A DNA stretch of 64,000 bases, from positions 8,035,229-8,099,228 of the forward strand of contig CM030841.1 in the NCBI GenBank assembly GCA_018105865.1. Direction: 5' to 3'. Below are positions 1 through 64,000 of the stretch, piece after piece. A program made the translations under genes and the position numbers. The stretch is from Metaphire vulgaris. Taxonomy: Eukaryota > Annelida > Clitellata > Crassiclitellata > Megascolecidae. The number at the start of each line of letters is the position of its first letter. Position 1 is the first letter of the stretch. Under the pieces are notes generated by a model. That model searched no databases. It was not told the origin of the DNA and was given only the letters and a program-made list of their open reading frames with translations.

Positions 1-328
1 TCGATTTCGGTTTCACATGAGTAGAAAAGGAAATTAATTTCATCGATTTTTTGCTTCTGTAAACCGCCTTATATAATGATGAACACTCAAAACTCTGTCT
101 CGTTCTGCTATACTTCCTTAAGTCGTGCGTTTTCTATCGAGGCTAGTATTTGTTGGACAGAAGATGTTTTATTTACAGTGTTGATGAGAACACTACACGA
201 GTTAAGCATATATACATACAGTATATATATTATATATATATGTATATACATATATATTACGTATGTATATGTAATTATGCATACATGATCAAAACCATGT
301 AAATATTGACAATCTGCTATGTGATAAC
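1..328. other. AT-rich non-coding stretch with TA repeat
   Basis: No convincing gene is visible. A degenerate TA/TATG microsatellite occupies about 206-275. The last eight bases (321-328, gtgataac) are the left target duplication of the next element. Confidence 0.6.
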
Positions 329-1361
329 CAGAGATGGACATGGGTTGGGTTAACCCATGGGTTGGGTTGGGTTGGGTTGGATTGGGTTGGGTCATAAATT
401 TAGGCAGTTGTGGTGGGTTGGGTTGGGTTGGGTTGCAAAACGCTGATTTGCACGTGGCCCAGTGCACACACCATACATTGGTTATAAAAAAATGGTTATC
501 GTTTTCCGCATTTTCATGTAACAAATTGTCGCCGAACTGTCGCTGGCAATACTGGCTTATGAAGGCTCTTAGTTAAGCGATTGGCGGGTGGGGGTTATAT
601 TCAGGACTGTCTTGAGCCCCTGGTTCTATTGATCCAAACACAGTTGTTCCTATATAATAAAGCATTAAAGGCATAAGTCTATCTCCTTTGATACATAAAA
701 CCCCCCTCGCCGTTGTGGCCGTTGCTTTCTCGATATTGTGCAGCGTCATATGCCTATAGGTAAATGTTGATCCGCAGCCACGAGATATTTGATTATGACC
801 GGTGGAAGTAAATAATTCAAGGCATTGGAATCGAGAGTCGAAATTGATTAAAGAAGGAAGTAACTTTCTTTGAACGAAGTAACTTTCTTTGAACCATCCA
901 CTGTAAATCCATCTTAATCCTCTTATTGACTCCAATAACATTTATGAGCTACTGCGTGGGAGTGCGTGCGAACTTGCTAAGCATATGCTATAATGGCTCT
1001 AGGGTTCCTAATTCGTTAGTCTTTCAACATTTGAAGCTGAATTTTAGATAGTATAAGTACAAATTATAACACGGACGTCTACCTTCCTTTGCACGCCAAT
1101 GATAATTATAATGGCGGAAAACATAGGCCCTACAGCGACATGTGAGAGGTAATTTTTAAAAATGATTTGTATGCAGTATTTGACAAATTGTTGCTTAGCA
1201 ATAAATTTGCTGAATATGTTTACTTGAAGCTTGGGTGGGTTGGATTGGGTTGGGTGAATACTTGCAATTGCCGGCATGGGTTGGGTTGGGTTGGGTTGGG
1301 TTGGAAATTTGATGGGTCGGGTTGGGTTGAATTCTAAAAAATGGACCCATGTCCATCTCTG
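329..1361. mobile_element. hAT-like non-autonomous element with GGGTT arrays
   Basis: The element starts CAGAGATGGACATGGG and ends in its inverse, CCCATGTCCATCTCTG. It is flanked by an exact 8-bp duplication, gtgataac (321-328 and 1362-1369), the length made by hAT transposases. Both subterminal zones carry GGGTT pentamer runs in the same sense (about 345-437 and 1231-1330). No transposase is recognisable inside. A 252-bp relative lies at 38729-38980. Confidence 0.88.
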
Positions 1362-1467
1362 GTGATAACAGCACATCTGATATTTATAATTCAGCAGCAG
1401 TCGAATTCACTGGTCACCATATAGTGATGGTAATTTCTTAAGGTTCCGCTGTTTATTTATTGCATTG

Positions 1468-1471
<4 letters not shown>

Positions 1472-1544
<73 letters not shown>
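1472..1544. repeat. (TA)n microsatellite
   Basis: An essentially pure run of TA dinucleotides of about 70 bp. It lies in the gene-free interval between two transposons. Confidence 0.95.
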
Positions 1545-1550
<6 letters not shown>

Positions 1551-1881
1551 GCTCTAGGAAATTTATAGAACAGTCATGACAAAACTGCAAAAAGACAGAC
1601 AGTTCGGAAAGGGTAAAAATCAAAGTGTAAATAGGAACCGATTTGTTAAGTTTTGTGATCTAGCAAAGGAATCGGGGCAATTTTCAAATAAAAATTCAGC
1701 CGTAATTTGCAGTACTGACTACTACAGTATAGTATTATTTAAATACCTTGATAGGCCGATATTTCCTGCTCATGACAGACGAGTGTCTTACTAAAGCAAG
1801 AAAAATTGACCACGAAAAGGAACTGAAGTAATATGACTATTAAGTGTATAGAAGAGAGATAGATACAGTAGATCATCATCG

Positions 1882-1950
1882 AACTTCTATTGCGCCATTT
1901 TGTCCTTTTGATAATGTTCTTGACATCAGTTGATGGTCGCTCCTTAGTAG
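1882..1950 (-). repeat. SINE-like 3' end fragment
   Basis: The segment gaacttctattgcgccattt followed by ttgatggtcgctcc is one copy of a dispersed repeat. Close copies lie near 2575-2610, 19348-19378, 22738-22760, 45286-45310 and 53090-53170. Several copies adjoin tetranucleotide runs, as expected for a SINE or LINE 3' tail. Confidence 0.55.
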
Positions 1951-1969
1951 TTTAATCGTAACCCCAGAG

Positions 1970-1972
<3 letters not shown>

Positions 1973-2027
<55 letters not shown>
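1973..2027. repeat. (GA)n microsatellite
   Basis: A run of GA dinucleotides of about 54 bp. Confidence 0.95.
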
Positions 2028-2030
<3 letters not shown>

Positions 2031-2316
2031 TACAGCAGCCTGATAAATAAGATTTTTTCGATAGATTTTGATGATGATAGTCTTCATGACATATACTCTG
2101 ATATTAATGGCGCGCGAGGTGTGACCATATTTCCACAGCGTGGTTTCTTCTCTAACAGTTTATCGATTATTGATCGGTCATGACTCATAGTAACTTCGTT
2201 AGAGAATTCGCGGAAATATTCAAATTGCCTAATTATATCTAGAGGACACATAAGAACTGTTGCGTCGGAGAAAATCGATAGATTGACTGATGTCATTCAG
2301 CACGATTATTGCACAC

Positions 2317-2419
2317 TAGTGCTGTTACGGTTAACCTAACCGAACCGAAACCGCGGTTTTTCGATTAAAACCGAACGAAACCGACCGAAATTGCACGAGG
2401 TGAAACCGTAATAGCTCTA
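2317..2419. mobile_element. Short MITE, GCTGTTACGG family
   Basis: The ends TAGTGCTGTTACGG and CCGTAATAGCTCTA are inverted repeats, and the interior is a run of CGGTT/AACCG words. The same family occurs complete at 18342-18723, where the target duplication is exact. Here the flanks (ttgcacac and ttacgcac) match at only 6 of 8 positions, so this is an older copy. Confidence 0.65.
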
Positions 2420-2696
2420 TTACGCACTTTACGCTGTATTTCCATATTCCATGGATAGATGAGTCAACTACAGTGTGTTGACGTGTGTGCGTTGTACGTC
2501 TCAGGTCTTTACACTTGGTAAATGATTTAGTCCGACTGACGACACTAGTACTTCACCATCCATCGGCTGATGTCCTGGGCGCTGTGATAGAGGCGCCATA
2601 GAAGTTACTGAGTGATTGACTGAAGGAGACGTCGCGACTTGAGAACCCGACTTCCCACCCAGAGTCCCTGGTTTCTTCATAACTCTTTAGTCGGCA

Positions 2697-3003
<307 letters not shown>

Positions 3004-3127
3004 CAGTCAGATAGACAAGCAGGCACACACAGTCATAGAGCGACAAAGACAGATAGATAGACAAACAGAAAGATATGGCAGTGCATGTGCTGTGAGCATC
3101 ACCGTAACATTCCTTAGCAATACAGAA

Positions 3128-3232
3128 TTACACACACACACCCACACAGACACACACACACACATTCATGCACTCAGGCAGGCACGCACGCACACACGCA
3201 CGCACACAAACACACACTTGCGCGCGCATATA
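3128..3232. repeat. CA-rich simple repeat
   Basis: Interrupted CA and CACG dinucleotide tracts. The following 3300-3400 is purine-rich (GAAGAAGG words). No gene is seen. Confidence 0.8.
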
Positions 3233-3420
3233 TACGTAAGTGCATAACTGTATTTGTAACTTACTGTAAGTCTTAAGAACTGAATTATTTTAGTTTGTTC
3301 TAAGAAGAATAAGAATAGAAATGCAAACTGAAGAAGGAGGAGACCTGGAGAAGGAGGAGAAGAAGAAGGAGAAGACGGAAAACGCGAAGGCAGCAATTAT
3401 AGTAGGCCTATAGGCTAGAT

Positions 3421-4210
3421 CAGGGTTTTCAAAACATTTTGGAACCGCGTTCCACTTCAGCGGTTTTATAACGTGCTGCGACCCTAATCATATCATGTAT
3501 TAAAATGTATTTTTTAAATGCATTAGGCCATCTGGCGAACGTTAGGGTTGAAAAGAATCTTGTGCGTTTTGAATAAATGGAAAAACAAAAACTGTGATTT
3601 AATTCGAATGAAAATATGAGAAATAATATATTAAGCAGAATTAATTATATTTTTGCAAAATGATAATGAAATTTCTTGAAAATCATCTTTTAAAATTTTT
3701 TGCCAGAAGCATACCTTTGTTACGCGTCATAAAAATCCTATGAGTATGGCAAAATCGCTTAACCGTTCGGTCATCCACTACTCCTTGCCCAGATATCCCT
3801 ATTGTTAGTGGGGTCTCAAAGCAAAATGGTAGGAATACGCTTTCCTTGAGTTATTTCGAAATAAGGTAAACTTTAAAAATTGCTATAGGACAGGGTTTCC
3901 CAAACTTTTGAAACTGTGCGACTCACTTCAGCGACTCTTTAACATGCCGCGTCCCTGCAAACTTATTGTCAACTGAAATTGGATAAAACACTAAGTTAAT
4001 CATTATAATATAAGCCGCGTATGGAGGATTGCAGGCCTACATCGACTTCGTAGTACCTAAGCCTACTTGCAACTTTCAAGGCTTGTGACATTGTGGTATT
4101 GGTTTTAAAAATGACACTTTTGAATCTAATTTCGCGCTATACTCCGCGCCCTACTAGGCTGAGCCCTGCGACTCACTTTTGGGTCGCAGACCACAGTTTG
4201 AGAAATACTG
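3421..4210. mobile_element. hAT-like element, CAGGGTTTTC family
   Basis: The left end CAGGGTTTTCAAAAC and right end GTTTGAGAAATACTG are inverted. Both sides carry the exact 8-bp duplication ggctagat (3413-3420 and 4211-4218). A second left-end sequence, CAGGGTTTCCCAAAC, occurs inside at 3891, so one copy may be embedded in another. No intact coding region is seen. Confidence 0.8.
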
Positions 4211-4423
4211 GGCTAGATAGCTTATTGCAGCGATAACAACGAATGACTTGCCTACTGGAAATCGATGGACATTGACTTCTGTGACTATCCAGGACTTTTG
4301 TATTCGCGGCTTTTGACCATTTCTGTTTATGCAGCCTTGATGACAAATCGTGAGAGTCGGCGCTAAGCAACTAGAAATTCTTACAATTAAAATGCAACTT
4401 TAAGACACGATGTTGGTGCTGCA

Positions 4424-4708
4424 CAGTGGCGTAGCGTGACTTTCGGGGGCCCAGAGGGCATCCCCTATAGGATATGGGGGCCCCTATAGGCTAACATAGA
4501 TTACCGGTACACCGTTCTAAAAATAAGGTTTACTCCCTAATTCAATAATTACTCACTTTGTAGCAGTAATATTGCAATAGTGGTAAAGTGTAAAAATAAA
4601 TCGTTGTTTAGTAAGTTGTTGCAAGTTGCAACCACCCTTTGAGGGCCCCCTTCTTCCGGGGCCCTGGGGAGCTTTCTGCAAATTGCCCCCACCCACGTTA
4701 CGCCACTG
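4424..4708. mobile_element. hAT-type MITE, CAGTGGCGTAGC family
   Basis: The 285-bp element begins CAGTGGCGTAGCG and ends CGTTACGCCACTG. An exact 8-bp duplication gtgctgca flanks it (4416-4423 and 4709-4716). It has G-rich and C-rich subterminal blocks and no coding capacity. Related elements lie near 12260, 41000, 47304 and 54946. Confidence 0.92.
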
Positions 4709-4716
4709 GTGCTGCA

Positions 4717-5488
4717 GAAGCTCATATATTTTCTGCAGAAGCTTTAAAATGTTCTCAGAAAGATATGAACGAACTCCGTCCCGTCCAGAAGATGCCTATC
4801 TGTTAGGTTATTGCGTCAGGGAATGCAAAAGTGAACGATGGGCCAGTTCCGCCCTGAAAAAATCTGTCAAAATTGAGAAATAACGGCTGCAATTTTGAGA
4901 GAAATTAGGAATCTTGAAAATTTACTGTATATGATGTCAGTCACGAATTTCTGATTTCGCCGTTGAATTCGTGACACAAAATACAAACTTTTGTCTAAAA
5001 GTTTTTGTGTCGAGGTTTCCGGCATATTACTTTCCGGAAGACCATTTAGTAAGTTATTCTATAGCACAACGTTCCGCAACTTTTCCACGCCGGGCCAAAG
5101 ATATATTGGGATAATTTCTTTTAATTTCTTTTCGCGGGCCATGGTTGCCAACTTGCAATGCCCTAGTGAGAAAATCCTCACACATATAGGCCTATGCATA
5201 TATAAATATGCATATAATTGAAGAAATATAGAAATAAATTTTTTGCGTGTGAAAAAAGTGGCGCTGTAAAATGTATAATAATTATTACAATAATTCTTAT
5301 ATTACACACTAACAATATACAGTATACATGTACAGTATTATATTGCATAGAGTGACAGTGCCGTAAGACCACGTTCGCGTATACAGCAAGACAGCACAAG
5401 TCTGTTTCCGTTATCGCGTCAACAGAAGTGGTTGGGACGCTGTATTGTGTAGATTAGTCTACCTCAGCATAAACAAAAGTTGTTATGG

Positions 5489-5542
<54 letters not shown>

Positions 5543-5821
5543 AGCAGAAAATATAGATAATGTACGAATGCGAAGGAAATCGGAAAGACGCATAGCCTAG
5601 ACAAAATGCGCAAAATGAAATGCTGCGCGTAAACAAGAAGATACCTTACATGTAGGCTATATATGGTGCATAACTATATTATAGGCCTATACGTGAATAA
5701 TCCCCATTGCCAAATAAAATTATAAAATGTAAAACAAACTTACCATCCGACAGAGAGAGGGATATACGTATATATAGGCCTACTGTATATAAAAATAATA
5801 TGCATATATATTCAGTGTAGG

Positions 5822-5869
<48 letters not shown>

Positions 5870-5882
5870 GTGTATCTGAGTG

Positions 5883-5971
<89 letters not shown>

Positions 5972-7238
5972 AGAGAGAGAGAGCATCGCTTTACGGTTTG
6001 AGTACAATTATTGCCAGTGCATAGAACAGATGTTGCCTGTTCCTGACTTAGATAAATGAAAACATGCGTCCGTTAAAACGTAAAAGAATTCTTTGCTGAA
6101 AGCGAAATTTTCCTGCGCGAACGACGTTAGATTGTTCCATCGTCATGTTGTTTAATAACGACTGTTTTCTGTATACTAATGCGAAGAATTAATAAAAATA
6201 ACAGTTCTAGTCCGTGAGACAAGCAATGTAACTCCATAGTTACGTATAGTCCATGTAATTTGCACGTTTGACGATAAGGTTTCAGAGGAGGGGATTTCGA
6301 GGAGAAAAATTTTGAAGGAGAAAATTTATTTCACAGACGCCAAAATGTTTTGGCCAATGGCAGAAGCATCTAACTCTTCTGTCTCGATGCTCTGGAGGAA
6401 AGGAGAAAGGAGACAAAAGGCAATCGAGCCTATAGGGCCTAATTCAAACAGGCCAGAAAACTAAAAATTCTCGTTCGCTTCCCAGTTGCTGATGGAGAGT
6501 CCCCGAGCGATGCCAGGGATGTTCGCGCAATACTTGCACCACTTAAAACTGCGTAGGCCTACTAGCGTCGGAACGTTCTATAAGGTTCTGTTTGTTTGTA
6601 ATTAATTTACAAGAGTGTCCGTCCGTTGTTATGAACTGCCATATATATCGCGAAATTAACGCAGCAATGTCCCATTTGAACCGCATATATAGCAGGCAAC
6701 GTCTACGCGTCCGTTTTGTTGCCTTCGCGTATTATTTCTCTACAAAATACACTCAGATAAGTGATCCCTTTGGATTTCGGAGTGATGATGTAAATATTCG
6801 CTTCTTCTTCCAAATTGATTATTAATTACAGTGTAACCGATGCTTTATATTTACAGTGCCAATGATGCGAACTACGGTTACCCCTAATCGATGCATAGAG
6901 TTGTCCATGACTGATGCATCCACGTGCTTACACTGTACATATATGAATTGACCGATTCTTGAATTTTCGATACAGATATAGATCGTGGTCAACGGTCTAC
7001 TACTCAACTGCTGCTCTGCGCTCGTCAACCGACTCGTGTTCGATTTCGTGATCGCTGAATCCTGTAGCTGCTATTGTTCGCCCCTTTTTTAGAGTTTCCA
7101 GGTCGTTCTTTTGCTGTTGATAGTTCTATCATCAGAGTCCAAAATTCAGGCAAAGTTCGATTTCCTTAAGACGAATGTTGACGCTCGGTCGCTTTCGGTC
7201 AGATCGTGACGTTTCGATTGCAAGACGAAGGAGGCAAC
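4717..7238. other. Gene-poor upstream region of the TRIM-like gene
   Basis: No coding exon was recognised. It holds (GA)n at 5490-5541, (TA)n at 5823-5867 and 5885-5933, then (AG)n at 5934-5987. The promoter and 5' leader of the following gene should lie in the last few hundred bases, but no clear TATA box was found. Confidence 0.5.
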
Positions 7239-10200
7239 ATGGCGACCAACAATGTACTGGTTAACGAGATCTACGACCATTTCCTGGTCTGCAAGATATG
7301 TTCAGAGGGCTACAAGGGTCCGAAGACGCTGGCGTGTCAGCACACGTTCTGCAAAGACTGTCTCGTCAAGCACCACGACACGGAGCAACAGCGTCCGCAC
7401 GGATACCGCTTCCTGTCGCGCTCCGTGTCCTGTCCCGTCTGTCACAAGCGGACGGATCTACCGATCGGCGGAATTCCGAAACTGTCCGACAACTTCCTCG
7501 TCTCGAATCTGTACGACGTCGTGGAAAGGCGTCGACAACAACAGGGCGCTCAAACGACGAAGTTCACGTCGTCGGCCGCCTCCGCCGCCGCCGCCGCCGC
7601 TGCCGCCGCTCAGTGCGACATCTGCCGGCCGACGACGATGACGACCGGGGCGAGAACGCGCGTCGGAAACGACAACCACGCCTACTACCGGTGCCTCGAC
7701 TGCTCGAAGACGCTGTGCCGGCGCTGTGCCGACCTGCACCGACGCACCAAGGTCACCAGGGACCACGGACTGTTCGACGTCGGCGTCCGCGAGAGGGACG
7801 TTCAGTGCCGCGTGCACCGCGACGAGACCGTCCGTTTCTTCTGCGAACCGTGCGGCGAATGCATCTGCGTCCTGTGCACCTTCCAGGACCAGCACAAGGA
7901 CCACGAGGTGTTCACGTTCACCGAGGGCCTCGAGCGGCACGGACGGTCGTTCGACGGCCTGATCGAGCGCAGCCGGGCCCGGTGCCGTCGGCTGCGGGAG
8001 CAGATCGAGCTGATCGCCAGGTGCGAAACGAACGCAAAGACGATCGAGGACTGCGTACGGGAATTCGCCATGGAGATGGTGAGGCAGGTACGTCGACAGG
8101 AAAGGGAGATTATCCGCGAATTGAAGGAACTGTTCGGGGCCGGCAAGGCGCGAGAGTTCGTCCAGCAGAAGACGGCTCTGCAGGAGACGCTGCACGCGCT
8201 CGAAAACACCTGCAGTCTGACGGAGATAGTCGTAAAGGACAGAGGCGTCGAGCTCCTGATGCTCAAGAACGAAATCAACCAGAAGCTCAACAAACTTCTG
8301 GCGGAGGACAGGTTCCTCGCTTCGCCGGATTTCCTCGCGCGGTCGGTAGTTTTCGTTCCTGGAAATTGTACCCTCGGAGAATTGAATTTCGAAGACGAGG
8401 GGGATTGTCACGAAGAGCATTCTGCGAGATGTCACGTGACGAAATCGAAGCGCACGGAACACGGCGGCAGCAGCAGCATCAGCAGAAGCAGCTTCGATCC
8501 GGCAAATCCTCGCTACATCTCCGATGACGGCGGCGGAAGACAGGAAGTTAAAGATTTCGAGGACGATGAGTCATTCAGCAACACCAAGGAAGAGGGAGAC
8601 CAGACCGACAGGAAACAAACGGACGAACGCCGTCTGGCGGACATCTTGTCGCGTGATGCGTCGAAGAGAAACGGACGGACAAGAGCGTGTCAGAACGAGG
8701 CTACAACAACAACAACGGAAACAGCTCAGTCGTCGTCAAAAGCGCAATCGCCGAACGGAGAATGCAACTGTTCGAACAAGAGGAAATCGTTTGCCGTCGT
8801 CGTTGATCGATCGACAATGACGGCGACAACATTCGACGCCAAATGCGACAAGGTGCTGGACACCGACGGACTCGTTTGCACCGAAAACGACTCTACCCAA
8901 TCGACGCAAACTGAGGTCCGGACAGTTGAAACGGCCACCGATGCAGTATTAATGGCGAACAAGGCCACCGATACTATAGCCCCCGAGTATCTAGACAAAT
9001 CTGTAGCGACCGAGAGTTCGTATTTTCGCAGCACCGTCGACGACGACGCCAAAGAGATCGCACCCGATGCGGTAACGACTACGAACCGAACAACCCGCAC
9101 CGCGAGCGATCATGCAGAAGCGGACAGCGCCGACCGACTGCCGACTGTAACAACAAGAGTAAAACACTGCAGCAGCAGCAGCAGCAACAACAACAACAAC
9201 ACAACGGCGTCTTCCCCGAGGAAGTCGAGGTCTGCCGGCGGCGACAGGGGGGATGGAAGTCTGAGTTCGACCACGGCGTGTCATGGTTACGAAGTGCTTC
9301 GGAGGCAGACGCGAATATCGCTCAGCAGAGGAACTGGTACCGTACCGGTGTCGACGGTCGAGCGAGGCACGTCCACCGATCCGCCGCCGCCGAATCCGGC
9401 CGGCGGCTTAACCGAGCGAGCGTCGTCGCCGGTACGCTTCAGCGCCGTCGACAAGGCGGTGTCGGCGAGCAGCGGAGAGATCGCGGAACCCGTGGACACG
9501 TTCCAGCTGTCCGGCAAACTGCATCAGAAGCTGTTCAGCAAGAGTGGACCGAAGCTGGACGTCATCTGCGAAGATTCCGAAGAACCTTCGTCATCGTCAG
9601 AGGAAGAAGAAGAAGAAGATGGTCTCCCTCCGACTGGACCGCTTCCAATGAGACAGCGATTCACCGCCAGAGGCCTTGCGTCGTCGTCGGGACAAATTCA
9701 GAAAGGCGGCGGCGTTCTAACGCACAGGGAGAAGTTCGCTCCGTCGTTCGGATCCAGGCTCCGCGGACCTACTCAGACCAGCAGTATATTCAGCGTCGAA
9801 GGCAGAAGATCGGCGTCGTCCATACTGTGGAAGGTCGAAATGGGTACGAACACTTCGTTCGTCGACCTTCAGGACAAGGCCGTCGGCACCGATTCGCCGA
9901 TGCTCGACACCAAGATGGCCGAATGCATCAGCAAACTGAAAACGGTGAGACGGCGTCTGGAGACGAAGCAGACGGCGAACGCGTCGACGTCCACTTCCGG
10001 TTCGAAAGAATCGCCGGAAATGACGACATCGACGTCGTCTTTCGAATCGACCGAACGGAGACCGTCGGCGGCGGCGGCGGCGGCTGCAGCGCTACCTCCT
10101 TCCCCGACGTCTCCGCGTCTCCTCGCCGAGCGGCGGAACAAGATGACGCTCAGCATCGATCAGACGTATCTGTCGTCTCCTCGAAAACAGCGCCACCGAT

Positions 10201-10469
10201 CCGCCTACGCCAGACCCGCCGACTCGTCTCCGTCGGAGAGCAGCGATCCGGACCAGACGAGCCCCATGACGACGACGACGTCGACCTCGCAACGGGTTCT
10301 ACCGACGACGACGACGAGGCGACCGCCGACGACGGCGCTCGCCCGCAAACAACGGACCCTCATCGGCGATGCGCTGCGCGTCTCGCCCGGTTCGACCTGC
10401 ACCGCTAAAGCGCGTTCACCTCGAATCATTCGCAAACAACACGAACAAACCACCTCGCAGAACACTTAG
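7239..10469 (+). CDS. TRIM-like RING/B-box/coiled-coil protein, probable E3 ubiquitin ligase
   Basis: This single uninterrupted frame encodes 1076 residues. The ATG at 7239 is chosen because it has A at -3 and G at +4; the frame is open 33 bases further upstream but without an ATG. A C3HC4 RING spans about residues 18-68 (C18, C21, C33, H35, C38, C41, C65, C68). A B-box 1 follows at about 126-176 and a B-box 2 at about 190-222, then a predicted coiled coil to about 345. This order defines the TRIM/RBCC family, whose RING usually recruits a ubiquitin E2. No NHL, SPRY or filamin domain follows. Instead about 700 low-complexity residues rich in Ser, Thr and Arg contain poly-Ala, an acidic Ser/Glu run and two TQT motifs. 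The lack of introns might reflect retroposition. GC content is far above the surroundings. A transposon starts 20 bp after the stop codon. The TRIM class is certain; the orthologue and substrate are not. Confidence 0.93.
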   Translation: MATNNVLVNEIYDHFLVCKICSEGYKGPKTLACQHTFCKDCLVKHHDTEQQRPHGYRFLSRSVSCPVCHKRTDLPIGGIPKLSDNFLVSNLYDVVERRRQQQGAQTTKFTSSAASAAAAAAAAAQCDICRPTTMTTGARTRVGNDNHAYYRCLDCSKTLCRRCADLHRRTKVTRDHGLFDVGVRERDVQCRVHRDETVRFFCEPCGECICVLCTFQDQHKDHEVFTFTEGLERHGRSFDGLIERSRARCRRLREQIELIARCETNAKTIEDCVREFAMEMVRQVRRQEREIIRELKELFGAGKAREFVQQKTALQETLHALENTCSLTEIVVKDRGVELLMLKNEINQKLNKLLAEDRFLASPDFLARSVVFVPGNCTLGELNFEDEGDCHEEHSARCHVTKSKRTEHGGSSSISRSSFDPANPRYISDDGGGRQEVKDFEDDESFSNTKEEGDQTDRKQTDERRLADILSRDASKRNGRTRACQNEATTTTTETAQSSSKAQSPNGECNCSNKRKSFAVVVDRSTMTATTFDAKCDKVLDTDGLVCTENDSTQSTQTEVRTVETATDAVLMANKATDTIAPEYLDKSVATESSYFRSTVDDDAKEIAPDAVTTTNRTTRTASDHAEADSADRLPTVTTRVKHCSSSSSNNNNNTTASSPRKSRSAGGDRGDGSLSSTTACHGYEVLRRQTRISLSRGTGTVPVSTVERGTSTDPPPPNPAGGLTERASSPVRFSAVDKAVSASSGEIAEPVDTFQLSGKLHQKLFSKSGPKLDVICEDSEEPSSSSEEEEEEDGLPPTGPLPMRQRFTARGLASSSGQIQKGGGVLTHREKFAPSFGSRLRGPTQTSSIFSVEGRRSASSILWKVEMGTNTSFVDLQDKAVGTDSPMLDTKMAECISKLKTVRRRLETKQTANASTSTSGSKESPEMTTSTSSFESTERRPSAAAAAAAALPPSPTSPRLLAERRNKMTLSIDQTYLSSPRKQRHRSAYARPADSSPSESSDPDQTSPMTTTTSTSQRVLPTTTTRRPPTTALARKQRTLIGDALRVSPGSTCTAKARSPRIIRKQHEQTTSQNT

Positions 10470-10488
10470 AAAAATAGTTATTTTCAAC

Positions 10489-11042
10489 CATGGGCGGCGC
10501 CCACACATTTTGGTAGAAGGGGACACCTGCCCCCCAGTGGCGTGCAGGGAGTGGTGGGCGCGCGGGACCAAAGTCGATTTGGACGCCCCCATCATCTGGT
10601 GGATACCCGGTTTTGACAATCCAAAAAAGCGACTGAGTCAATTTTATACGCCCCTCTGTAATGTGCCCGGTGGCAAATCGATCATTTTAAGTGGTTTTAC
10701 TGCAAAAAAGTGTCGACAAGCAGAAAAAGGTCGTCGAGTCAATTTTTACGACCCCTTTGGTGTGCGCCTGGGGCCATGGCCCCACCCGCCCCCTCTGCAC
10801 GCTACTGCCTGTCCTCCTGGAAAATGCAAATCTATTTTGTAACTGACTATATATATTTTGGTTTTAACCAATATTTCCACGCCAGAACAGAATATAACAG
10901 TAAGCTTACCTGATTTTGTTTGGGTTTTACCTGACATTTTGGCGATCTTTTAAAATTGTTAAATTTTGCATTTGAAAATCTTGCTGAAACATTAGCTGCG
11001 ACCATTGTGCTTCCCCCTGAAAAATTTCTATGGGCGCCCATG
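10489..11042. mobile_element. CATGGGCG-family element with a second element inside
   Basis: The ends CATGGGCGGCGCCC and GGGCGCCCATG are inverted. Inside, CAGTGGCGTGCAGGG at 10535 pairs with CTGCACGCTACTG ending near 10807, which suggests a nested CAGTGGCG-type insertion. The interior carries one copy of the gacaagc-poly(A) motif. It begins 20 bp after the TRIM stop, so it probably lies in that gene's 3' UTR. No clean target duplication was seen. Confidence 0.6.
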
Positions 11043-11482
11043 TTTTTGGTTCTCCAACGTAGAGTTGTCGCGTCGAATGTCTGAAACGCATCGGCCCAAT
11101 CACCTGGCTACTGGGCGACGATATTTTTGCATAACACAGGGCGTAGAATAGATAATACTGCGTGCATTTCGAAGATAAAGAGTTCGGAAACATGGCATAT
11201 ATCTACAATGACGATTCTCAGACTACTCAGAGTGGGAATTTTCAAATCGCGTCTAGACATAAAGTACTGGCCATAAAGTGGCATGGAAATTTACAGGGAC
11301 CATAAAGGGTAAATCAATCTTATGTGCCCCAGACCGCGTACGCATTAGCGTTTTGGTAGCTTCGTATCGTAGGCTACCAGGAGCGATTCTTAGTAGAGAT
11401 AAAGAGGCGCCATAAAAATGCTTCATTACGTTGCATTACATTATAGGCCTATTACTGTAGTTTGCCCTGCGAAATGACTCAA

Positions 11483-11895
11483 GGGGCCGTCCATAAATGA
11501 CCACGCGATTTTGGCAGTTTTTGACCCCGCTCCCCTCGTCAAAAGTCTTCACAAATGTCAGACCCACTAAAAATGACGTCACAACGCGTTAGCCCCTCTT
11601 TCTAATGTCAAAATTAATGTTTCAATGCACTTATTTCTCGAATGAAGCGGGTATTGCAATGAATTCGTTTGAAATACTCATAATTATCATAGTTGAAGAA
11701 ACTTTTTCAAATTATTTTCACAAATTGAATTATACGTGTAAAATAATTTCAACTTTGCAGTAATATAGCAATGCGTTATTAATAACAATAATTAGTATTA
11801 TGTGACGTCACATTTCTGGAAACTCCCTTCCTCCGTCGTCACAAATGTTTGAAACCCTCCCCCTAAGTGCGTGACGTTATTTATAGACAGTCCCC
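11483..11895. mobile_element. MITE with GTCCATAAATNACGTCACGC termini
   Basis: The left end GGGGCCGTCCATAAATGAC and the inverse of the right end, GGGGACTGTCTATAAATAAC, match well. Further inside both arms carry CACAAATGT and TGACGTCA words. A second copy lies at 27220-27588 and right-end fragments occur near 32588-32702. There is no coding capacity. Confidence 0.75.
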
Positions 11896-12080
11896 AAGGT
11901 CTGGACCACAGTTTAATAATGAAACAACATGAGAAGGGGAATGCTCAACGGTGTAAACGGACCCCGTGTACTACTCAACAATTTCTACAGACCCAGAGGC
12001 CAATATTTTCCAGAACACAGTGTACGCCTATATTCATCTATGCTTAACACATTCCAATTGAGATGTAGGCCCTACGCAAG

Positions 12081-12611
12081 CAGTGGCGGCTCCACCGGGG
12101 GTGCCTGGGGGGCCCGTGCCCCTATTGAGTGCCTGGACCCCCCAGTGGCCCCCCTGTTGGGACCCTATACTTAGTGCTACATACATTAAACAACAAATGG
12201 TTGGCCCCCATGATTAGAAGTTGCCACCCCAACGGCCCCCACTTGCCAAATCCTAGAGCCAGTGGCGTAACTAGGGGAGGCGGGGGGCACTTTGTTGACA
12301 GCCCCCCGGGCCCCGGGCAGGGGGCCCCCGAAGAGGGTCTAAGCTAGGGTTAGGTTAGGGTTAACCCTAACTTAAAGTTAATCCTAACCCTAGAAATGAT
12401 GTGGTGAGGACCTTTTTTTGCTTGTCAGCCTAATGTCAGGGTTAAAAAAGTGGAGACTGGAGATGAGATAACATTTTTTTTGCTTGTCAGGTTAAAAAGG
12501 TGAGATGATAACGTTTTTTTGCTCGTCAGCTCGAAACTCTGGGGCCCCGATGTAAAAGTTGCCCCCGGGCCCCCAAAAGTCACGCTACGCCACTGCCTAG
12601 AGCCGCCACTG
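12081..12611. mobile_element. CAGTGGCGGCTCC MITE split by an inner element
   Basis: The outer ends are CAGTGGCGGCTCCACC and GAGCCGCCACTG. They are flanked by tacgcaag (12073-12080) and tacgcgag (12612-12619), a 7/8 duplication. Another transposon occupies 12260-12595. The uninterrupted sister copy at 17133-17312 shows what the sequence looked like before the inner insertion. Confidence 0.9.
12260..12595. mobile_element. Inner CAGTGGCGTAAC hAT-type MITE
   Basis: It starts CAGTGGCGTAACTAGG and ends CACGCTACGCCACTG. Both flanks carry the exact 8-bp duplication cctagagc (12252-12259 and 12596-12603), which is single in the sister copy. It holds three copies of the TTTTTGCTTGTCAG motif (about 12413-12530, one with C in place of T) and a short palindromic telomere-like run, GGTTAGGGTTAACCCTAAC, near 12355. 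Confidence 0.94.
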
Positions 12612-12619
12612 TACGCGAG

Positions 12620-13607
12620 ACAAATTTTGAGAGCTTCCATCCTACTCACACAGTAGGTACAGGCCGGTCACTCGGTTACTAAATTAACCGAAAAGAGCAA
12701 CGCACAGACAGTAAGACAAAATTTCAATTACATGTAATTTTAAAGCCGTTTATCTACATCACTACAGAATTCTACTCTATTCTACTCGCATCGTCATAAC
12801 CACGGAGGGCCATCCCCCAAATTCTGGCTGAATCTGTTGTGGGATTTACGCAAAACAGTTGAGAAATTTGAGGATGGGGTGGCGGTAGCTAGCATGATCG
12901 ACCAGAATGTGCCAAGAACTCCTTGATGAGGTTTTTTGCTTGTAGACTGTTATCTTTAAAATGGCAATGTGCCCCATATTCTGGAGCCCAGTCCTTGCCT
13001 CTGATTTGACAGCGTAAAAACAACAATTAAAGATTATAATTAAAGCTTATTGGTTAATGTGGAAAGGCTCATGACTTTCTTCAAAGACACCAGTCAGATG
13101 CCGGTTTCCCATAATTATATCTAGATCAAAGACTTAGCAACAGCAATAGCAGAAGTTTCAAATCATATAATGCATGAAGCATAAATTGAATACGGTATTT
13201 TAAATACAATTATTCTGATTCTAAATTTTAGTGAACAAGTCATTACTCATCATTTTAATCATCATTTTAATTTTTATCACCAAATATTTACTGTGAAAAA
13301 TAACATCATCAAAACAACATAGAATTCACTATGGAAACAATATACTGTGGAGTATCTAAAAACAACAATGGATCTACACAAGGAAGTAAAACATTTCAAT
13401 GTAATTTCATTTTCAAAACATCAGAAATTATTATAAATTTATGTCCAACAAAAGTGGTACAACAAACCTAAGATCACAAATTTGATAAAGATATCACTTC
13501 CCTATTTAAATTTCCATAAATGTTTCATGAAATCCTATCACAATGAGCTAGGCATGAAAGGCTGTAGCTTCTTTGGAGCATCACTAAAATATTTTAATAG
13601 GTATTTG
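12620..13607. other. Intergenic sequence downstream of VTA1
   Basis: No gene is visible. There is a TTTTTTGCTTGTAG motif near 12934, and the reverse complement of an ATTAAA polyadenylation signal occurs about 13252-13276, some 330-360 bp past the VTA1 stop. Confidence 0.4.
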
Positions 13608-16600
13608 CTATTCACGTCCGTTTATGAGGAGATTAAGAGCCTTGGTAAGATTTTCAATTGCCGTTTTGGCATCTTCATACTGAAGGGCACTGCTAGCAAA
13701 CCTACAGTACTTCATAGCCTTTGCATAGTCTTCTGGTTTCAGAACAACAGCTCCACCAGCCTGCGGAACCTTTTGAATACAAGCGCCGGCAGTGATCAAA
13801 GGCTGTGGCTGTTCTTCCGCAGAGAATACTACCGTAGGAGCGGAAAAAACATAGGTTGGATGGTTGGCAGACACAGAAGAAGATGGCTGACTGTTGGGAA
13901 AATCTGAAGTCTGACTGGCTGGCATAACGGTCAGCTCAGAGGGTTCTGGCTGTGACTGATTGGCAAATGGATCTGAAAAATATGTGGCTCAACCCTTTCA
14001 GTAAAAGAAACTAGTTAAAGAAATCAATAACTGATAATTAACAAAAATATTAGAACAGAGAAAGAAAGCAAAGCAGACAGTCAGAAAGAAATACAAGCAG
14101 CACTGATGTAGCATTCTGCACAGTTTTCAATTTACAATTGCATTTAAGTCTTGACAGCGAAACTGCAAGACATGAGCAAATGTTCAGAAAACAAAAGAAT
14201 CCGATCATAAAAATTGTCAATCATTTACCAGTACACACATACTATATGTATCATCCAGTTTTGCAAAATCACAAGGACATAGTAGTCAAAATATCTTACA
14301 CGAATGCACTCTATTCAATAGCATACGAAGATGCCCTGGGCATTATGATAGTGGTGCTATAGAAATTGGTTGGTTGATTGATTGATTGATGTATTATATT
14401 GCATAAGCCTAAGATGAAGTGACCTTAGTGCTCTTCATTAACAAAATTCACATGAAAAACAGAATGCTGCCGGCCAAGATGTTGTTATATCAAATATTTA
14501 TCAAAATAAGAAACGTTGTCACCTTCACATTCCCCTGATTCTATTTTGAGATCTTCTCCAAAGTCGTCTGTCTCATCTATGAGAGGTCCAGGGTGTGGAG
14601 TCTCACCAGTTTTCAAGCAGTTGTGTATGTATGCAGCTTTCCATTTTGCATATTTACGATTTCTCTCAAGCTATGCACACAAGCATGAAACATTCCTATA
14701 CTAAGTGACATATGTCATAGACAATAAAATGTTGCAAACATGTTATAATGATGCAGATAGATGTTGGCATTTTGAAGACACAACATAATGTAAAGAGAAT
14801 TATTTGTATAACGCTTCCAATAAATATCTATTCTAAGATGCTTCTGATATAGGAATTATATGGCACAGAAATGTGATTTTAAATGTTTTAAAGATCTTTT
14901 AGAAACAGTTATGCAGGGTAAATGTAGAGTCGATTTATTCCAAATGGACAGTGTAAAGATCAAAAGATTTGATGAGTAAAAAGTTTGTCCTGTAAGATGA
15001 ATAATGCTGTGATCAAAAGTGGAGACCAAATGGATTGCAGATGAGCAGACTGAAGTAAATTTAAGAAGAAACTGTTTATCTTCAAGTTCTGTTGCTGCAA
15101 AGAACCATTTATTTGCACTCAATGTGGTGACAGAATGGAACTGGCAGCCATAACCAACAAAGAGGGCTGCAGCATTCAACACTGACTGAAGCTGCAATGA
15201 CTGAGTCCTAGCTAATCTAAACCAAAGTGCATCACAATAGACCGGATGAAACCAACACACGCTTAGACAGAAACACTGACTCAGTGCGGAATTTATTTAT
15301 GAGCGTCCAGATGCAATAAGGTAGGTCGAACCCTGGAGGTCAGATAGTTGGGTCAGGCATTAAGGCCTTATTGACCACCGCGGCCGATCACCAGGATTGT
15401 CTGAGTAGTGTCCAGCCAAAGTGGATGTCTCTTGATGGAAGGTGAGCCTTTGGGTGATGGAAAACGTTGGAACAATGGTCATTCATAGTGCAGTTGAAAA
15501 TACAAATAAAACTAATGTCAGACCTGAGGTCTCAAACTCAAATTATTCTGAAGGTCAATTGAGGACCTGTAAAGTAACCTGAAGACAGCATCACTGGAAC
15601 TTTTTACAGTGATAAAAGTCAATAAAAAGACAATTATATAATAAGAACATAGGGCTTTACAAATTTTATTCCATCCATCTGTTAAATCTGTATTAATGAA
15701 AGACTATGAATAAATAAGTAGGAACATTTTATGGTAAAGATGACGCCAACTTTAAGTGGTGCGAGAGAAAAAAGGTAAGAGCTCAGTGCTCACAATATCA
15801 AATTGCTTTGCAGGTCACAAAGAATGCCTTCAAGGGTCCTAGCCACTGCTTAGCTACCTTTGACAAGTTGTTCATCCGTAACTCCCCCTGTGAGGAAAGC
15901 AACAAGAAACCACCGCACTTATCTCACTTCTCAGCGGCTTAAAAGCCAACCTGGACCTGACATATAGGGCAGGGAACTAATAATAATCATCAACAGGATG
16001 CAGATGTTTCCAGGTTCATTGCAGCATTTTTTAAGATAGTGAAAATACATCATCAGAATCTCTCAAGCTAGTATTACTGAAGTTGACCAACAATGAACTG
16101 TGAATTTGGGTCTTGCATATCATATATAGTCATTAAACTATGTCCACAGTATTAATAAAAGGGTTCTAGAATCAACCACTACACCTACCGGGTACTTCTT
16201 TTACTTACATGATAGAGGACTAATCAGAAATAATATTCAAAGCAACTCACATCTTCCTGCAGCTCACCAAAATTAGTCAAGACATCAAACAACATTCCAG
16301 CAGTGTAAAATGTTTTAACAACATTTCTACAAAGAAGAGGCAAAGAAATCACAACAAGCATTATACCAAACTGTAGGTTATCCAACTATTGACATTTCAA
16401 GTATCTTAAAGGTGTTTTAAAGTGAAAAACAAAATGCACAATGTAATGTCAGAGCCATATCTAAAACATAAATTGATGCAGCAAGCAAGTAGAAACAGAC
16501 AGTTAAAGAGTATTACCATCAGGTTTTTTAAAATTAGTCAGCTCAGAAAAATGTTTTAATTTTTAAAATGCTTGTAGCAAAACAGGAGTGAAATCCTATC

Positions 16601-17957
16601 TTAAAATGACAAATATATTTTTCTGTCAAATTATACAGCATGCTATATTCATGTTACATATTAATATGCAACTTGCTTTCCAAAATGGCTGGCTCTATCT
16701 TCTGTGTCTGCGTAGTGAAAGAGTTTCATAGTATAGGTCTTCATGTGGGCCTGTCCTTCCACCTCACTCTGTATAGCATGCACATCCTTCATTTGCTTCT
16801 TTGTCTAAAAACAGAATTTCTTCATAAAATACAAAGTAATGCAAAGCAAGATTATTAAAAGTAAAAAATAAAGTTAATTTGATTTAGCACCACTTGCTTG
16901 CTGAAATGCAAAAATATGCTTAGTAATGTAAATACCGGTAACTAAACAATTATGTAATAAAGGATACTCAATTCTAGCATCTTTTGTTAACACTGTTAAT
17001 AAGTATGATCATAATGGTGATACAAAGTCAGGCAAACAAACAAAACATAATATTTTGAGATAAAACACTTCATCATGAGTTCCACTATGTTAAATCATAA
17101 AGGTGAATTACATTAATTGTGCATGCGCTTCGCAGTGGCGGCTCCACCGGGGGGGCCGGGGGGCCCGTGCCCCCCTATTGAGTGCCTGGCCTCCCCAGTT
17201 GGGACCCTATACTTAATGCTACATACATTAAACAACAAATGGTTGGCCCCCCATGATTAGAAGTTGCCACCCCAACGGCCCCCCCACTTGCCAAATCCTA
17301 GAGCCGCCACTGGCGCTTTGGCATGTGGGCACTGTTGCAAACTGTTGCGAACATGAAATGATGGTCCAGAAGTTATAAATTCTTATAACGATTACATGAC
17401 TACTTACCTGCTCTAACAGGTCCATCAGTGCTGCGAGAAAATTTCGACAATCTGGAGACTTTCTGTCAATCTCCATGGCCTTTTGCATTGCAAAAATCCT
17501 ACCTACAATACATAAACTGCTTCAACAAGTAGCAACACATCACTCCTTTTTGTAGTGGAATCAAAATTACGGTATACATGATTTATATCAAGCCAAAATA
17601 AAACTGACGGCGGATCATATTCATTCACCAAAGCTCAACCCTTTTGTAAGAGGAAATCGAATTATTTAACTAATTTCAGTGGCATGCGTGAATTTCATAT
17701 TTAATACGACCAGCGCAACATAAATTGGAATTAAAACAGTTACAGAGCTACTAATAATATTATAACGACTTTACAAATGTGAAAAAGCAAACATAATGAT
17801 AACAAACTATGCAAAAATTAATCGGCGATTGAGAGAGAAAGTAAAGCTGACAGTAGTAGGCGACGACTGGGTCCCTTTTGTCATGTTCAACAGCCGTCTT
17901 CAAGTAATGCTGGATCGGTTTAAACCGCAACGGCGTCGACGGCAACGGATCCGCCAT
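13608..17957 (-). CDS. VTA1: VTA1 (LIP5), ESCRT-III/VPS4 regulator, six exons
   Basis: Six exons join in frame to 918 nt, 305 residues plus stop; human VTA1 is about 307. Exons, in order of translation: 17852-17957, 17408-17502, 16677-16804, 16251-16326, 14523-14670 and 13608-13972. VTA1 binds ESCRT-III subunits through N-terminal MIT repeats and stimulates the VPS4 ATPase through its C-terminal domain, at endosomes and other membrane-scission sites. Family marks include EHDKRDPVVAYYC (residues about 24-36), KLFHYADTEDRA in exon 3, RKYAKWKAAYIHNCLKTGET in exon 5, and the VPS4-binding end SALQYEDAKTAIENLTKALN. Intron phases close exactly at every join. The third intron begins GCAAGT rather than GT. 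Intron 2 holds a MITE and intron 5 a SINE-like tail. The linker before the C-terminal domain is Ser/Pro/Gln-rich, as in the family. Orthology is secure; only the donor ending exon 1 (T/GTCAGC) is weak in sequence. Confidence 0.96.
14345..14394 (+). repeat. SINE/LINE 3' tail with (TTGA)n
   Basis: The words ggtgctatagaaattgg run into ttgattgattgattgatg. This resembles the end of the CR1/L2-like fragment at 47976-47996 (aaagcgctatagaaattaa). It lies in VTA1 intron 5. Confidence 0.5.
17133..17312. mobile_element. CAGTGGCGGCTCC MITE, uninterrupted copy
   Basis: The 180-bp element has ends CAGTGGCGGCTCCACC and GAGCCGCCACTG, flanked by gcgcttcg and gcgctttg (7/8). It lies in VTA1 intron 2 and carries a single cctagagc where the copy at 12081-12611 has the inner insertion. 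Confidence 0.92.
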
Positions 17958-18333
17958 CGTTCAAATAAAGGCGTTCAAGCCATAGACTCTAATATCAAAA
18001 TAATGAATCTATGGTTGAAACAGAAGAAACAGCATAGCGTTATCAGAGAGTCTACTCCCTGGCGTAATCAGCCGCAAATCCCGCAATGTATCATTATTGT
18101 TATTTAAAAGATATAACTTAACTTAGCATGATTTTAAGTGGCTTAGGAAGCATTACTGCCTGTGTGAAAGCCACTAGGGGCGCTAACGGGGCTTGAATCC
18201 ACTCCGTCAGCCTGCTGGTCCAGCGCGTAACCAGGGAGTCTGTAACTGGCGTAAGTTCGTAACGGTCCCGTAGGGCCGTAACCCACTCTGTCATCTTCCG
18301 CCCCGTATAGCGCTATGGTTAATTATTAACCAA
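17958..18333. other. VTA1 upstream region
   Basis: It should contain the VTA1 promoter and leader for transcription leftward. No TATA box or other gene was recognised. A GC-rich segment at 18175-18300 looked loosely tRNA-like but does not fold into a full tRNA. Confidence 0.3.
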
Positions 18334-18341
18334 TCAATCAG

Positions 18342-18723
18342 TAGAGCTGTTACGGTTTCACCTCGTGCAATTTCGGTCGGTTTCGGTTCAGTTTTAACCG
18401 AAAAACCGCGGTTTCGGTTCGGTTCGGTTTTTTGAACATCACTAGAATGCACAGCTTTTAAGCGTTAAAAATAGAGAAAGCGTCGTTTTGTGTAATGTCT
18501 ATGATGAGTCAGCAGCATGGCCTATGAGAAAGTGATGTAAATTTTATGTAGATTTATTTTTATGTAGCAATTATTGGCAATTGTATTAACTGAGAAGAGA
18601 AGATGACTTAAAGTCGCACATAATCATGCATTGCATTTGCTATTCTCTACGAAAAATAACCGTCCAAATTTGCATGGTCAAACCCGCGGTTTCGGTTCGG
18701 TTCGGTTAACCGTAACAGCACTA
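18342..18723. mobile_element. hAT-like MITE, TAGAGCTGTTACGG family
   Basis: The ends TAGAGCTGTTACGGTTTCACC and GGTTAACCGTAACAGCACTA are inverted, and an exact 8-bp duplication tcaatcag flanks them (18334-18341 and 18724-18731). Subterminal arrays of TTTCGGTTCGGTT words face each other. It shares its whole end region with the degraded copy at 2317-2419. Confidence 0.9.
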
Positions 18724-18897
18724 TCAATCAGTTGGGTTTTGGGAAGTATTGTGATCTGCAAACTTTATGGTAATAGAAAGATGTTCGCTTCGCTCGCAGT
18801 CGCAGTGCAGGATAATACTAAAACCCAATCATTGAATTCATGCTGCCGAACAACGTTTCAATGATGTACATAGGCCACGTAGCCAAGCTCTGATGCT

Positions 18898-19112
18898 GCA
18901 ACGTACGCTTCGTCAAACGCTTCGCGTGGCCGTTCGCTTCGTGTGGCCGTTCGCTTCGCGTGGCCGCTCGCTTCGCGTCGCCGTACGCTTCGCGAGTTGC
19001 ACACACTATGACGCAGCAACGTACGCTTCGTGAAACGCTTCGCGTGGCCATTCGCTTCGCGTCGCCGTTCGCTTCGCGTCGCCGTTCGCTTCGCGTCGCC
19101 GTTCGCTTCGCG
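18898..19112. repeat. GC-rich minisatellite, CGTTCGCTTCGCGT unit
   Basis: About a dozen units of roughly 18 bp (cgttcgcttcgcgtsgc) form two blocks around a short different segment (18994-19020). Sharp GC contrast with the flanks. It is open in several frames but not credible as a gene. Confidence 0.85.
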
Positions 19113-19127
19113 AAGCTTAAGGTTCCA

Positions 19128-19258
19128 GAACGACCAATCAGAACGCTCACCCAGCCAACCAATCAGAACGCTTGAAGGTAACGAATGAGAACGTCACACA
19201 GCCAACCAATCAGAACGCTCACACAGCCAACCAATGAGAACGCTTGAAGGTAACAGAC
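19128..19258. repeat. Short tandem array with repeated CCAAT words
   Basis: Units of roughly 25 bp containing aaccaatcagaacgctcac repeat four to five times, giving a close series of CCAAT sequences. The edge words (caaggatcttaatattatag near 19268) recur inverted at 46618-46665, so the array seems to belong to a dispersed element. Promoter activity is unproven. Confidence 0.7.
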
Positions 19259-19890
19259 ATACAGAGCAAGGATCTTAATATTATAGATTAGATTAAAATC
19301 GTGAGCTATGGCAGTGTGCTGATCATATAAATCAATCAAGCAGGCAAGCAATAAACTTCTATGGCGCCACTTTAATAATGTACAGATATCATCGGCTGAT
19401 GACAGTGATGAGCCGATGGGGTACCACATCCAACCCGAATTAAAGCTGGGTAAAGCCTGGAAGGTCAGTCAGATCGGCTGTGAAGCAATCTAAGCTAGGC
19501 GGATAGGCCCAGCCCAATAGGTGCGCATAAAGACTAGATCTAAACATCATAGGCTTTTAGGCCTATACAGTGTCAATTCTGAACATTATAATATTATTTT
19601 ATAAATCAAATCTACAGATTCTTAGAAAACCGTTTACATATAATTTCTTCGACAATTGGTGGATCTTCCTAGGAATTCATTGCATCCACTCACCAAGAGT
19701 TTTTGGAACCACCACTGATTGATGTAAACCGCTAAAATAGAAGACAACAGAAAACTTTAGACGTTAGGCTGATCAATATTTAAATATCGCTCTAAGCCGG
19801 TGAAAATGTTATGCTCGAAAATTATATTTGCAACTTCTTTATCTTTGTATCTATCTTTGTATCCTCTCTATGACTTTGTCTTCTTTTGTT

Positions 19891-20026
19891 CAGGGGTGTA
19901 GCCATGACTTCGATTTTTTTTTTGGGGGGGGGTATAAAAATTAACTATAAACCATATAAACTGCATATAACCACATATAACCACATATAAATCACATAAA
20001 AACTTTAAGGTAGACTGATTTTGGGG

Positions 20027-20081
<55 letters not shown>

Positions 20082-20106
20082 CACCCCCATCTCTCTATGC
20101 CCCCTG
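19891..20106. mobile_element. Short hAT-like element with TA microsatellite
   Basis: It starts CAGGGGTGTAGCCATGAC and ends GCCCCCTG. The exact 8-bp duplication cttttgtt flanks it (19883-19890 and 20107-20114). The core is (TA)n at about 20027-20082. Confidence 0.85.
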
Positions 20107-20114
20107 CTTTTGTT

Positions 20115-20696
20115 CTTTGCCAAATCCAATAATCGTGACATGGCTCAAGTGTAACTTATGATGGACTAGGCCCCTATTTATGGGTAGTATAAAGATCGGA
20201 ATTTGGGTTCAACTGTTATGACAAGATTTTGGCTCTATTCGTTATAGACTCGTCTTTCAGAGTAAACTTAAGCTCTAAGATTTAAGACATAGTCGGAGAA
20301 TGTCGAATCGTGCAGTTCTATTGTAGTTTGACCAAATCAGACAAGTTTCTAGTCTAGACGGTTGGAATTTTTAATCCGCTGTATTAAAAATTTTAATAAA
20401 GCAGCAGAGAATCACGAATTTTGTTTCGAATTCCAAAAATTTAGAATCGGTTTACAGGTGTCTCGAGCACCGTGTCTCGAGCACCGACAGGAGAAGATAT
20501 GACGAAATCGAATATTGTGCAGAGGTTCGCGTCTGTTATTATTGAGTATCGTCTGTCAAGTATTACACTCAATGGGGCAAGGTTTCCATTTCATCCCGGC
20601 TGTAGACGCTGGTTAATTCCGGGTCCAGGATTGAACATTCGGTAGTCGAAGACCGGGTAAAAATTTCGTTTTGTCTCCGTTTTCTTTTGTCTAACC
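20115..20696. other. Non-coding interval
   Basis: Nothing recognisable. A direct repeat, tgtctcgagcaccg, occurs twice at about 20458-20488. Confidence 0.4.
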
Positions 20697-20758
20697 CAGG
20701 GGTGTCAAGACATTTTTGGGCGGTGGGCCAAATGACACGTCTCCCATGTCCTTGCGGG

Positions 20759-20926
20759 CAGGGTTTATTCTAGGCCGTTTCCGGGGAAAAATTGCGCTTT
20801 TTCCCCTCCGGAGATTTCAATTTCCCCCGGAAATTTTGGCATACTACATCAACTAACAACAGCCACATAGCTGACTTCCCCCGGCTTTCTCAGTTCCCCC
20901 GGTCCAGGAGTCTAGATTAAACACTG
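20759..20926. mobile_element. CAGTGTTTAWTCTAG-family MITE
   Basis: The ends CAGGGTTTATTCTAGGCCG and GTCTAGATTAAACACTG are inverted. The 8-bp duplication cttgcggg flanks it (20751-20758 and 20927-20934). Related copies: 21238-21432, 36806-37164, 49290-49482, 54385-54578 and 63412-63702. Confidence 0.88.
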
Positions 20927-21237
20927 CTTGCGGGTGGCGGGCCAAATGCAAAAATGCTTGGCAATGTTATATTCCAAAACCTGAGCTATCTAAAAACTTA
21001 AGTAAAATGACGAAAACATGAAAGGCCATTCAATCATTACATTATTTAGGCCTACGTTGGTTACAACCTATTGTTGTAAACTTGTAACTATGACAAACCG
21101 TATTCTAGTCATGTCTAACAGAAACAGTTAAATTTCAAACTCTGCTAATGGCGAAGAACTGAAGATAAATTTGAAAACATATAAAGTTAGATGACTGTCG
21201 ATGTAGATGTGGAAGCTGATGAGACGTGACCACTGAC

Positions 21238-21432
21238 CAGTGTTTAATCTAGGCCGTTTCCGAGGGGGGGGGGCAATTGTCCTTTCCTGCTGAAATTTCA
21301 AATTCCCCCCGGAAATGTTGGCATACTACAGGACTAACAGCAGCACCCTAGCAGAATTCCCCCCGGCTTTGTCAGTTTTCCCCCGGCTTTGTCAGTCCCC
21401 CCCCGGTGTCCAGGAGTCTAGATTAAACACTG
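21238..21432. mobile_element. CAGTGTTTAATCTAG-family MITE
   Basis: The ends CAGTGTTTAATCTAGGCCG and GAGTCTAGATTAAACACTG are inverted, with G- and C-homopolymer-rich subtermini. The left edge reads CACTGACCAGTG, a small duplication that blurs the target site (gacgtgac and ggcgtgac, 7/8). Confidence 0.82.
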
Positions 21433-23039
21433 GGCGTGACATTGTTTATTTTTTGACTAGTTTAGCAATGTCGGGTTTTAAATCTGCAGCCAAAGCTACT
21501 CGCGAATTTTCTGAGGGTTTTACTAATCAACGCAAGTATGCTAGGCGAGTATATAGGCCTAACGGTAGTAATCTCCCGCTGTTGATGTAGCGCGTCGATT
21601 TACTGGTTCAGTCAACATCACCAACGAATCTCAAAGCAAAAAAAAGATTTATACTCTTCCATTTATCATGCCAGCAAAACACAGGATCTACGATTCTACA
21701 TCAAAGCAATTTTTAAAACCAAAAAAGATTGTACATCAAACCAATTTCTCAAACCAAACAAGATTTTTACATCAAACAAATTTCACGCACAAACTTTTAA
21801 CAAAAATTTAAAAAACGCATATTTGCGCCGGCCAAATAAAATCAGCCCGCGAGCCAAACCAAGGTTTTTATACCCCTGATATTCAAACGTCTGAGTCTGC
21901 ACACAACCATACTACTGTCTTTGGATCTAGTCTGTCAGTTGGCATCAGGCCCGTAACGACGGGGGCTGTATATCGGTATATATGTTAACGTTCATAAACT
22001 AGACTTAAGTCACGCTCGAGGAGAAGGGATCTAAGAAAGTGTAACCGTTTGCTACAGGGGAGGGGTAAAGATCACACGTAGGGCCTAGGCCTAACGTCAG
22101 GCTTTCCGTACATATAAAGCCTGAAATATGCGATGCTATTATTTTTGCATTCTCTTCTGATGTATGTATTCTCACAGAAGATGTCACTGGTGTATAGTAA
22201 TTATGCAGTATTATGCTAGTTACTGCAGGGCCGGTGTCGTATAAAATTATTTCCCCCATAAAGTTATTTCCTGGTCAAGATTTGATTGGTCGGCAGATAG
22301 CCTGTCAATCAAAATTAGAACCGCCCTCCCATAGCAACGACAACTATAATTTTATTACCTCCTTGGGAATTCTTTGCAGGCAACCAATGGCAGTGCTTGA
22401 AGCAATTATATGGGTGGAGCCATGAGGCATAACACATACGCAAATCTCATGCATATACACAAGTTCATAAATATTCATTACCTATAACCACGGCGATTGG
22501 CTGCCAATGACAGTCAATCACAGTCGTCCTATTCATCATTTGTTTTTCGAATGCGGTCAATCGCGATTTTGACAAAGTAGTTTCAAGTTTGCATTTGACA
22601 AAGTAGCTTCAAGTTTACATTTAATGAGATTGAAATTGCAATAATCACTTGGTGTTAAATGTTGTATTACGCTCACTGTTATATTGTTCTGCAGTGGTTT
22701 TTTGTTACTCATCCTCGTACTGTACATTCATTGGTTTGTCAATAAACTTCTACGGTGCCACAATCATATCAGTGGTTTACACACAGGTTTGCCTAGCCTC
22801 AGAAACCACTTAAAATCACATTATTATTATCATAATGCCCAGGGCTTCAGCCGATGGCGCACAAAACCTAAATTGAAGAAGAGCCAGGTCAATTAATTAC
22901 GGTGTCTGTAAAAAGTAGAAAAGTTGCATTATCCATTGAGGAAAAATATACTTTATGGGCGCCTGAACTGTATATATAATTGTTTAGCGATACCAGATCA
23001 GTTGGAAAGATTTTAAGGACTAAACTTTCCTAATTATCT

Positions 23040-26000
23040 ACACATAACTATATAGTGAGGAAATGAAATTATAGCCAGTTATAAATTTATTTCCTAGTCT
23101 ACGGTCTATCTATACCTGTGTATAGCATTGGTTGGGAATGAAATCATATTCTATGGGTAATAAATTTATTTCCTAGGAAATAAAATTATAGCCGGTTATA
23201 AATTTATTTCCTAGTCTACTGTCTATCTATACCTGTGTATAGCATGGAAATAAAATGATATCCCATGGGTAATAAATTTATTTCCTAGGAAATAAAATTA
23301 TAGCCGGTTATAAATTTATTTCCTATCTATCTATACCTGTATATAGCATTGGTTGAAAATGAAATGATATCCCATGGGTAATAAATTTATTTCCTAGGAA
23401 ATAAAATTATAGCCGGTTATAAATTTATTTCCTATCTATCTATACCTGTATATAGCATTGGTTGAAAATGAAATGATATCCCATGGGTAATAAATTTATT
23501 TCCTAGGAAATAAAATTATAGCCGGTTATAAATTTATTTCCTAGTCTACTGTCTATCTATACCTGTGTATAGCATTGGTTGGAAATGAAATCATATTCTA
23601 TGGGTAATAAATTTATTTCCTAGGAAATTTATAGGTTATAAATTTATTTCCTATCTATCTATACCTGTATATAGCATTGGTAGGAAATGAAATGATATCC
23701 CATGGGTAATAAATTTATTTTCTAGGAAATAAAATTATATGGTTATAAATTTATTTCCTATCTATCTATACCTGTTGGAAATGAAATATGGGTAATAAAT
23801 TTATTGGTTGGTTATAAATTTATTTCCTAACTAAATGAATTGGTTGGAAATGAAATGATACCCCATGGGTAATAAATTTATTTCCTAGGAAATAAAATTA
23901 TAGCCGGTTATAAATTTATTTCCTATCTATCTATACCTGTATATAGCATTGGTTGAAAATGAAATGATACCCCATGGGTAATAAATTTATTTCCTAGGAA
24001 ATAAAATTATAGCTGGTTATAAATTTATTTCCTATCTATCTATACCTGTATATAGCATTGGTTGAAAATGAAATGATATCCCATGGGTAATAAATTTATT
24101 TCCTAGGAAATAAAATTATAGCCGGTTATAAATTTATTTCCTAGTCTATCTATCTATACCTGTGTATAGCATTGGTTGGAAATGAAATGAGTCCATGGGT
24201 AATAAATTTATTTCCTAGGAAATAAAATTATATGGTTATAAAATTTATTTCCTAGGAAATGAAATGACCTGGGTAATAAGCATTATTTTGAAATAAAATT
24301 ATAGTCTATGGGTTATAAATTTATTTTTCTATCTACCTGGAAATAAAAATGAAATGATATCCCATGGGTATAAATTTATTTCCTATCTAAAATTATAGCC
24401 GGTTATAAATTTATTTCCTGTATGTATAGCATTGGTTGGAAATGAAATATATCCCATGGGTAATAAATTTATTTCCTAGGAAATAAAATTATAGCCGGTT
24501 ATAAATTTATTTCCTATCTATCTATACCTGTATATAGCATTGGTTGAAATGAAATGATATCCCATGGGTAATAAATTTATTTCCTAGGAAATAAAATTAT
24601 AGCCGGTTATAAATTTATTTCCTATCTATCTATACCTGTATATAGCATTGGTTGAAATGAAATGATATCCCATGGGTAATAAATTTATTTCCTAGGAAAT
24701 AAAATTATAGCCAGTTATAAATTTATTTCCTATCTATCTATACCTGTATATAGCATTGGTTGGAAATGAAATGATAATGGGTAATAAATTTATTTCCTAG
24801 GAAATAAAATTATAGCCGGTTATAAATTTATTTCCTATCTATCTATACCTGTATATAGCATTGGTTGGAAATGAAATGATAATGGGTAATAAATTTATTT
24901 CCTAGGAAATAAAATTATAATGGTTATAAATTTATTTCCTATCTATCTATACCTGTATATAGCATTGGTTGAAATGAAATGATATCCCATGGGTAATAAA
25001 TTTATTTCCTAGGAAATAAAATTATGTTATAAATTTATTTCCTATCTATCTATACCTGTATATAGCATTGTTTGAAATGAAATGATATCCCATGGGTAAT
25101 AAATTTATTTCCTAGGAAATAAAATTATAGCCGGTTATAAATTTATTTCCTATCTATCTATACCTGTATATAGCATTGGTTGGAAATGAAATGATATCCC
25201 ATGGGTAATAAATTTATTTCCTAGGAAATAAAATTATAGCCGGTTATAAATTTATTTCCTATCTATCTACCTGTATATAGCATTGTTGGAAATGAAATGA
25301 TATCCCATGGGTAATAAATTTATTTCCTAGGAAATAAAATTATAGCCGGTTATAAATTTATTTCCTATCTATCTATACCTGTATGTAGCATTGGTTGAAA
25401 ATGAAATGATATCCCATGGGTAATAAATTTATTTCCTAGGAAATAAAATTATAGCCGGTTATAAATTTATTTCTAGTCTACTGTCTATCTATACCTGTAT
25501 ATAGCATTGGTTGGAAATGAAATGATATCTGGGTGGGTTATAAATTTATTTCTAGTCTACTGTCTAAATAAAATTGGTTGGAAATGAAATCATAGTTATA
25601 AAATTTATTTCCTAGGAAATAAAATTATAGCCGGTTATAAATTTATTTCTATCTATACCTGTATGTAGCATTGGTTGAAAATGAAATGATATCCCATGGG
25701 TAATAAATTTATTTCCTAGGAAATAAAATTATAGCCGGTTATAAATTTATTTCCTATCTATCTATACCTGTATATAGCATTGGTTGGAAATGAAATGATA
25801 TCCCATGGGTAATAAATTTATTTCCTAGGAAATAAAATTATAGCCGGTTATAAATTTATTTCCTAGTCTACTGTCTATCTATACCTGTGTATAGCATTGG
25901 TTGGAAATGAAATCATAGTCTATGGGTAATAAATTTATTTCCTGGGAAATAAAATTATAGCCGGTTATAAATTTATTTCCTATCTATCTATACCTGTATA

Positions 26001-26340
26001 TAGCATTGGTTGGAAATGAAATGATATCCCATGGGTAATAAATTTATTTCCTAGGAAATAAAATTATAGCCGGTTATAAATTTATTTCCTAACTATCTAT
26101 ACCTGTATATAGCATTGGTTGGAAATGAAATGATATCCCATGGGTAATAAATTTATTTCCTAGGAAATAAAATTATAGCCGGTTATAGATTTATTTCCTA
26201 TCTATCTATACCTGTATATAGCATTGGTTGGAAATGAAATCATATTCTATGGGTAATAAATTTATTTCCTAGGAAATAAAATTATAGCCGGTTATAAATT
26301 TATTTCCTATCTATCTATACCTGCATCATGTAGGATTGGT
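23040..26340 (+). repeat. Left array of a ~109-bp satellite-like repeat
   Basis: About 28-30 units of roughly 109 bp, with some shortened or fused. Each unit contains, in order, ttggttggaaatgaaatgat, atcccatgggtaataaattt, the perfect palindrome TTATTTCCTAGGAAATAA, agccggttataaattt and ctatctatacctgta. Units differ by small indels and substitutions, so the array is not freshly amplified. Coordinates of the edges are approximate. Confidence 0.92.
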
Positions 26341-26392
26341 TGGAAAAAAATCATGTCTAACATATATGGACATGTCCATATACACATATAAG

Positions 26393-27158
26393 CAGGGCCG
26401 TTTGAAGGTCTTCGTAGGCCTGGGCACTCTCATAATCGTAGGCCCTCCTCATCTTGAAACCTCCAAGTTGCCAACTACGCAACCAACTGTGGATTAAACT
26501 TTAAAGTTAAACACTTTCGCATTATTTTATGACTTCATGTTTAATAATGATTTTGGAATGCACCCTCCTCAGTTTTCGGTGTCAAAATTCAAATCTAGTT
26601 CAACTTCCTTCTGTCAACTGATGAAACAGTTTCTAAAGCCAAGGCACTAATTATGGTGTATCCATCAGATCTGGAAGAGGCAATTACTGAAGAGTTTCTT
26701 CTATTTTCACAAATATTTGGCAAGATTAAAAGAGTGGCTGGAATGCTTGGCCTAGGGCTCAAATAAAGAATAGGATGGTGATACGTTTTCCAAATATAAA
26801 TATTGCTTTCCGAATCTACCTTTCAATTTTTGGAACAAGTTGTAAAGGTGAACGTTCATTTTCCAAACTGAAATGACATTTGAGGACATCATAAGTGACT
26901 TTGCTTGCTTATGAAAAGACCCAAAAAGTTTACATATCGTAACACTGCTCAAGTGCTCATATTAATAGATATTATACTGTTTGTGACTGCTAGAGTTAAA
27001 CGTTATTAAATTTGTATCTGCAAGACTGCAATTTCTGCCATAGCCTATTTTTTTACTCCCTTAATGTTCTCCATATACATCTGACTTTCGTAGGCCCCTG
27101 AAAAGGTCGTAGGCCCTGGGCACAGTGCCCACTGTGCCCAGTAGATAAAACGGCCCTG
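26393..27158 (+). pseudogene. hAT transposon remnant in the foldback spacer
   Basis: The 766-bp element starts CAGGGCCGTTTGAAGG and ends AAAACGGCCCTG, with an exact 8-bp duplication catataag on both sides (26385-26392 and 27159-27166). A decayed forward frame near 26790-26875 reads NIAFRIYLSI, then GERSFSKLK before a stop. This resembles the C-terminal dimerisation region of hAT transposases (ZMYM/TTF-type group). Only a fragment is left, so it cannot move by itself. Confidence 0.88.
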
Positions 27159-27219
27159 CATATAAGCTTATAGCCTTCTGTTGTGGTTAGGTTTTTGAGT
27201 AAGACATAGTAGACTAAGA

Positions 27220-27588
27220 GCTCGTCTATAAATTACGTCACGCGGTTAGGGGGAGGGGGTCCGGCCATTTGTGACGAAGTGTGAGAACGGGGATTCCGTA
27301 AATGTGACGTCCCGCAAAATTTTTTTAGGTGATTACATTTGACATTTTTTTGCTTGTAAGGGTATTTGGAGAGGAAAAATACAATTATGACCTTTTTTGC
27401 TTGTCATGGTTTTTCTAGAGGAAAAAATACAAGGATGGCCATTTTTTGCTTGTCAAGACTTTTCGAAAGACGAAAATTCGGGGAGGTCGGCCCCTGTGAC
27501 GTCATATTTTAGGGGGTCCGACGTTTTGTGACGTCGCGTTACGTAGGGGAGTGCCAAAAATCGCGTGACGTAATTTATGGACGACCCG
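27220..27588. mobile_element. MITE with CGTCYATAAATTACGTCACGC termini
   Basis: The right end, inverted, reads GGGTCGTCCATAAATTACGT and the left reads GCTCGTCTATAAATTACGTC. Inside are three TTTTTTGCTTGTNA motifs (about 27343, 27395 and 27440), each followed by A/G-rich sequence. It lies in the foldback spacer. It is the sister of 11483-11895. Confidence 0.78.
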
Positions 27589-28380
27589 AAAGATGAATTT
27601 AGGCCTAGTCGGAGTTTATGGTAGTTGCTAGTATTGTTCATTAGGAACTGGAATTATGTAGCATCAGCATTACTTGAATATTGTGTTTAAAGCACGTTTG
27701 TGGTTTTCTTCCCTTCGCCTCCTCTTCTTCACTTCCTCCCAATCAATGCTTCATATGAAATCGTATAGTTATTATTATAAGATAGCCATTATCAGAATTA
27801 TTGCTTGCTAAGTCTAATCGTATCTGCATATAATCAGCGGCTTATCAATCGCAAAAGAATCGCATTTTCCGGTAAACTCACTACGGGTGGTCTTGAGTAT
27901 GTTTAACAGTTTAAGTCGATATTGATCATCTACAACAGATCGCTTACGCTTATTTTCAAATGCGGATGCTACTAAAAATTGAATCATGCATTTCACTTCA
28001 AATATGCCAATGATTTGCCATTGTTCTAGCACAGCTGATCTTTATTTAATGATCGTTGTTCTGATAATAATTGTTTCGAGAAATGTCATGTTTTCTCTGG
28101 CGCTTCGTCATAAATCGCCTTTTTAATGTCGACTTATACACAGAGAATACACTGATAGGCCTATTGAGATTTCTAATCCGGAAACGCATTTTATCGTCTG
28201 TTGGTAGTATCTTCCTCGACACTTTAATGAAGGCCATCTCATGTTGCTAAGAATAGCATTCACTATATATTACTCTACTGAAGCATTTTTTCAACTATGC
28301 TTTCTCGTTGGAAATTGAAATCCGTTTTTCAGTTAATACCATCAAGATAACGCCAAAATGCCAAATGCCAATGAAATAGA
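27589..28380. other. Right part of the foldback spacer
   Basis: Mixed AT-rich sequence with no tandem repeat and no recognisable coding exon. Short frames at 27814-28032 and 28046-28237 (minus) have no family match I can identify. Confidence 0.35.
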
Positions 28381-31260
28381 TAGGTAGGAAATAAATTTAT
28401 TACCCATAGGATATCATTTCATTTCCAACCAATGCTAGATACCGGTTTACTGTAGTAGATAGATAAGACATAAATTTATAACCGGCTATAATATTATTTC
28501 CTAGGAAATAAATTTATTACCCATGGGATATCATTTCACTTCCAACCAATGCTATATGCAGGTATAGATAGAGAGGAAATAAATTTATTACCGGTTATAA
28601 TTTTATTTCCTAGGAAATAAATTTATTACATATTGGATATCATTTCATTTCCAACCAATGCTATACACAGGAAATATACACATATATAGGAAATAAATTT
28701 ATAACCGGCTATAATTTTATTTCCTAGGAAATAAATTTATTACCCATAGAATATGATTTCATTTCCAACCAATGCTATACACAGGTATAGATAGACAGTA
28801 GACTAGGAAATAAATTTATAACCGGCTATAATTTTATTTCCTAGGAAATAAATTTATTACCCATGGGATATCATTTCATTTCCAACCAATGCTATATACC
28901 GGTTTACTGTAGTAGATAGATAAGACATAAATTTATAACCGGCTATAATATTATTTCCTAGGAAATAAATTTATTACCCATGGGATATCATTTCACTTCC
29001 AACCAATGCTATATGCAGGTATAGATAGAGAGGAAATAAATTTATTACCGGTTATAATTTTATTTCCTAGGAAATAAATTTATTACCCATGGGATATCAT
29101 TTCATTTCCAACCAATGCTATACACAGGTATAGACAGATAGGAAATAAATTTATTACCGGTTATAATTTTATTTCCTAGGAAATAAATTTATTACCCATG
29201 GGATATCATTTCATTTCCAACCAATGCTATACACAGGTATAGATAGATAGGAAATAAATTTATTACCGGTTATAATTTTATTTCTTAGGAAATAAATTTA
29301 TTACCGATAGGATATCATTTCATTTCCAACCAATGCTAGATACCGGTTTACTGTAGTAGATAGATAAGACATAAATTTATAACCGGCTATAATATTATTT
29401 CCTAGGAAATAAATTTATTACCCATGGGATATCATTTCATTTCCAACCAATGCTATACACAGGTATAGATAGACAGTAGACTAGGAAATAAATTTATAAC
29501 CGGCTATAATTTTATTTCCTAGGAAATAAATTTATTACCCATGGGATATCATTTCATTTCCAACCAATGCTAGATACTGGTATAGATAGATAGTAAATAA
29601 ATTTATTACCATCTATAATTTTATTTCCGGGCCATCAGTAGGCTAAATAGTTATGTGTAGATAGGTAGGAAATATATTTTTTACCCATAGGATATGATTT
29701 CAATTCCAACCTATGCTATGCACAGGTATAGGTAGACAGTAGACTAGGAAATAAAGTTATTACCGGCTATAATTTTATTTCCCTGCCATCAGTAGGCTAT
29801 ATAGTTATGTGTAGATAGGTAGGAAATAAATGTATCACCCATAGGATATGATTTCAATTCCAACCTATGCTATGCACAGGTATAGGTAGACAGTAGACTA
29901 GGAAATAAAGTTATTACCGGCTATAATTTTATTTCCCTGCCATCAGTAGGCTATATAGTTATGTGTAGATAGGTAGGAAATAAATGTATCACCCATAGGA
30001 TATGATTTCAATTCCAACCAATGCTATGCACAGGTATAGATAGACAGAAGATAGGAAATAAATTTATTACAGGTTATAATTTTATTTCCTAGGAAATAAA
30101 TTTATTACCCATGGGATGTCATTTCATTTCCAACCAATGCTATACACAGGTATAGATAGATAGGAAATAAATTTATTACCGGTTATAATTTTATTTCCTA
30201 GGAAATAAATTTATTACCCATGGGATATCACACGATGGTCACACGTTCCAATTCCACCAGGACATTATCCGTGCCACGCACTCGTACCAGAATGGGAGAG
30301 CGTGCGTTCAGGGTGATTGGTCCATCACTCTGGAAACAACTTCCGCCTCCTCTCAGAAATGGAATTTCAAACAGTGACATTTTTCTCGCTCGACTTAAAA
30401 CATATATGTTTGACCTGACAACCGAGGCGCATTTGTAACAATTGAGCCTAGTAACTGAACTTCATGTATGTGTGTATGTATGTATGTATGTATGTATATC
30501 ATTTCATTTCCAACCAATGCTATATACAGGTATAGATAGATAGGAAATAAATTTATTACCGGTTATAATTTTATTTCCTAGGAAATAAATTTATTACCCA
30601 TGGGATATCATTTCACTTCCAACCAATGCTATATTCAGGTATAGATAGATAGGAAATAAATTTATTACCGGTTATAATTTTATTTCCTAGGAAATAAATT
30701 TATTACCCATGGGATATCATTTCATTTCCAACCAATGCTATATACAGGTATAGATAGACAGTAGACTAGGAAATAAATTTATAACCGGCTATAATTTTAT
30801 TTCCTAGGAAATAAATTTATTACCCATAGGATATCATTTCCAACCAATGCTATATACCTGTATAGATAGATAGGAAATAAATTTATTACCGGTTATAATT
30901 TTATTTCCTAGGAAATAAATTTATTACCCATAGGATATGATTTCATTTCCAACCTATGCTATGCACAGGTATAGGTAGACAGTAGACTAGGAAATAAAGT
31001 TATTACCGGTTATAATTTTATTTCCCTGCCATCAGTAGACTATATAGTTATGTGTAGATAGGCAGGAAATAAATTTATCACTCATAGGATATGATTTCAT
31101 TTCCAACCAATGCTATGCACAGGTATAGATAGACAGTAAATAGGAAATAAATTTATTACCGGTTATAATTTTATTTCCCCACCAACAGCAGGCTATATAG
31201 TTATATGTAGAAAATAAAGTTATTGCCTGCTACTAACCGTATGCATTAAAGTGATTAAAG
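28380..31260 (-). repeat. Right array of the same ~109-bp repeat, inverted
   Basis: About 22-25 units, each the reverse complement of the left-array unit (for example gatatcatttcatttccaac, CCAATGCTATA, ggtatagatagatagg). Subfamilies with a longer spacer (ccatcagtaggctatatag, gttatgtgtagataggtagg) cluster at 29630-30050 and near 31020-31210, toward the outer end. The array is interrupted at 30230-30497 by a retrotransposon fragment. Confidence 0.92.
30230..30497 (+). mobile_element. CR1/L2-like LINE 3' fragment inserted in the array
   Basis: The frame reads RTLSVPRTRTRMGERAFRV, then IGPSLWKQLPPPLRN and ends FLARLKTYMFDL. This is the usual last segment of CR1/L2-group ORF2 proteins. A (TGTA)n tail at 30470-30498 follows. 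Array sequence (gatatca / tatcattt) resumes on both sides, so the LINE copy inserted after the array formed. Confidence 0.8.
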
Positions 31261-31537
31261 CTATTTTTAGATATTATGTTGATAGGCGGAAATAAATTTA
31301 TACGGAAATAAATTTATACGTAAGCCACATAATTTTATTTCCCTAGCAACCTCAGGCTCCGCCCAGGAAATAATTTTATGGCGGAAATAAATTTATACGA
31401 CACCGGCCTTAAGCCTGGGCAAACCGGGCCTGTGCCCAGGGCCCCGTTCCTCTAAGGGCCCCGCGCAAGCCAAGCGGGAGTGGGCAGTACAGTACAACAG
31501 TACACCCCGCCGGGCGCCGGATACCCTCGCCTGGGGC

Positions 31538-32367
31538 CAGAGGCGGATCTAGGGTATTCGGCGCCCGAGGACAAAGTGTACGCTGGCGCCCCTAACATAG
31601 CTGACAAGCAAAAAAACGGTCGTCACATCGTTTTCGGCGCCCATCAGCTCTTAAGGCGCCCCTCTTCATATAGTGCTGACCAGTGATGGGCACTAACTAA
31701 TTTTTTTTAGTTAAACTTTAACTAAACTTTTTTTGCAATCAAGCAGTTTAACTTTTTAAGTAACTAACTTTTCACTGTAGCAGTTTAACTTTAACTGATA
31801 ACTAATTAAAAGCAGTTTAACTTTTACCTTTAACTTTTTAACTTTGACATGAGCTACTGAGCTAGTAAAACTATGTTAGAAGCTGCAACGAACACGATTT
31901 ACGATTATAATTTTAAACAGCAGCTGTCACAATATCCACAAATTCACTGATCGGCATATTAAATGAGGTTGTTTCAACGTTACAATGTTTCATTCCTTGA
32001 GAATATACCGCAAAAACACAGACTGATCAAAGTTTTCATCTGACATAGAATCTGAATAACTCAAGTTTAACTAAAAAAAGTTAACTAAAAAAAATCAGTT
32101 TAACTAATGCCTGAACTAAACTTTTACCCAACTACTGGCAACCAGTTTAACTTTTGATGCAACTAAAAAAAAGTAGTTTAACTAAAAGTTAACTAATTTT
32201 TAGTTAACTTTTGCCCATCACTGGTGCTGACAAGCAAAAAAAGTCGTCACACGTGTTTCTTCTTCTTTATTGTGCATTTCACTTACCAAAATATCCGATT
32301 TTGGCGCCCCCTCACCTCGGCGCCCGGAGACATGTGTACCCCCTGCCCTCCCCTAGATCTGCCTCTG
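31538..32367. mobile_element. CAGAGGCGGATC hAT-type element with inner insertion
   Basis: It starts CAGAGGCGGATCTAGGG and ends CCTAGATCTGCCTCTG, flanked by the exact 8-bp duplication cctggggc (31530-31537 and 32368-32375). Another element occupies 31681-32223. The GC-rich flanks (31425-31537 and 32376-32425) may be the arms of an older third element. Confidence 0.92.
31681..32223. mobile_element. CAGTGATGGGC element with AACTTT-rich core
   Basis: The ends CAGTGATGGGCACTAAC and GCCCATCACTG are inverted, with exact 8-bp duplication gtgctgac (31673-31680 and 32224-32231). Subterminal arrays of TTTAACTTTTTAACT-like words face each other. The duplicated target lies in a second gctgacaagcaaaaaa context of the host element. 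Confidence 0.92.
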
Positions 32368-32375
32368 CCTGGGGC

Positions 32376-33227
32376 CCCGCAGGATCCCTCGCCCGGGGCC
32401 CCGCAGAACGTAAGGCCGGGCCTGAGTTACTGTGGCTAGGTACACCGTACGTGGAAGTTTAAATCTCAGTTAGGCCTACATTCGTCGTCATTGCTGGAAG
32501 TTGAATATTTGCAAGTTTCGCTGCTGAAAAGTTAACGAGAAACTCAAATTTATTCAACAGAAAACTAGAAAACTTGCGTAGGCTAACGTAATTTATGGAC
32601 GACGCCTTAAAGAGGTGTCCGAGATTTGTGACAGATTGTGACAAATGGAGGGGGAGTAAAAATTGTTTAAAATAGCGAGACGTGCTTTGTGGACGGTCCC
32701 AAGGTCAGGATATGTAGGCTATTAGTTACTGTTCTGTTTAATATCATTTATTAGAAATTTAAGACGTGATATAAAGTGTCTGATGATTTTACATACCTGT
32801 TTCCAGTGCTGAAAGTCTGTGAAAAAAGGTGCAGGAACTCTCTTGGCGCAACCATAACACTAACCCTAGCCCTAACGAACTATGGGTAGCCATTATTTAC
32901 ATTTTTATATCGTTTTTAAAATCTTAGCTTAATAGTTTTGCAACAAGTACACGGTGCTTTTACAATATTGGAACAAAATTTAATATTGAAAAATTATGGG
33001 AAACAATTTTCATGGTCCAAAAGGTGCCGGAACTCAGTTCCGGCTGACTCGTGAACTATATTTTTAAAAACTTGGCTCTCGCTCATCAGTCATATAAAAT
33101 GTGGCCCTTCATCAAATTTAATCGAATATCCCTGTCCTAGAAGTAGCTTCGTCCCGGAGAAAAACTTATGAGAACGAAAGGTTAAAAATTTCAGATATAA
33201 CCCTCAGATGAAACATCTGCCTTGCAA

Positions 33228-33293
<66 letters not shown>

Positions 33294-33645
33294 GCATAAG
33301 TTTAATTTTTCATTTACAAAATAATTTAGAACTTAGAATAATTGAATGAACGCCGCTAGACTGTTTCTTGAATCACGCTTCCAAGTTGATTTTGCATAAC
33401 AGACTTGTGTGTTACGCTATAGAATTACTGGAAATCTATTGTTTAGGCCTACTTAAAGAACAAGGTAAGACGAACTTTTGACATGACTTGTGGTAAAACT
33501 CGTCTGTTCGCCCGTGGGCGGACGTCTGCACGGGCGAACGGCTATGAATGGAGAGAAGGATTGGTGGGTGGACGAGAGGACGAATGTATGCACGTAATAA
33601 TGCGCTGAATGGACCAATGCATTGTTGGTTTCAGATTAAGAATGA
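32376..33645. other. Intergenic region before the peptide gene
   Basis: Right-end fragments of the ACGTCACGC MITE family lie at about 32588-32606 and 32681-32702. A pure (ATT)n run lies at 33230-33292. A 33-bp sequence beginning aagacgaacttttgacatga near 33468 recurs near 34861. No coding exon is recognised. Confidence 0.5.
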
Positions 33646-33671
33646 ATGAACGAAGTGAGGAAAAATGTTAA

Positions 33672-33701
33672 TGACATCATGAGCTCCCATCTGTTTATAA
33701 A
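33672..33701 (+). promoter_or_regulatory. Candidate CRE-like site and TATA box
   Basis: TGACATCA (33672-33679, one mismatch to the cAMP-response consensus) lies 16 bp before TTTATAAAT (TATAAA at 33696-33701). A start about 30 bp after the TATA box would give a leader of roughly 20 nt before the ATG at 33747. Vertebrate somatostatin genes also have a CRE about 50 bp upstream of transcription start. The function here is inferred. Confidence 0.45.
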
Positions 33702-33746
33702 TCGTCTCCTTGCCGTTCGGTCGTCATATCCAGATTGTCGTTCAAG

Positions 33747-36700
33747 ATGTGCTCAACTACCGAAGACATCCGCAGACTGGTTGGCGGCGGTGGTGGTGGT
33801 GGTGGTGGTCGCGGACGAGCGTTCTTCTCCGCCATCGTCTTCGCGGTCCTCAGCTCGTCCTTGGCCAGCGGATATCCGGCAGCCGTCAGCATTCCAATGC
33901 TGGAGGGTGAAAATGACGAGAGAACGGGGCCAGCTGACGAAGTACGTATCACGTTAGTGCTAGTACGTCCGAATTGTGTTCTACATAGGCTGTAACTTTT
34001 AATCTCAACTTTCCTGTTAGAATTTGCAAGTTCTGGAGGTCAGAAGATGAACGTTGTGCCTAAGCGACTATAATGCTAGGAGCGCCGCTGAGTAGAGATA
34101 CAAGAGCATCTATTATACAGGCTCGGCGCTAAGGGGTGGGTCCGCGGGTCCGGACCCACCCAGCCTCGGGCAGGGGCACCCGAGCAAGTCGTGCAAATCC
34201 GCAGAGAAATTTTGATTGGGGGTGGGGGAGGGGTAGTCTGAGCCGGGTCCTGATTGTGTAGATTGCATTAGACCCACACAGCCAACAAAACCCAGCGCCG
34301 CCCCTGCATCTATGCAAATGCTACATTACATTACTATATTATTTTTCTATCGAATTTTTTTACCACAGACCGATCAAACTTTTGTAAAATTTCAACTTGT
34401 ACTTTGCATAGGTATAAGTTGAAATTTTTACAAAAGTTTGATCGGTCTGTGGTAGAAATTTCAAATCTTAGGTTTAAAGAAAATAGTGAATTTATATCGG
34501 CGTCTAATCCGAGTTGCAGCAGCTTGACATAAAATTACTTCATATTTATCCGACTGTAAGAATTATTATCGTAAAATATCATCCATATTCTACACAAGTC
34601 TATTCCAAAGTTGGTTCTTTAAATTCCAAGAAGTTTGACTCAAGCAAACATTTATTTGACAGACATTAAATAGGCCTAATTCGTTCAATCTTCGTCCCAA
34701 ATCTTCTGGCATTTTACAGAGGCACTGGATCTAATATGAAAACAATTTGTCAATTTTACTCGTGAAAGTTTCGCCTGCAGCGCCGTTACTTAGAAAATCG
34801 ACGACCTGTTTTGACAGGGACTGTTTTAAAGAAAATTTTTATCACTGCACTTAATTCAAGAAGACGAACTTTTGACATGACTTGTGGTAAAACTTGGACA
34901 TCCGCGTAAAAAACAAGTAAAAGGGGTCGTCCGGAAAATGTATTACTGCACAAAGCACAGAAAATTGCATTTTGCCACTGCACATTTTCAGTGTTGTGGA
35001 CGGATGGAACAGTTTTAGATGAGGTGGGAGTGACAGTTGAAACGGTAAACGGATTCAAAGGCTATCTTGGAAAGCTGGGTTATTGAATGCGGAGAGTAAC
35101 TACAGTGGTTTTCACACAGGCTTACTTAGCCTCCTAAACCACTTTAAATCATATTATTATTATTAATATAATTGATTAATTACATTAATTAATTATTATA
35201 CATTATATTATTATTAATTTATCACTGCACATTTTGTGTATCACTGCACGTTAAAACAGGCCTTGCCGTTTTGAGTTTAAAATGAAATTCAGAGGTCTGT
35301 TTTTTAGATATCCTTGAAATTGTTGACCTCGAGGTCCCATTGGTCACAGTATAGCATTTCTGCTTAAGTTGACTAATATTGTTCTTGCACTGTGGTCCAA
35401 TTTGTGTGCATTTCATTCGACAAACTAATACAAGTTACTAAACTAGTATTACATTCGCGGTTTGGGGGTCTATGAGGTTTAATTGGCCTCTAGGGTTCGG
35501 AACCATGGGCGTCCGGAGGGGGGTGCAAGGGGGTGGAATTGCACCCCCTTGGAAAACTTGTGGAGTTACGAAAAAAGTAAAATTACTTGTTTCTTTAGTC
35601 ACAAAACTTTGTTTTGCACCCCCTGGAAAATTTTTTCATTTCTGTTGTCACAAGACCCTGTTTTGCACCCCCTGGAAAAATTTCTGCGGACGCCCATGAG
35701 GGTTCCTGGAAATTTTCCATGCCTATAAGACCGGTACATTCCTAGCCCGCACTGTATCTCACTCTAAGGCAGTGGTTCTTAACCTTTTTATGATCACGTA
35801 CCCCTGAAACAAGTACAAGAGAACGAAATACCCCCTACCTGCATACATTATCCCAGGACACTGCAATATTTTGAAAAATTATGAACTGTGGCAAACATCT
35901 GTCACAGATTGCGCACATGTCAGAAAGTGTGATTTTTCCTTAGAATTTCTAATTTAGTACAAAATTTTTACAGTATTTGTACAGTGTACAGAGTAAATTG
36001 TAGTAAGCTTTTAAACAGACTTTATTTCCGGATAATTCTGCGTACACCCGCAACGTCCTTCAAGTACCCCCAAGGGGTATAAGTACCCCTGGTTAAGAAC
36101 CACTGCTCTAAGACATAAACAATATGTCTTGATCAGAATCTCAGCAAAACACTGGTGACCGTTTTGCCGAGAAGAATTCGACAGCTGGAAAACGAAAGAC
36201 TTCAGGCGACTAACTTCGCACGGCTGACCGAGTTGCTATTCAACCAACTTCTCAAAGAATCAGCTGTTGGGTTCGGAAGACAGCTACCGAAAAGACAACC
36301 TCCAGGTCAGTAAGTGCCTCTGGCTTTAATGGGGCAAAACTTGACTTGATTTTGACCGAATACCAACATTTTCGGCCTTCTGCCTCGATGAGTGAATAGG
36401 CGTGGTACATCATCTCAATTTCTTCACCGGCAAATGAACGCCGAATGGTTCTAGCCTACTAAAGATAACCTAACTTCAACACCTCGTGTAACATATTGAC
36501 AATTATCAATATGATAACCGAGGTCTTGAAGTTAGGTTAATGCCTTTTAAAATTAAAAATCGACCAATGCGAATAGAGATTATAATCTCTAATTCGCATT
36601 GGTAGATTTTTAAAAGGCATTATTGGGTCATCATCGGACTACTCCCGTTCCAAAGGTTTCAAACTCCAGCGGTGGTAAGATATGCAAGAAGAAAGAAGAG

Positions 36701-37371
36701 GACAATATAACTAATGATTTTAGTTCTTCTGTGAAGTACCTAATTGAGATGCCTTCCCAAGCAGATTGCAAAACGTTTTAATTGCAAAAAGGCTTCACCG
36801 TAATTCAGTGTTTATTCTAGGCCTTCTCTGGAGGGATTCCTTCCCCAAAGTTTTAAAATTCCCCCCCTCGAATTTTTTTCTATGTTGACTGGGAGAATGG
36901 AAATTTCCTCCCCCCCCCCAAATGTTTGGAGACCAGTGCTCGAATTGTGAGAAAATGAAAGGGGGGTCATGGCGAGCGTGGTGTTTTAAGAATTTACACT
37001 TTTGTCATTTTTGCATTTCTCTAGGGAGGGTCTGCCATTTTAAAGGGGGGGTTGAACCCCCCCCCCCAACCCCCCCGGCAATTCGAGCTCTCGTGGAGAT
37101 TCCGACCTTGTCCCCCAAACATTTCAAAATCCCCCCAATGTCAAAGTGGCTAGAATAAACACTGACCGTAATTGACACAAAACGTGACTGTCGACAAATT
37201 TTCTAGCAAACTACAATATAAAAAGTAAAGCAAATTTCACGAGCCTTGCCAATTTAGAGCCTACTTACATTACGGAATCGATGCTAAAATGTTCAAAATA
37301 ATATATGATGCTGTGTTGTTTCTACAGGCAGGATCTGCGTCTGGAAGATCTGTCCAGATTATCTGTATTAA
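33747..37371 (+). CDS. Candidate somatostatin/urotensin-II-like neuropeptide precursor, three exons
   Basis: Three exons join to 408 nt, 135 residues plus stop: 33747-33941, 36137-36305 and 37328-37371. Splice sites are GAA/GTACGT, GATCAG/AAT, CCAG/GTCAGT and TTTCTACAG/GC, and the phases (0, then 1) match. Exon 1 has a signal-peptide-like core at about residues 25-42 (FFSAIVFAVLSSSLASG) after an unusual poly-Gly stretch. Exon 2 encodes an acidic/amphipathic spacer with RR at 77-78, GFGR at 110-113 and the dibasic site PKR at 116-118. Exon 3 gives the end of the peptide. Cleavage after KR would release QPPGRICVWKICPDYLY, whose N-terminal Gln could become pyroglutamate and whose cysteines would close a six-residue ring. 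Urotensin II has CFWKYC and somatostatin FWKT in the same C-terminal position. The exon 2 frame also stops at 36311 if unspliced, but the donor there is strong. Family membership is inference from a short motif; an unrelated small secreted protein is the alternative. Confidence 0.62.
34361..34454. repeat. Near-perfect 38-bp hairpin in intron 1
   Basis: The arm TACCACAGACCGATCAAACT (continuing to 34398) pairs with 34416-34454, with one bulged base and a 17-nt loop. It lies in intron 1 of the peptide gene. It could be a miRNA-like precursor or a small palindromic MITE. Confidence 0.75.
35504..35698. mobile_element. CATGGGCGTCCG-family MITE
   Basis: The ends CATGGGCGTCCGGAGG and TCTGCGGACGCCCATG are inverted. 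The interior repeats TGCACCCCCTGGAAAA twice. It lies in intron 1 of the peptide gene. Relatives lie at 10489-11042 and near 58585-58707. Target duplication is not clear. Confidence 0.72.
35770..36105. mobile_element. hAT-like MITE, CAGTGGTTCTTAACC
   Basis: The ends CAGTGGTTCTTAACC and GGTTAAGAACCACTG are perfectly inverted, flanked by ctctaagg and ctctaaga (7/8). It ends 31 bp before exon 2 of the peptide gene, so it supplies part of the region where that intron's branch point must lie. Relatives lie at 51213-51425 and 52218-52567. Confidence 0.9.
36467..36538. repeat. 72-nt imperfect hairpin in intron 2
   Basis: AACCTAACTTCAACACCTCG pairs with CGAGGTCTTGAAGTTAGGTT (one mismatch), and the loop carries its own CATATTGA/TCAATATG stem. 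It directly abuts the next hairpin. Confidence 0.75.
36539..36621. repeat. 83-nt near-perfect hairpin in intron 2
   Basis: AATGCCTTTTAAAA pairs with TTTTAAAAGGCATT, and CCAATGCGAAT pairs with ATTCGCATTGG around an AGAGATTATAATCTCT tip. It sits head-to-tail with the preceding hairpin, a layout seen in miRNA clusters and in palindromic MITEs. Confidence 0.75.
36806..37164. mobile_element. CAGTGTTTATTCTAG-family element
   Basis: The ends CAGTGTTTATTCTAGGCC and GGCTAGAATAAACACTG are inverted. The flanking duplication is 9 bp, accgtaatt (36797-36805 and 37165-37173). It lies in intron 2 of the peptide gene, about 160 bp before exon 3. Its interior is rich in G and C homopolymers. Confidence 0.92.
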
Positions 37372-37495
37372 CTTTCATCATCACAAACGTCAGAATAATT
37401 TTACAAATTTAAGAGATATTATACCAAGAAGATACGCCGTTAGCTGTTTCTGGACATCAGCGCCTACTATGATCACTTTTTTATTAACAAAAATA

Positions 37496-37501
37496 ATTAA
37501 A
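37496..37501 (+). terminator. Possible polyadenylation signal ATTAAA
   Basis: ATTAAA lies 125 bp after the stop codon of the peptide gene. It is a common variant of the AATAAA signal; the sequence around it is AT-rich, so chance occurrence is possible. Confidence 0.3.
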
Positions 37502-37556
37502 AATTGACACTTCTACTTTCTGCATTAATTTTATCACTATCAAAGTAGGTCTATAT

Positions 37557-38128
37557 TAGGGGTCAGTGGGTATACCCGTACCCGCGGGTTTACCCGTACC
37601 CGACCCGTACCCGTGGGTTGGGTATGGGTTGGGTAGACATTTTATGGGTGGGGTTGGGTACGGGTACAACAGTCACGGGTACGGGTATACCCGTAATTTA
37701 CCCAAAAATTGATGTATTTTATCATACCCGTATGTCAGGTTCACAATTTCACATTCATTTCACAGCAACAATATTAATTGACAGAATTATGTTCAGACTT
37801 CAGAAGCTCATGGATTTTGGATGTTAATATTATAATTTTTCTTACCTGTTTAAATTAAAGGCAGACAGTTGGTATTATATTGTACTTACTTACAGCATAC
37901 TGTGCATGACGTCATGTTTTTAAAAATTGCTGACGTCTCTTCCTGCTTGCAGTTTCAATATTAACAGTTATATTTAATATGGCCACGGGTATTGACGGGT
38001 ACGGGTATACCCGTGGGTTGGGTCGGGTTGGGTACAGATTTTTAATGATGGGTTGGGTCGGGTCGGGTACAGTCTAACAATTCACGGGTTGGGTTGGGTA
38101 GGAAAAATGCTGTACCCGCAGACCCCTA
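37557..38128. mobile_element. hAT-like element with CGGGTA arrays
   Basis: It starts TAGGGGTCAGTGGGTATACC and ends GTACCCGCAGACCCCTA. The exact 8-bp duplication gtctatat flanks it (37549-37556 and 38129-38136). Words such as GGGTACGGGTA and GGGTCGGGTTGGGTA fill both ends. No transposase is seen. Confidence 0.92.
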
Positions 38129-38136
38129 GTCTATAT

Positions 38137-38720
38137 ACAGTAGCCTACTTTACTCTCTGTTTTGTAACTTGTAAAGAACTATCGTCAGAGCGTCTAGTTG
38201 AACTGTCAACATTTAATCCGGTGGCATAATACAACAGATGCAGTCAATTTTGATTGCTCAAGACTGCCTACAAAGAACTATACTGTAACTGTATATGCAC
38301 ATGGCCTGTAAGACGGTCTGGATAAAATTTAAATGTTTTCAAAATCTTCATGGTTAATCCCGGCAACGGTAGCAATTTATAGCAACTGCGGTGATTTGCC
38401 ATAGGTAGGTCTAATATACTCGTATTATTTAAACACATTTTTACTTTAAATTTAGTGATCCAATTTGAAGAAAATTCTCGTCTATCTAAATTGTCTAAAA
38501 GATAGTGCACAATCCAAATACAGTTGCATTTTATAAATGCACTTTTCTTTAAGAAACAACAAGCCTAATTGTCAGAAATAATAATATTATTAATACATTT
38601 GGTACCATACGATAGTAATTGTAATGATGGAAGATATCGCCAGTTTGATCATACACAGAGAAAATTAAGTGTATGTAGGTCTATGCGTAGTGCACGCAAT
38701 CCTGCATAGAAGATGGTATA
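38137..38720. other. Non-coding interval
   Basis: AT-rich sequence with no recognisable gene or repeat. Confidence 0.4.
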
Positions 38721-38728
38721 CCTACACA

Positions 38729-38980
38729 CAGATATGTCCTTGGGTCCATTTTTTAGAACCCAATCCAACCCAACCCATAACATCTTCAACTCAACCCAAC
38801 CCAACCCACGACGATAATAGGTTTACTTGACCCAACCCAACCCACTGTAATATATTACAGTTTCTTTAACCGTGACTTTTCTGACCAAACCCAACCCACC
38901 ATTAATATGGAAAAGTCTGATCCAACCCAAACCCAACCCAACCCATTGGTTAACCCAACCCATGGACATGGACAGCTCTG
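38729..38980. mobile_element. Short hAT-like element with CCCAA arrays
   Basis: It starts CAGATATGTCC and ends GGACATGGACAGCTCTG, with the exact 8-bp duplication cctacaca (38721-38728 and 38981-38988). CCCAA pentamers fill the interior. It is the small relative, in opposite sense, of 329-1361. Confidence 0.9.
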
Positions 38981-39045
38981 CCTACACACACACGCACACA
39001 CATGCATATCTACTGTATATAGAGCAATGTAGTCATAAGATGTAC

Positions 39046-39051
39046 AGTATA

Positions 39052-39108
<57 letters not shown>
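39046..39108. repeat. (TA)n microsatellite
   Basis: TA run of about 60 bp, following a CA/CG-rich segment that adjoins the preceding element. Confidence 0.93.
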
Positions 39109-39114
<6 letters not shown>

Positions 39115-39124
39115 CATACATACA

Positions 39125-40318
39125 TGTGTGACAATATCAGTCGAGAAGATAGACCTACGCGTCAGTGGAAAAATTCCCTGAACAGACTTGTTGACTAGGA
39201 ATGCCATATTACTGCAGTATTAATGCCTGGAGGAAGGGCATTGACTGCTATTGTACATTTGATCAACTATGCAGAATATTAAAAAATACACTTTAATGAG
39301 AACTAAGTCCTCACAAAGCACTCATTATTAACACTGTCATTGTCTGCCCATGCAGTACATGCTTCAACAACATAAGAACTCTATATTCTGTAAATCATGT
39401 ATCATACAGTCAAATTGCACTTCAACCGTCCAGCAACAGTCAATGCTAATATAAAGAAGAAACGTTCCTGTGATGAAACATTTCAAAGTCTCGGAAAATA
39501 TCCGACAAATTAACGGCATCATCGAATATAGACCTAAATTGATTTTAGTTTAAAGAACGGGCAGAAAACTCAACTTCATCTTCTGACCCAGGGAATGGTG
39601 CGAAATGGCCCACTATATAGTACCTATGTATAAATGGGAAATTGGCAGTCTTGCCCAATAGTCTGACTGTAAAATGCCACCCTGCCTAAATCTATCATCT
39701 ACAAATGTTCAACCAAACATCAAGCACATAAGTTTTAACCAACCAATAGGAGTAACTTCTAAGTTCTAATCAAATGGAGTTAGCCATTTCAACCGAAAAA
39801 TCAAGCATAGCCTTTGAATTTAGCTGTAAAAATCCCAAAGAAGGTCAGAATTTGAAGTGGAATTAGTCAAAACCCACTGCCTTTTAAAGAGTGACCATTG
39901 CTCCAATGCATTGTCGATACAAATTGTTCTGGAACAAATTCTGGAAGTTCTAAACAAACTCCCAGATTGACGAAAACTGCTATCAAGACAAACTGCTCAC
40001 AGATTGCAAAATAAAATTAAAACATTAAAATCAACTCAAAAGAACCAAAGACAGCACAATCAAATAAAAACAAAAATCAAGGAAAGACGACTGTAGATGC
40101 TTCTGCCTCGCATACTCCCATAGGAAGTGTTAAGGAACCTGGCGCCTTAGTACCAGGCATTGCCGAAATTTCTGCGCTAAAATTAGAATGTTTTGTCGCT
40201 CCATCGTCTTGGTTCAGCTGTCAATACAAGTAATACCATTGTGAGATTCTCTCTCTTTCATTGGCCTAAACTTGGATGAAAAATGGGCGTCCAACCGCTA
40301 TACCTCTCCTAAATAATA
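39125..40318. other. Non-coding interval
   Basis: No coding exon or clear element. The composition is ordinary AT-rich sequence. Confidence 0.35.
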
Positions 40319-40790
40319 ATATAATAATAACAATAATTATGCAGTTCTATAGCACCAGTTCCAATACCTAAGGATATCAATCGATGGTACTTCAAGTCTA
40401 TCCGCAAAAGACCAGGTCATTCCAGAGATCAGTCAGATGGAAAGAGTAAGACCGACTATGGAGGAAAAGCTACTTGAAAGAGATGTGTTTTAAGTCTAGA
40501 TCTGAAGATGCTCAATGAATTGGAAGATCTGACAGCCGGAGGGAAAGAGTTCAGATTTTTGGCCGAGAAATAGAAAAAGCTCTCTTACCAATGTCAGTGT
40601 TGGTTCTAGGTACATTTAACAATGAATCAGCAAACATTGTTGAATGACGATGTTTCGGGTGATTCAGCATAGATTCTAAATATTGAGGTTGACCAGATTG
40701 CAGTGGGTAGATAAAAGTGGGCGAGTGAGACTCGAGTCTAGCGGCCTAATAGAAGTTGACGCATTTCCTACTTTTCATCTCTGACGATTT
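40319..40790 (+). repeat. SINE-like repeat
   Basis: It shares two segments with 61972-62230: tgcagttctatagcaccagt with aagaccaggtcattccagag, and tctagcggcctaatagaagt with tgacgc. The second segment also occurs at 54670-54705. Copies vary by small indels, as expected for dispersed retroposons. Confidence 0.5.
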
Positions 40791-40980
40791 TTAGCGAACA
40801 CGTGTAATGATATTTTACGAGAAAATCAAACGCCATTGTAGGCGCGTTGATCTTCTTTACATTGTTATTGTCGGGAATATCCCGTCATACGTCTCAGCCT
40901 AGAATTTCTTCAGCGATTTCATGCATCGCTACGAAAACACATAATATGAAGATGCGACGACGATGGATTATATCAGCTTC

Positions 40981-41526
40981 GCAGTGCCTTCGCGTAGGGG
41001 GCCTTGGGGGGTTAAACCTCGTCCTTGGCTGTCCGACCAATGTTTTTTTTACTGCGGATCAATATATAGTTGACGTCCTGTTTTGCTTGTCAATCAGGAT
41101 TTTCTTCAGTGTTGGGTATCATGAGAATCGCAACAAATAATAACCTTTGTTGCTTGTCAGAATTTTCGGAAGTTATGAATCAAAACTCCCCTTCGAGAAA
41201 TTCTGGCTACGCCACTGATGGTGTAGCCAGGGGGTCAGAACACTCCTTAGCTGCCAAAAAAAATTTTTTACATGCTTTTCTATAATTTTTTTTATTTTCG
41301 GAAGCCATTCAAATCCCCCTTGGCTGGGTGCGGAAAAATTTCGAAGTGCTATAGAAAATAGAAAGAATGTAAAGGTATCAGGAAGGTGACGAGCTTTTTG
41401 CTTGTCAGCTTCTTAACAAAATACGAAAACTCTAGGAGGCTTTTTCTTGTCAAGATTTTTTCAAAGTTTGGGCACGATCGAAAATCCTCCTTTCGAAAAT
41501 CCTGGCTGCGCCACAGTACGTCACTG
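40981..41526. mobile_element. Composite of CAGTGGCGTAGC-type MITE pieces
   Basis: Right-end sequences GGCTACGCCACTG (about 41205-41217) and GGCTGCGCCACAG (about 41503-41515) and a left-like GTGTAGCCAGGGGG (41221) suggest two adjacent or nested copies. At least four gcttgtca motifs lie within (about 41083, 41149, 41395 and 41442). Exact borders are unclear. Confidence 0.5.
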
Positions 41527-42499
41527 CAGCCTCGAGATCTGCTTTTCCACTCTCGAATACAAAGAGACGACGGCGCAGCGGTCATATTCGTTCATGGCTC
41601 CGTTGAGTGGTACAGGAGGAGCCCTCGCGGGTTGCTACTCGGAGCCACTGTGCTCACCATCTGCGAGGTCCTTGAGTTTGGCCTTCATCTGCTGTATCTC
41701 AGCATCCACGGGACAAACTCAAAGCCAGTCAGCCCGATGGACACAGATAACACGCATTTCTTGACCCCTAGTGTTTTGATCTTGGTCTTGAGGGTTAGTG
41801 TTTTGGTCTTGGTCTCGGTTTCGGTCTTGCCACTTACTGGGATTTGTGTTTGATGTAGGATACAGGCCTAGGCTATAATATTTTAGTAATTCTTAATAAT
41901 TCAAAAGGGGTTAGCCAGTACATCTTAAACACCTCGCATCAGTTATCTTTAAGTAAGTCATAAGACACAGTCAAAGTTCGCCTCATCGACAAGCAGTCAA
42001 ACAAACACGATCATCACGAAGAGTCATACGACATGACCAGAGGGCTCTATAGACATACAAACAGACACATTCGCACAAACTCTCATAGAATGACCAGGAC
42101 TGGTATTATTATTTTTATTGGTATTATTGCTGCTATCATACGATTCGAATAAACGTCTTAGGGCATGTGACTCACTAGAGTAGGGAATCGAAGATTGAAC
42201 TTTAATATGGAACTGTACTAGATATTGAACTGTATGTCATATGAAGTTTAAACATTGCATGAAAAAACTTGACTAATAAAAGGAGCAGTCGGCGACGTCA
42301 GTCAGTTCAGTCAGCCAGCCAACCGCAGTTCAGTTTCAACCGATCTTCCAGAAGCAGACATCTACCAACCATCGACGGGAGAGCAATGAAGGGACGACGG
42401 AGCAATCAACAAGGGATCGGGAGACTGACGGCGGCGTCCGACGCCTGTGAATAATCAACTGGTCTCGTGGTCGATCGCTCTACCAGTAACACGCTAGTT
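41527..42499. other. Unassigned interval with a promoter-like segment
   Basis: At 42274-42282 aataaaagg is followed about 25 bp later by a run of cagtcagttcagtcagcc, which looks like a TATA/initiator pair. A short frame starting ATG at 42387 follows. No gene family is recognisable, so this remains a weak promoter candidate. Confidence 0.25.
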
Positions 42500-42507
42500 C
42501 CCGTAGC

Positions 42508-42735
42508 CAGGGCCATATTAAGGCGTGGGCTGAGGGGGCTGTAGCCCCCCCGGCCCATCATGAAAATAGGTCCACCGATTTTCGAGATAATCTTTCTTTT
42601 TTGCTTGTCAGCACGATTTACAGCACGATTTGGAAGGGAGATAACCTTTTTTTGCTTGTCGGAGATTTTCGGTATAGGCGACGGCCTTATTTTATTCTCA
42701 GTCCCCCGGTCCACTCGGACCTTAATCCGGCCCTG
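42508..42735. mobile_element. CAGGGCCATATTAAGG hAT-type MITE
   Basis: The ends CAGGGCCATATTAAGG and CCTTAATCCGGCCCTG are inverted. An exact 8-bp duplication cccgtagc flanks them (42500-42507 and 42736-42743). Two TTTTTTGCTTGTC motifs lie inside (about 42598 and 42649). Confidence 0.93.
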
Positions 42736-42811
42736 CCCGTAGCATACATGCGCACCTTGTTTGCTACATTAATATGAGTCAAAGAATGAACACTAGTCTG
42801 CGGTGGTACTT

Positions 42812-42985
42812 GTCTTTAACCGTCTTCGCTCCAAAGATTGGCTGCATAATTGCATTGTGGACTGTCTTCTTCCAGGTGTTACGGTCTTTTGCTTCTCTTG
42901 TCGCCTGCTCTATTGTGTGTCCTGTCCATGCTTTGATGTAGTCTTCCCACTTTTTTCTTGGTCTACCTATTTCTTGTGAGTTTTC
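42812..42985 (-). pseudogene. RTE-like LINE 3' coding end
   Basis: Reading leftward, the frame gives GRPRKKWEDYIKAWTG, then REAKDRNTWKKTVHNA. This is the typical C-terminal tail of RTE-group reverse-transcriptase polyproteins (seen in craniofacial-development-protein-2-like annotations). Only this fragment is present. Confidence 0.7.
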
Positions 42986-43466
42986 GTGGTGGTACTATGG
43001 CCGCGAATATTCTAATAGCAGCTGTCTGTAAGTACACCGACGTTATTCAGCAAATGGATTTTGTGGGTTCGAAGAAATTAGATGGCTTCCTTCACACGGT
43101 CAATGGTATTCACTGAAGACGACGGCAGGTAGTGTCTCTTCTTCAGTTTAGAAGTGACTGCTTTTGGCATTAGATGATATTTAGCCTAACCCTGATTTAC
43201 AGAAATTGACCAAATACTAGACTTCTCTGTTTGCCCTTTGCAAATCATTTATTTCACGCGAAGGCCTATAGGCCTGTCGGATTTATGTTTCATATTAGCA
43301 AACCATGAACGTTGACCAGACTAAGAGATGGACCGGAGATAGACAGCAACATCGAACTCCTGTGGAATATCAGAGATCGTGAAAAGTTGAAGTTCATAGC
43401 CGCCGTCGCAGTAATGCATGACACCTGAGAAGAAGAACGCTGACTCGCAGCCACGATGTAACATTT

Positions 43467-43486
43467 GAGTGAGTGAGTGAGTGAGT

Positions 43487-43545
<59 letters not shown>
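43467..43545. repeat. (GAGT)n-(GA)n microsatellite
   Basis: About seven GAGT units run into about 27 GA units. Confidence 0.95.
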
Positions 43546-43548
<3 letters not shown>

Positions 43549-43679
43549 CACAAGTCAATTACAAACTTTCCCTAAATTTTTGGTCAAAGGCGCAATCGTT
43601 GAGAAATTGACTAGAACTTTCTTCCTGACCGAGTACAGCAGAAGAAATTTCGCAAATGGACTCAATTACTCAATCGTCG

Positions 43680-43961
43680 GTACGCGGACGATTGACCATA
43701 GGATGATTGACCATAGGACGATTGACCACAAAGTGTAGTTATAAAGCCAAAAATAAATTCCAACCAAATGGGAGCAGACCGTTACAATCCCGATTTTAAA
43801 AAGCGAACATTAGCTAACATTCGCTAACATTTATCCAGCGCAGCTGCGAAGATTTAAAATTTAAAGCAAAATCAAACGATTCAAATTTGAATAGTTCTAG
43901 TCTGCGTCACTGCTTCCTCAAACCTGTGGTCAATCGTCCTATGGTTAATCGTCCTAGAAAC
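43680..43961. mobile_element. Inverted-repeat element with GGACGATTGACCATA units
   Basis: Three GGAYGATTGACCAYA units at the left (43686-43730) face inverted units at the right (43924-43958). The 9-bp word caatcgtcg occurs directly on both sides (43671-43679 and 43962-43970) and may be the target duplication. The interior is non-coding. Confidence 0.65.
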
Positions 43962-43985
43962 CAATCGTCGACTTGCGTCTCTTTC

Positions 43986-44434
43986 TGTTAGAAAATAAGT
44001 CAGTTACTGTTGATAACGACTGCGGTTCCTTCTGCTGCTTTGCCAAAGGAATGAGGACATTCAACATCCACCCAAATGCCTGATGATGATGGTGACCTAT
44101 CTTTATTTTGATTGCCTATGCTATGCACAGTTACTCTAAAGCTGAGATATGGTAGAGGTGATCAAATCTGTCGCGGCTATATGTTTGCTACTAGCATCTT
44201 TCTGGAATGCTTTGGGGGATACCACAGCCCCAATGCAGCTACGGCGATGTCGAACATTTCAGAGAACCGAATACAGTAGTGACAAGAACAGTTAATTTCG
44301 TCGCCTCTCTTTCTCTCCGATGCGTGCAAACCATTTCCTTAGCACATGCACGCAGAAGTTGTAAACAGTGAGAAGTCTGTTGAATTCCTGCGGCAAATCC
44401 AGTTTGAAAATGACGTTATCTCTGCTATAGAGAA
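43986..44434. other. 3' flank of the ASCL-like gene
   Basis: This should include the 3' UTR of the leftward ASCL-like transcript. No other gene is visible. Confidence 0.4.
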
Positions 44435-45135
44435 TCAATCTCTGGATGTTATCTTTCCGTCGTCGTCGACTACTTTCGAATCGTTGACCGTACTGGCTTC
44501 GGATTCGGCCTCCTTTGCCGAAGCGAGTATTTTCTGCAAGTAGTTGATGTACTGAATGGCGTACCGGAGCGTTTCCACCTTGCTCACCCTCTTGTCTTTA
44601 TTTTCCAGCGGTAGATGTTGGCGCAGTCGAGCGTAACCTTCGTTCACGCATCGCACCCTCTCCCTTTCCCTTTCGTTGCGCTTGTGCACGAACAGCGGCG
44701 TCTCAGCGACACCCCCATCCCCACCGCCGGCAGAGACCGCCGCCGTAGGACTGCCAAGCACGACGTGGCAGGAAGAGGAGGAGGAGGAGGAGGGGTATCC
44801 AGGTGAGTAGCAGTACGGTCGTGACGTGGCGAGTGGTCTGTAGTTGTGCCTCTGGACCGCGCCAGAAGACGGTTCTGGAGATCGGGAGTCCAAGTCCAGA
44901 CTGGAGTCGTAGTGGCGAAGACGACCGTGAGTGGATCTGACTTCGTTCGCCGACCAGTTGGCGAGCGCAGGCGATTCTCTCGCCAGGAACCTTTCGTTCG
45001 GAGGAATTCCCAAGTCTTTGCAAGTCGGCGATGACAGACACTCGGCCACGTTCGCCCAAGAACTCTTCAGAGCTGTTCGCCGCATATCGTGCGCTTCAGC
45101 TGAAAGAAACCAAAATATAATTGATCGATCGATCG

Positions 45136-45213
<78 letters not shown>

Positions 45214-48200
45214 CATTCAGTCAGTCAGTCAGTCAGTCAGTCAATCAGTAAGTCAATCGATCGATCAATCAATCAATCAATCGTAAAACTTCTTTAGCGC
45301 CATTACGATAATTCCTCTGCATCAGTCTATGGTAGCATCGGAGTAAGAATCGTAATCAAAAATCATGTCAGTGGTAGTTCTTGGTTGAAGTCCAGAGGGA
45401 TAATTACTGAAATCTGGTTTGCGTGCAGCTCAGTATTGATGGAAGGACATGGGATTTTCGCAACGCATTATCGAACTAATTTCCAAATTATACTCCAATC
45501 GACAGGCAAACAGGTACGTCGGAACGAATTTTTAGCAGGGGTGCAGATTTTCCGAGGCGAGGTGTTTGGTTGTCACATTTGTCGGTGGACAAGCAAAAAA
45601 GCTAATTTCCTATATATTTTTGAGTCGACAAGCTAAGAAAAGGGTCATTTCCTATATATTTTTGATTCTAAAATTCCAAGGGTGCAGATCTGCACCCCCG
45701 AGCCTCGTCTTCCAGAGGGTTTGCTGCACCCCCTACTTTTTCCAGGGGGTGCAGCTGCACCTCTGGACCCCCGCTTCGTACGGGTCTGCAGGCAAATGTT
45801 AGAGCGGCAGGAGCAACATCAAAATGGTTTAAGGTCGGCAAAGGCGTGAGACAAGGTTGCATTTTGTCACCATAACTATTCAATATTCTTTTGGAAATAG
45901 TAATGCGAGAAACTCTAGAAACGGTTCTCAGAAGGATACGAATGACGATTTGGATTAAGAATTGGGGAACGACGGAAGTTTTACTACATCAATTAAGATA
46001 TTTGCAGACGACATAGTGCTAATATAGTAACAACTGCAAAAGATCTACAGGAACTACTAGACCGACTAAACAGCAATAGTAAAAATATGGGCTGGAGATA
46101 AATGCAGAAAAAAAAGTTATGTTGACAGCGGAAGCAAAACAAGACATTAGCTTCACAGTGAACGGTCTGATATTGAAAAATTGGAATCTTTCCAGTATTT
46201 GGACTCAAAAATTTATGCAAATGCGAAATGCTCAATGGAAATAAGAGAAAAACTGATAAGAGGAAAAGGAATCAATGCAGCACTAACAAAGTTGAAGAAG
46301 AGCCATAATATACAATTTAATACAACGATAACATTATGGAAAGCACTAGTTTGGCCAGTTGCAACCTACTGTTCTGAGTTGGACAATAAACAAAGAAGAT
46401 GAGCGCAGAATGGACGCTTTTGAAATGAAAGGACTTCGCCAAATCTTGAGTCTCATGGACAGCAAAAAGAACTAATGAATGGATACTACAACAGGCAGGA
46501 GAAACAAGAAGTCAGCTGAACAACATAGAGAAAAGGAAAATAAGCTACTTAGGAAACATTATGAGAAAAAGACGCATGTATGGAAAAAGAATTAATACAA
46601 GGGACACTAACACTGTCATCTATAATATTAAGATCCTTAATTAACGTTCTGATTGGTTCTCAATTTGAATCATCAACTCGCGATGCGTTGTTGGCGACAC
46701 TGTTATTTCGGTTTTTTCGCGCGATGCGTTTGGACGACCATCTTCCTTTAAAACATCAGTCACTGAACTCAATCAGCATTTTCGTTAATTTCATCGTGGA
46801 TGTCAGCTAATCTCCTTGCATTCAATCCTTCCTAAACTGAAATTTTTTCATTGGACCGCCCAAACAACTCTCAAAAAATTGAAATTCCCTTTACACCATC
46901 TTTGATTTTAGTCCCTCAAACACAATAATTAATCTGGTTCCAATCTACAACAATTTTGAATTTCTTTTAATTGACTGCCACAACCTGAAAAATTTTGAAG
47001 CCAAACATATCCAAACTATCAAAAACCTGTTATGACTCTTCACTTAATTTTTCGAGATCTGCTGTTATGCTCGCGAGATTTCGTCCTATACCTTGATATT
47101 AAAACTGCTTGCACTATTGCCACTTCAATAGTTCACTCTAAGTTTGACTACTGCAACTCACTGTTTCACAATCTTCCAAAAGCTTCCATATGTAAACGTC
47201 AATCGATTCAAAATGCCTTAGCTCGCGCAGTTACCAAATCACCTAAATTCTGCTACATTACACCGTTACTCAAATCTCTGCACTGGCTGAAAATAACAGA
47301 ACGCAGTGGCGTAGCGTGGTCTCGTGCCGCCCACGGCTCCTGGAAAAAATGCCGCCCCAACCTGCTCCTATTATAACTGACAAGCAAAAAAACGTCATCG
47401 CCGCTCAATTTGCCGAAAAAGGTCATCGCCGCTCAATTTGCGCCCCTTCATGTGTGCCGCCCATGGCTCGAGCCATAGTAGCCATTGGCACGCTACAGAC
47501 AGAACGTATTAAATATAAAATAATTTCGATGACCTATAACTCACTTCATGCATCAAAACCAGTCTACCTACGAAATCTGATAATCCCACAACCTCCTCGA
47601 TCTTCTCGATCTTCTTCTCATGTAACTCGCCTTCGTCCTCTGAATCAATAGTCTCTCAAACTTGCAACCGTGGTTTTTCGTACAGTATGCTGCACCAGAA
47701 CTTTGGAACTCAATTCCAGCATCCCTCCGCTGTCTACACCACGGTCAAATAACAAATTCTGAGTCACAGTTTCCTTCCATTCTTGCAACATCTCCTCAAG
47801 TTTTTCTTTCTAAACTGGAATCATTTCTCTTCAAAAAATCATTTCCTCCATAGCTGTAACGTCCCAACCACTGCCCCTTTAGATTAAATGACCCGGCATG
47901 AATGACCCCACCTTTGGCTATAGCTACTGTACTTCATTTCAAGATTAAGCGCCTAGGCATAAGGAGCTACTTCGGTGCTGCTTTGAAAGCGCTATAGAAA
48001 TTAACGAGATTTTACTTACGTAACAGGAGGAAAAGCACGCGGACGACCGAGAGCGTCTTGGCTGGAAAAGGTAACATCCTGGACTGGACTGCCGTTACAA
48101 AAATTATTACGGGAGACGGAAGACAGACAGAAGTGGAAGATGGTGGTTCATAGTGTGGCCCAACCTCGGATCGAGGATGGCTAAGAACAGAACAGAACAG

Positions 48201-51087
48201 AACAGAACAGTATTGATTATAGATCAGAATGTAGATAAGAACGTTTTCATACTGACTTTAATTTTCCGATTATAAAGAATTCTGGAAGATATTTTACATG
48301 ACCCACCCAGGGCGTTCACCCCGGGGCTCGTGTCGTGGAAACGTGTCCTCGTCACGTGGGATCGTTACCATAGTTTCAGGAAGGTCGACTAAATCTAGCC
48401 TCGGCTTTTTTTTTAAAAAACTGGTCTTTCTTAATATTAAGCTTAATTCTGAAACAAACAGAAGACCGCAAATCTTGACGGAAACAGACAGATTCCTGCT
48501 TATCCACCTGGCAATGACATTTGAATTACGCTTAAGGTATTTCGAGTTCACTTTTCTGTACCTTTGTCCGGTGGCGGCTCAACCATTTGGTAGATGGGAG
48601 ACATTGGGGTGGCAAATTCAAAGCATGGGGGCCAACAATTTTTATAAACCATCACACGCACAGAATGCGTGCAGTAAAGTATTGGGGCCACTGGGGACCA
48701 GTCACTTAGTAGGGGCACGGCCCTCCTCCTCCTCCCCGGGCCCCCATGTAGAGCTGCCTCTGCATTTGTCAAATATGACATAGGCCTATGCATTGCGATG
48801 AATATATCGTCTTTGATTCACTTAGAAATTTATATAAAAATAAAACGTAGGACTGTAAATTCTACGAAGATCAGAGCCGTAGCGAGAGTATTTGGCGCCC
48901 GGGGCAAGGTATACTTTTTTGCCTCCCCCCCTAATATAGTTTTAAAACTGAAAAACTGATGACCACCTTTTTGCTTTTCTGACTTCTGACTTTTCACCAC
49001 CTTGAGCTAGGAGTGAATAAAATATTAGCAGTGATGACCTTTTTTGCCTGTCATAGGCTACATACAGACAATGCATTCGGCGGTCGTTTTTAGCTTCTTA
49101 GCTGCAATGAAAAAGATCACGGCCTTTAAATTATGGTGTTACAGAAGGATCTTGAAAATCAGTTGGACGGACAAGATAACAAACAACAGAGTCCTAGAAA
49201 GAAGCAAAACAAAAGCAACGTGGAAACTGGAAATAATAAGAAAAATGTCCAGTGGTGGCGTCAGACATACACAGGGCAGGGCATAGGACCAGTGTTTAAT
49301 CTAGGCCGTTTCCAAGGGGAAATTGCCTTTTTCCCTCCGGAAATTTCAAATTCCTTCCGGACATTTTGGCATACTACATGGACTAACAGCAGCTCCCTAG
49401 CAGAATTCCTTCCCGGCTTTGTCAATTCCCCCCTGATTTTTCAGTTCCCCCCCCCCGAGTCCAGGAGTCTAGATTAAACACTGCCTAGGACCCAGTGGCG
49501 GCCAGACTCTGCCACGGACCCTGCCATGGACCCTGCCAGACAAACAGTGAAATAGACTTAATATGCTAAAATGTTCCAGGTTGACATATTTCATTAGGTC
49601 CCCAAAGTCAACTCAAGAGGAAGACTTGGGGTTTGCAACAGTTCTGTCACGGGTCATTCAACGCTGTGGACTCGCTTTATCGTCCCTAGGCGAACTGATA
49701 GATTTGGTCAGACCCATCCACAGACACTGCGATGGACCCTGCCAGACAAACAGTGAAATAGTCTTGATATGCTAAAATATTCAGGGGTTGACATATTTCA
49801 TTAGGTCCCCAGGTCAATCAAGAGGAAGACTTTGGGTTTGCAACAGTTCTGTCATTAAGTCATCCAATCATCTATCAGTGGACTCGTATGTCTTATCGTC
49901 CCTTGCTTTCTGATTAATTGACATTGTCATCCCATCTACAGCCACTACGTCGCGATGCGTTGGTGGACGATGTTCGAAGACGACGTTTACAGTCCCAATA
50001 GTTCTGAATCGTAGTTTAACACCGAGTCATTGCAGCGGGTTTTGCGACGACTTTGGAACAATTGTTCGCAGCCTGAGGTAGTTGCGCAATTTTAACGTAC
50101 ATTTTAACGTACACAAAAATACGTGTACAGCGTCACAAATGGCCACAGTTGCGTGATTTTAACGTTAATTATTACGTGGCGCAGAGTTTGGCTAGGTGGC
50201 GATCATTGAAATGTTGTTCAAATTAAATGATTGTCATTAGGTAAGGTATTGGATTAAATCCTGCACTAACCATTTTAATATAAGCCGTGTATGGAGGATT
50301 GCAGGCATATAAATCTCTTTAAAATTATTTGTCAAATATAATGCAGTTCAAGCATTTACTTACCAGCATCATCATCATCGTCATCATCATCGTCGTCATC
50401 GTCATAATCATCAACGTCGTCGTCGTCATTATAATCATCAACATCATCGTCGTCGTTATCATCAACATCATCATCACCATTATCATCATCAACACCACCA
50501 CCACGACAACCTCCACCACCACCACCACCACCACCACCACCACCACCATCAGCATCAACATTATCATCATGAGGCTTTTGCCACCACCCACACGACCAAG
50601 CAATCCATTTCTGACGCAATGTGTCGCCAGATGGCGAATATGAACGGCACCTCTTTTGTAAAATAAAATTCAAATTAAAATAATCACACGATGTTGTAAT
50701 TCTGATCGAATATCAGATAAATTCTTTCTCAAATTTATCGGCGGTAATCACAAATTTTAAACATCAGAATAATCGAATCATAAGGCGTTCTGCAAGGCCA
50801 AAATCTTCGATTCTCGTTTGCTCAAAAACAAACCTTTATTTCGCGTCGCCTTTTGTTTATACATTAGAGAAATTCCGCTTAACCGTTGGGTGAGACAACC
50901 ACGGAAACAACCAGGGAATTTAGAGGCAAGTTTTGAAGAAAAAACGCAAAATGCGAGAACAGATTTGATTCTCTGTTCATAAAACGAAACATAAGCGACA
51001 AAATATTTACCGACATTGAAGCAGTCACATTGATGCAGTCATGTTCAAACTTATGCTTATTATTATTTCATAAGCGTCATCGTCGTC

Positions 51088-51121
<34 letters not shown>

Positions 51122-51126
51122 TCCAC

Positions 51127-51167
<41 letters not shown>

Positions 51168-51675
51168 CGACGACGACGCCGTGATGTTTTGATAACCCGC
51201 AACCCATTAGACCAGCGGTTCTCAACCTTTATAACGACGACGACGACGATGTTGAAAATAATAATGACGACAATAAAAATGTTGAAATGTTATTATTTAA
51301 TTGTCTCCATGATCTTCGAATGATGATGATGATGACGACGACGACATTTTGTACAATAACAAGAACAGAGACAACCCCGTGATGCTTTGATATTCGACCC
51401 CGCGACCCCAGGTTGAGAACCGCTGCATTAGACTCTGGGACCCACTTTTTGGTCGCGACCCACAGTTTGGAAAACACAGTGCGCTAGATGATCAGGCCGG
51501 TTACAACGTACAACTTTAACCAAAGGTGTTGAATTTGTTGAAAGCTGAAAAGCTTCCTTGACAGTCCGATTTTACAGATGAGCAAATATAGACGTTATAA
51601 ATAGATGGCTCAGTTTTCTTGAATTGAAATAGCATTATAGCACTCATAGCAATTGCACTTACCGACAGTGATCAT
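44435..51675 (-). CDS. ASCL: Achaete-scute family bHLH transcription factor (ASCL3/4/5-like)
   Basis: The main exon, 44435-45085 from its first ATG, encodes 216 residues. The bHLH domain spans about 135-187: basic region KRNERERERVRCVNEGYARL, a short loop with ENKDKR, and helix 2 SKVETLRYAIQYINYLQKIL. The RVRCVNEGYARLR signature is typical of vertebrate ASCL3/4/5 rather than ASCL1/2. Such proteins bind E-boxes as heterodimers with E proteins to specify cell types. The N-terminus is Ser- and Gly-rich, and a short acidic tail follows the domain. A good acceptor (TTTCTTTCAG) lies 14 nt before the ATG and the frame stays open to it. A proposed first exon at 51663-51675 (MITV plus one base, donor GTAAGT) joins in phase to 45099, adding nine residues (225 total). 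That exon join spans 6.6 kb and is inference; the bHLH exon itself is secure. Confidence 0.85.
45119..45310. repeat. (ATCA)n/(CAGT)n microsatellite and SINE-like tail
   Basis: GATC units, then about 70 bp of ATCA, then CAGT units, then aaaacttctttagcgccatt. The tetranucleotide run abuts the SINE-like end (in reverse), as at 19330 and 22730. It lies in the proposed ASCL intron 20 bp from the acceptor. Confidence 0.85.
45535..45785. mobile_element. GGGGTGCAG-type MITE
   Basis: GCAGGGGTGCAGATTTTCC at the left is loosely inverted relative to AGGGGGTGCAGCTGCACCTC near the right. Two reversed gcttgtc motifs lie inside (about 45588 and 45632). Its composition resembles the CATGGGCGTCCG family. Confidence 0.45.
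45786..46600 (+). pseudogene. RTE-like reverse-transcriptase fragment
   Basis: Broken frames read KVGKGVRQGCILSP then LFNILLE, and later GLEINAEKKVM and RRMDAFEMKGLRQIL. These are the RT palm and distal segments of RTE-group elements. Stops and frame changes are frequent (for example the YADD-box region is out of frame). Its 3' end appears to lie at 48020-48210. Confidence 0.78.
46612..46830. repeat. Dispersed element fragment with CCAAT-array edge
   Basis: The words tataatattaagatcctt and acgttctgattggttctc are inverted copies of those at 19128-19285. Copies of tcgcgatgcgttgttggcga-like words recur near 49950 and 53540. No coding potential. Confidence 0.45.
46990..47996 (+). pseudogene. CR1/L2-like LINE 3' part, split by a MITE
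   Basis: The frame reads IATSIVHSKFDYCNSLFHNL then ITPLLKSLHWLKITER, typical of the end of CR1/L2 ORF2. It is interrupted by the insertion 47304-47498 and resumes RIKYKIISMTYNSLH exactly in frame if the insert and one target copy are ignored. Later it has a stop and a frameshift. It ends gaaagcgctatagaaattaa, the LINE 3' terminus. Confidence 0.85.
47304..47498. mobile_element. CAGTGGCGTAGC-type MITE inside a LINE
   Basis: It starts CAGTGGCGTAGCGTGG; the right end is worn (GGCACGCTACAG). The exact 8-bp duplication acagaacg flanks it (47296-47303 and 47499-47506). It carries the reversed motif CTGACAAGCAAAAAA near 47378. Confidence 0.88.
48020..48210 (+). pseudogene. RTE-like LINE 3' end with (AACAG)n tail
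   Basis: The frame gives WLEKVTSWTGLPLQKLLRET then DRQKWKMVVHSVAQPRIEDG, followed by a stop and an AACAG microsatellite (48184-48210). Microsatellite tails are usual for RTE elements. It probably belongs with the RT fragment at 45786-46600, now separated by the LINE and MITE. Confidence 0.72.
48565..48765. mobile_element. Worn CAGTGGCGGCTCC-family MITE
   Basis: GGTGGCGGCTCAACC at the left and GAGCTGCCTCTG at the right are degraded ends. The interior shares GGCAAATTCAAAGCATGGGGGCC-like words, in reverse, with 17133-17312. Confidence 0.55.
48876..49062. mobile_element. Possible MITE fragment with gcctgtca motif
   Basis: It starts near CAGAGCCGTAGCGAGAG and contains GGCGCCCGGGGC and ccttttttgcctgtcat. 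The right end and target duplication are not clear. Confidence 0.3.
49095..49276 (+). pseudogene. Short RTE-like fragment
   Basis: The frame reads KKITAFKLWCYRRILKISWT then DKITNNRVL, a segment common near the C-terminus of RTE polyproteins. It is cut by the next MITE. Confidence 0.65.
49290..49482. mobile_element. CAGTGTTTAATCTAG-family MITE
   Basis: The ends CAGTGTTTAATCTAGGCCG and GAGTCTAGATTAAACACTG are inverted. The flanks cataggac and cctaggac match 7/8. Confidence 0.85.
49528..49855 (+). repeat. Tandem duplication, unit about 206 bp
   Basis: A segment of about 120 bp beginning ggaccctgccagacaaacag at 49528 recurs at 49734 with several mismatches and a few indels. The function is unknown. 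A CAGTGGCGGCC word at 49492 may be a left element end. Confidence 0.7.
49860..50340. other. Non-coding interval
   Basis: No gene or clear element. Words at 49938-49985 resemble those at 46680-46745. Confidence 0.35.
50363..50562. repeat. Long (ATC)n/(CAC)n trinucleotide array
   Basis: About 150 bp of ATC/GTC triplets run into about 45 bp of CAC. It is open in several frames as homopolymeric peptides but is a microsatellite. Confidence 0.93.
51082..51180. repeat. (ATG)n/(ACG)n array
   Basis: GAT and GAC triplets of nearly 100 bp, adjoining the element that starts at 51213, which itself contains GAC/GAT tracts. Confidence 0.9.
51213..51425. mobile_element. hAT-like MITE, CAGCGGTTCTCAACC
   Basis: The ends CAGCGGTTCTCAACC and GGTTGAGAACCGCTG are perfectly inverted. 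The exact 8-bp duplication cattagac flanks them (51205-51212 and 51426-51433). A further worn right-type end, CACAGTTTGGAAAACACAG, follows near 51460. Confidence 0.94.
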
Positions 51676-51830
51676 CGAAATGCTATGACAAAGCTTTAAT
51701 TGCACTTCTCGGAAATGAACGTTTAAAACTCTCTCTCTGTGAACATCATTTCCTGGACTCGTCTTTGACCAATCGAATTCGATATCGGCAGACGGCAAGC
51801 GTTGATTGGTCGGCGGTTGTGCTAGGTCAA
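51663..51830 (-). promoter_or_regulatory. Candidate ASCL promoter and first exon
   Basis: Two CCAAT boxes in opposite orientation (51769-51773 and 51805-51809) lie about 100-150 bp before a donor GTAAGT (51657-51662) for leftward transcription. The last ATG before that donor (51675) joins in frame to the bHLH exon. A short upstream ATG frame (ending FTEREF) may be a uORF or lie outside the transcript. Confidence 0.4.
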
Positions 51831-52217
51831 AGTAGCCCGGGGACCGATTAGTTACTAACAAACGGGCCTCGTCAAACCGGCCCAGCAACAAAATACTGGC
51901 GCTACACGATAGCTTTCTAAAGGTAGTTAATCTAATTTAAAAGATTAAAGAATAAAAGTGAGATATATTCGCTATTGTGAATTTTTTGTCAAGCTTCGAT
52001 GCAAATATCAAGCTGCATGGAAAACATTGAACTGAACAGTCATTTTAATAGAATAAGCAATCAAACATAGGCCTACTTTCTTTACTGTAGATTTTTTGTC
52101 GTTAAGCCTGCTGGTCAGAGATTTTCCATTCATTATTAACTCCTATTTATGTACTACCTTATATCAATTACTTAAATACCAAAGGTTGGCCATCATACGG
52201 GATTTATTCCCTTAGGC

Positions 52218-52567
52218 CAGCGGTTCTCAACCTTTATAGTGCCGCGACCCTTATAATTCAATTCCCCATGATGTGGCGACCCCCCAACGGTAAAATTATT
52301 TTCGTTCACATTGTAAACTGCTAAAAGTAATAATGCTACGACAATCAAAATGTTCGAAATCGTTATTATTTAATTGCCATGTCTAATTTGTCTATCCTCG
52401 AATGACAATTATAGTAAAACAACTAGTACGTCGTAACTACCACTGAGGGAATTTTGTACAATAACAATAAAAGAGACAGCCTCATATTTCTGATGGTCTC
52501 GGGCGACCTCTGGCAAATCGTCATTCGACCCCCGTGGGGGTCGCGACCCACAGGTTGAGAACCGCTG
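52218..52567. mobile_element. hAT-like MITE, CAGCGGTTCTCAACC
   Basis: The ends CAGCGGTTCTCAACC and GGTTGAGAACCGCTG are perfectly inverted, with exact 8-bp duplication ccttaggc (52210-52217 and 52568-52575). Interior words GCGACCC and GGGTCGCGACCC are typical of this family. Confidence 0.94.
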
Positions 52568-52575
52568 CCTTAGGC

Positions 52576-53220
52576 CAACCCTTTTCTCAATAATATTATT
52601 TATGTTCTGTGACATTGATTAATTTGTTATCATCACTCCAAATGTCATCTATATATCTATATCTATCAAAGTCTCTATGCAATAGTCTGTTTAGACTTAG
52701 TCAATTTAGATTAGGCCTAAGTCAATTTTTTATTGGTTTATAATAATTGTTTTTGTTTTTTATTATTAAATCGATATATATATTGACTCGGATAATATTA
52801 ATTAATAGTCATTAGTTATTAGTTAAGTTGGTATTACCTTTTGATGTCATTGAATTCATTGTGTTCGTATTATTATTTTGATGTCATTGAGAAATAAATG
52901 ATTCTTCTTCTTCTTCTTCTTCAGTTCCGCTTCATCTAGTGTTTTTGGTGTTTCTTCAAATTTATCATTAGACTGCAGGATGAATATTTGCAATTTAGAA
53001 ATTCAGGAACTAAGCAATGGCCTAACGAAAATGAGGAATAGACAAATCTCTAACTACTGCCGCTCTCTGTTCTTTACAACCCGTTTATCATAACTGAACT
53101 TCTATAGCGCCATTTTATTAATACGAGCATCATTTTAGTAAATACACTTGGAATCAGTCGATGGTCGCTCCTTGATTTGATTACGTGTGTAGGAATGTGA
53201 CTGCTCAAATTTTATGACAA
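52576..53220. other. Non-coding interval with SINE-like tail
   Basis: No gene is seen. A (TTC)n run lies at 52904-52922. The repeat at 53090-53175 (gaacttctatagcgccattt, then cagtcgatggtcgctccttg) is another copy of the SINE-like end. Confidence 0.5.
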
Positions 53221-53227
53221 ATTGTTA

Positions 53228-53465
53228 TTGCGTCTTTTCTTCTTTTCTTCTTCTTCTCCTGACCCTATTGCTGCATTTTTCTCATGTTTCTTTTGTTGTC
53301 TTCTCTTCGTCTACTTCGTTTTCTTTCTCTCCCTCCTTCCTCGTTTTCTTCTTTTCTTCTTTATCGTTCTTCTTTTCTTATTCTTTCTTTTCTTCTTCTC
53401 TTCTTCTCCTCTTCCTCTTCTTCTCCTTCCTCTTCTTCTACCTCTCCTTCCTCTTTCTTCTTCAT
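53228..53465. repeat. Polypyrimidine tract, (CTT)n-rich
   Basis: Almost 240 bp with few purines, made of CTT, CTC and TTT words. Such tracts can form triplex DNA. Open frames over it are low-complexity and not credible. Confidence 0.85.
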
Positions 53466-53772
53466 AAATTTATGAACGATAGAATGGACAGTTATTTAAG
53501 TGATAAATTCTGTGAAATGCGTTCTATTTGTTTTAGCGTCGCGATGCACTCGGTTTTTTTAGCGAAATGGATTTCTTACTTGTCTTCGCCCCCGAGGACA
53601 TAATTATCAGCTCCAGTGATCTCTGCATTAGTCAGAAACAGCATCGTCAGTCGGTCGGCAGAGGACGAAGATGCAGCCGCTTTTAATCAGATTGATCATC
53701 ATCATCAGCAGCAGCAGCAAAGACGCTTAATCTAGGATGGCCATTCTTTGTCCATTCAGCATTAGACGAGAC

Positions 53773-53845
53773 AGCCTAGCCAGCCACCCAGCCAGCCACC
53801 CAGCCAGCCACCCAGCCAGCCACCCAGCCAGCCAGCCAGCCAGAC
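53773..53845. repeat. (CAGC/CACC)n short tandem repeat
   Basis: Units cagccac and cagc alternate over about 70 bp. Confidence 0.85.
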
Positions 53846-54223
53846 ATACGAAGCTCATCTACAGTTACCGCTTATACGTCCTCGTATCGAAAGGTGAGGT
53901 ATGGCGTAATGGGGTGTCGATCGAAGGGTGGGGGAACCTGAGTAGTGGCACTCAAACGGTCTTAGGCGCTGGGATTCGATGGACCGTTTGATCCGGATAG
54001 GCTGTGTGTTCGCGATATCGTCTGTCTCGTTGCCGGAACACTGGTCTGTGTTTGTCTTAAGTATAAACGCTCCGATGAAAGGAGGTAATGGGAGAAAATT
54101 AAGTAGGTTCTTACTTTGCTACATTTTCCGAGCACCGTTCGCCCGCTCTCACCTTCCGTCCGTTCCATTTGATCGTCGTCTGTTCCGCTGGTTTAGATCT
54201 GTATGAAAAATTGGAGAGAGGCC

Positions 54224-54610
54224 CAGTGGCGGCTCCAGGATTTGGCAAGTGGGGTGCGCGTTGGGATGGAAACTTCTAAGCATGGAGGCCAACTATTTGT
54301 TGATAGCTATGTAGTAGTAAGTATAGGGTCCCAACATGAGGTGGTACTGGGGGCCAGGCATTCAGTAAGGGAGTGCGCCCCCGGCAGTGTATAATCTAGA
54401 TTCCTGGACTCCCGGGGGAAACTGAAAAAGCCGGGGGGGAAACTGACAAAGCCGGGGAGGAATTCTGCAAGGGTCCGCTGTTAGTCCATGTAGTATTCCA
54501 AAATTTCCGGGTGGGAATTTGAAATTTCCGGGGGGAAAGGGCAATTTTACCCCCGTAAACGGTCTAGATTAAACACTGGCCCCCGGGTTTCCCAAGTGGA
54601 GCCGCCACTG
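54224..54610. mobile_element. CAGTGGCGGCTCC MITE with inner insertion
   Basis: The ends CAGTGGCGGCTCCAGG and GGAGCCGCCACTG are inverted. The flanks gagaggcc and gggaggct match 6/8. A CAGTGT-type element fills 54385-54578. Confidence 0.8.
54385..54578. mobile_element. Inner CAGTGTATAATCTAG-family MITE
   Basis: The ends CAGTGTATAATCTAG and GTCTAGATTAAACACTG are inverted. The exact 8-bp duplication gcccccgg flanks it (54377-54384 and 54579-54586). Interior homopolymer-rich words match the other family members in reverse. Confidence 0.92.
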
Positions 54611-54649
54611 GGGAGGCTCAGCCCATAAACCTTCTTTCTTCTCTAAGGT

Positions 54650-54720
54650 AGCCTATCAAAAGTGGGGGATCGAGTCTAGAGGTCTAATAGAAGTTTACGC
54701 CTATGCTTTTCTCAATGCAC
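54650..54720 (+). repeat. SINE-like segment
   Basis: The words gagtctagaggtctaataga and agtttacgcctatgc recur at 40728-40755 and 62112-62150. Confidence 0.5.
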
Positions 54721-54945
54721 TGACGAATGCAAATGGAGTCAAATATTCGATTTTGTTCGTTTTTCTTAAAGGACTGGACTGAGAAATTGGCGATTGTTCA
54801 GATTACGTACATCTTAAATTATACATTCAGTTGCGCTTCGCTTTGTACTTCTGTTGTTACTGAACAAAAATAGATTACTGATCGTTATCGCCTAAGTTTA
54901 TTTCTTTACTGTTTACTACCGAAGCCAGATTGATCGCCGGTGAGC

Positions 54946-55150
54946 AGTGGCGTAGCCAGGACTGCTGAATAGGGGGTGGCACATCTCCATTTCAGGTGAA
55001 AAATCTTGACAAAAAAACACCATCGTGTCAAGTTTCAACACTTTGAACTCCTTTCGTTCATTCTCGTCACACTACCTAATCACACCCTCCCCCAAATTAC
55101 TCAACGATTTTCTACAAATCCCACGGTCGGTACCAGCCCGAACAGGGGGA
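54946..55150. mobile_element. CAGTGGCGTAGCC-type element, left end only
   Basis: CAGTGGCGTAGCCAGG at 54946 is a clear left end, but no matching right end was found within 500 bp. The interior is C-rich. Confidence 0.4.
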
Positions 55151-55159
55151 CCGAACCCC

Positions 55160-57525
55160 CGAGGCTGCCCAACTAATGCCTGCGAGTAGCATGGACGCTA
55201 TTATTGCGGTATCAACGGATATCAACTGATATTCGGCAACAAGTTCAAAATGCATGAATGCTGGAAAATGTTTGACGCCAACGTGTAGGTCTATGGCAAG
55301 TCGTCCGAGTTCTTAAGTGTCTCCATTCACAACAATTCTAGCCTACTGGTTCCGGTCATTCGACAAGCGAATAAAAGATTAATGGTGAAGGGCCGGCGAT
55401 TTTTTTTAACCGCGGACGCATTTTCCAGTGGCGGATCCAAAGTATTGATGTTCTTGGATGCATTAGCGCCACCGGGGTTTTATGACTTGTTTTTATTATT
55501 TAGTATTATTTTCCGATGAAATTCTTTTAAAAATTTAGTCAAAAATACATTCGTGAATGACCTTTCCGCTTGTCACATTTTTGAATATGGTATATTAACT
55601 GAGTGCTGTTCGACGATTTCTATAAATAATCGAAATTAATCGGCGATTATACCTTTCGAAATTAATGATTTTAGCAACGTTATTCTGGCATCGAGTAAAA
55701 TATGAAAAGTAAAAGCCTTCTACAGCGGAAAGCAGCACAGCAAAGCCTTATTCTTATGACTAATCTTTCTTGAAACTTAGCTATAAACAAACATTTTCTG
55801 TAATGAAATTGAACAAATCTATGAGGCTAAGGTTCAGGTTGTTGTGAAATGACTTTTTGAATAGGAAGGTTTTAAGTTTAGACCTAAAGGTTTTGAGACA
55901 GAAGGAAAAATATGAATAAGATTGTTAAAGACGTTCGTAGGTCTTAGGCATTGAGTATAAAAAGTTCGATTGACCTTTGGTTTTTAATTTTTGTATGAAT
56001 TAATAAGTGTGAGATGGTGATAGTATTTTTATTAGGCAAGAGTTTAACCTTTAATTCGGTTTTTTTAAATTACAGTGAACTAATCAAATAATCCATTTTT
56101 ATTATCTTGATTGTATTCGTTCGAATATTTAAAGCCATTAGTCCTGTCTTCAGAATTAAATTTTATCCATAACCATATTAAATATTGCTATTACGGTTAC
56201 TGCTCAACGTAGTGCACTTTTGAATTGATTGTAATTTGTTGATGGAGGTCCAGCGGAGTCTTGGGAGTTGCAAAAATCCAGTTTGGAATGGACTATTCGT
56301 GGCGATTGTGGATTGTTTTGGTGACAAGGCAAGGATTAGTAATCAATTTGAAATAAACAATAAAACCAGTTGCAGAACAGAGTATTCATAATTTCAACTA
56401 GACGAGCTATAAACATCCATTTCAGTCACCATAAACAAAACTGTGACTTTATCACTTTCAAACTCAGTTTTTTAATGCTTCTCTAGAGAAATTGTCGATT
56501 AATTATGATGCGATTAATTTTTAATCGCGATTAAAAATTTCGCGCTCAAAAATACCGTTAATGACCGCGTTAATCGCGATTTTTGGACAAACTTTTATTA
56601 ACATTTAGTTGGCAAAACACTAACAATTACATTATCTTTTTCTCTCTTTTCTTCTTCTTCACTTTGCATCCTCCCAAGCAACTTCTTATAAAAACTGTTC
56701 ATCCCCCATCAAGAATTTCTGGAACCGTCACTACATTCATCTATGCAAAGCTTTGACAAACTCTCAAAAATTACCATTTACAACTGTTACTTCCCAGGTG
56801 GCTGTTTGAAACTTGTAATTTATTCAATAATCCAGAAAGGATAGGATATGTAGTTCTAGTGGAGCTACAAAATCCGGTCCGGATGAAATTAGGTCTAAAC
56901 TAGAGGGAAACATGCAACCAAAAGACGCGATGACATATTTTACTTTAAACGCAGAACACGACAAATGCATGTAAACTGTTATTTCTTCTAACGTATAATA
57001 CAGTCAAAAACGTCCAGAAGATTAAATAATTTATAATTATTAATCTATAAGTTTCTATTCTAACGATTAACACAGATACGATTACTGAACGACGTTCATA
57101 ATTGGTGCTTTGAAATGCGAAAAATATTGAAAACGACGAAATTACCACTGAACAGGACTCAGGTGTGCACGAATGGAGGACATGCAGATAATAGGGAACA
57201 TTACAAAAGCGAACAAAACTGAAAGCAACATGGAAAAGGTGCACAGACTGCACATAGATAAATAAAAATATTAAATAAAATACAGTAATTGTCAATTCGA
57301 AGTATCAAAGTAATTTGAACAACAAAACGATAAAACGTTGGACAGGCAAAAGTAGAAATCTGATTAACGTAGAATCTAAATGCTAACGGAAAATATCCAA
57401 TATGAAAATTCCGCTTAATTAAACGCTTGAGATCACATACAGAGACATTGAAAGGTAAAGGCCAATGAAATCAATAGTGGACTATGCTTTACTTCTTTGA
57501 AACTAAATCTTGTTATAGCTAAAAG
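55160..57525. other. Long AT-rich interval without a recognised gene
   Basis: It contains CAGTGGCGGATCC at 55429 (element-like end), a GCTTGTCAC motif near 55568, and a self-complementary cluster of GATTAATCGCGATTA words at 56510-56580, as found at hAT termini. No exon was identified. Confidence 0.4.
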
Positions 57526-57533
57526 CAGTTGCG

Positions 57534-58039
57534 CAGAGTTGTCCGTAGAAATTTTATTCCCATAAGAATCCCATGGGCAAGATGAAATGGGATGGGACAG
57601 TAGGCTACACATGTGTTTTCCCCATGGGACAGTAGCCATGTCATAGCAACTTGATCTACTTAAGAGCTACTCTATAATTTTTTAACCTTTTAAAGATTTT
57701 ACTTTTGACAGAGAAACAGAATGAGAGTGCCAGAATGACACTGAAATTGTCATATTCAGATTAATTTTTGAAATAAAATACTATTGAACACTAAAGTTAA
57801 TAAAGTTAATAAAGTTAATAAATTCTGTCGTTTTACATGTTTCTTTGTAGGCTACATGTAGTCCTATCTAGTAGACACTAGACCTAAACTTCTATAAATT
57901 TTATAATTTCATTTGAACTGTATTCCATTTTAATATAATATTTTAATGGAAATCCCATGGGATGGGATGGAATGGGACAGGCACAGATTCCCATGGGATG
58001 GGGTGGGACAGAAAAATATGTTCCATGGACAAGCCCCTA
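57534..58039. mobile_element. hAT-like element with ATGGGATGGGA words
   Basis: The left end CAGAGTTGTCCGTAG and the inverted right end TAGGGGCTTGTCCATGG are similar. An exact 8-bp duplication cagttgcg flanks it (57526-57533 and 58040-58047). Subterminal CCCATGGGATGGGA words mirror each other. No transposase frame. Confidence 0.85.
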
Positions 58040-58584
58040 CAGTTGCGTACTGAAAATGGGACCGTGAAAACCGTTGATCTTAGGGCTTTGGAAATTGTTT
58101 ACCTCAGAGCCCAACGATCATAGTTATTTTAGAAATATATAGGGCCTATACGATATTTGATCATATTGATGAATTATTATAATTGTTTTAATGCTATTTT
58201 ATTTTAGGGTAGCATTCTAATTATTATATTCTGTCTACAATTTCTACATATCTGAATACCCTGAATGCGCAAATATCAATCGCTATCATTATGCATAAGG
58301 CGCACCAAATCCAAATCCCTGACACGGAAAATATTAAGTAAAAATATTCAGCAAAAAGCAGAATTCTTAGAATAAAACATTAAATTATTATTCATTGATT
58401 GATTACAATATAATTTAACTCAGAAGTCGCAGATTTAACTCATTGATACACGCATATTAGAACTTATCAATGATATTCCACTGCTGTGCTTGGTGCAACT
58501 TGGAATTTAAGAGTTTACTCACTGATTTTCTCATTAAAATTGTAACGCCTTGCTAAAATAGGCCTATTAACTGTTACCACTGCT

Positions 58585-58707
58585 TTTGCCCCGTCCCTTG
58601 GAAAATGCAAATCTAATTTTACGATTAACCTTTTTTGCTTGTCCGACTTTCGACCTCCCAAATTCGAAATTTTGCCACCCCTGGCGAAATTTCTGTGGGC
58701 GCCCATG
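58585..58707. mobile_element. CATGGGCGCCCAC-family right end
   Basis: The end TTCTGTGGGCGCCCATG and an internal ccttttttgcttgtcc motif match 10489-11042. The segment gaaaatgcaaatctaatttt is also shared, in reverse sense to its position there. The left end is missing. Confidence 0.55.
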
Positions 58708-58794
58708 ATAGAGCACGAATTCTATCATTTTCCGCGCTTTACATCGACACTTCGAAAACACTTATTGAATAAGCTTATTTCCAAAATGAACAAT

Positions 58795-61700
58795 TCAGAG
58801 ATTTCCAAGGCCTTTTATATCACTGACACCCCTGTTTCCGGTCAACTGCGACTCCATCTTCTTAAGCATCTCTCTCATCTGCTCCAGCTGAAAAGTCAAA
58901 GAATCTTGCATCAGATTTAATAACTTTAAAACAATATTTATTTTATTTAGTACAGTCGAACCCACCAAAGTACATATCGGATAAAAGGATAAAAAGCCTA
59001 GCGTGCATGATATATAACACTGGTCAACAAATTTTATGCAAGTTTTTGTTTCCTCTACAATTTTTGGTGAAACTAATAGATTTTGACTTGCTGAACACAA
59101 ATATGTAATTAGAATTTCTGTATCACGTAAGGTTTTTAAGAAATCGACAATTTAGCATTTAGTATTGTAACGTCTTCTGCAACATAATCCTACAGAAGGA
59201 TCTAGGCAATAATGACAAGACATGAGAAAATTAGAAATGTTTTGCTGTAGATTTTCGTTTGTAGTCACTGTTCTGTGCTTCACGTATCAGTGACCAACAG
59301 TAGTCTCCGAGCATAGACGGACTCCACTTTCCCTGGTAGCGTTTCTCGATGCTGGCAATGTCATTGTGAAATCTTTCACCATGTTCATCACTGACGGCGC
59401 CGAGATTGTCCGGGAAGAAGTCCAAGTGAGAATGAAGGAAGTGTATCTTCAGTGACATGTTGCATTTCATTGCCTTGTAAGCTTGTAGCAGATTTCCAAC
59501 TTGTTCAACATAGTTTGGCGCCTTGTAGTTGCCCAGAAAGTTAGCAACAACATCTCTGAAGGCTGTCCAGGCAACATGCTCGGCACCCTGCAGAAGGCCC
59601 TCAAAGTGACTGTCCTTGAGCATCTCTCGAATCTGTGGGCCAACAAAAACGCCTTCTTTTATTTTAGCATCACTGGTGCGTGGAAACCTCTGTCGTAAGT
59701 ATGTAAAGGCTTCACTTTCTTTCTTCATTACTTTGACAAAGTTTTTCATTAACCCAAGTTTGATATGCAAAGGTGGGAGATAAATGTTCTTCGGATCAAC
59801 GAGAGGATCATGTTTAACGTTCTTCTGTCCTGGAACCAAGTCCCTGCAAGGTGGCCAGACCTTTCTCACATAATGTGAATCTCTAGCTCGGCTGATAGCC
59901 TAGCTGCAGACCGAGTAGAATTGCAACAACTTTCAGATCTCACATATATTCCAGTTGTATCTCGAGTATTCTATGTGTTTCAATAGCAGCTGCATGTTCT
60001 CATATGTTTCCTTCATTAAGCAGCATGTCCAATGGGTACTGAAGGGTATGAATTGCCATTGTGCAGCAAAACAGCCTTTAAACTTAACAGCGAAGAGTCA
60101 ACAAAAGTCGCCATTCGGATGGATTGTGCTTACAGCCGAAAGCAGAAAGCAATCCATCAATGTCAATGCAAAAAGTAAGACTCGATTTTTGAAGAATCGA
60201 GTCAAGTCTTCATGCCGTTTACGAAATACTGAAATTTTTGTACCTGAGAGAGCAGATTCCATCCTTGCAACCTAGATCCAAGCAATTCTGCTTGATTTTT
60301 TGACAAATCTAAGTCTCTGACCAGATCATTGAGCTCTGCCTGAGAAATCAAATGAGGATTGCTGGATGTCGATGGCTCAAACTCTGGGTCTTCCGTAGCT
60401 GAATCATCAACTATCTGCAGCATTTCATCTGTCTCTGCATGCTCGTCCTCGTCCTCCAGTGTCCAAAACTCGGCGGGGGGGTTTGGAACAGGAAGACTCT
60501 CGTCGTGTGGAACTGGTCTCATTGCCGAGGCAAGGTTAGGATACTCAATAGACTTCATATTCTTTGAAGAAAATCCTGTAACATTCGTCATGCAGAAATA
60601 GTAATCCGTTACATGATTATTCTGCTCCCTCCATATCATTGGTATGGCGAATGGCATGGATGGACGCTTACCTGCAAGCCAAGCTCGCAGACTGGTAGCA
60701 CAAGATGAACAACATATATGAGGTGCCCATACTTTATCCTGGTCGCCAATTTTGCATCCAAAGTATAACTCATATCCTTTCTTTATGATTGCTGTCATAC
60801 TCCGCTTCTGTGATTTCAACGTAAACTCTCCACAGATGTAGTAGAACGTGTCACTGCTATTGCGACATCGACGCGGCATTTCAGAAACTTTAATTAAATT
60901 AGTTAATATATTCAATTCACAGCCTTTAACTAAACAGTTATATCTCATTTGGTAGTTATATAGGACTGCGTAACCATAGCAACAATACATGCTAGGCATG
61001 TAGTCTTGAAGACAGGTTTGGGCGCGTCTGGGCATGTCTGGACATGCCTAATTATACTAATTTTCAAAATCCATGTAGTTAAGTGAGCCAGCAGTGCATA
61101 TTACATCTGTTATGGCGGTCACGTAAGATTCTTGCCTAACCTGAATACCCATAACTCAGATAACTCTCGAAAACCACGATTTTAAAATTCTTATAATTTT
61201 AAAATTTAAAATGAGCTTTTTCTCAAAAAACTTACGTGATAGGAAAATTTCAAAATTATTCCTGTAATCAGCATGACAAAATCTACCTGGAACACCAGAA
61301 ATTGCACAGGAAACAAAAACCTTGTTGACCAGTGTAACCAGTCCTTTTTTACGCCTTTTAAAGTGCATATATTTGGGACAATTGCTCATTGGCATATCAG
61401 CAAGTCTACACTAATAAACTGTAAATGTAGATGCTCAATTTTTATAGCGCTTTACTGATGATGCACTGGTCATCAGCCCAAATTGGCACCCCCACCATAG
61501 TAAAGTCCATTCCGTGCCGGTTGACATGTGAATACGTGAGAAACATAATATCCGCTCTCAAGAATCGAAGCAAGGTTCATGGTTCATCAAAGGCAGAGCC
61601 GCTCGAGTGGACTGCTGAGGCTAATGCGTGAATAGCTTCGTCCACAACTCGTTAATTCTGTCTGATTAAGCAATTTTTTCGTGGTGGGACAAAACGTCTG

Positions 61701-62998
61701 CGGACAAAATGTCACGGACAAAATGTCATGGGGACAAAATGTCAGCGGACAAAATGCCGTGGACAAAATGTCACGGTTTAGGGCTAGGGTCAGAGTTAGG
61801 GTTACAGCTTGTCCGCTGACATTTTGTCCCCATGACATCTTGTCCGCGACATTTTGTCCGCGGACATTTTGTTCTAGCACCATTTTTTCAGTAAATAGAC
61901 CGATCAAATCATGTTCGCAAGAGCTACAGTGGTAGGCTACAACGGCATTTTATTTTAAACTAATATAACACTAATAACTAATAATGCAGCTTTATAGCAC
62001 CAGTTCGTCGCATCCCTGGCATAAATTTGGATTTTAAAAGTGGAGCGGCCAACCCGCATATCTTCTCCTTCCCTATGGTATAGCATCTCAAATAAGTGGA
62101 GGATGGTTCGAGCCTAGAGGCCTAAGAGAACTTTACGCCCATGCATGCATCTCACGATGCATCACAATCAAATGATGCATCACATCCATTCTCCAAAGAC
62201 CAGGTCGTTCCAGGGATCGGAGTGGAAAACAGCGAGGCATGTGAGATAAATTCAGGGATATTTTAACAGCCCTCTAACACCCTCCAACACCCCACCCCTC
62301 CCCAATTTGAGGTCGATACCGCCCAACATTTGATAATGTGACAATGGTGTGCATACAAAATGCATACTAATTAGCTCCGGACACCCCCAATTTGAGGTCG
62401 ACACCCCCTCCCCCAATTCACAATCCTAGAAATATCCCTGGATAAATTAATTTCAACTCTTTTACCTCTTGGTCTTTCTGCAGCAGAATTTCGTCAGCAT
62501 TCGCAATGGCATCAAAGTTTGCAACTGAATCTCTCTTTAGCCTAATGGAAAATATGTTGAACACAACATTCTACATACAAGTCCTCTAAAAAGTAGTGGT
62601 ACTCAAATACATTTTATGAAGGGCGGCGTTTTTATGGCTTGTGCTCGAGAACCAGGTGTTTTCGAAAATATAGTTCATGGTTCACAAAAAACCGATAGGT
62701 TGAAAACAAGACATTAAAATATGTAATAAGTATTAGAAAAAGTTATTTAACGTTTCAGTACAGTATCTTCGCGGGCCAGATCCAGCCCGCCAAGTGTTGT
62801 GAACCATCTGGCGGGCTGGATCTGTCTGGCCCGCGATTCGCCATTTGAACGCCTCTGTTCTAAAGCATGTTCACAACCTTCTGGAAAACTAAGCGAACAG
62901 ATGTGGCGTGTGATTAATCATTCTTTAGAACTATTTTCCCGCGTATTAACGAAATGATGATGATGATGATGATGATGACTTGATAATGATGATGGTGG

Positions 62999-63053
<55 letters not shown>

Positions 63054-63251
63054 ATACCGGAGAGCCCTCTGTCCATTTTACATATTTTACAAACGTTGAT
63101 CTGATAGTGGTGATAATGATGATGATGATGATGATGAATGACCCACTTTCTCTCCTTCTGCGATTGTATCATCTGTTCTTGGATGTGGCGCGCTCTGTAG
63201 TTCTCGTAATGTACATCTCTAGTGACGTCCTTCAGATCTTGCATGTGTGTG
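58795..63251 (-). CDS. Septin, C-terminal exons (SEPTIN1/2/4/5-like), partial
   Basis: Three exons join in phase: 63147-63251, 62466-62541 and 58795-58887, ending in a stop; the 5' exons lie beyond the right edge. Ninety residues are visible. Exon 1 here begins (R/S)THMQDLKDV and contains VHYENYRARHIQEQ, the conserved end of the septin G-domain unit. Exon 2 reads ANFDAIANADEILLQKDQE. Exon 3 continues LEQMREMLKKMESQL, the C-terminal coiled coil, and ends DIKGLGNL. Septins are GTP-binding proteins that form filaments at the cell cortex and cytokinetic ring, and the coiled coil pairs neighbouring subunits. The THM(Q/H)DLKDV...HYENYRA pattern matches vertebrate SEPTIN4/5 best. Donors are GTGGGT and GTAAAA, acceptors ATTAAG, ATTAG and TTTTCAG. 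The 3.6-kb last intron carries a transposon-like pseudogene. An ATC microsatellite starts about 10 bp after the first donor. Confidence 0.9.
59231..61035 (-). pseudogene. Frameshifted copy of a multicopy, transposon-like gene
   Basis: Two long frames (60202-61035 and 59231-59869) read leftward belong to one protein. The first has CGEF, WAPHICCSSC, RAWLAGKRPSMPFAIPMIWR and YYFCMTNVTGF, with paired Cys suggesting zinc binding. The second has VKHDPLVDPKNIYLPPLHIK, GVFVGPQIREML and AVSDEHGERFHNDI. Between them the conserved coding sequence is still legible but shifts frame at least four times (short stretches such as GLLSAFGCKHNPSEWRL, SLKAVLLHNGN and KETYENMQLLLK) and a Cys-rich part is missing. 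As I recall, this family occurs in many near-identical copies in invertebrate genomes, annotated only as uncharacterised. A mobile origin fits but I cannot name the superfamily. It lies in the same orientation as the septin, inside its intron. Confidence 0.8.
61683..61872. repeat. Inverted GGACAAAATGTC array
   Basis: Six GGACAAAAYGTC-type units (61686-61772) face four inverted GACATTTTGTCC-type units (61816-61871). The centre reads GGTTTAGGGCTAGGGTCAGA and GTTAGGGTTA, which is telomere-like. It is probably a small palindromic element. Confidence 0.85.
61972..62235 (+). repeat. SINE-like repeat with B-box-like word
   Basis: It shares tgcagctttatagcaccagt, gttcgagcctagaggcctaa and agaccaggtcgttccaggga with 40319-40790 and 54650-54720. 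GGTTCGAGCC (62109-62118) resembles a Pol III B box, but no convincing A box was seen. Confidence 0.5.
62253..62440. mobile_element. CAGGGATATTT hAT-type MITE
   Basis: The ends CAGGGATATTT and AAATATCCCTG are perfectly inverted. The exact 8-bp duplication gataaatt flanks them (62245-62252 and 62441-62448). It ends 25 bp from septin exon 62466-62541, just inside the following intron. Confidence 0.93.
62590..62870. repeat. Worn hAT-like remnant with GGCCCGC palindrome
   Basis: GCGGGCCAGATCCAGCCCGCC (62772-62792) faces GGCGGGCTGGATCTG and GGCCCGCG (62812-62840). The ends GTAGTGGTACTCAAATAC and ATTTGAACGCCTCTG look like degraded hAT termini. No intact duplication. Confidence 0.5.
62954..63136. 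repeat. (ATG)n arrays in a septin intron
   Basis: ATG triplets at 62954-62980, 62995-63052 and 63114-63136. On the transcribed strand they read CATCAT and begin about 10 bp after the exon donor. Confidence 0.9.
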
Positions 63252-63411
63252 CTTAATATGAGCAAAATACACAAGACAGATTTCACACTGGACACTGAGA
63301 CAGACACCAAGGAATTATGATGCCGTTTGTAACGAATAACAGCATTTCTATTGGACCGTTGCTTTTGTAAACTGGCGAGAATTAGACCTATACAATCAAA
63401 CCCATGTTTTG

Positions 63412-63702
63412 CAGTGTTTATTCTAGCCACCTTGACATTGGGAAGGGGGTTGAAATGTTTGGGGGGGAGAAGGTTTGTCTGCCCAAAAACCTTGACGAGC
63501 AAAAAAAAGTCATCCTTCCTTTTCTTTCAAATGCTCTTCTATATGGACATATCCTTATCTTTTCCCCTCTCCAAAATAAAACCCCCTCTCGTCACACTTT
63601 TTTGTGGGAGAGATTTCCATCCCCCAATGCAACATATAGAAATTTGGGGGCATTTTCAAACTTTGGGAGAAATCCCCCCAAAAGGGCCTAGAATAAACAT
63701 TG
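63412..63702. mobile_element. CAGTGTTTATTCTAG-family element
   Basis: The ends CAGTGTTTATTCTAGCC and GGGCCTAGAATAAACATTG are inverted. The flanking duplication is 9 bp, catgttttg (63403-63411 and 63703-63711). It carries a reversed gacgagcaaaaaaa motif at about 63494. It lies in the septin intron upstream of exon 63147-63251. Confidence 0.9.
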
Positions 63703-63711
63703 CATGTTTTG

Positions 63712-64000
63712 CACCACTAAACTGAATTCACTAGCGCTTTGATTTGGGAAATAAGTAGTCCTATTTGAATGAATGGAAGTCTATGCCAGCAATATTATAG
63801 TTTCAATATCCTATACAGTGTAGTATAACGTGAACTCCAGTTATTATTTTATGCTTAGTTTATTCTCATATGCTTCGAACGAGTGCCTTCCTTACTGTAT
63901 ATTCAGCGACACTGTCGTTTGCTCTGGAGTCGGTTTCAATGTTCGTACAAATATTGCCTATGAAATTTTCTTTATCTTTCTTTGCGCTTCGTTTTACGCA
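63712..64000. other. Septin intron sequence to the window edge
   Basis: No septin exon can be read here on the minus strand, so the remaining 5' exons lie beyond position 64000. Confidence 0.5.

Follow-up and report, generated by a model that had tools for sequence, protein, structure and literature searches.

A candidate three-exon gene for a somatostatin-type cyclic neuropeptide precursor with a CVWKIC ring

The question raised by this locus is whether three separate open segments within the window (the whole stretch of 64,000 nucleotides analysed here) form one gene for a secreted cyclic peptide and, if so, to which family that gene would belong. The preliminary description had joined the segments in phases 0 and 1 into a precursor of 135 residues that ends in KR, followed by QPPGRICVWKICPDYLY and a stop, and translation of the window bears out both statements: the segments 33747-33941, 36137-36305 and 37328-37371 join into 408 nt that encode 135 amino acids with no inner stop, and the predicted C-terminus reads KR-QPPGRICVWKICPDYLY-stop. 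The features of the model are as follows, with a slash marking a junction.

33672-33679, plus strand: CRE-like site TGACATCA, whose first base lies 24 nt upstream of the TATA box; putative function, from its motif
33696-33701, plus strand: putative TATA box, TATAAA, with the initiator A 30 nt downstream; from its motif
33724-33729, plus strand: initiator-like TCATAT; transcription would start at 33726, with the ATG 21 nt downstream
33747-33941, plus strand: predicted exon 1, 195 nt, residues 1-65, ending in the phase-0 donor GAA/GTACGT
33942-36136, plus strand: predicted intron 1, phase 0, 2195 nt, containing inverted-repeat elements
36137-36305, plus strand: predicted exon 2, 169 nt, residues 66-121 and the first base of codon 122; it holds the spacer, K117-R118 (36290-36295) and then QPP
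36306-37327, plus strand: predicted intron 2, phase 1, 1022 nt, interrupting Gly122 of the mature peptide
37328-37371, plus strand: predicted exon 3, 44 nt including TAA; the remainder of Gly122, then R I C V W K I C P D Y L Y
37336-37353, plus strand: ring Cys125-Cys130, within exon 3
37496-37501, plus strand: ATTAAA, downstream of the stop codon; possibly the polyadenylation signal, from its motif

The predicted product has the layout expected of a secreted cyclic neuropeptide precursor, with a putative signal peptide, a dibasic site, a C-terminal peptide with two cysteines and an early stop. As had been pointed out before, a signal sequence, a spacer, a dibasic site and a C-terminal Cys ring make up the layout common to somatostatin and urotensin II precursors; the ring here has six residues and holds W-K. 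A simple matrix places the signal peptide at residues 1-42, with predicted cleavage at LASG/YP. Its score and hydrophobic core are attained by 13 of the 414 open reading frames (ORFs) in 284 kb, and nine of the 12 others with such a score were judged by eye to be of low complexity.

It is nonetheless conceivable that an ORF like exon 1 and unrelated open segments have been assembled by chance around a meaningless CxWKxC. Our simulations of this possibility used a Markov model of order 3 for the window together with generic splice matrices, and their figures are rough. From 150 simulated windows, the expected rate of C-x-W-K-x-C followed by a stop no more than 12 codons on is 0.067 per 64 kb, and it falls to 0.027 when a spliced dibasic site, loosely defined, is required as well. 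At these rates, the motif by itself proves little; by arithmetic, the motif with its stop, at about one per 15 windows, should turn up at some 760 places in 728 Mb. A scan of 284 kb of real sequence found a single CxWKxC, the ring at 37336-37353. The junction is a different matter. Given the CxWKxC core, an equally strong junction with a dibasic site was found in one of 6000 simulated placements and in two of 4898 real ones, the latter two overlapping at a distance of 23 nt, and none of these three decoys, simulated or real, had at least 56 open codons upstream. The quality of the junction at the mature peptide, given the core, is thus far above chance, and three cases in 10,898 placements translate arithmetically into about 0.2 decoys genome-wide.

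The splice sites had been described as good throughout, which fits three of the four. Ranked with generic matrices against the 819 GT and 884 AG sites on the plus strand of positions 30001-45000, donor 2 (CAG/GTCAGT) falls in the top 0.4% of GT sites, acceptor 2 (TTTCTACAG/G) in the top 0.2% of AG sites and donor 1 (GAA/GTACGT) in the top 4.6% of GT sites, but acceptor 1 (TTGATCAG/A, at exon 2) is weak, reaching the top 23% of AG sites. A hAT-like insertion in intron 1, which stops 31 nt upstream of exon 2, also counts against the gene model. Codon statistics add no support: exon 1 scores 0.30 per codon, more than all 290 background segments, but this is uninformative, because a second plus-strand frame reaches 0.29 and a frame on the reverse strand 0.42, as an effect of G+C content. 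The score of exon 2 is exceeded by 13% of 438 segments, and exon 3, with 14 codons, stands at -0.51. Since the statistics of exons 2 and 3 do not favour coding, we dropped the argument from coding potential.

Searched as a whole against protein records, the precursor drew 62 candidates, of which one, P0001, matched. P0001 is the exon-1 ORF, unspliced, in a relative, and it was again the sole match (four candidates) when the read-through of exon 1 was used. This record retains the frame, the start and the donor-side residues, has an in-frame length change of three Gly and carries a signal-peptide score equal to that of exon 1. Aligned with the relative, exon 1 of the window shows nine changes in 62 residues and the intron read-through two in 17; at such divergence, exon 1 shows no excess constraint, which counts against the gene model. 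One may ask, then, whether exon 1 stands on its own as an unspliced gene encoding a secreted protein of 82 residues that ends in CVLHRL and a stop within the "intron", a reading that overlaps with chance assembly. The relative's record is exactly that read-through, with about equal similarity on either side of the donor. Nevertheless, P0001 looks like an ORF predicted from a short contig (the longest being of 1396 bases), a close relative would be expected to share similarity in the intron, and donor 1 is fair, so that we hold this reading to be highly improbable. Exons 2 and 3 together, searched among 5.8 billion proteins, gave one candidate and no match; the unspliced frame of exon 3 stays open for about 20 amino acids, too short for that search.

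The somatostatin promoter carries a CRE. Two titles on it, one of them Montminy and Bilezikjian 1987, stand among the references of PMC5740062. The CRE-like, TATA and initiator layout upstream of exon 1, a pattern defined after it had been seen at this locus, precedes two of 10,116 ATGs, this one included, and the other ATG concerned reads ATG CCC TGA. AATAAA is absent from 37372-38400. The promoter layout and the signal peptide add to the case against chance assembly, which the weak acceptor 1, the neutral-looking divergence of exon 1 and the lack of a coding signature in exons 2 and 3 favour; taken with the rarity of such junctions, we consider chance assembly quite unlikely.

With a probability of roughly two in three, we take the locus to be a genuine gene of three exons that encodes a secreted cyclic neuropeptide belonging to the somatostatin/urotensin superfamily, and its architecture comes closest to that of somatostatin-type genes; the precursor is most likely of the somatostatin type. 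Under this three-exon model, transcription would begin at 33726, both introns would be spliced out and the signal peptide would be cleaved after Gly42. A convertase may then cut after K117-R118, and Gln119 could convert to pyroglutamate, for a predicted mature peptide of pyroglutamyl-PPGRICVWKICPDYLY with a disulfide. The Cys125-Cys130 bond would display Trp-Lys at the turn, and the peptide may act on a rhodopsin-class, somatostatin-like receptor. The ring has no aromatic residue before Trp, which we counted against this reading.

Within the superfamily, the preliminary description had seen a closer tie to urotensin II. The likeness of the ring holds in its six residues and its W-K at the urotensin II positions, but CVWKIC departs from CFWKYC at two of the four inner residues. 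C-terminal local alignment slightly favours urotensin II, the alignment to human UTS2 being equalled by two of 300 shuffles and that to human SST by six of 300. Precursors of urotensin II type have, moreover, been published in Aplysia (PMC3493602) and oyster (PMC8398477). On the other side stands the gene structure. PMC7536072 gives a phase-0 N-terminal intron as the mark of somatostatin, cortistatin and allatostatin-C genes and phase 1 for the human urotensin genes; on predicted splicing, intron 1 here is of phase 0, as in somatostatin and allatostatin-C genes. Pfam Urotensin_II (PF02083) did not match the precursor, although the control, human UTS2, was found at 9.1e-8, and five residues follow the ring. 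Urotensin II is therefore not the best label: the phase of intron 1 and the Pfam result led us to reject a true ortholog of urotensin II as the leading reading. We regard that reading, which overlaps with the superfamily part of the preferred one, as unlikely.

Under each of 24 alignment settings, predicted intron 1 lies at the column where human SST has its intron, a coincidence also seen with 31 of 500 shuffled spacers, and 70 residues follow the intron in both the gene model and human SST. The likeness of the spacer to human SST is weak, with 17 of 500 spacer shuffles equally good, and Pfam Somatostatin (PF03002) did not match the precursor, whereas the control, human SST, hit the model at 2.5e-12 through its 18 C-terminal residues. 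Such weak likeness outside Cys-x-Trp-Lys-x-Cys, together with the unmatched Pfam models, would also suit a cyclic neuropeptide of another family that reached CxWKxC independently, but the phase and, apparently, the position of the predicted intron agree with somatostatin-type genes, and we find this origin improbable.

Tentatively, and with the odds against it, the somatostatin-type gene may be an invertebrate somatostatin ortholog that has retained the vertebrate SST gene plan (a CRE/TATA promoter, a phase-0 intron at the same residue and 70 residues after it), with a ring that now reads CVWKIC and an intron gained inside the mature peptide. If this is true and the genome is that of a protostome, it would be gene-structure evidence that true somatostatin, and not only allatostatin-C, existed before the protostome-deuterostome split. 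The rings of somatostatin, urotensin II and allatostatin-C are very short, so that descent can hardly be settled by sequence, and gene structure can help. Koch et al. reportedly described somatostatin-related peptides of molluscs and annelids in 2022. That paper is cited in PMC12962067, PMC10264353 and PMC10501145. Neither the string CVWKIC, nor WKIC with somatostatin, nor a ring with Val and Ile around Trp-Lys and a five-residue tail was met in the literature searched, which excludes most subscription journals.

Further searches at and around the locus were uneventful. The protein of exons 2 and 3 matches this locus only in its own genome, PDB gave just two matches, to one unrelated protein (E = 1 and 1.5), and Rfam none at gathering score in the window. 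Of 116 ORFs left after filtering in 220 kb of adjacent sequence, the 60 longest were inspected by eye, and none bears on the gene. COX1 gave a single short match in the genome, on C31, and no mitochondrial contig. The allatostatin-C pattern C-[FY]-F-N-P-[IMV]-x-C, which would miss a diverged or intron-split gene, has one exact match in the genome, and that match reads a stop.

Compared with known systems, the predicted precursor resembles those of somatostatin and cortistatin in its signal peptide, spacer, basic site and single C-terminal two-Cys peptide with W-K, and the gene resembles somatostatin genes in its predicted phase-0 N-terminal intron and its putative CRE/TATA kind of promoter. 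The ring of vertebrate SS-14 has 12 residues. In contrast to vertebrate somatostatin, we find a six-residue CVWKIC ring, a PDYLY tail and a predicted second intron inside the peptide. Allatostatin-C differs in the length and residues of its ring, while genes of the allatostatin-C type and the echinoderm SS1 type have the phase-0 N-terminal intron in common with the gene here, according to PMC7536072 and PMC8851493. Urotensin II and URP (for instance, Aplysia apUII, PMC3493602, and oyster UII, PMC8398477) share the C-x-W-K-x-C ring near the C-terminus and the dibasic site, whereas the present ring is CVWKIC and not CFWKYC, the first intron is of phase 0 and not of phase 1 as in the human genes, and the tail has five residues. 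A somatostatin-like intron plan and a urotensin-like ring size in one precursor would make this candidate gene a useful test case.

The three open segments can be joined on the + strand as claimed in the preliminary description, giving a coding sequence of 408 nt, and translation of the joined exons recovers the phases that it assigned to introns 1 and 2 (0 and 1, respectively). The window runs from base 8035229 to base 8099228 of an 18.0-Mb contig (contig 10), in a genome of 728 Mb and 246 contigs.

Exons of the candidate gene
33747-33941, + strand: exon 1, translation MCSTTEDIRRLVGGGGGGGGGRGRAFFSAIVFAVLSSSLASGYPAAVSIPMLEGENDERTGPADE
36137-36305, + strand: exon 2, translation NLSKTLVTVLPRRIRQLENERLQATNFARLTELLFNQLLKESAVGFGRQLPKRQPP
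37328-37371, + strand: exon 3, translation GRICVWKICPDYLY

With a simple von Heijne-type matrix, the best predicted signal cleavage falls between LASG42 and YP (score 7.89), downstream of a hydrophobic stretch; a score that high together with a hydrophobic core was found in 13 of 414 ORFs of at least 60 residues in 284 kb, the candidate included. Among 5.8 billion proteins, the sole relative was P0001, an unspliced ORF from a close relative consisting of exon 1 minus three glycines followed by 17 residues of intron, and exons 2 and 3 had none. P0001 has an identical signal-peptide score, and its alignment to the window shows 9 differences over 62 residues of exon and 2 over 17 residues of intron; thus, exon 1 is open and in frame, without excess constraint. 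In the animal's own genome, the exon 2+3 protein matched only its own locus.

The ring motif is not beyond chance by itself, and its rarity comes from its surroundings. In 150 simulated windows, C-x-W-K-x-C followed by a stop no more than 12 codons on was expected 0.067 times per 64 kb (some 760 times in 728 Mb), and 0.027 times when a loosely defined spliced dibasic site was added. When the core was placed 6000 times in simulated background and 4898 times, with overlaps, in real background, an equally strong junction plus a dibasic site no more than 13 residues away arose once and twice, respectively, and none of these three cases had at least 56 open codons. Simple arithmetic from the motif rate and placement counts gives about 0.2 decoys of such quality per genome.

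The weak points of the gene model are acceptor 1 and the codon statistics. The splice motifs, previously described as good, are so for the pair that assembles the peptide, donor 2 (top 0.4% of 819 GT) and acceptor 2 (top 0.2% of 884 AG), but acceptor 1 is only in the top 23% of AG (all + strand, 30001-45000). Of 438 null segments, 13% have a codon score as high as that of exon 2, and the score of exon 3 lies below background. Exon 1 scores high, but other frames equal it, so its score is distinctive only through G+C content.

Mobile element near exon 2
35762-36113 with flanks, ends 35770 and 36105: hAT-like short inverted-repeat element (label by eye); arms GCAGTGGTTCTTAACC / GGTTAAGAACCACTGC; flanks CTCTAAGG and CTCTAAGA

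This element ends 31 nt before exon 2, which begins only 23 nt past the second flank copy. CTAAG in the copied target site could serve as a branch point, but the insertion may impair exon 2 splicing. Palindromic or inverted-repeat stretches occur in both introns (34357-34458, 36466-36539, 36553-36613 and 36805-37165).

Elsewhere in the window, one uninterrupted open frame (7182-10469, 1095 aa) encodes a TRIM-like protein in which Pfam finds RING and B-box zinc fingers, and a 233-aa open frame on the minus strand (44435-45136) contains a helix-loop-helix domain (Pfam, E 1.4e-17) and looks achaete-scute-like by eye. Two long tandem arrays (23156-26346 and 28385-31211), both built from an A+T-rich unit of about 109 bp, lie in opposite orientations about 2 kb apart. 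In neighbouring sequence, we noted by eye a frizzled-type cysteine-rich domain (piece L022, 3245-3892, minus) and a paired-type homeodomain exon (piece L025, 6224-6691, minus). The only COX1 match found in the genome (G000:C31:4387446-4387568, piece L005; 47 of 436 model positions, E 1.3e-6), a short fragment inside a 268-aa open frame, may be mitochondrial DNA inserted in the nuclear genome or have another origin.

Promoter-like motifs upstream of the ATG at 33747
33672, + strand: CRE-like site TGACATCA
33696, + strand: TATA box TATAAA
33726, + strand: A of initiator-like TCATAT, 30 nt past the TATA box start

Among 10,116 ATGs (284 kb, both strands), 50 have a TATA box and initiator at like spacing 30-80 nt upstream, and two also have a CRE-like site, the second reading ATG CCC TGA; since the pattern was defined after this case was seen, 2/10,116 is a description and not a test. 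Somatostatin is a classic CRE gene. According to PMC5740062, whose reference list includes two titles on the somatostatin CRE, CRE/TATA promoters in neurons are preferentially transcribed through CRTC1. Here, such a promoter would confer activity-dependent transcription, and the second of two splicing events would assemble the peptide. After signal-peptide removal, a proconvertase would cut after Lys117-Arg118, Gln119 would cyclise, and a Cys125-Cys130 disulfide would expose Trp127-Lys128 in a released cyclic peptide that would bind a somatostatin-like receptor; Arg123 could offer an extra monobasic cut, yielding a shorter ring peptide.

As regards the family, the candidate was aligned with human preprosomatostatin, in which residue 47 is the first past the intron. 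Residue 66, with which the candidate's exon 2 opens, falls opposite that residue in 24/24 settings that varied the matrix, the gap cost and the alignment mode. Spacer shuffles reproduced the intron coincidence in 31/500 cases and an equal score in 17/500; shuffling the whole sequence inflates significance, since the signal peptide is then scrambled. Both proteins have 70 residues after the intron, although their Trp residues differ in position (64 versus 62). That the candidate is a urotensin II ortholog seems unlikely: its ring has the urotensin II size, and its C-terminal local alignment is slightly better against shuffles for human urotensin II (2/300 as good) than for somatostatin (6/300), but its first intron is of phase 0, against phase 1 in the human urotensin genes (PMC7536072), and the Pfam urotensin model does not match the window peptide. 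The Pfam somatostatin model does not match it either, although both models find their human members. We therefore did not adopt the urotensin II label; taking intron, alignment, ring and Pfam evidence together, the predicted gene is most likely somatostatin/urotensin-like with a somatostatin-type gene structure.

Neither CVWKIC nor WKIC together with somatostatin was found in the searched literature, which lacks most subscription journals. Koch et al. 2022 reportedly described somatostatin-related peptides in molluscs and annelids. That study is cited in PMC12962067, PMC10264353 and PMC10501145, and urotensin II-type precursors have been published for Aplysia (PMC3493602) and oyster (PMC8398477). 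Thus, this kind of precursor is already known.
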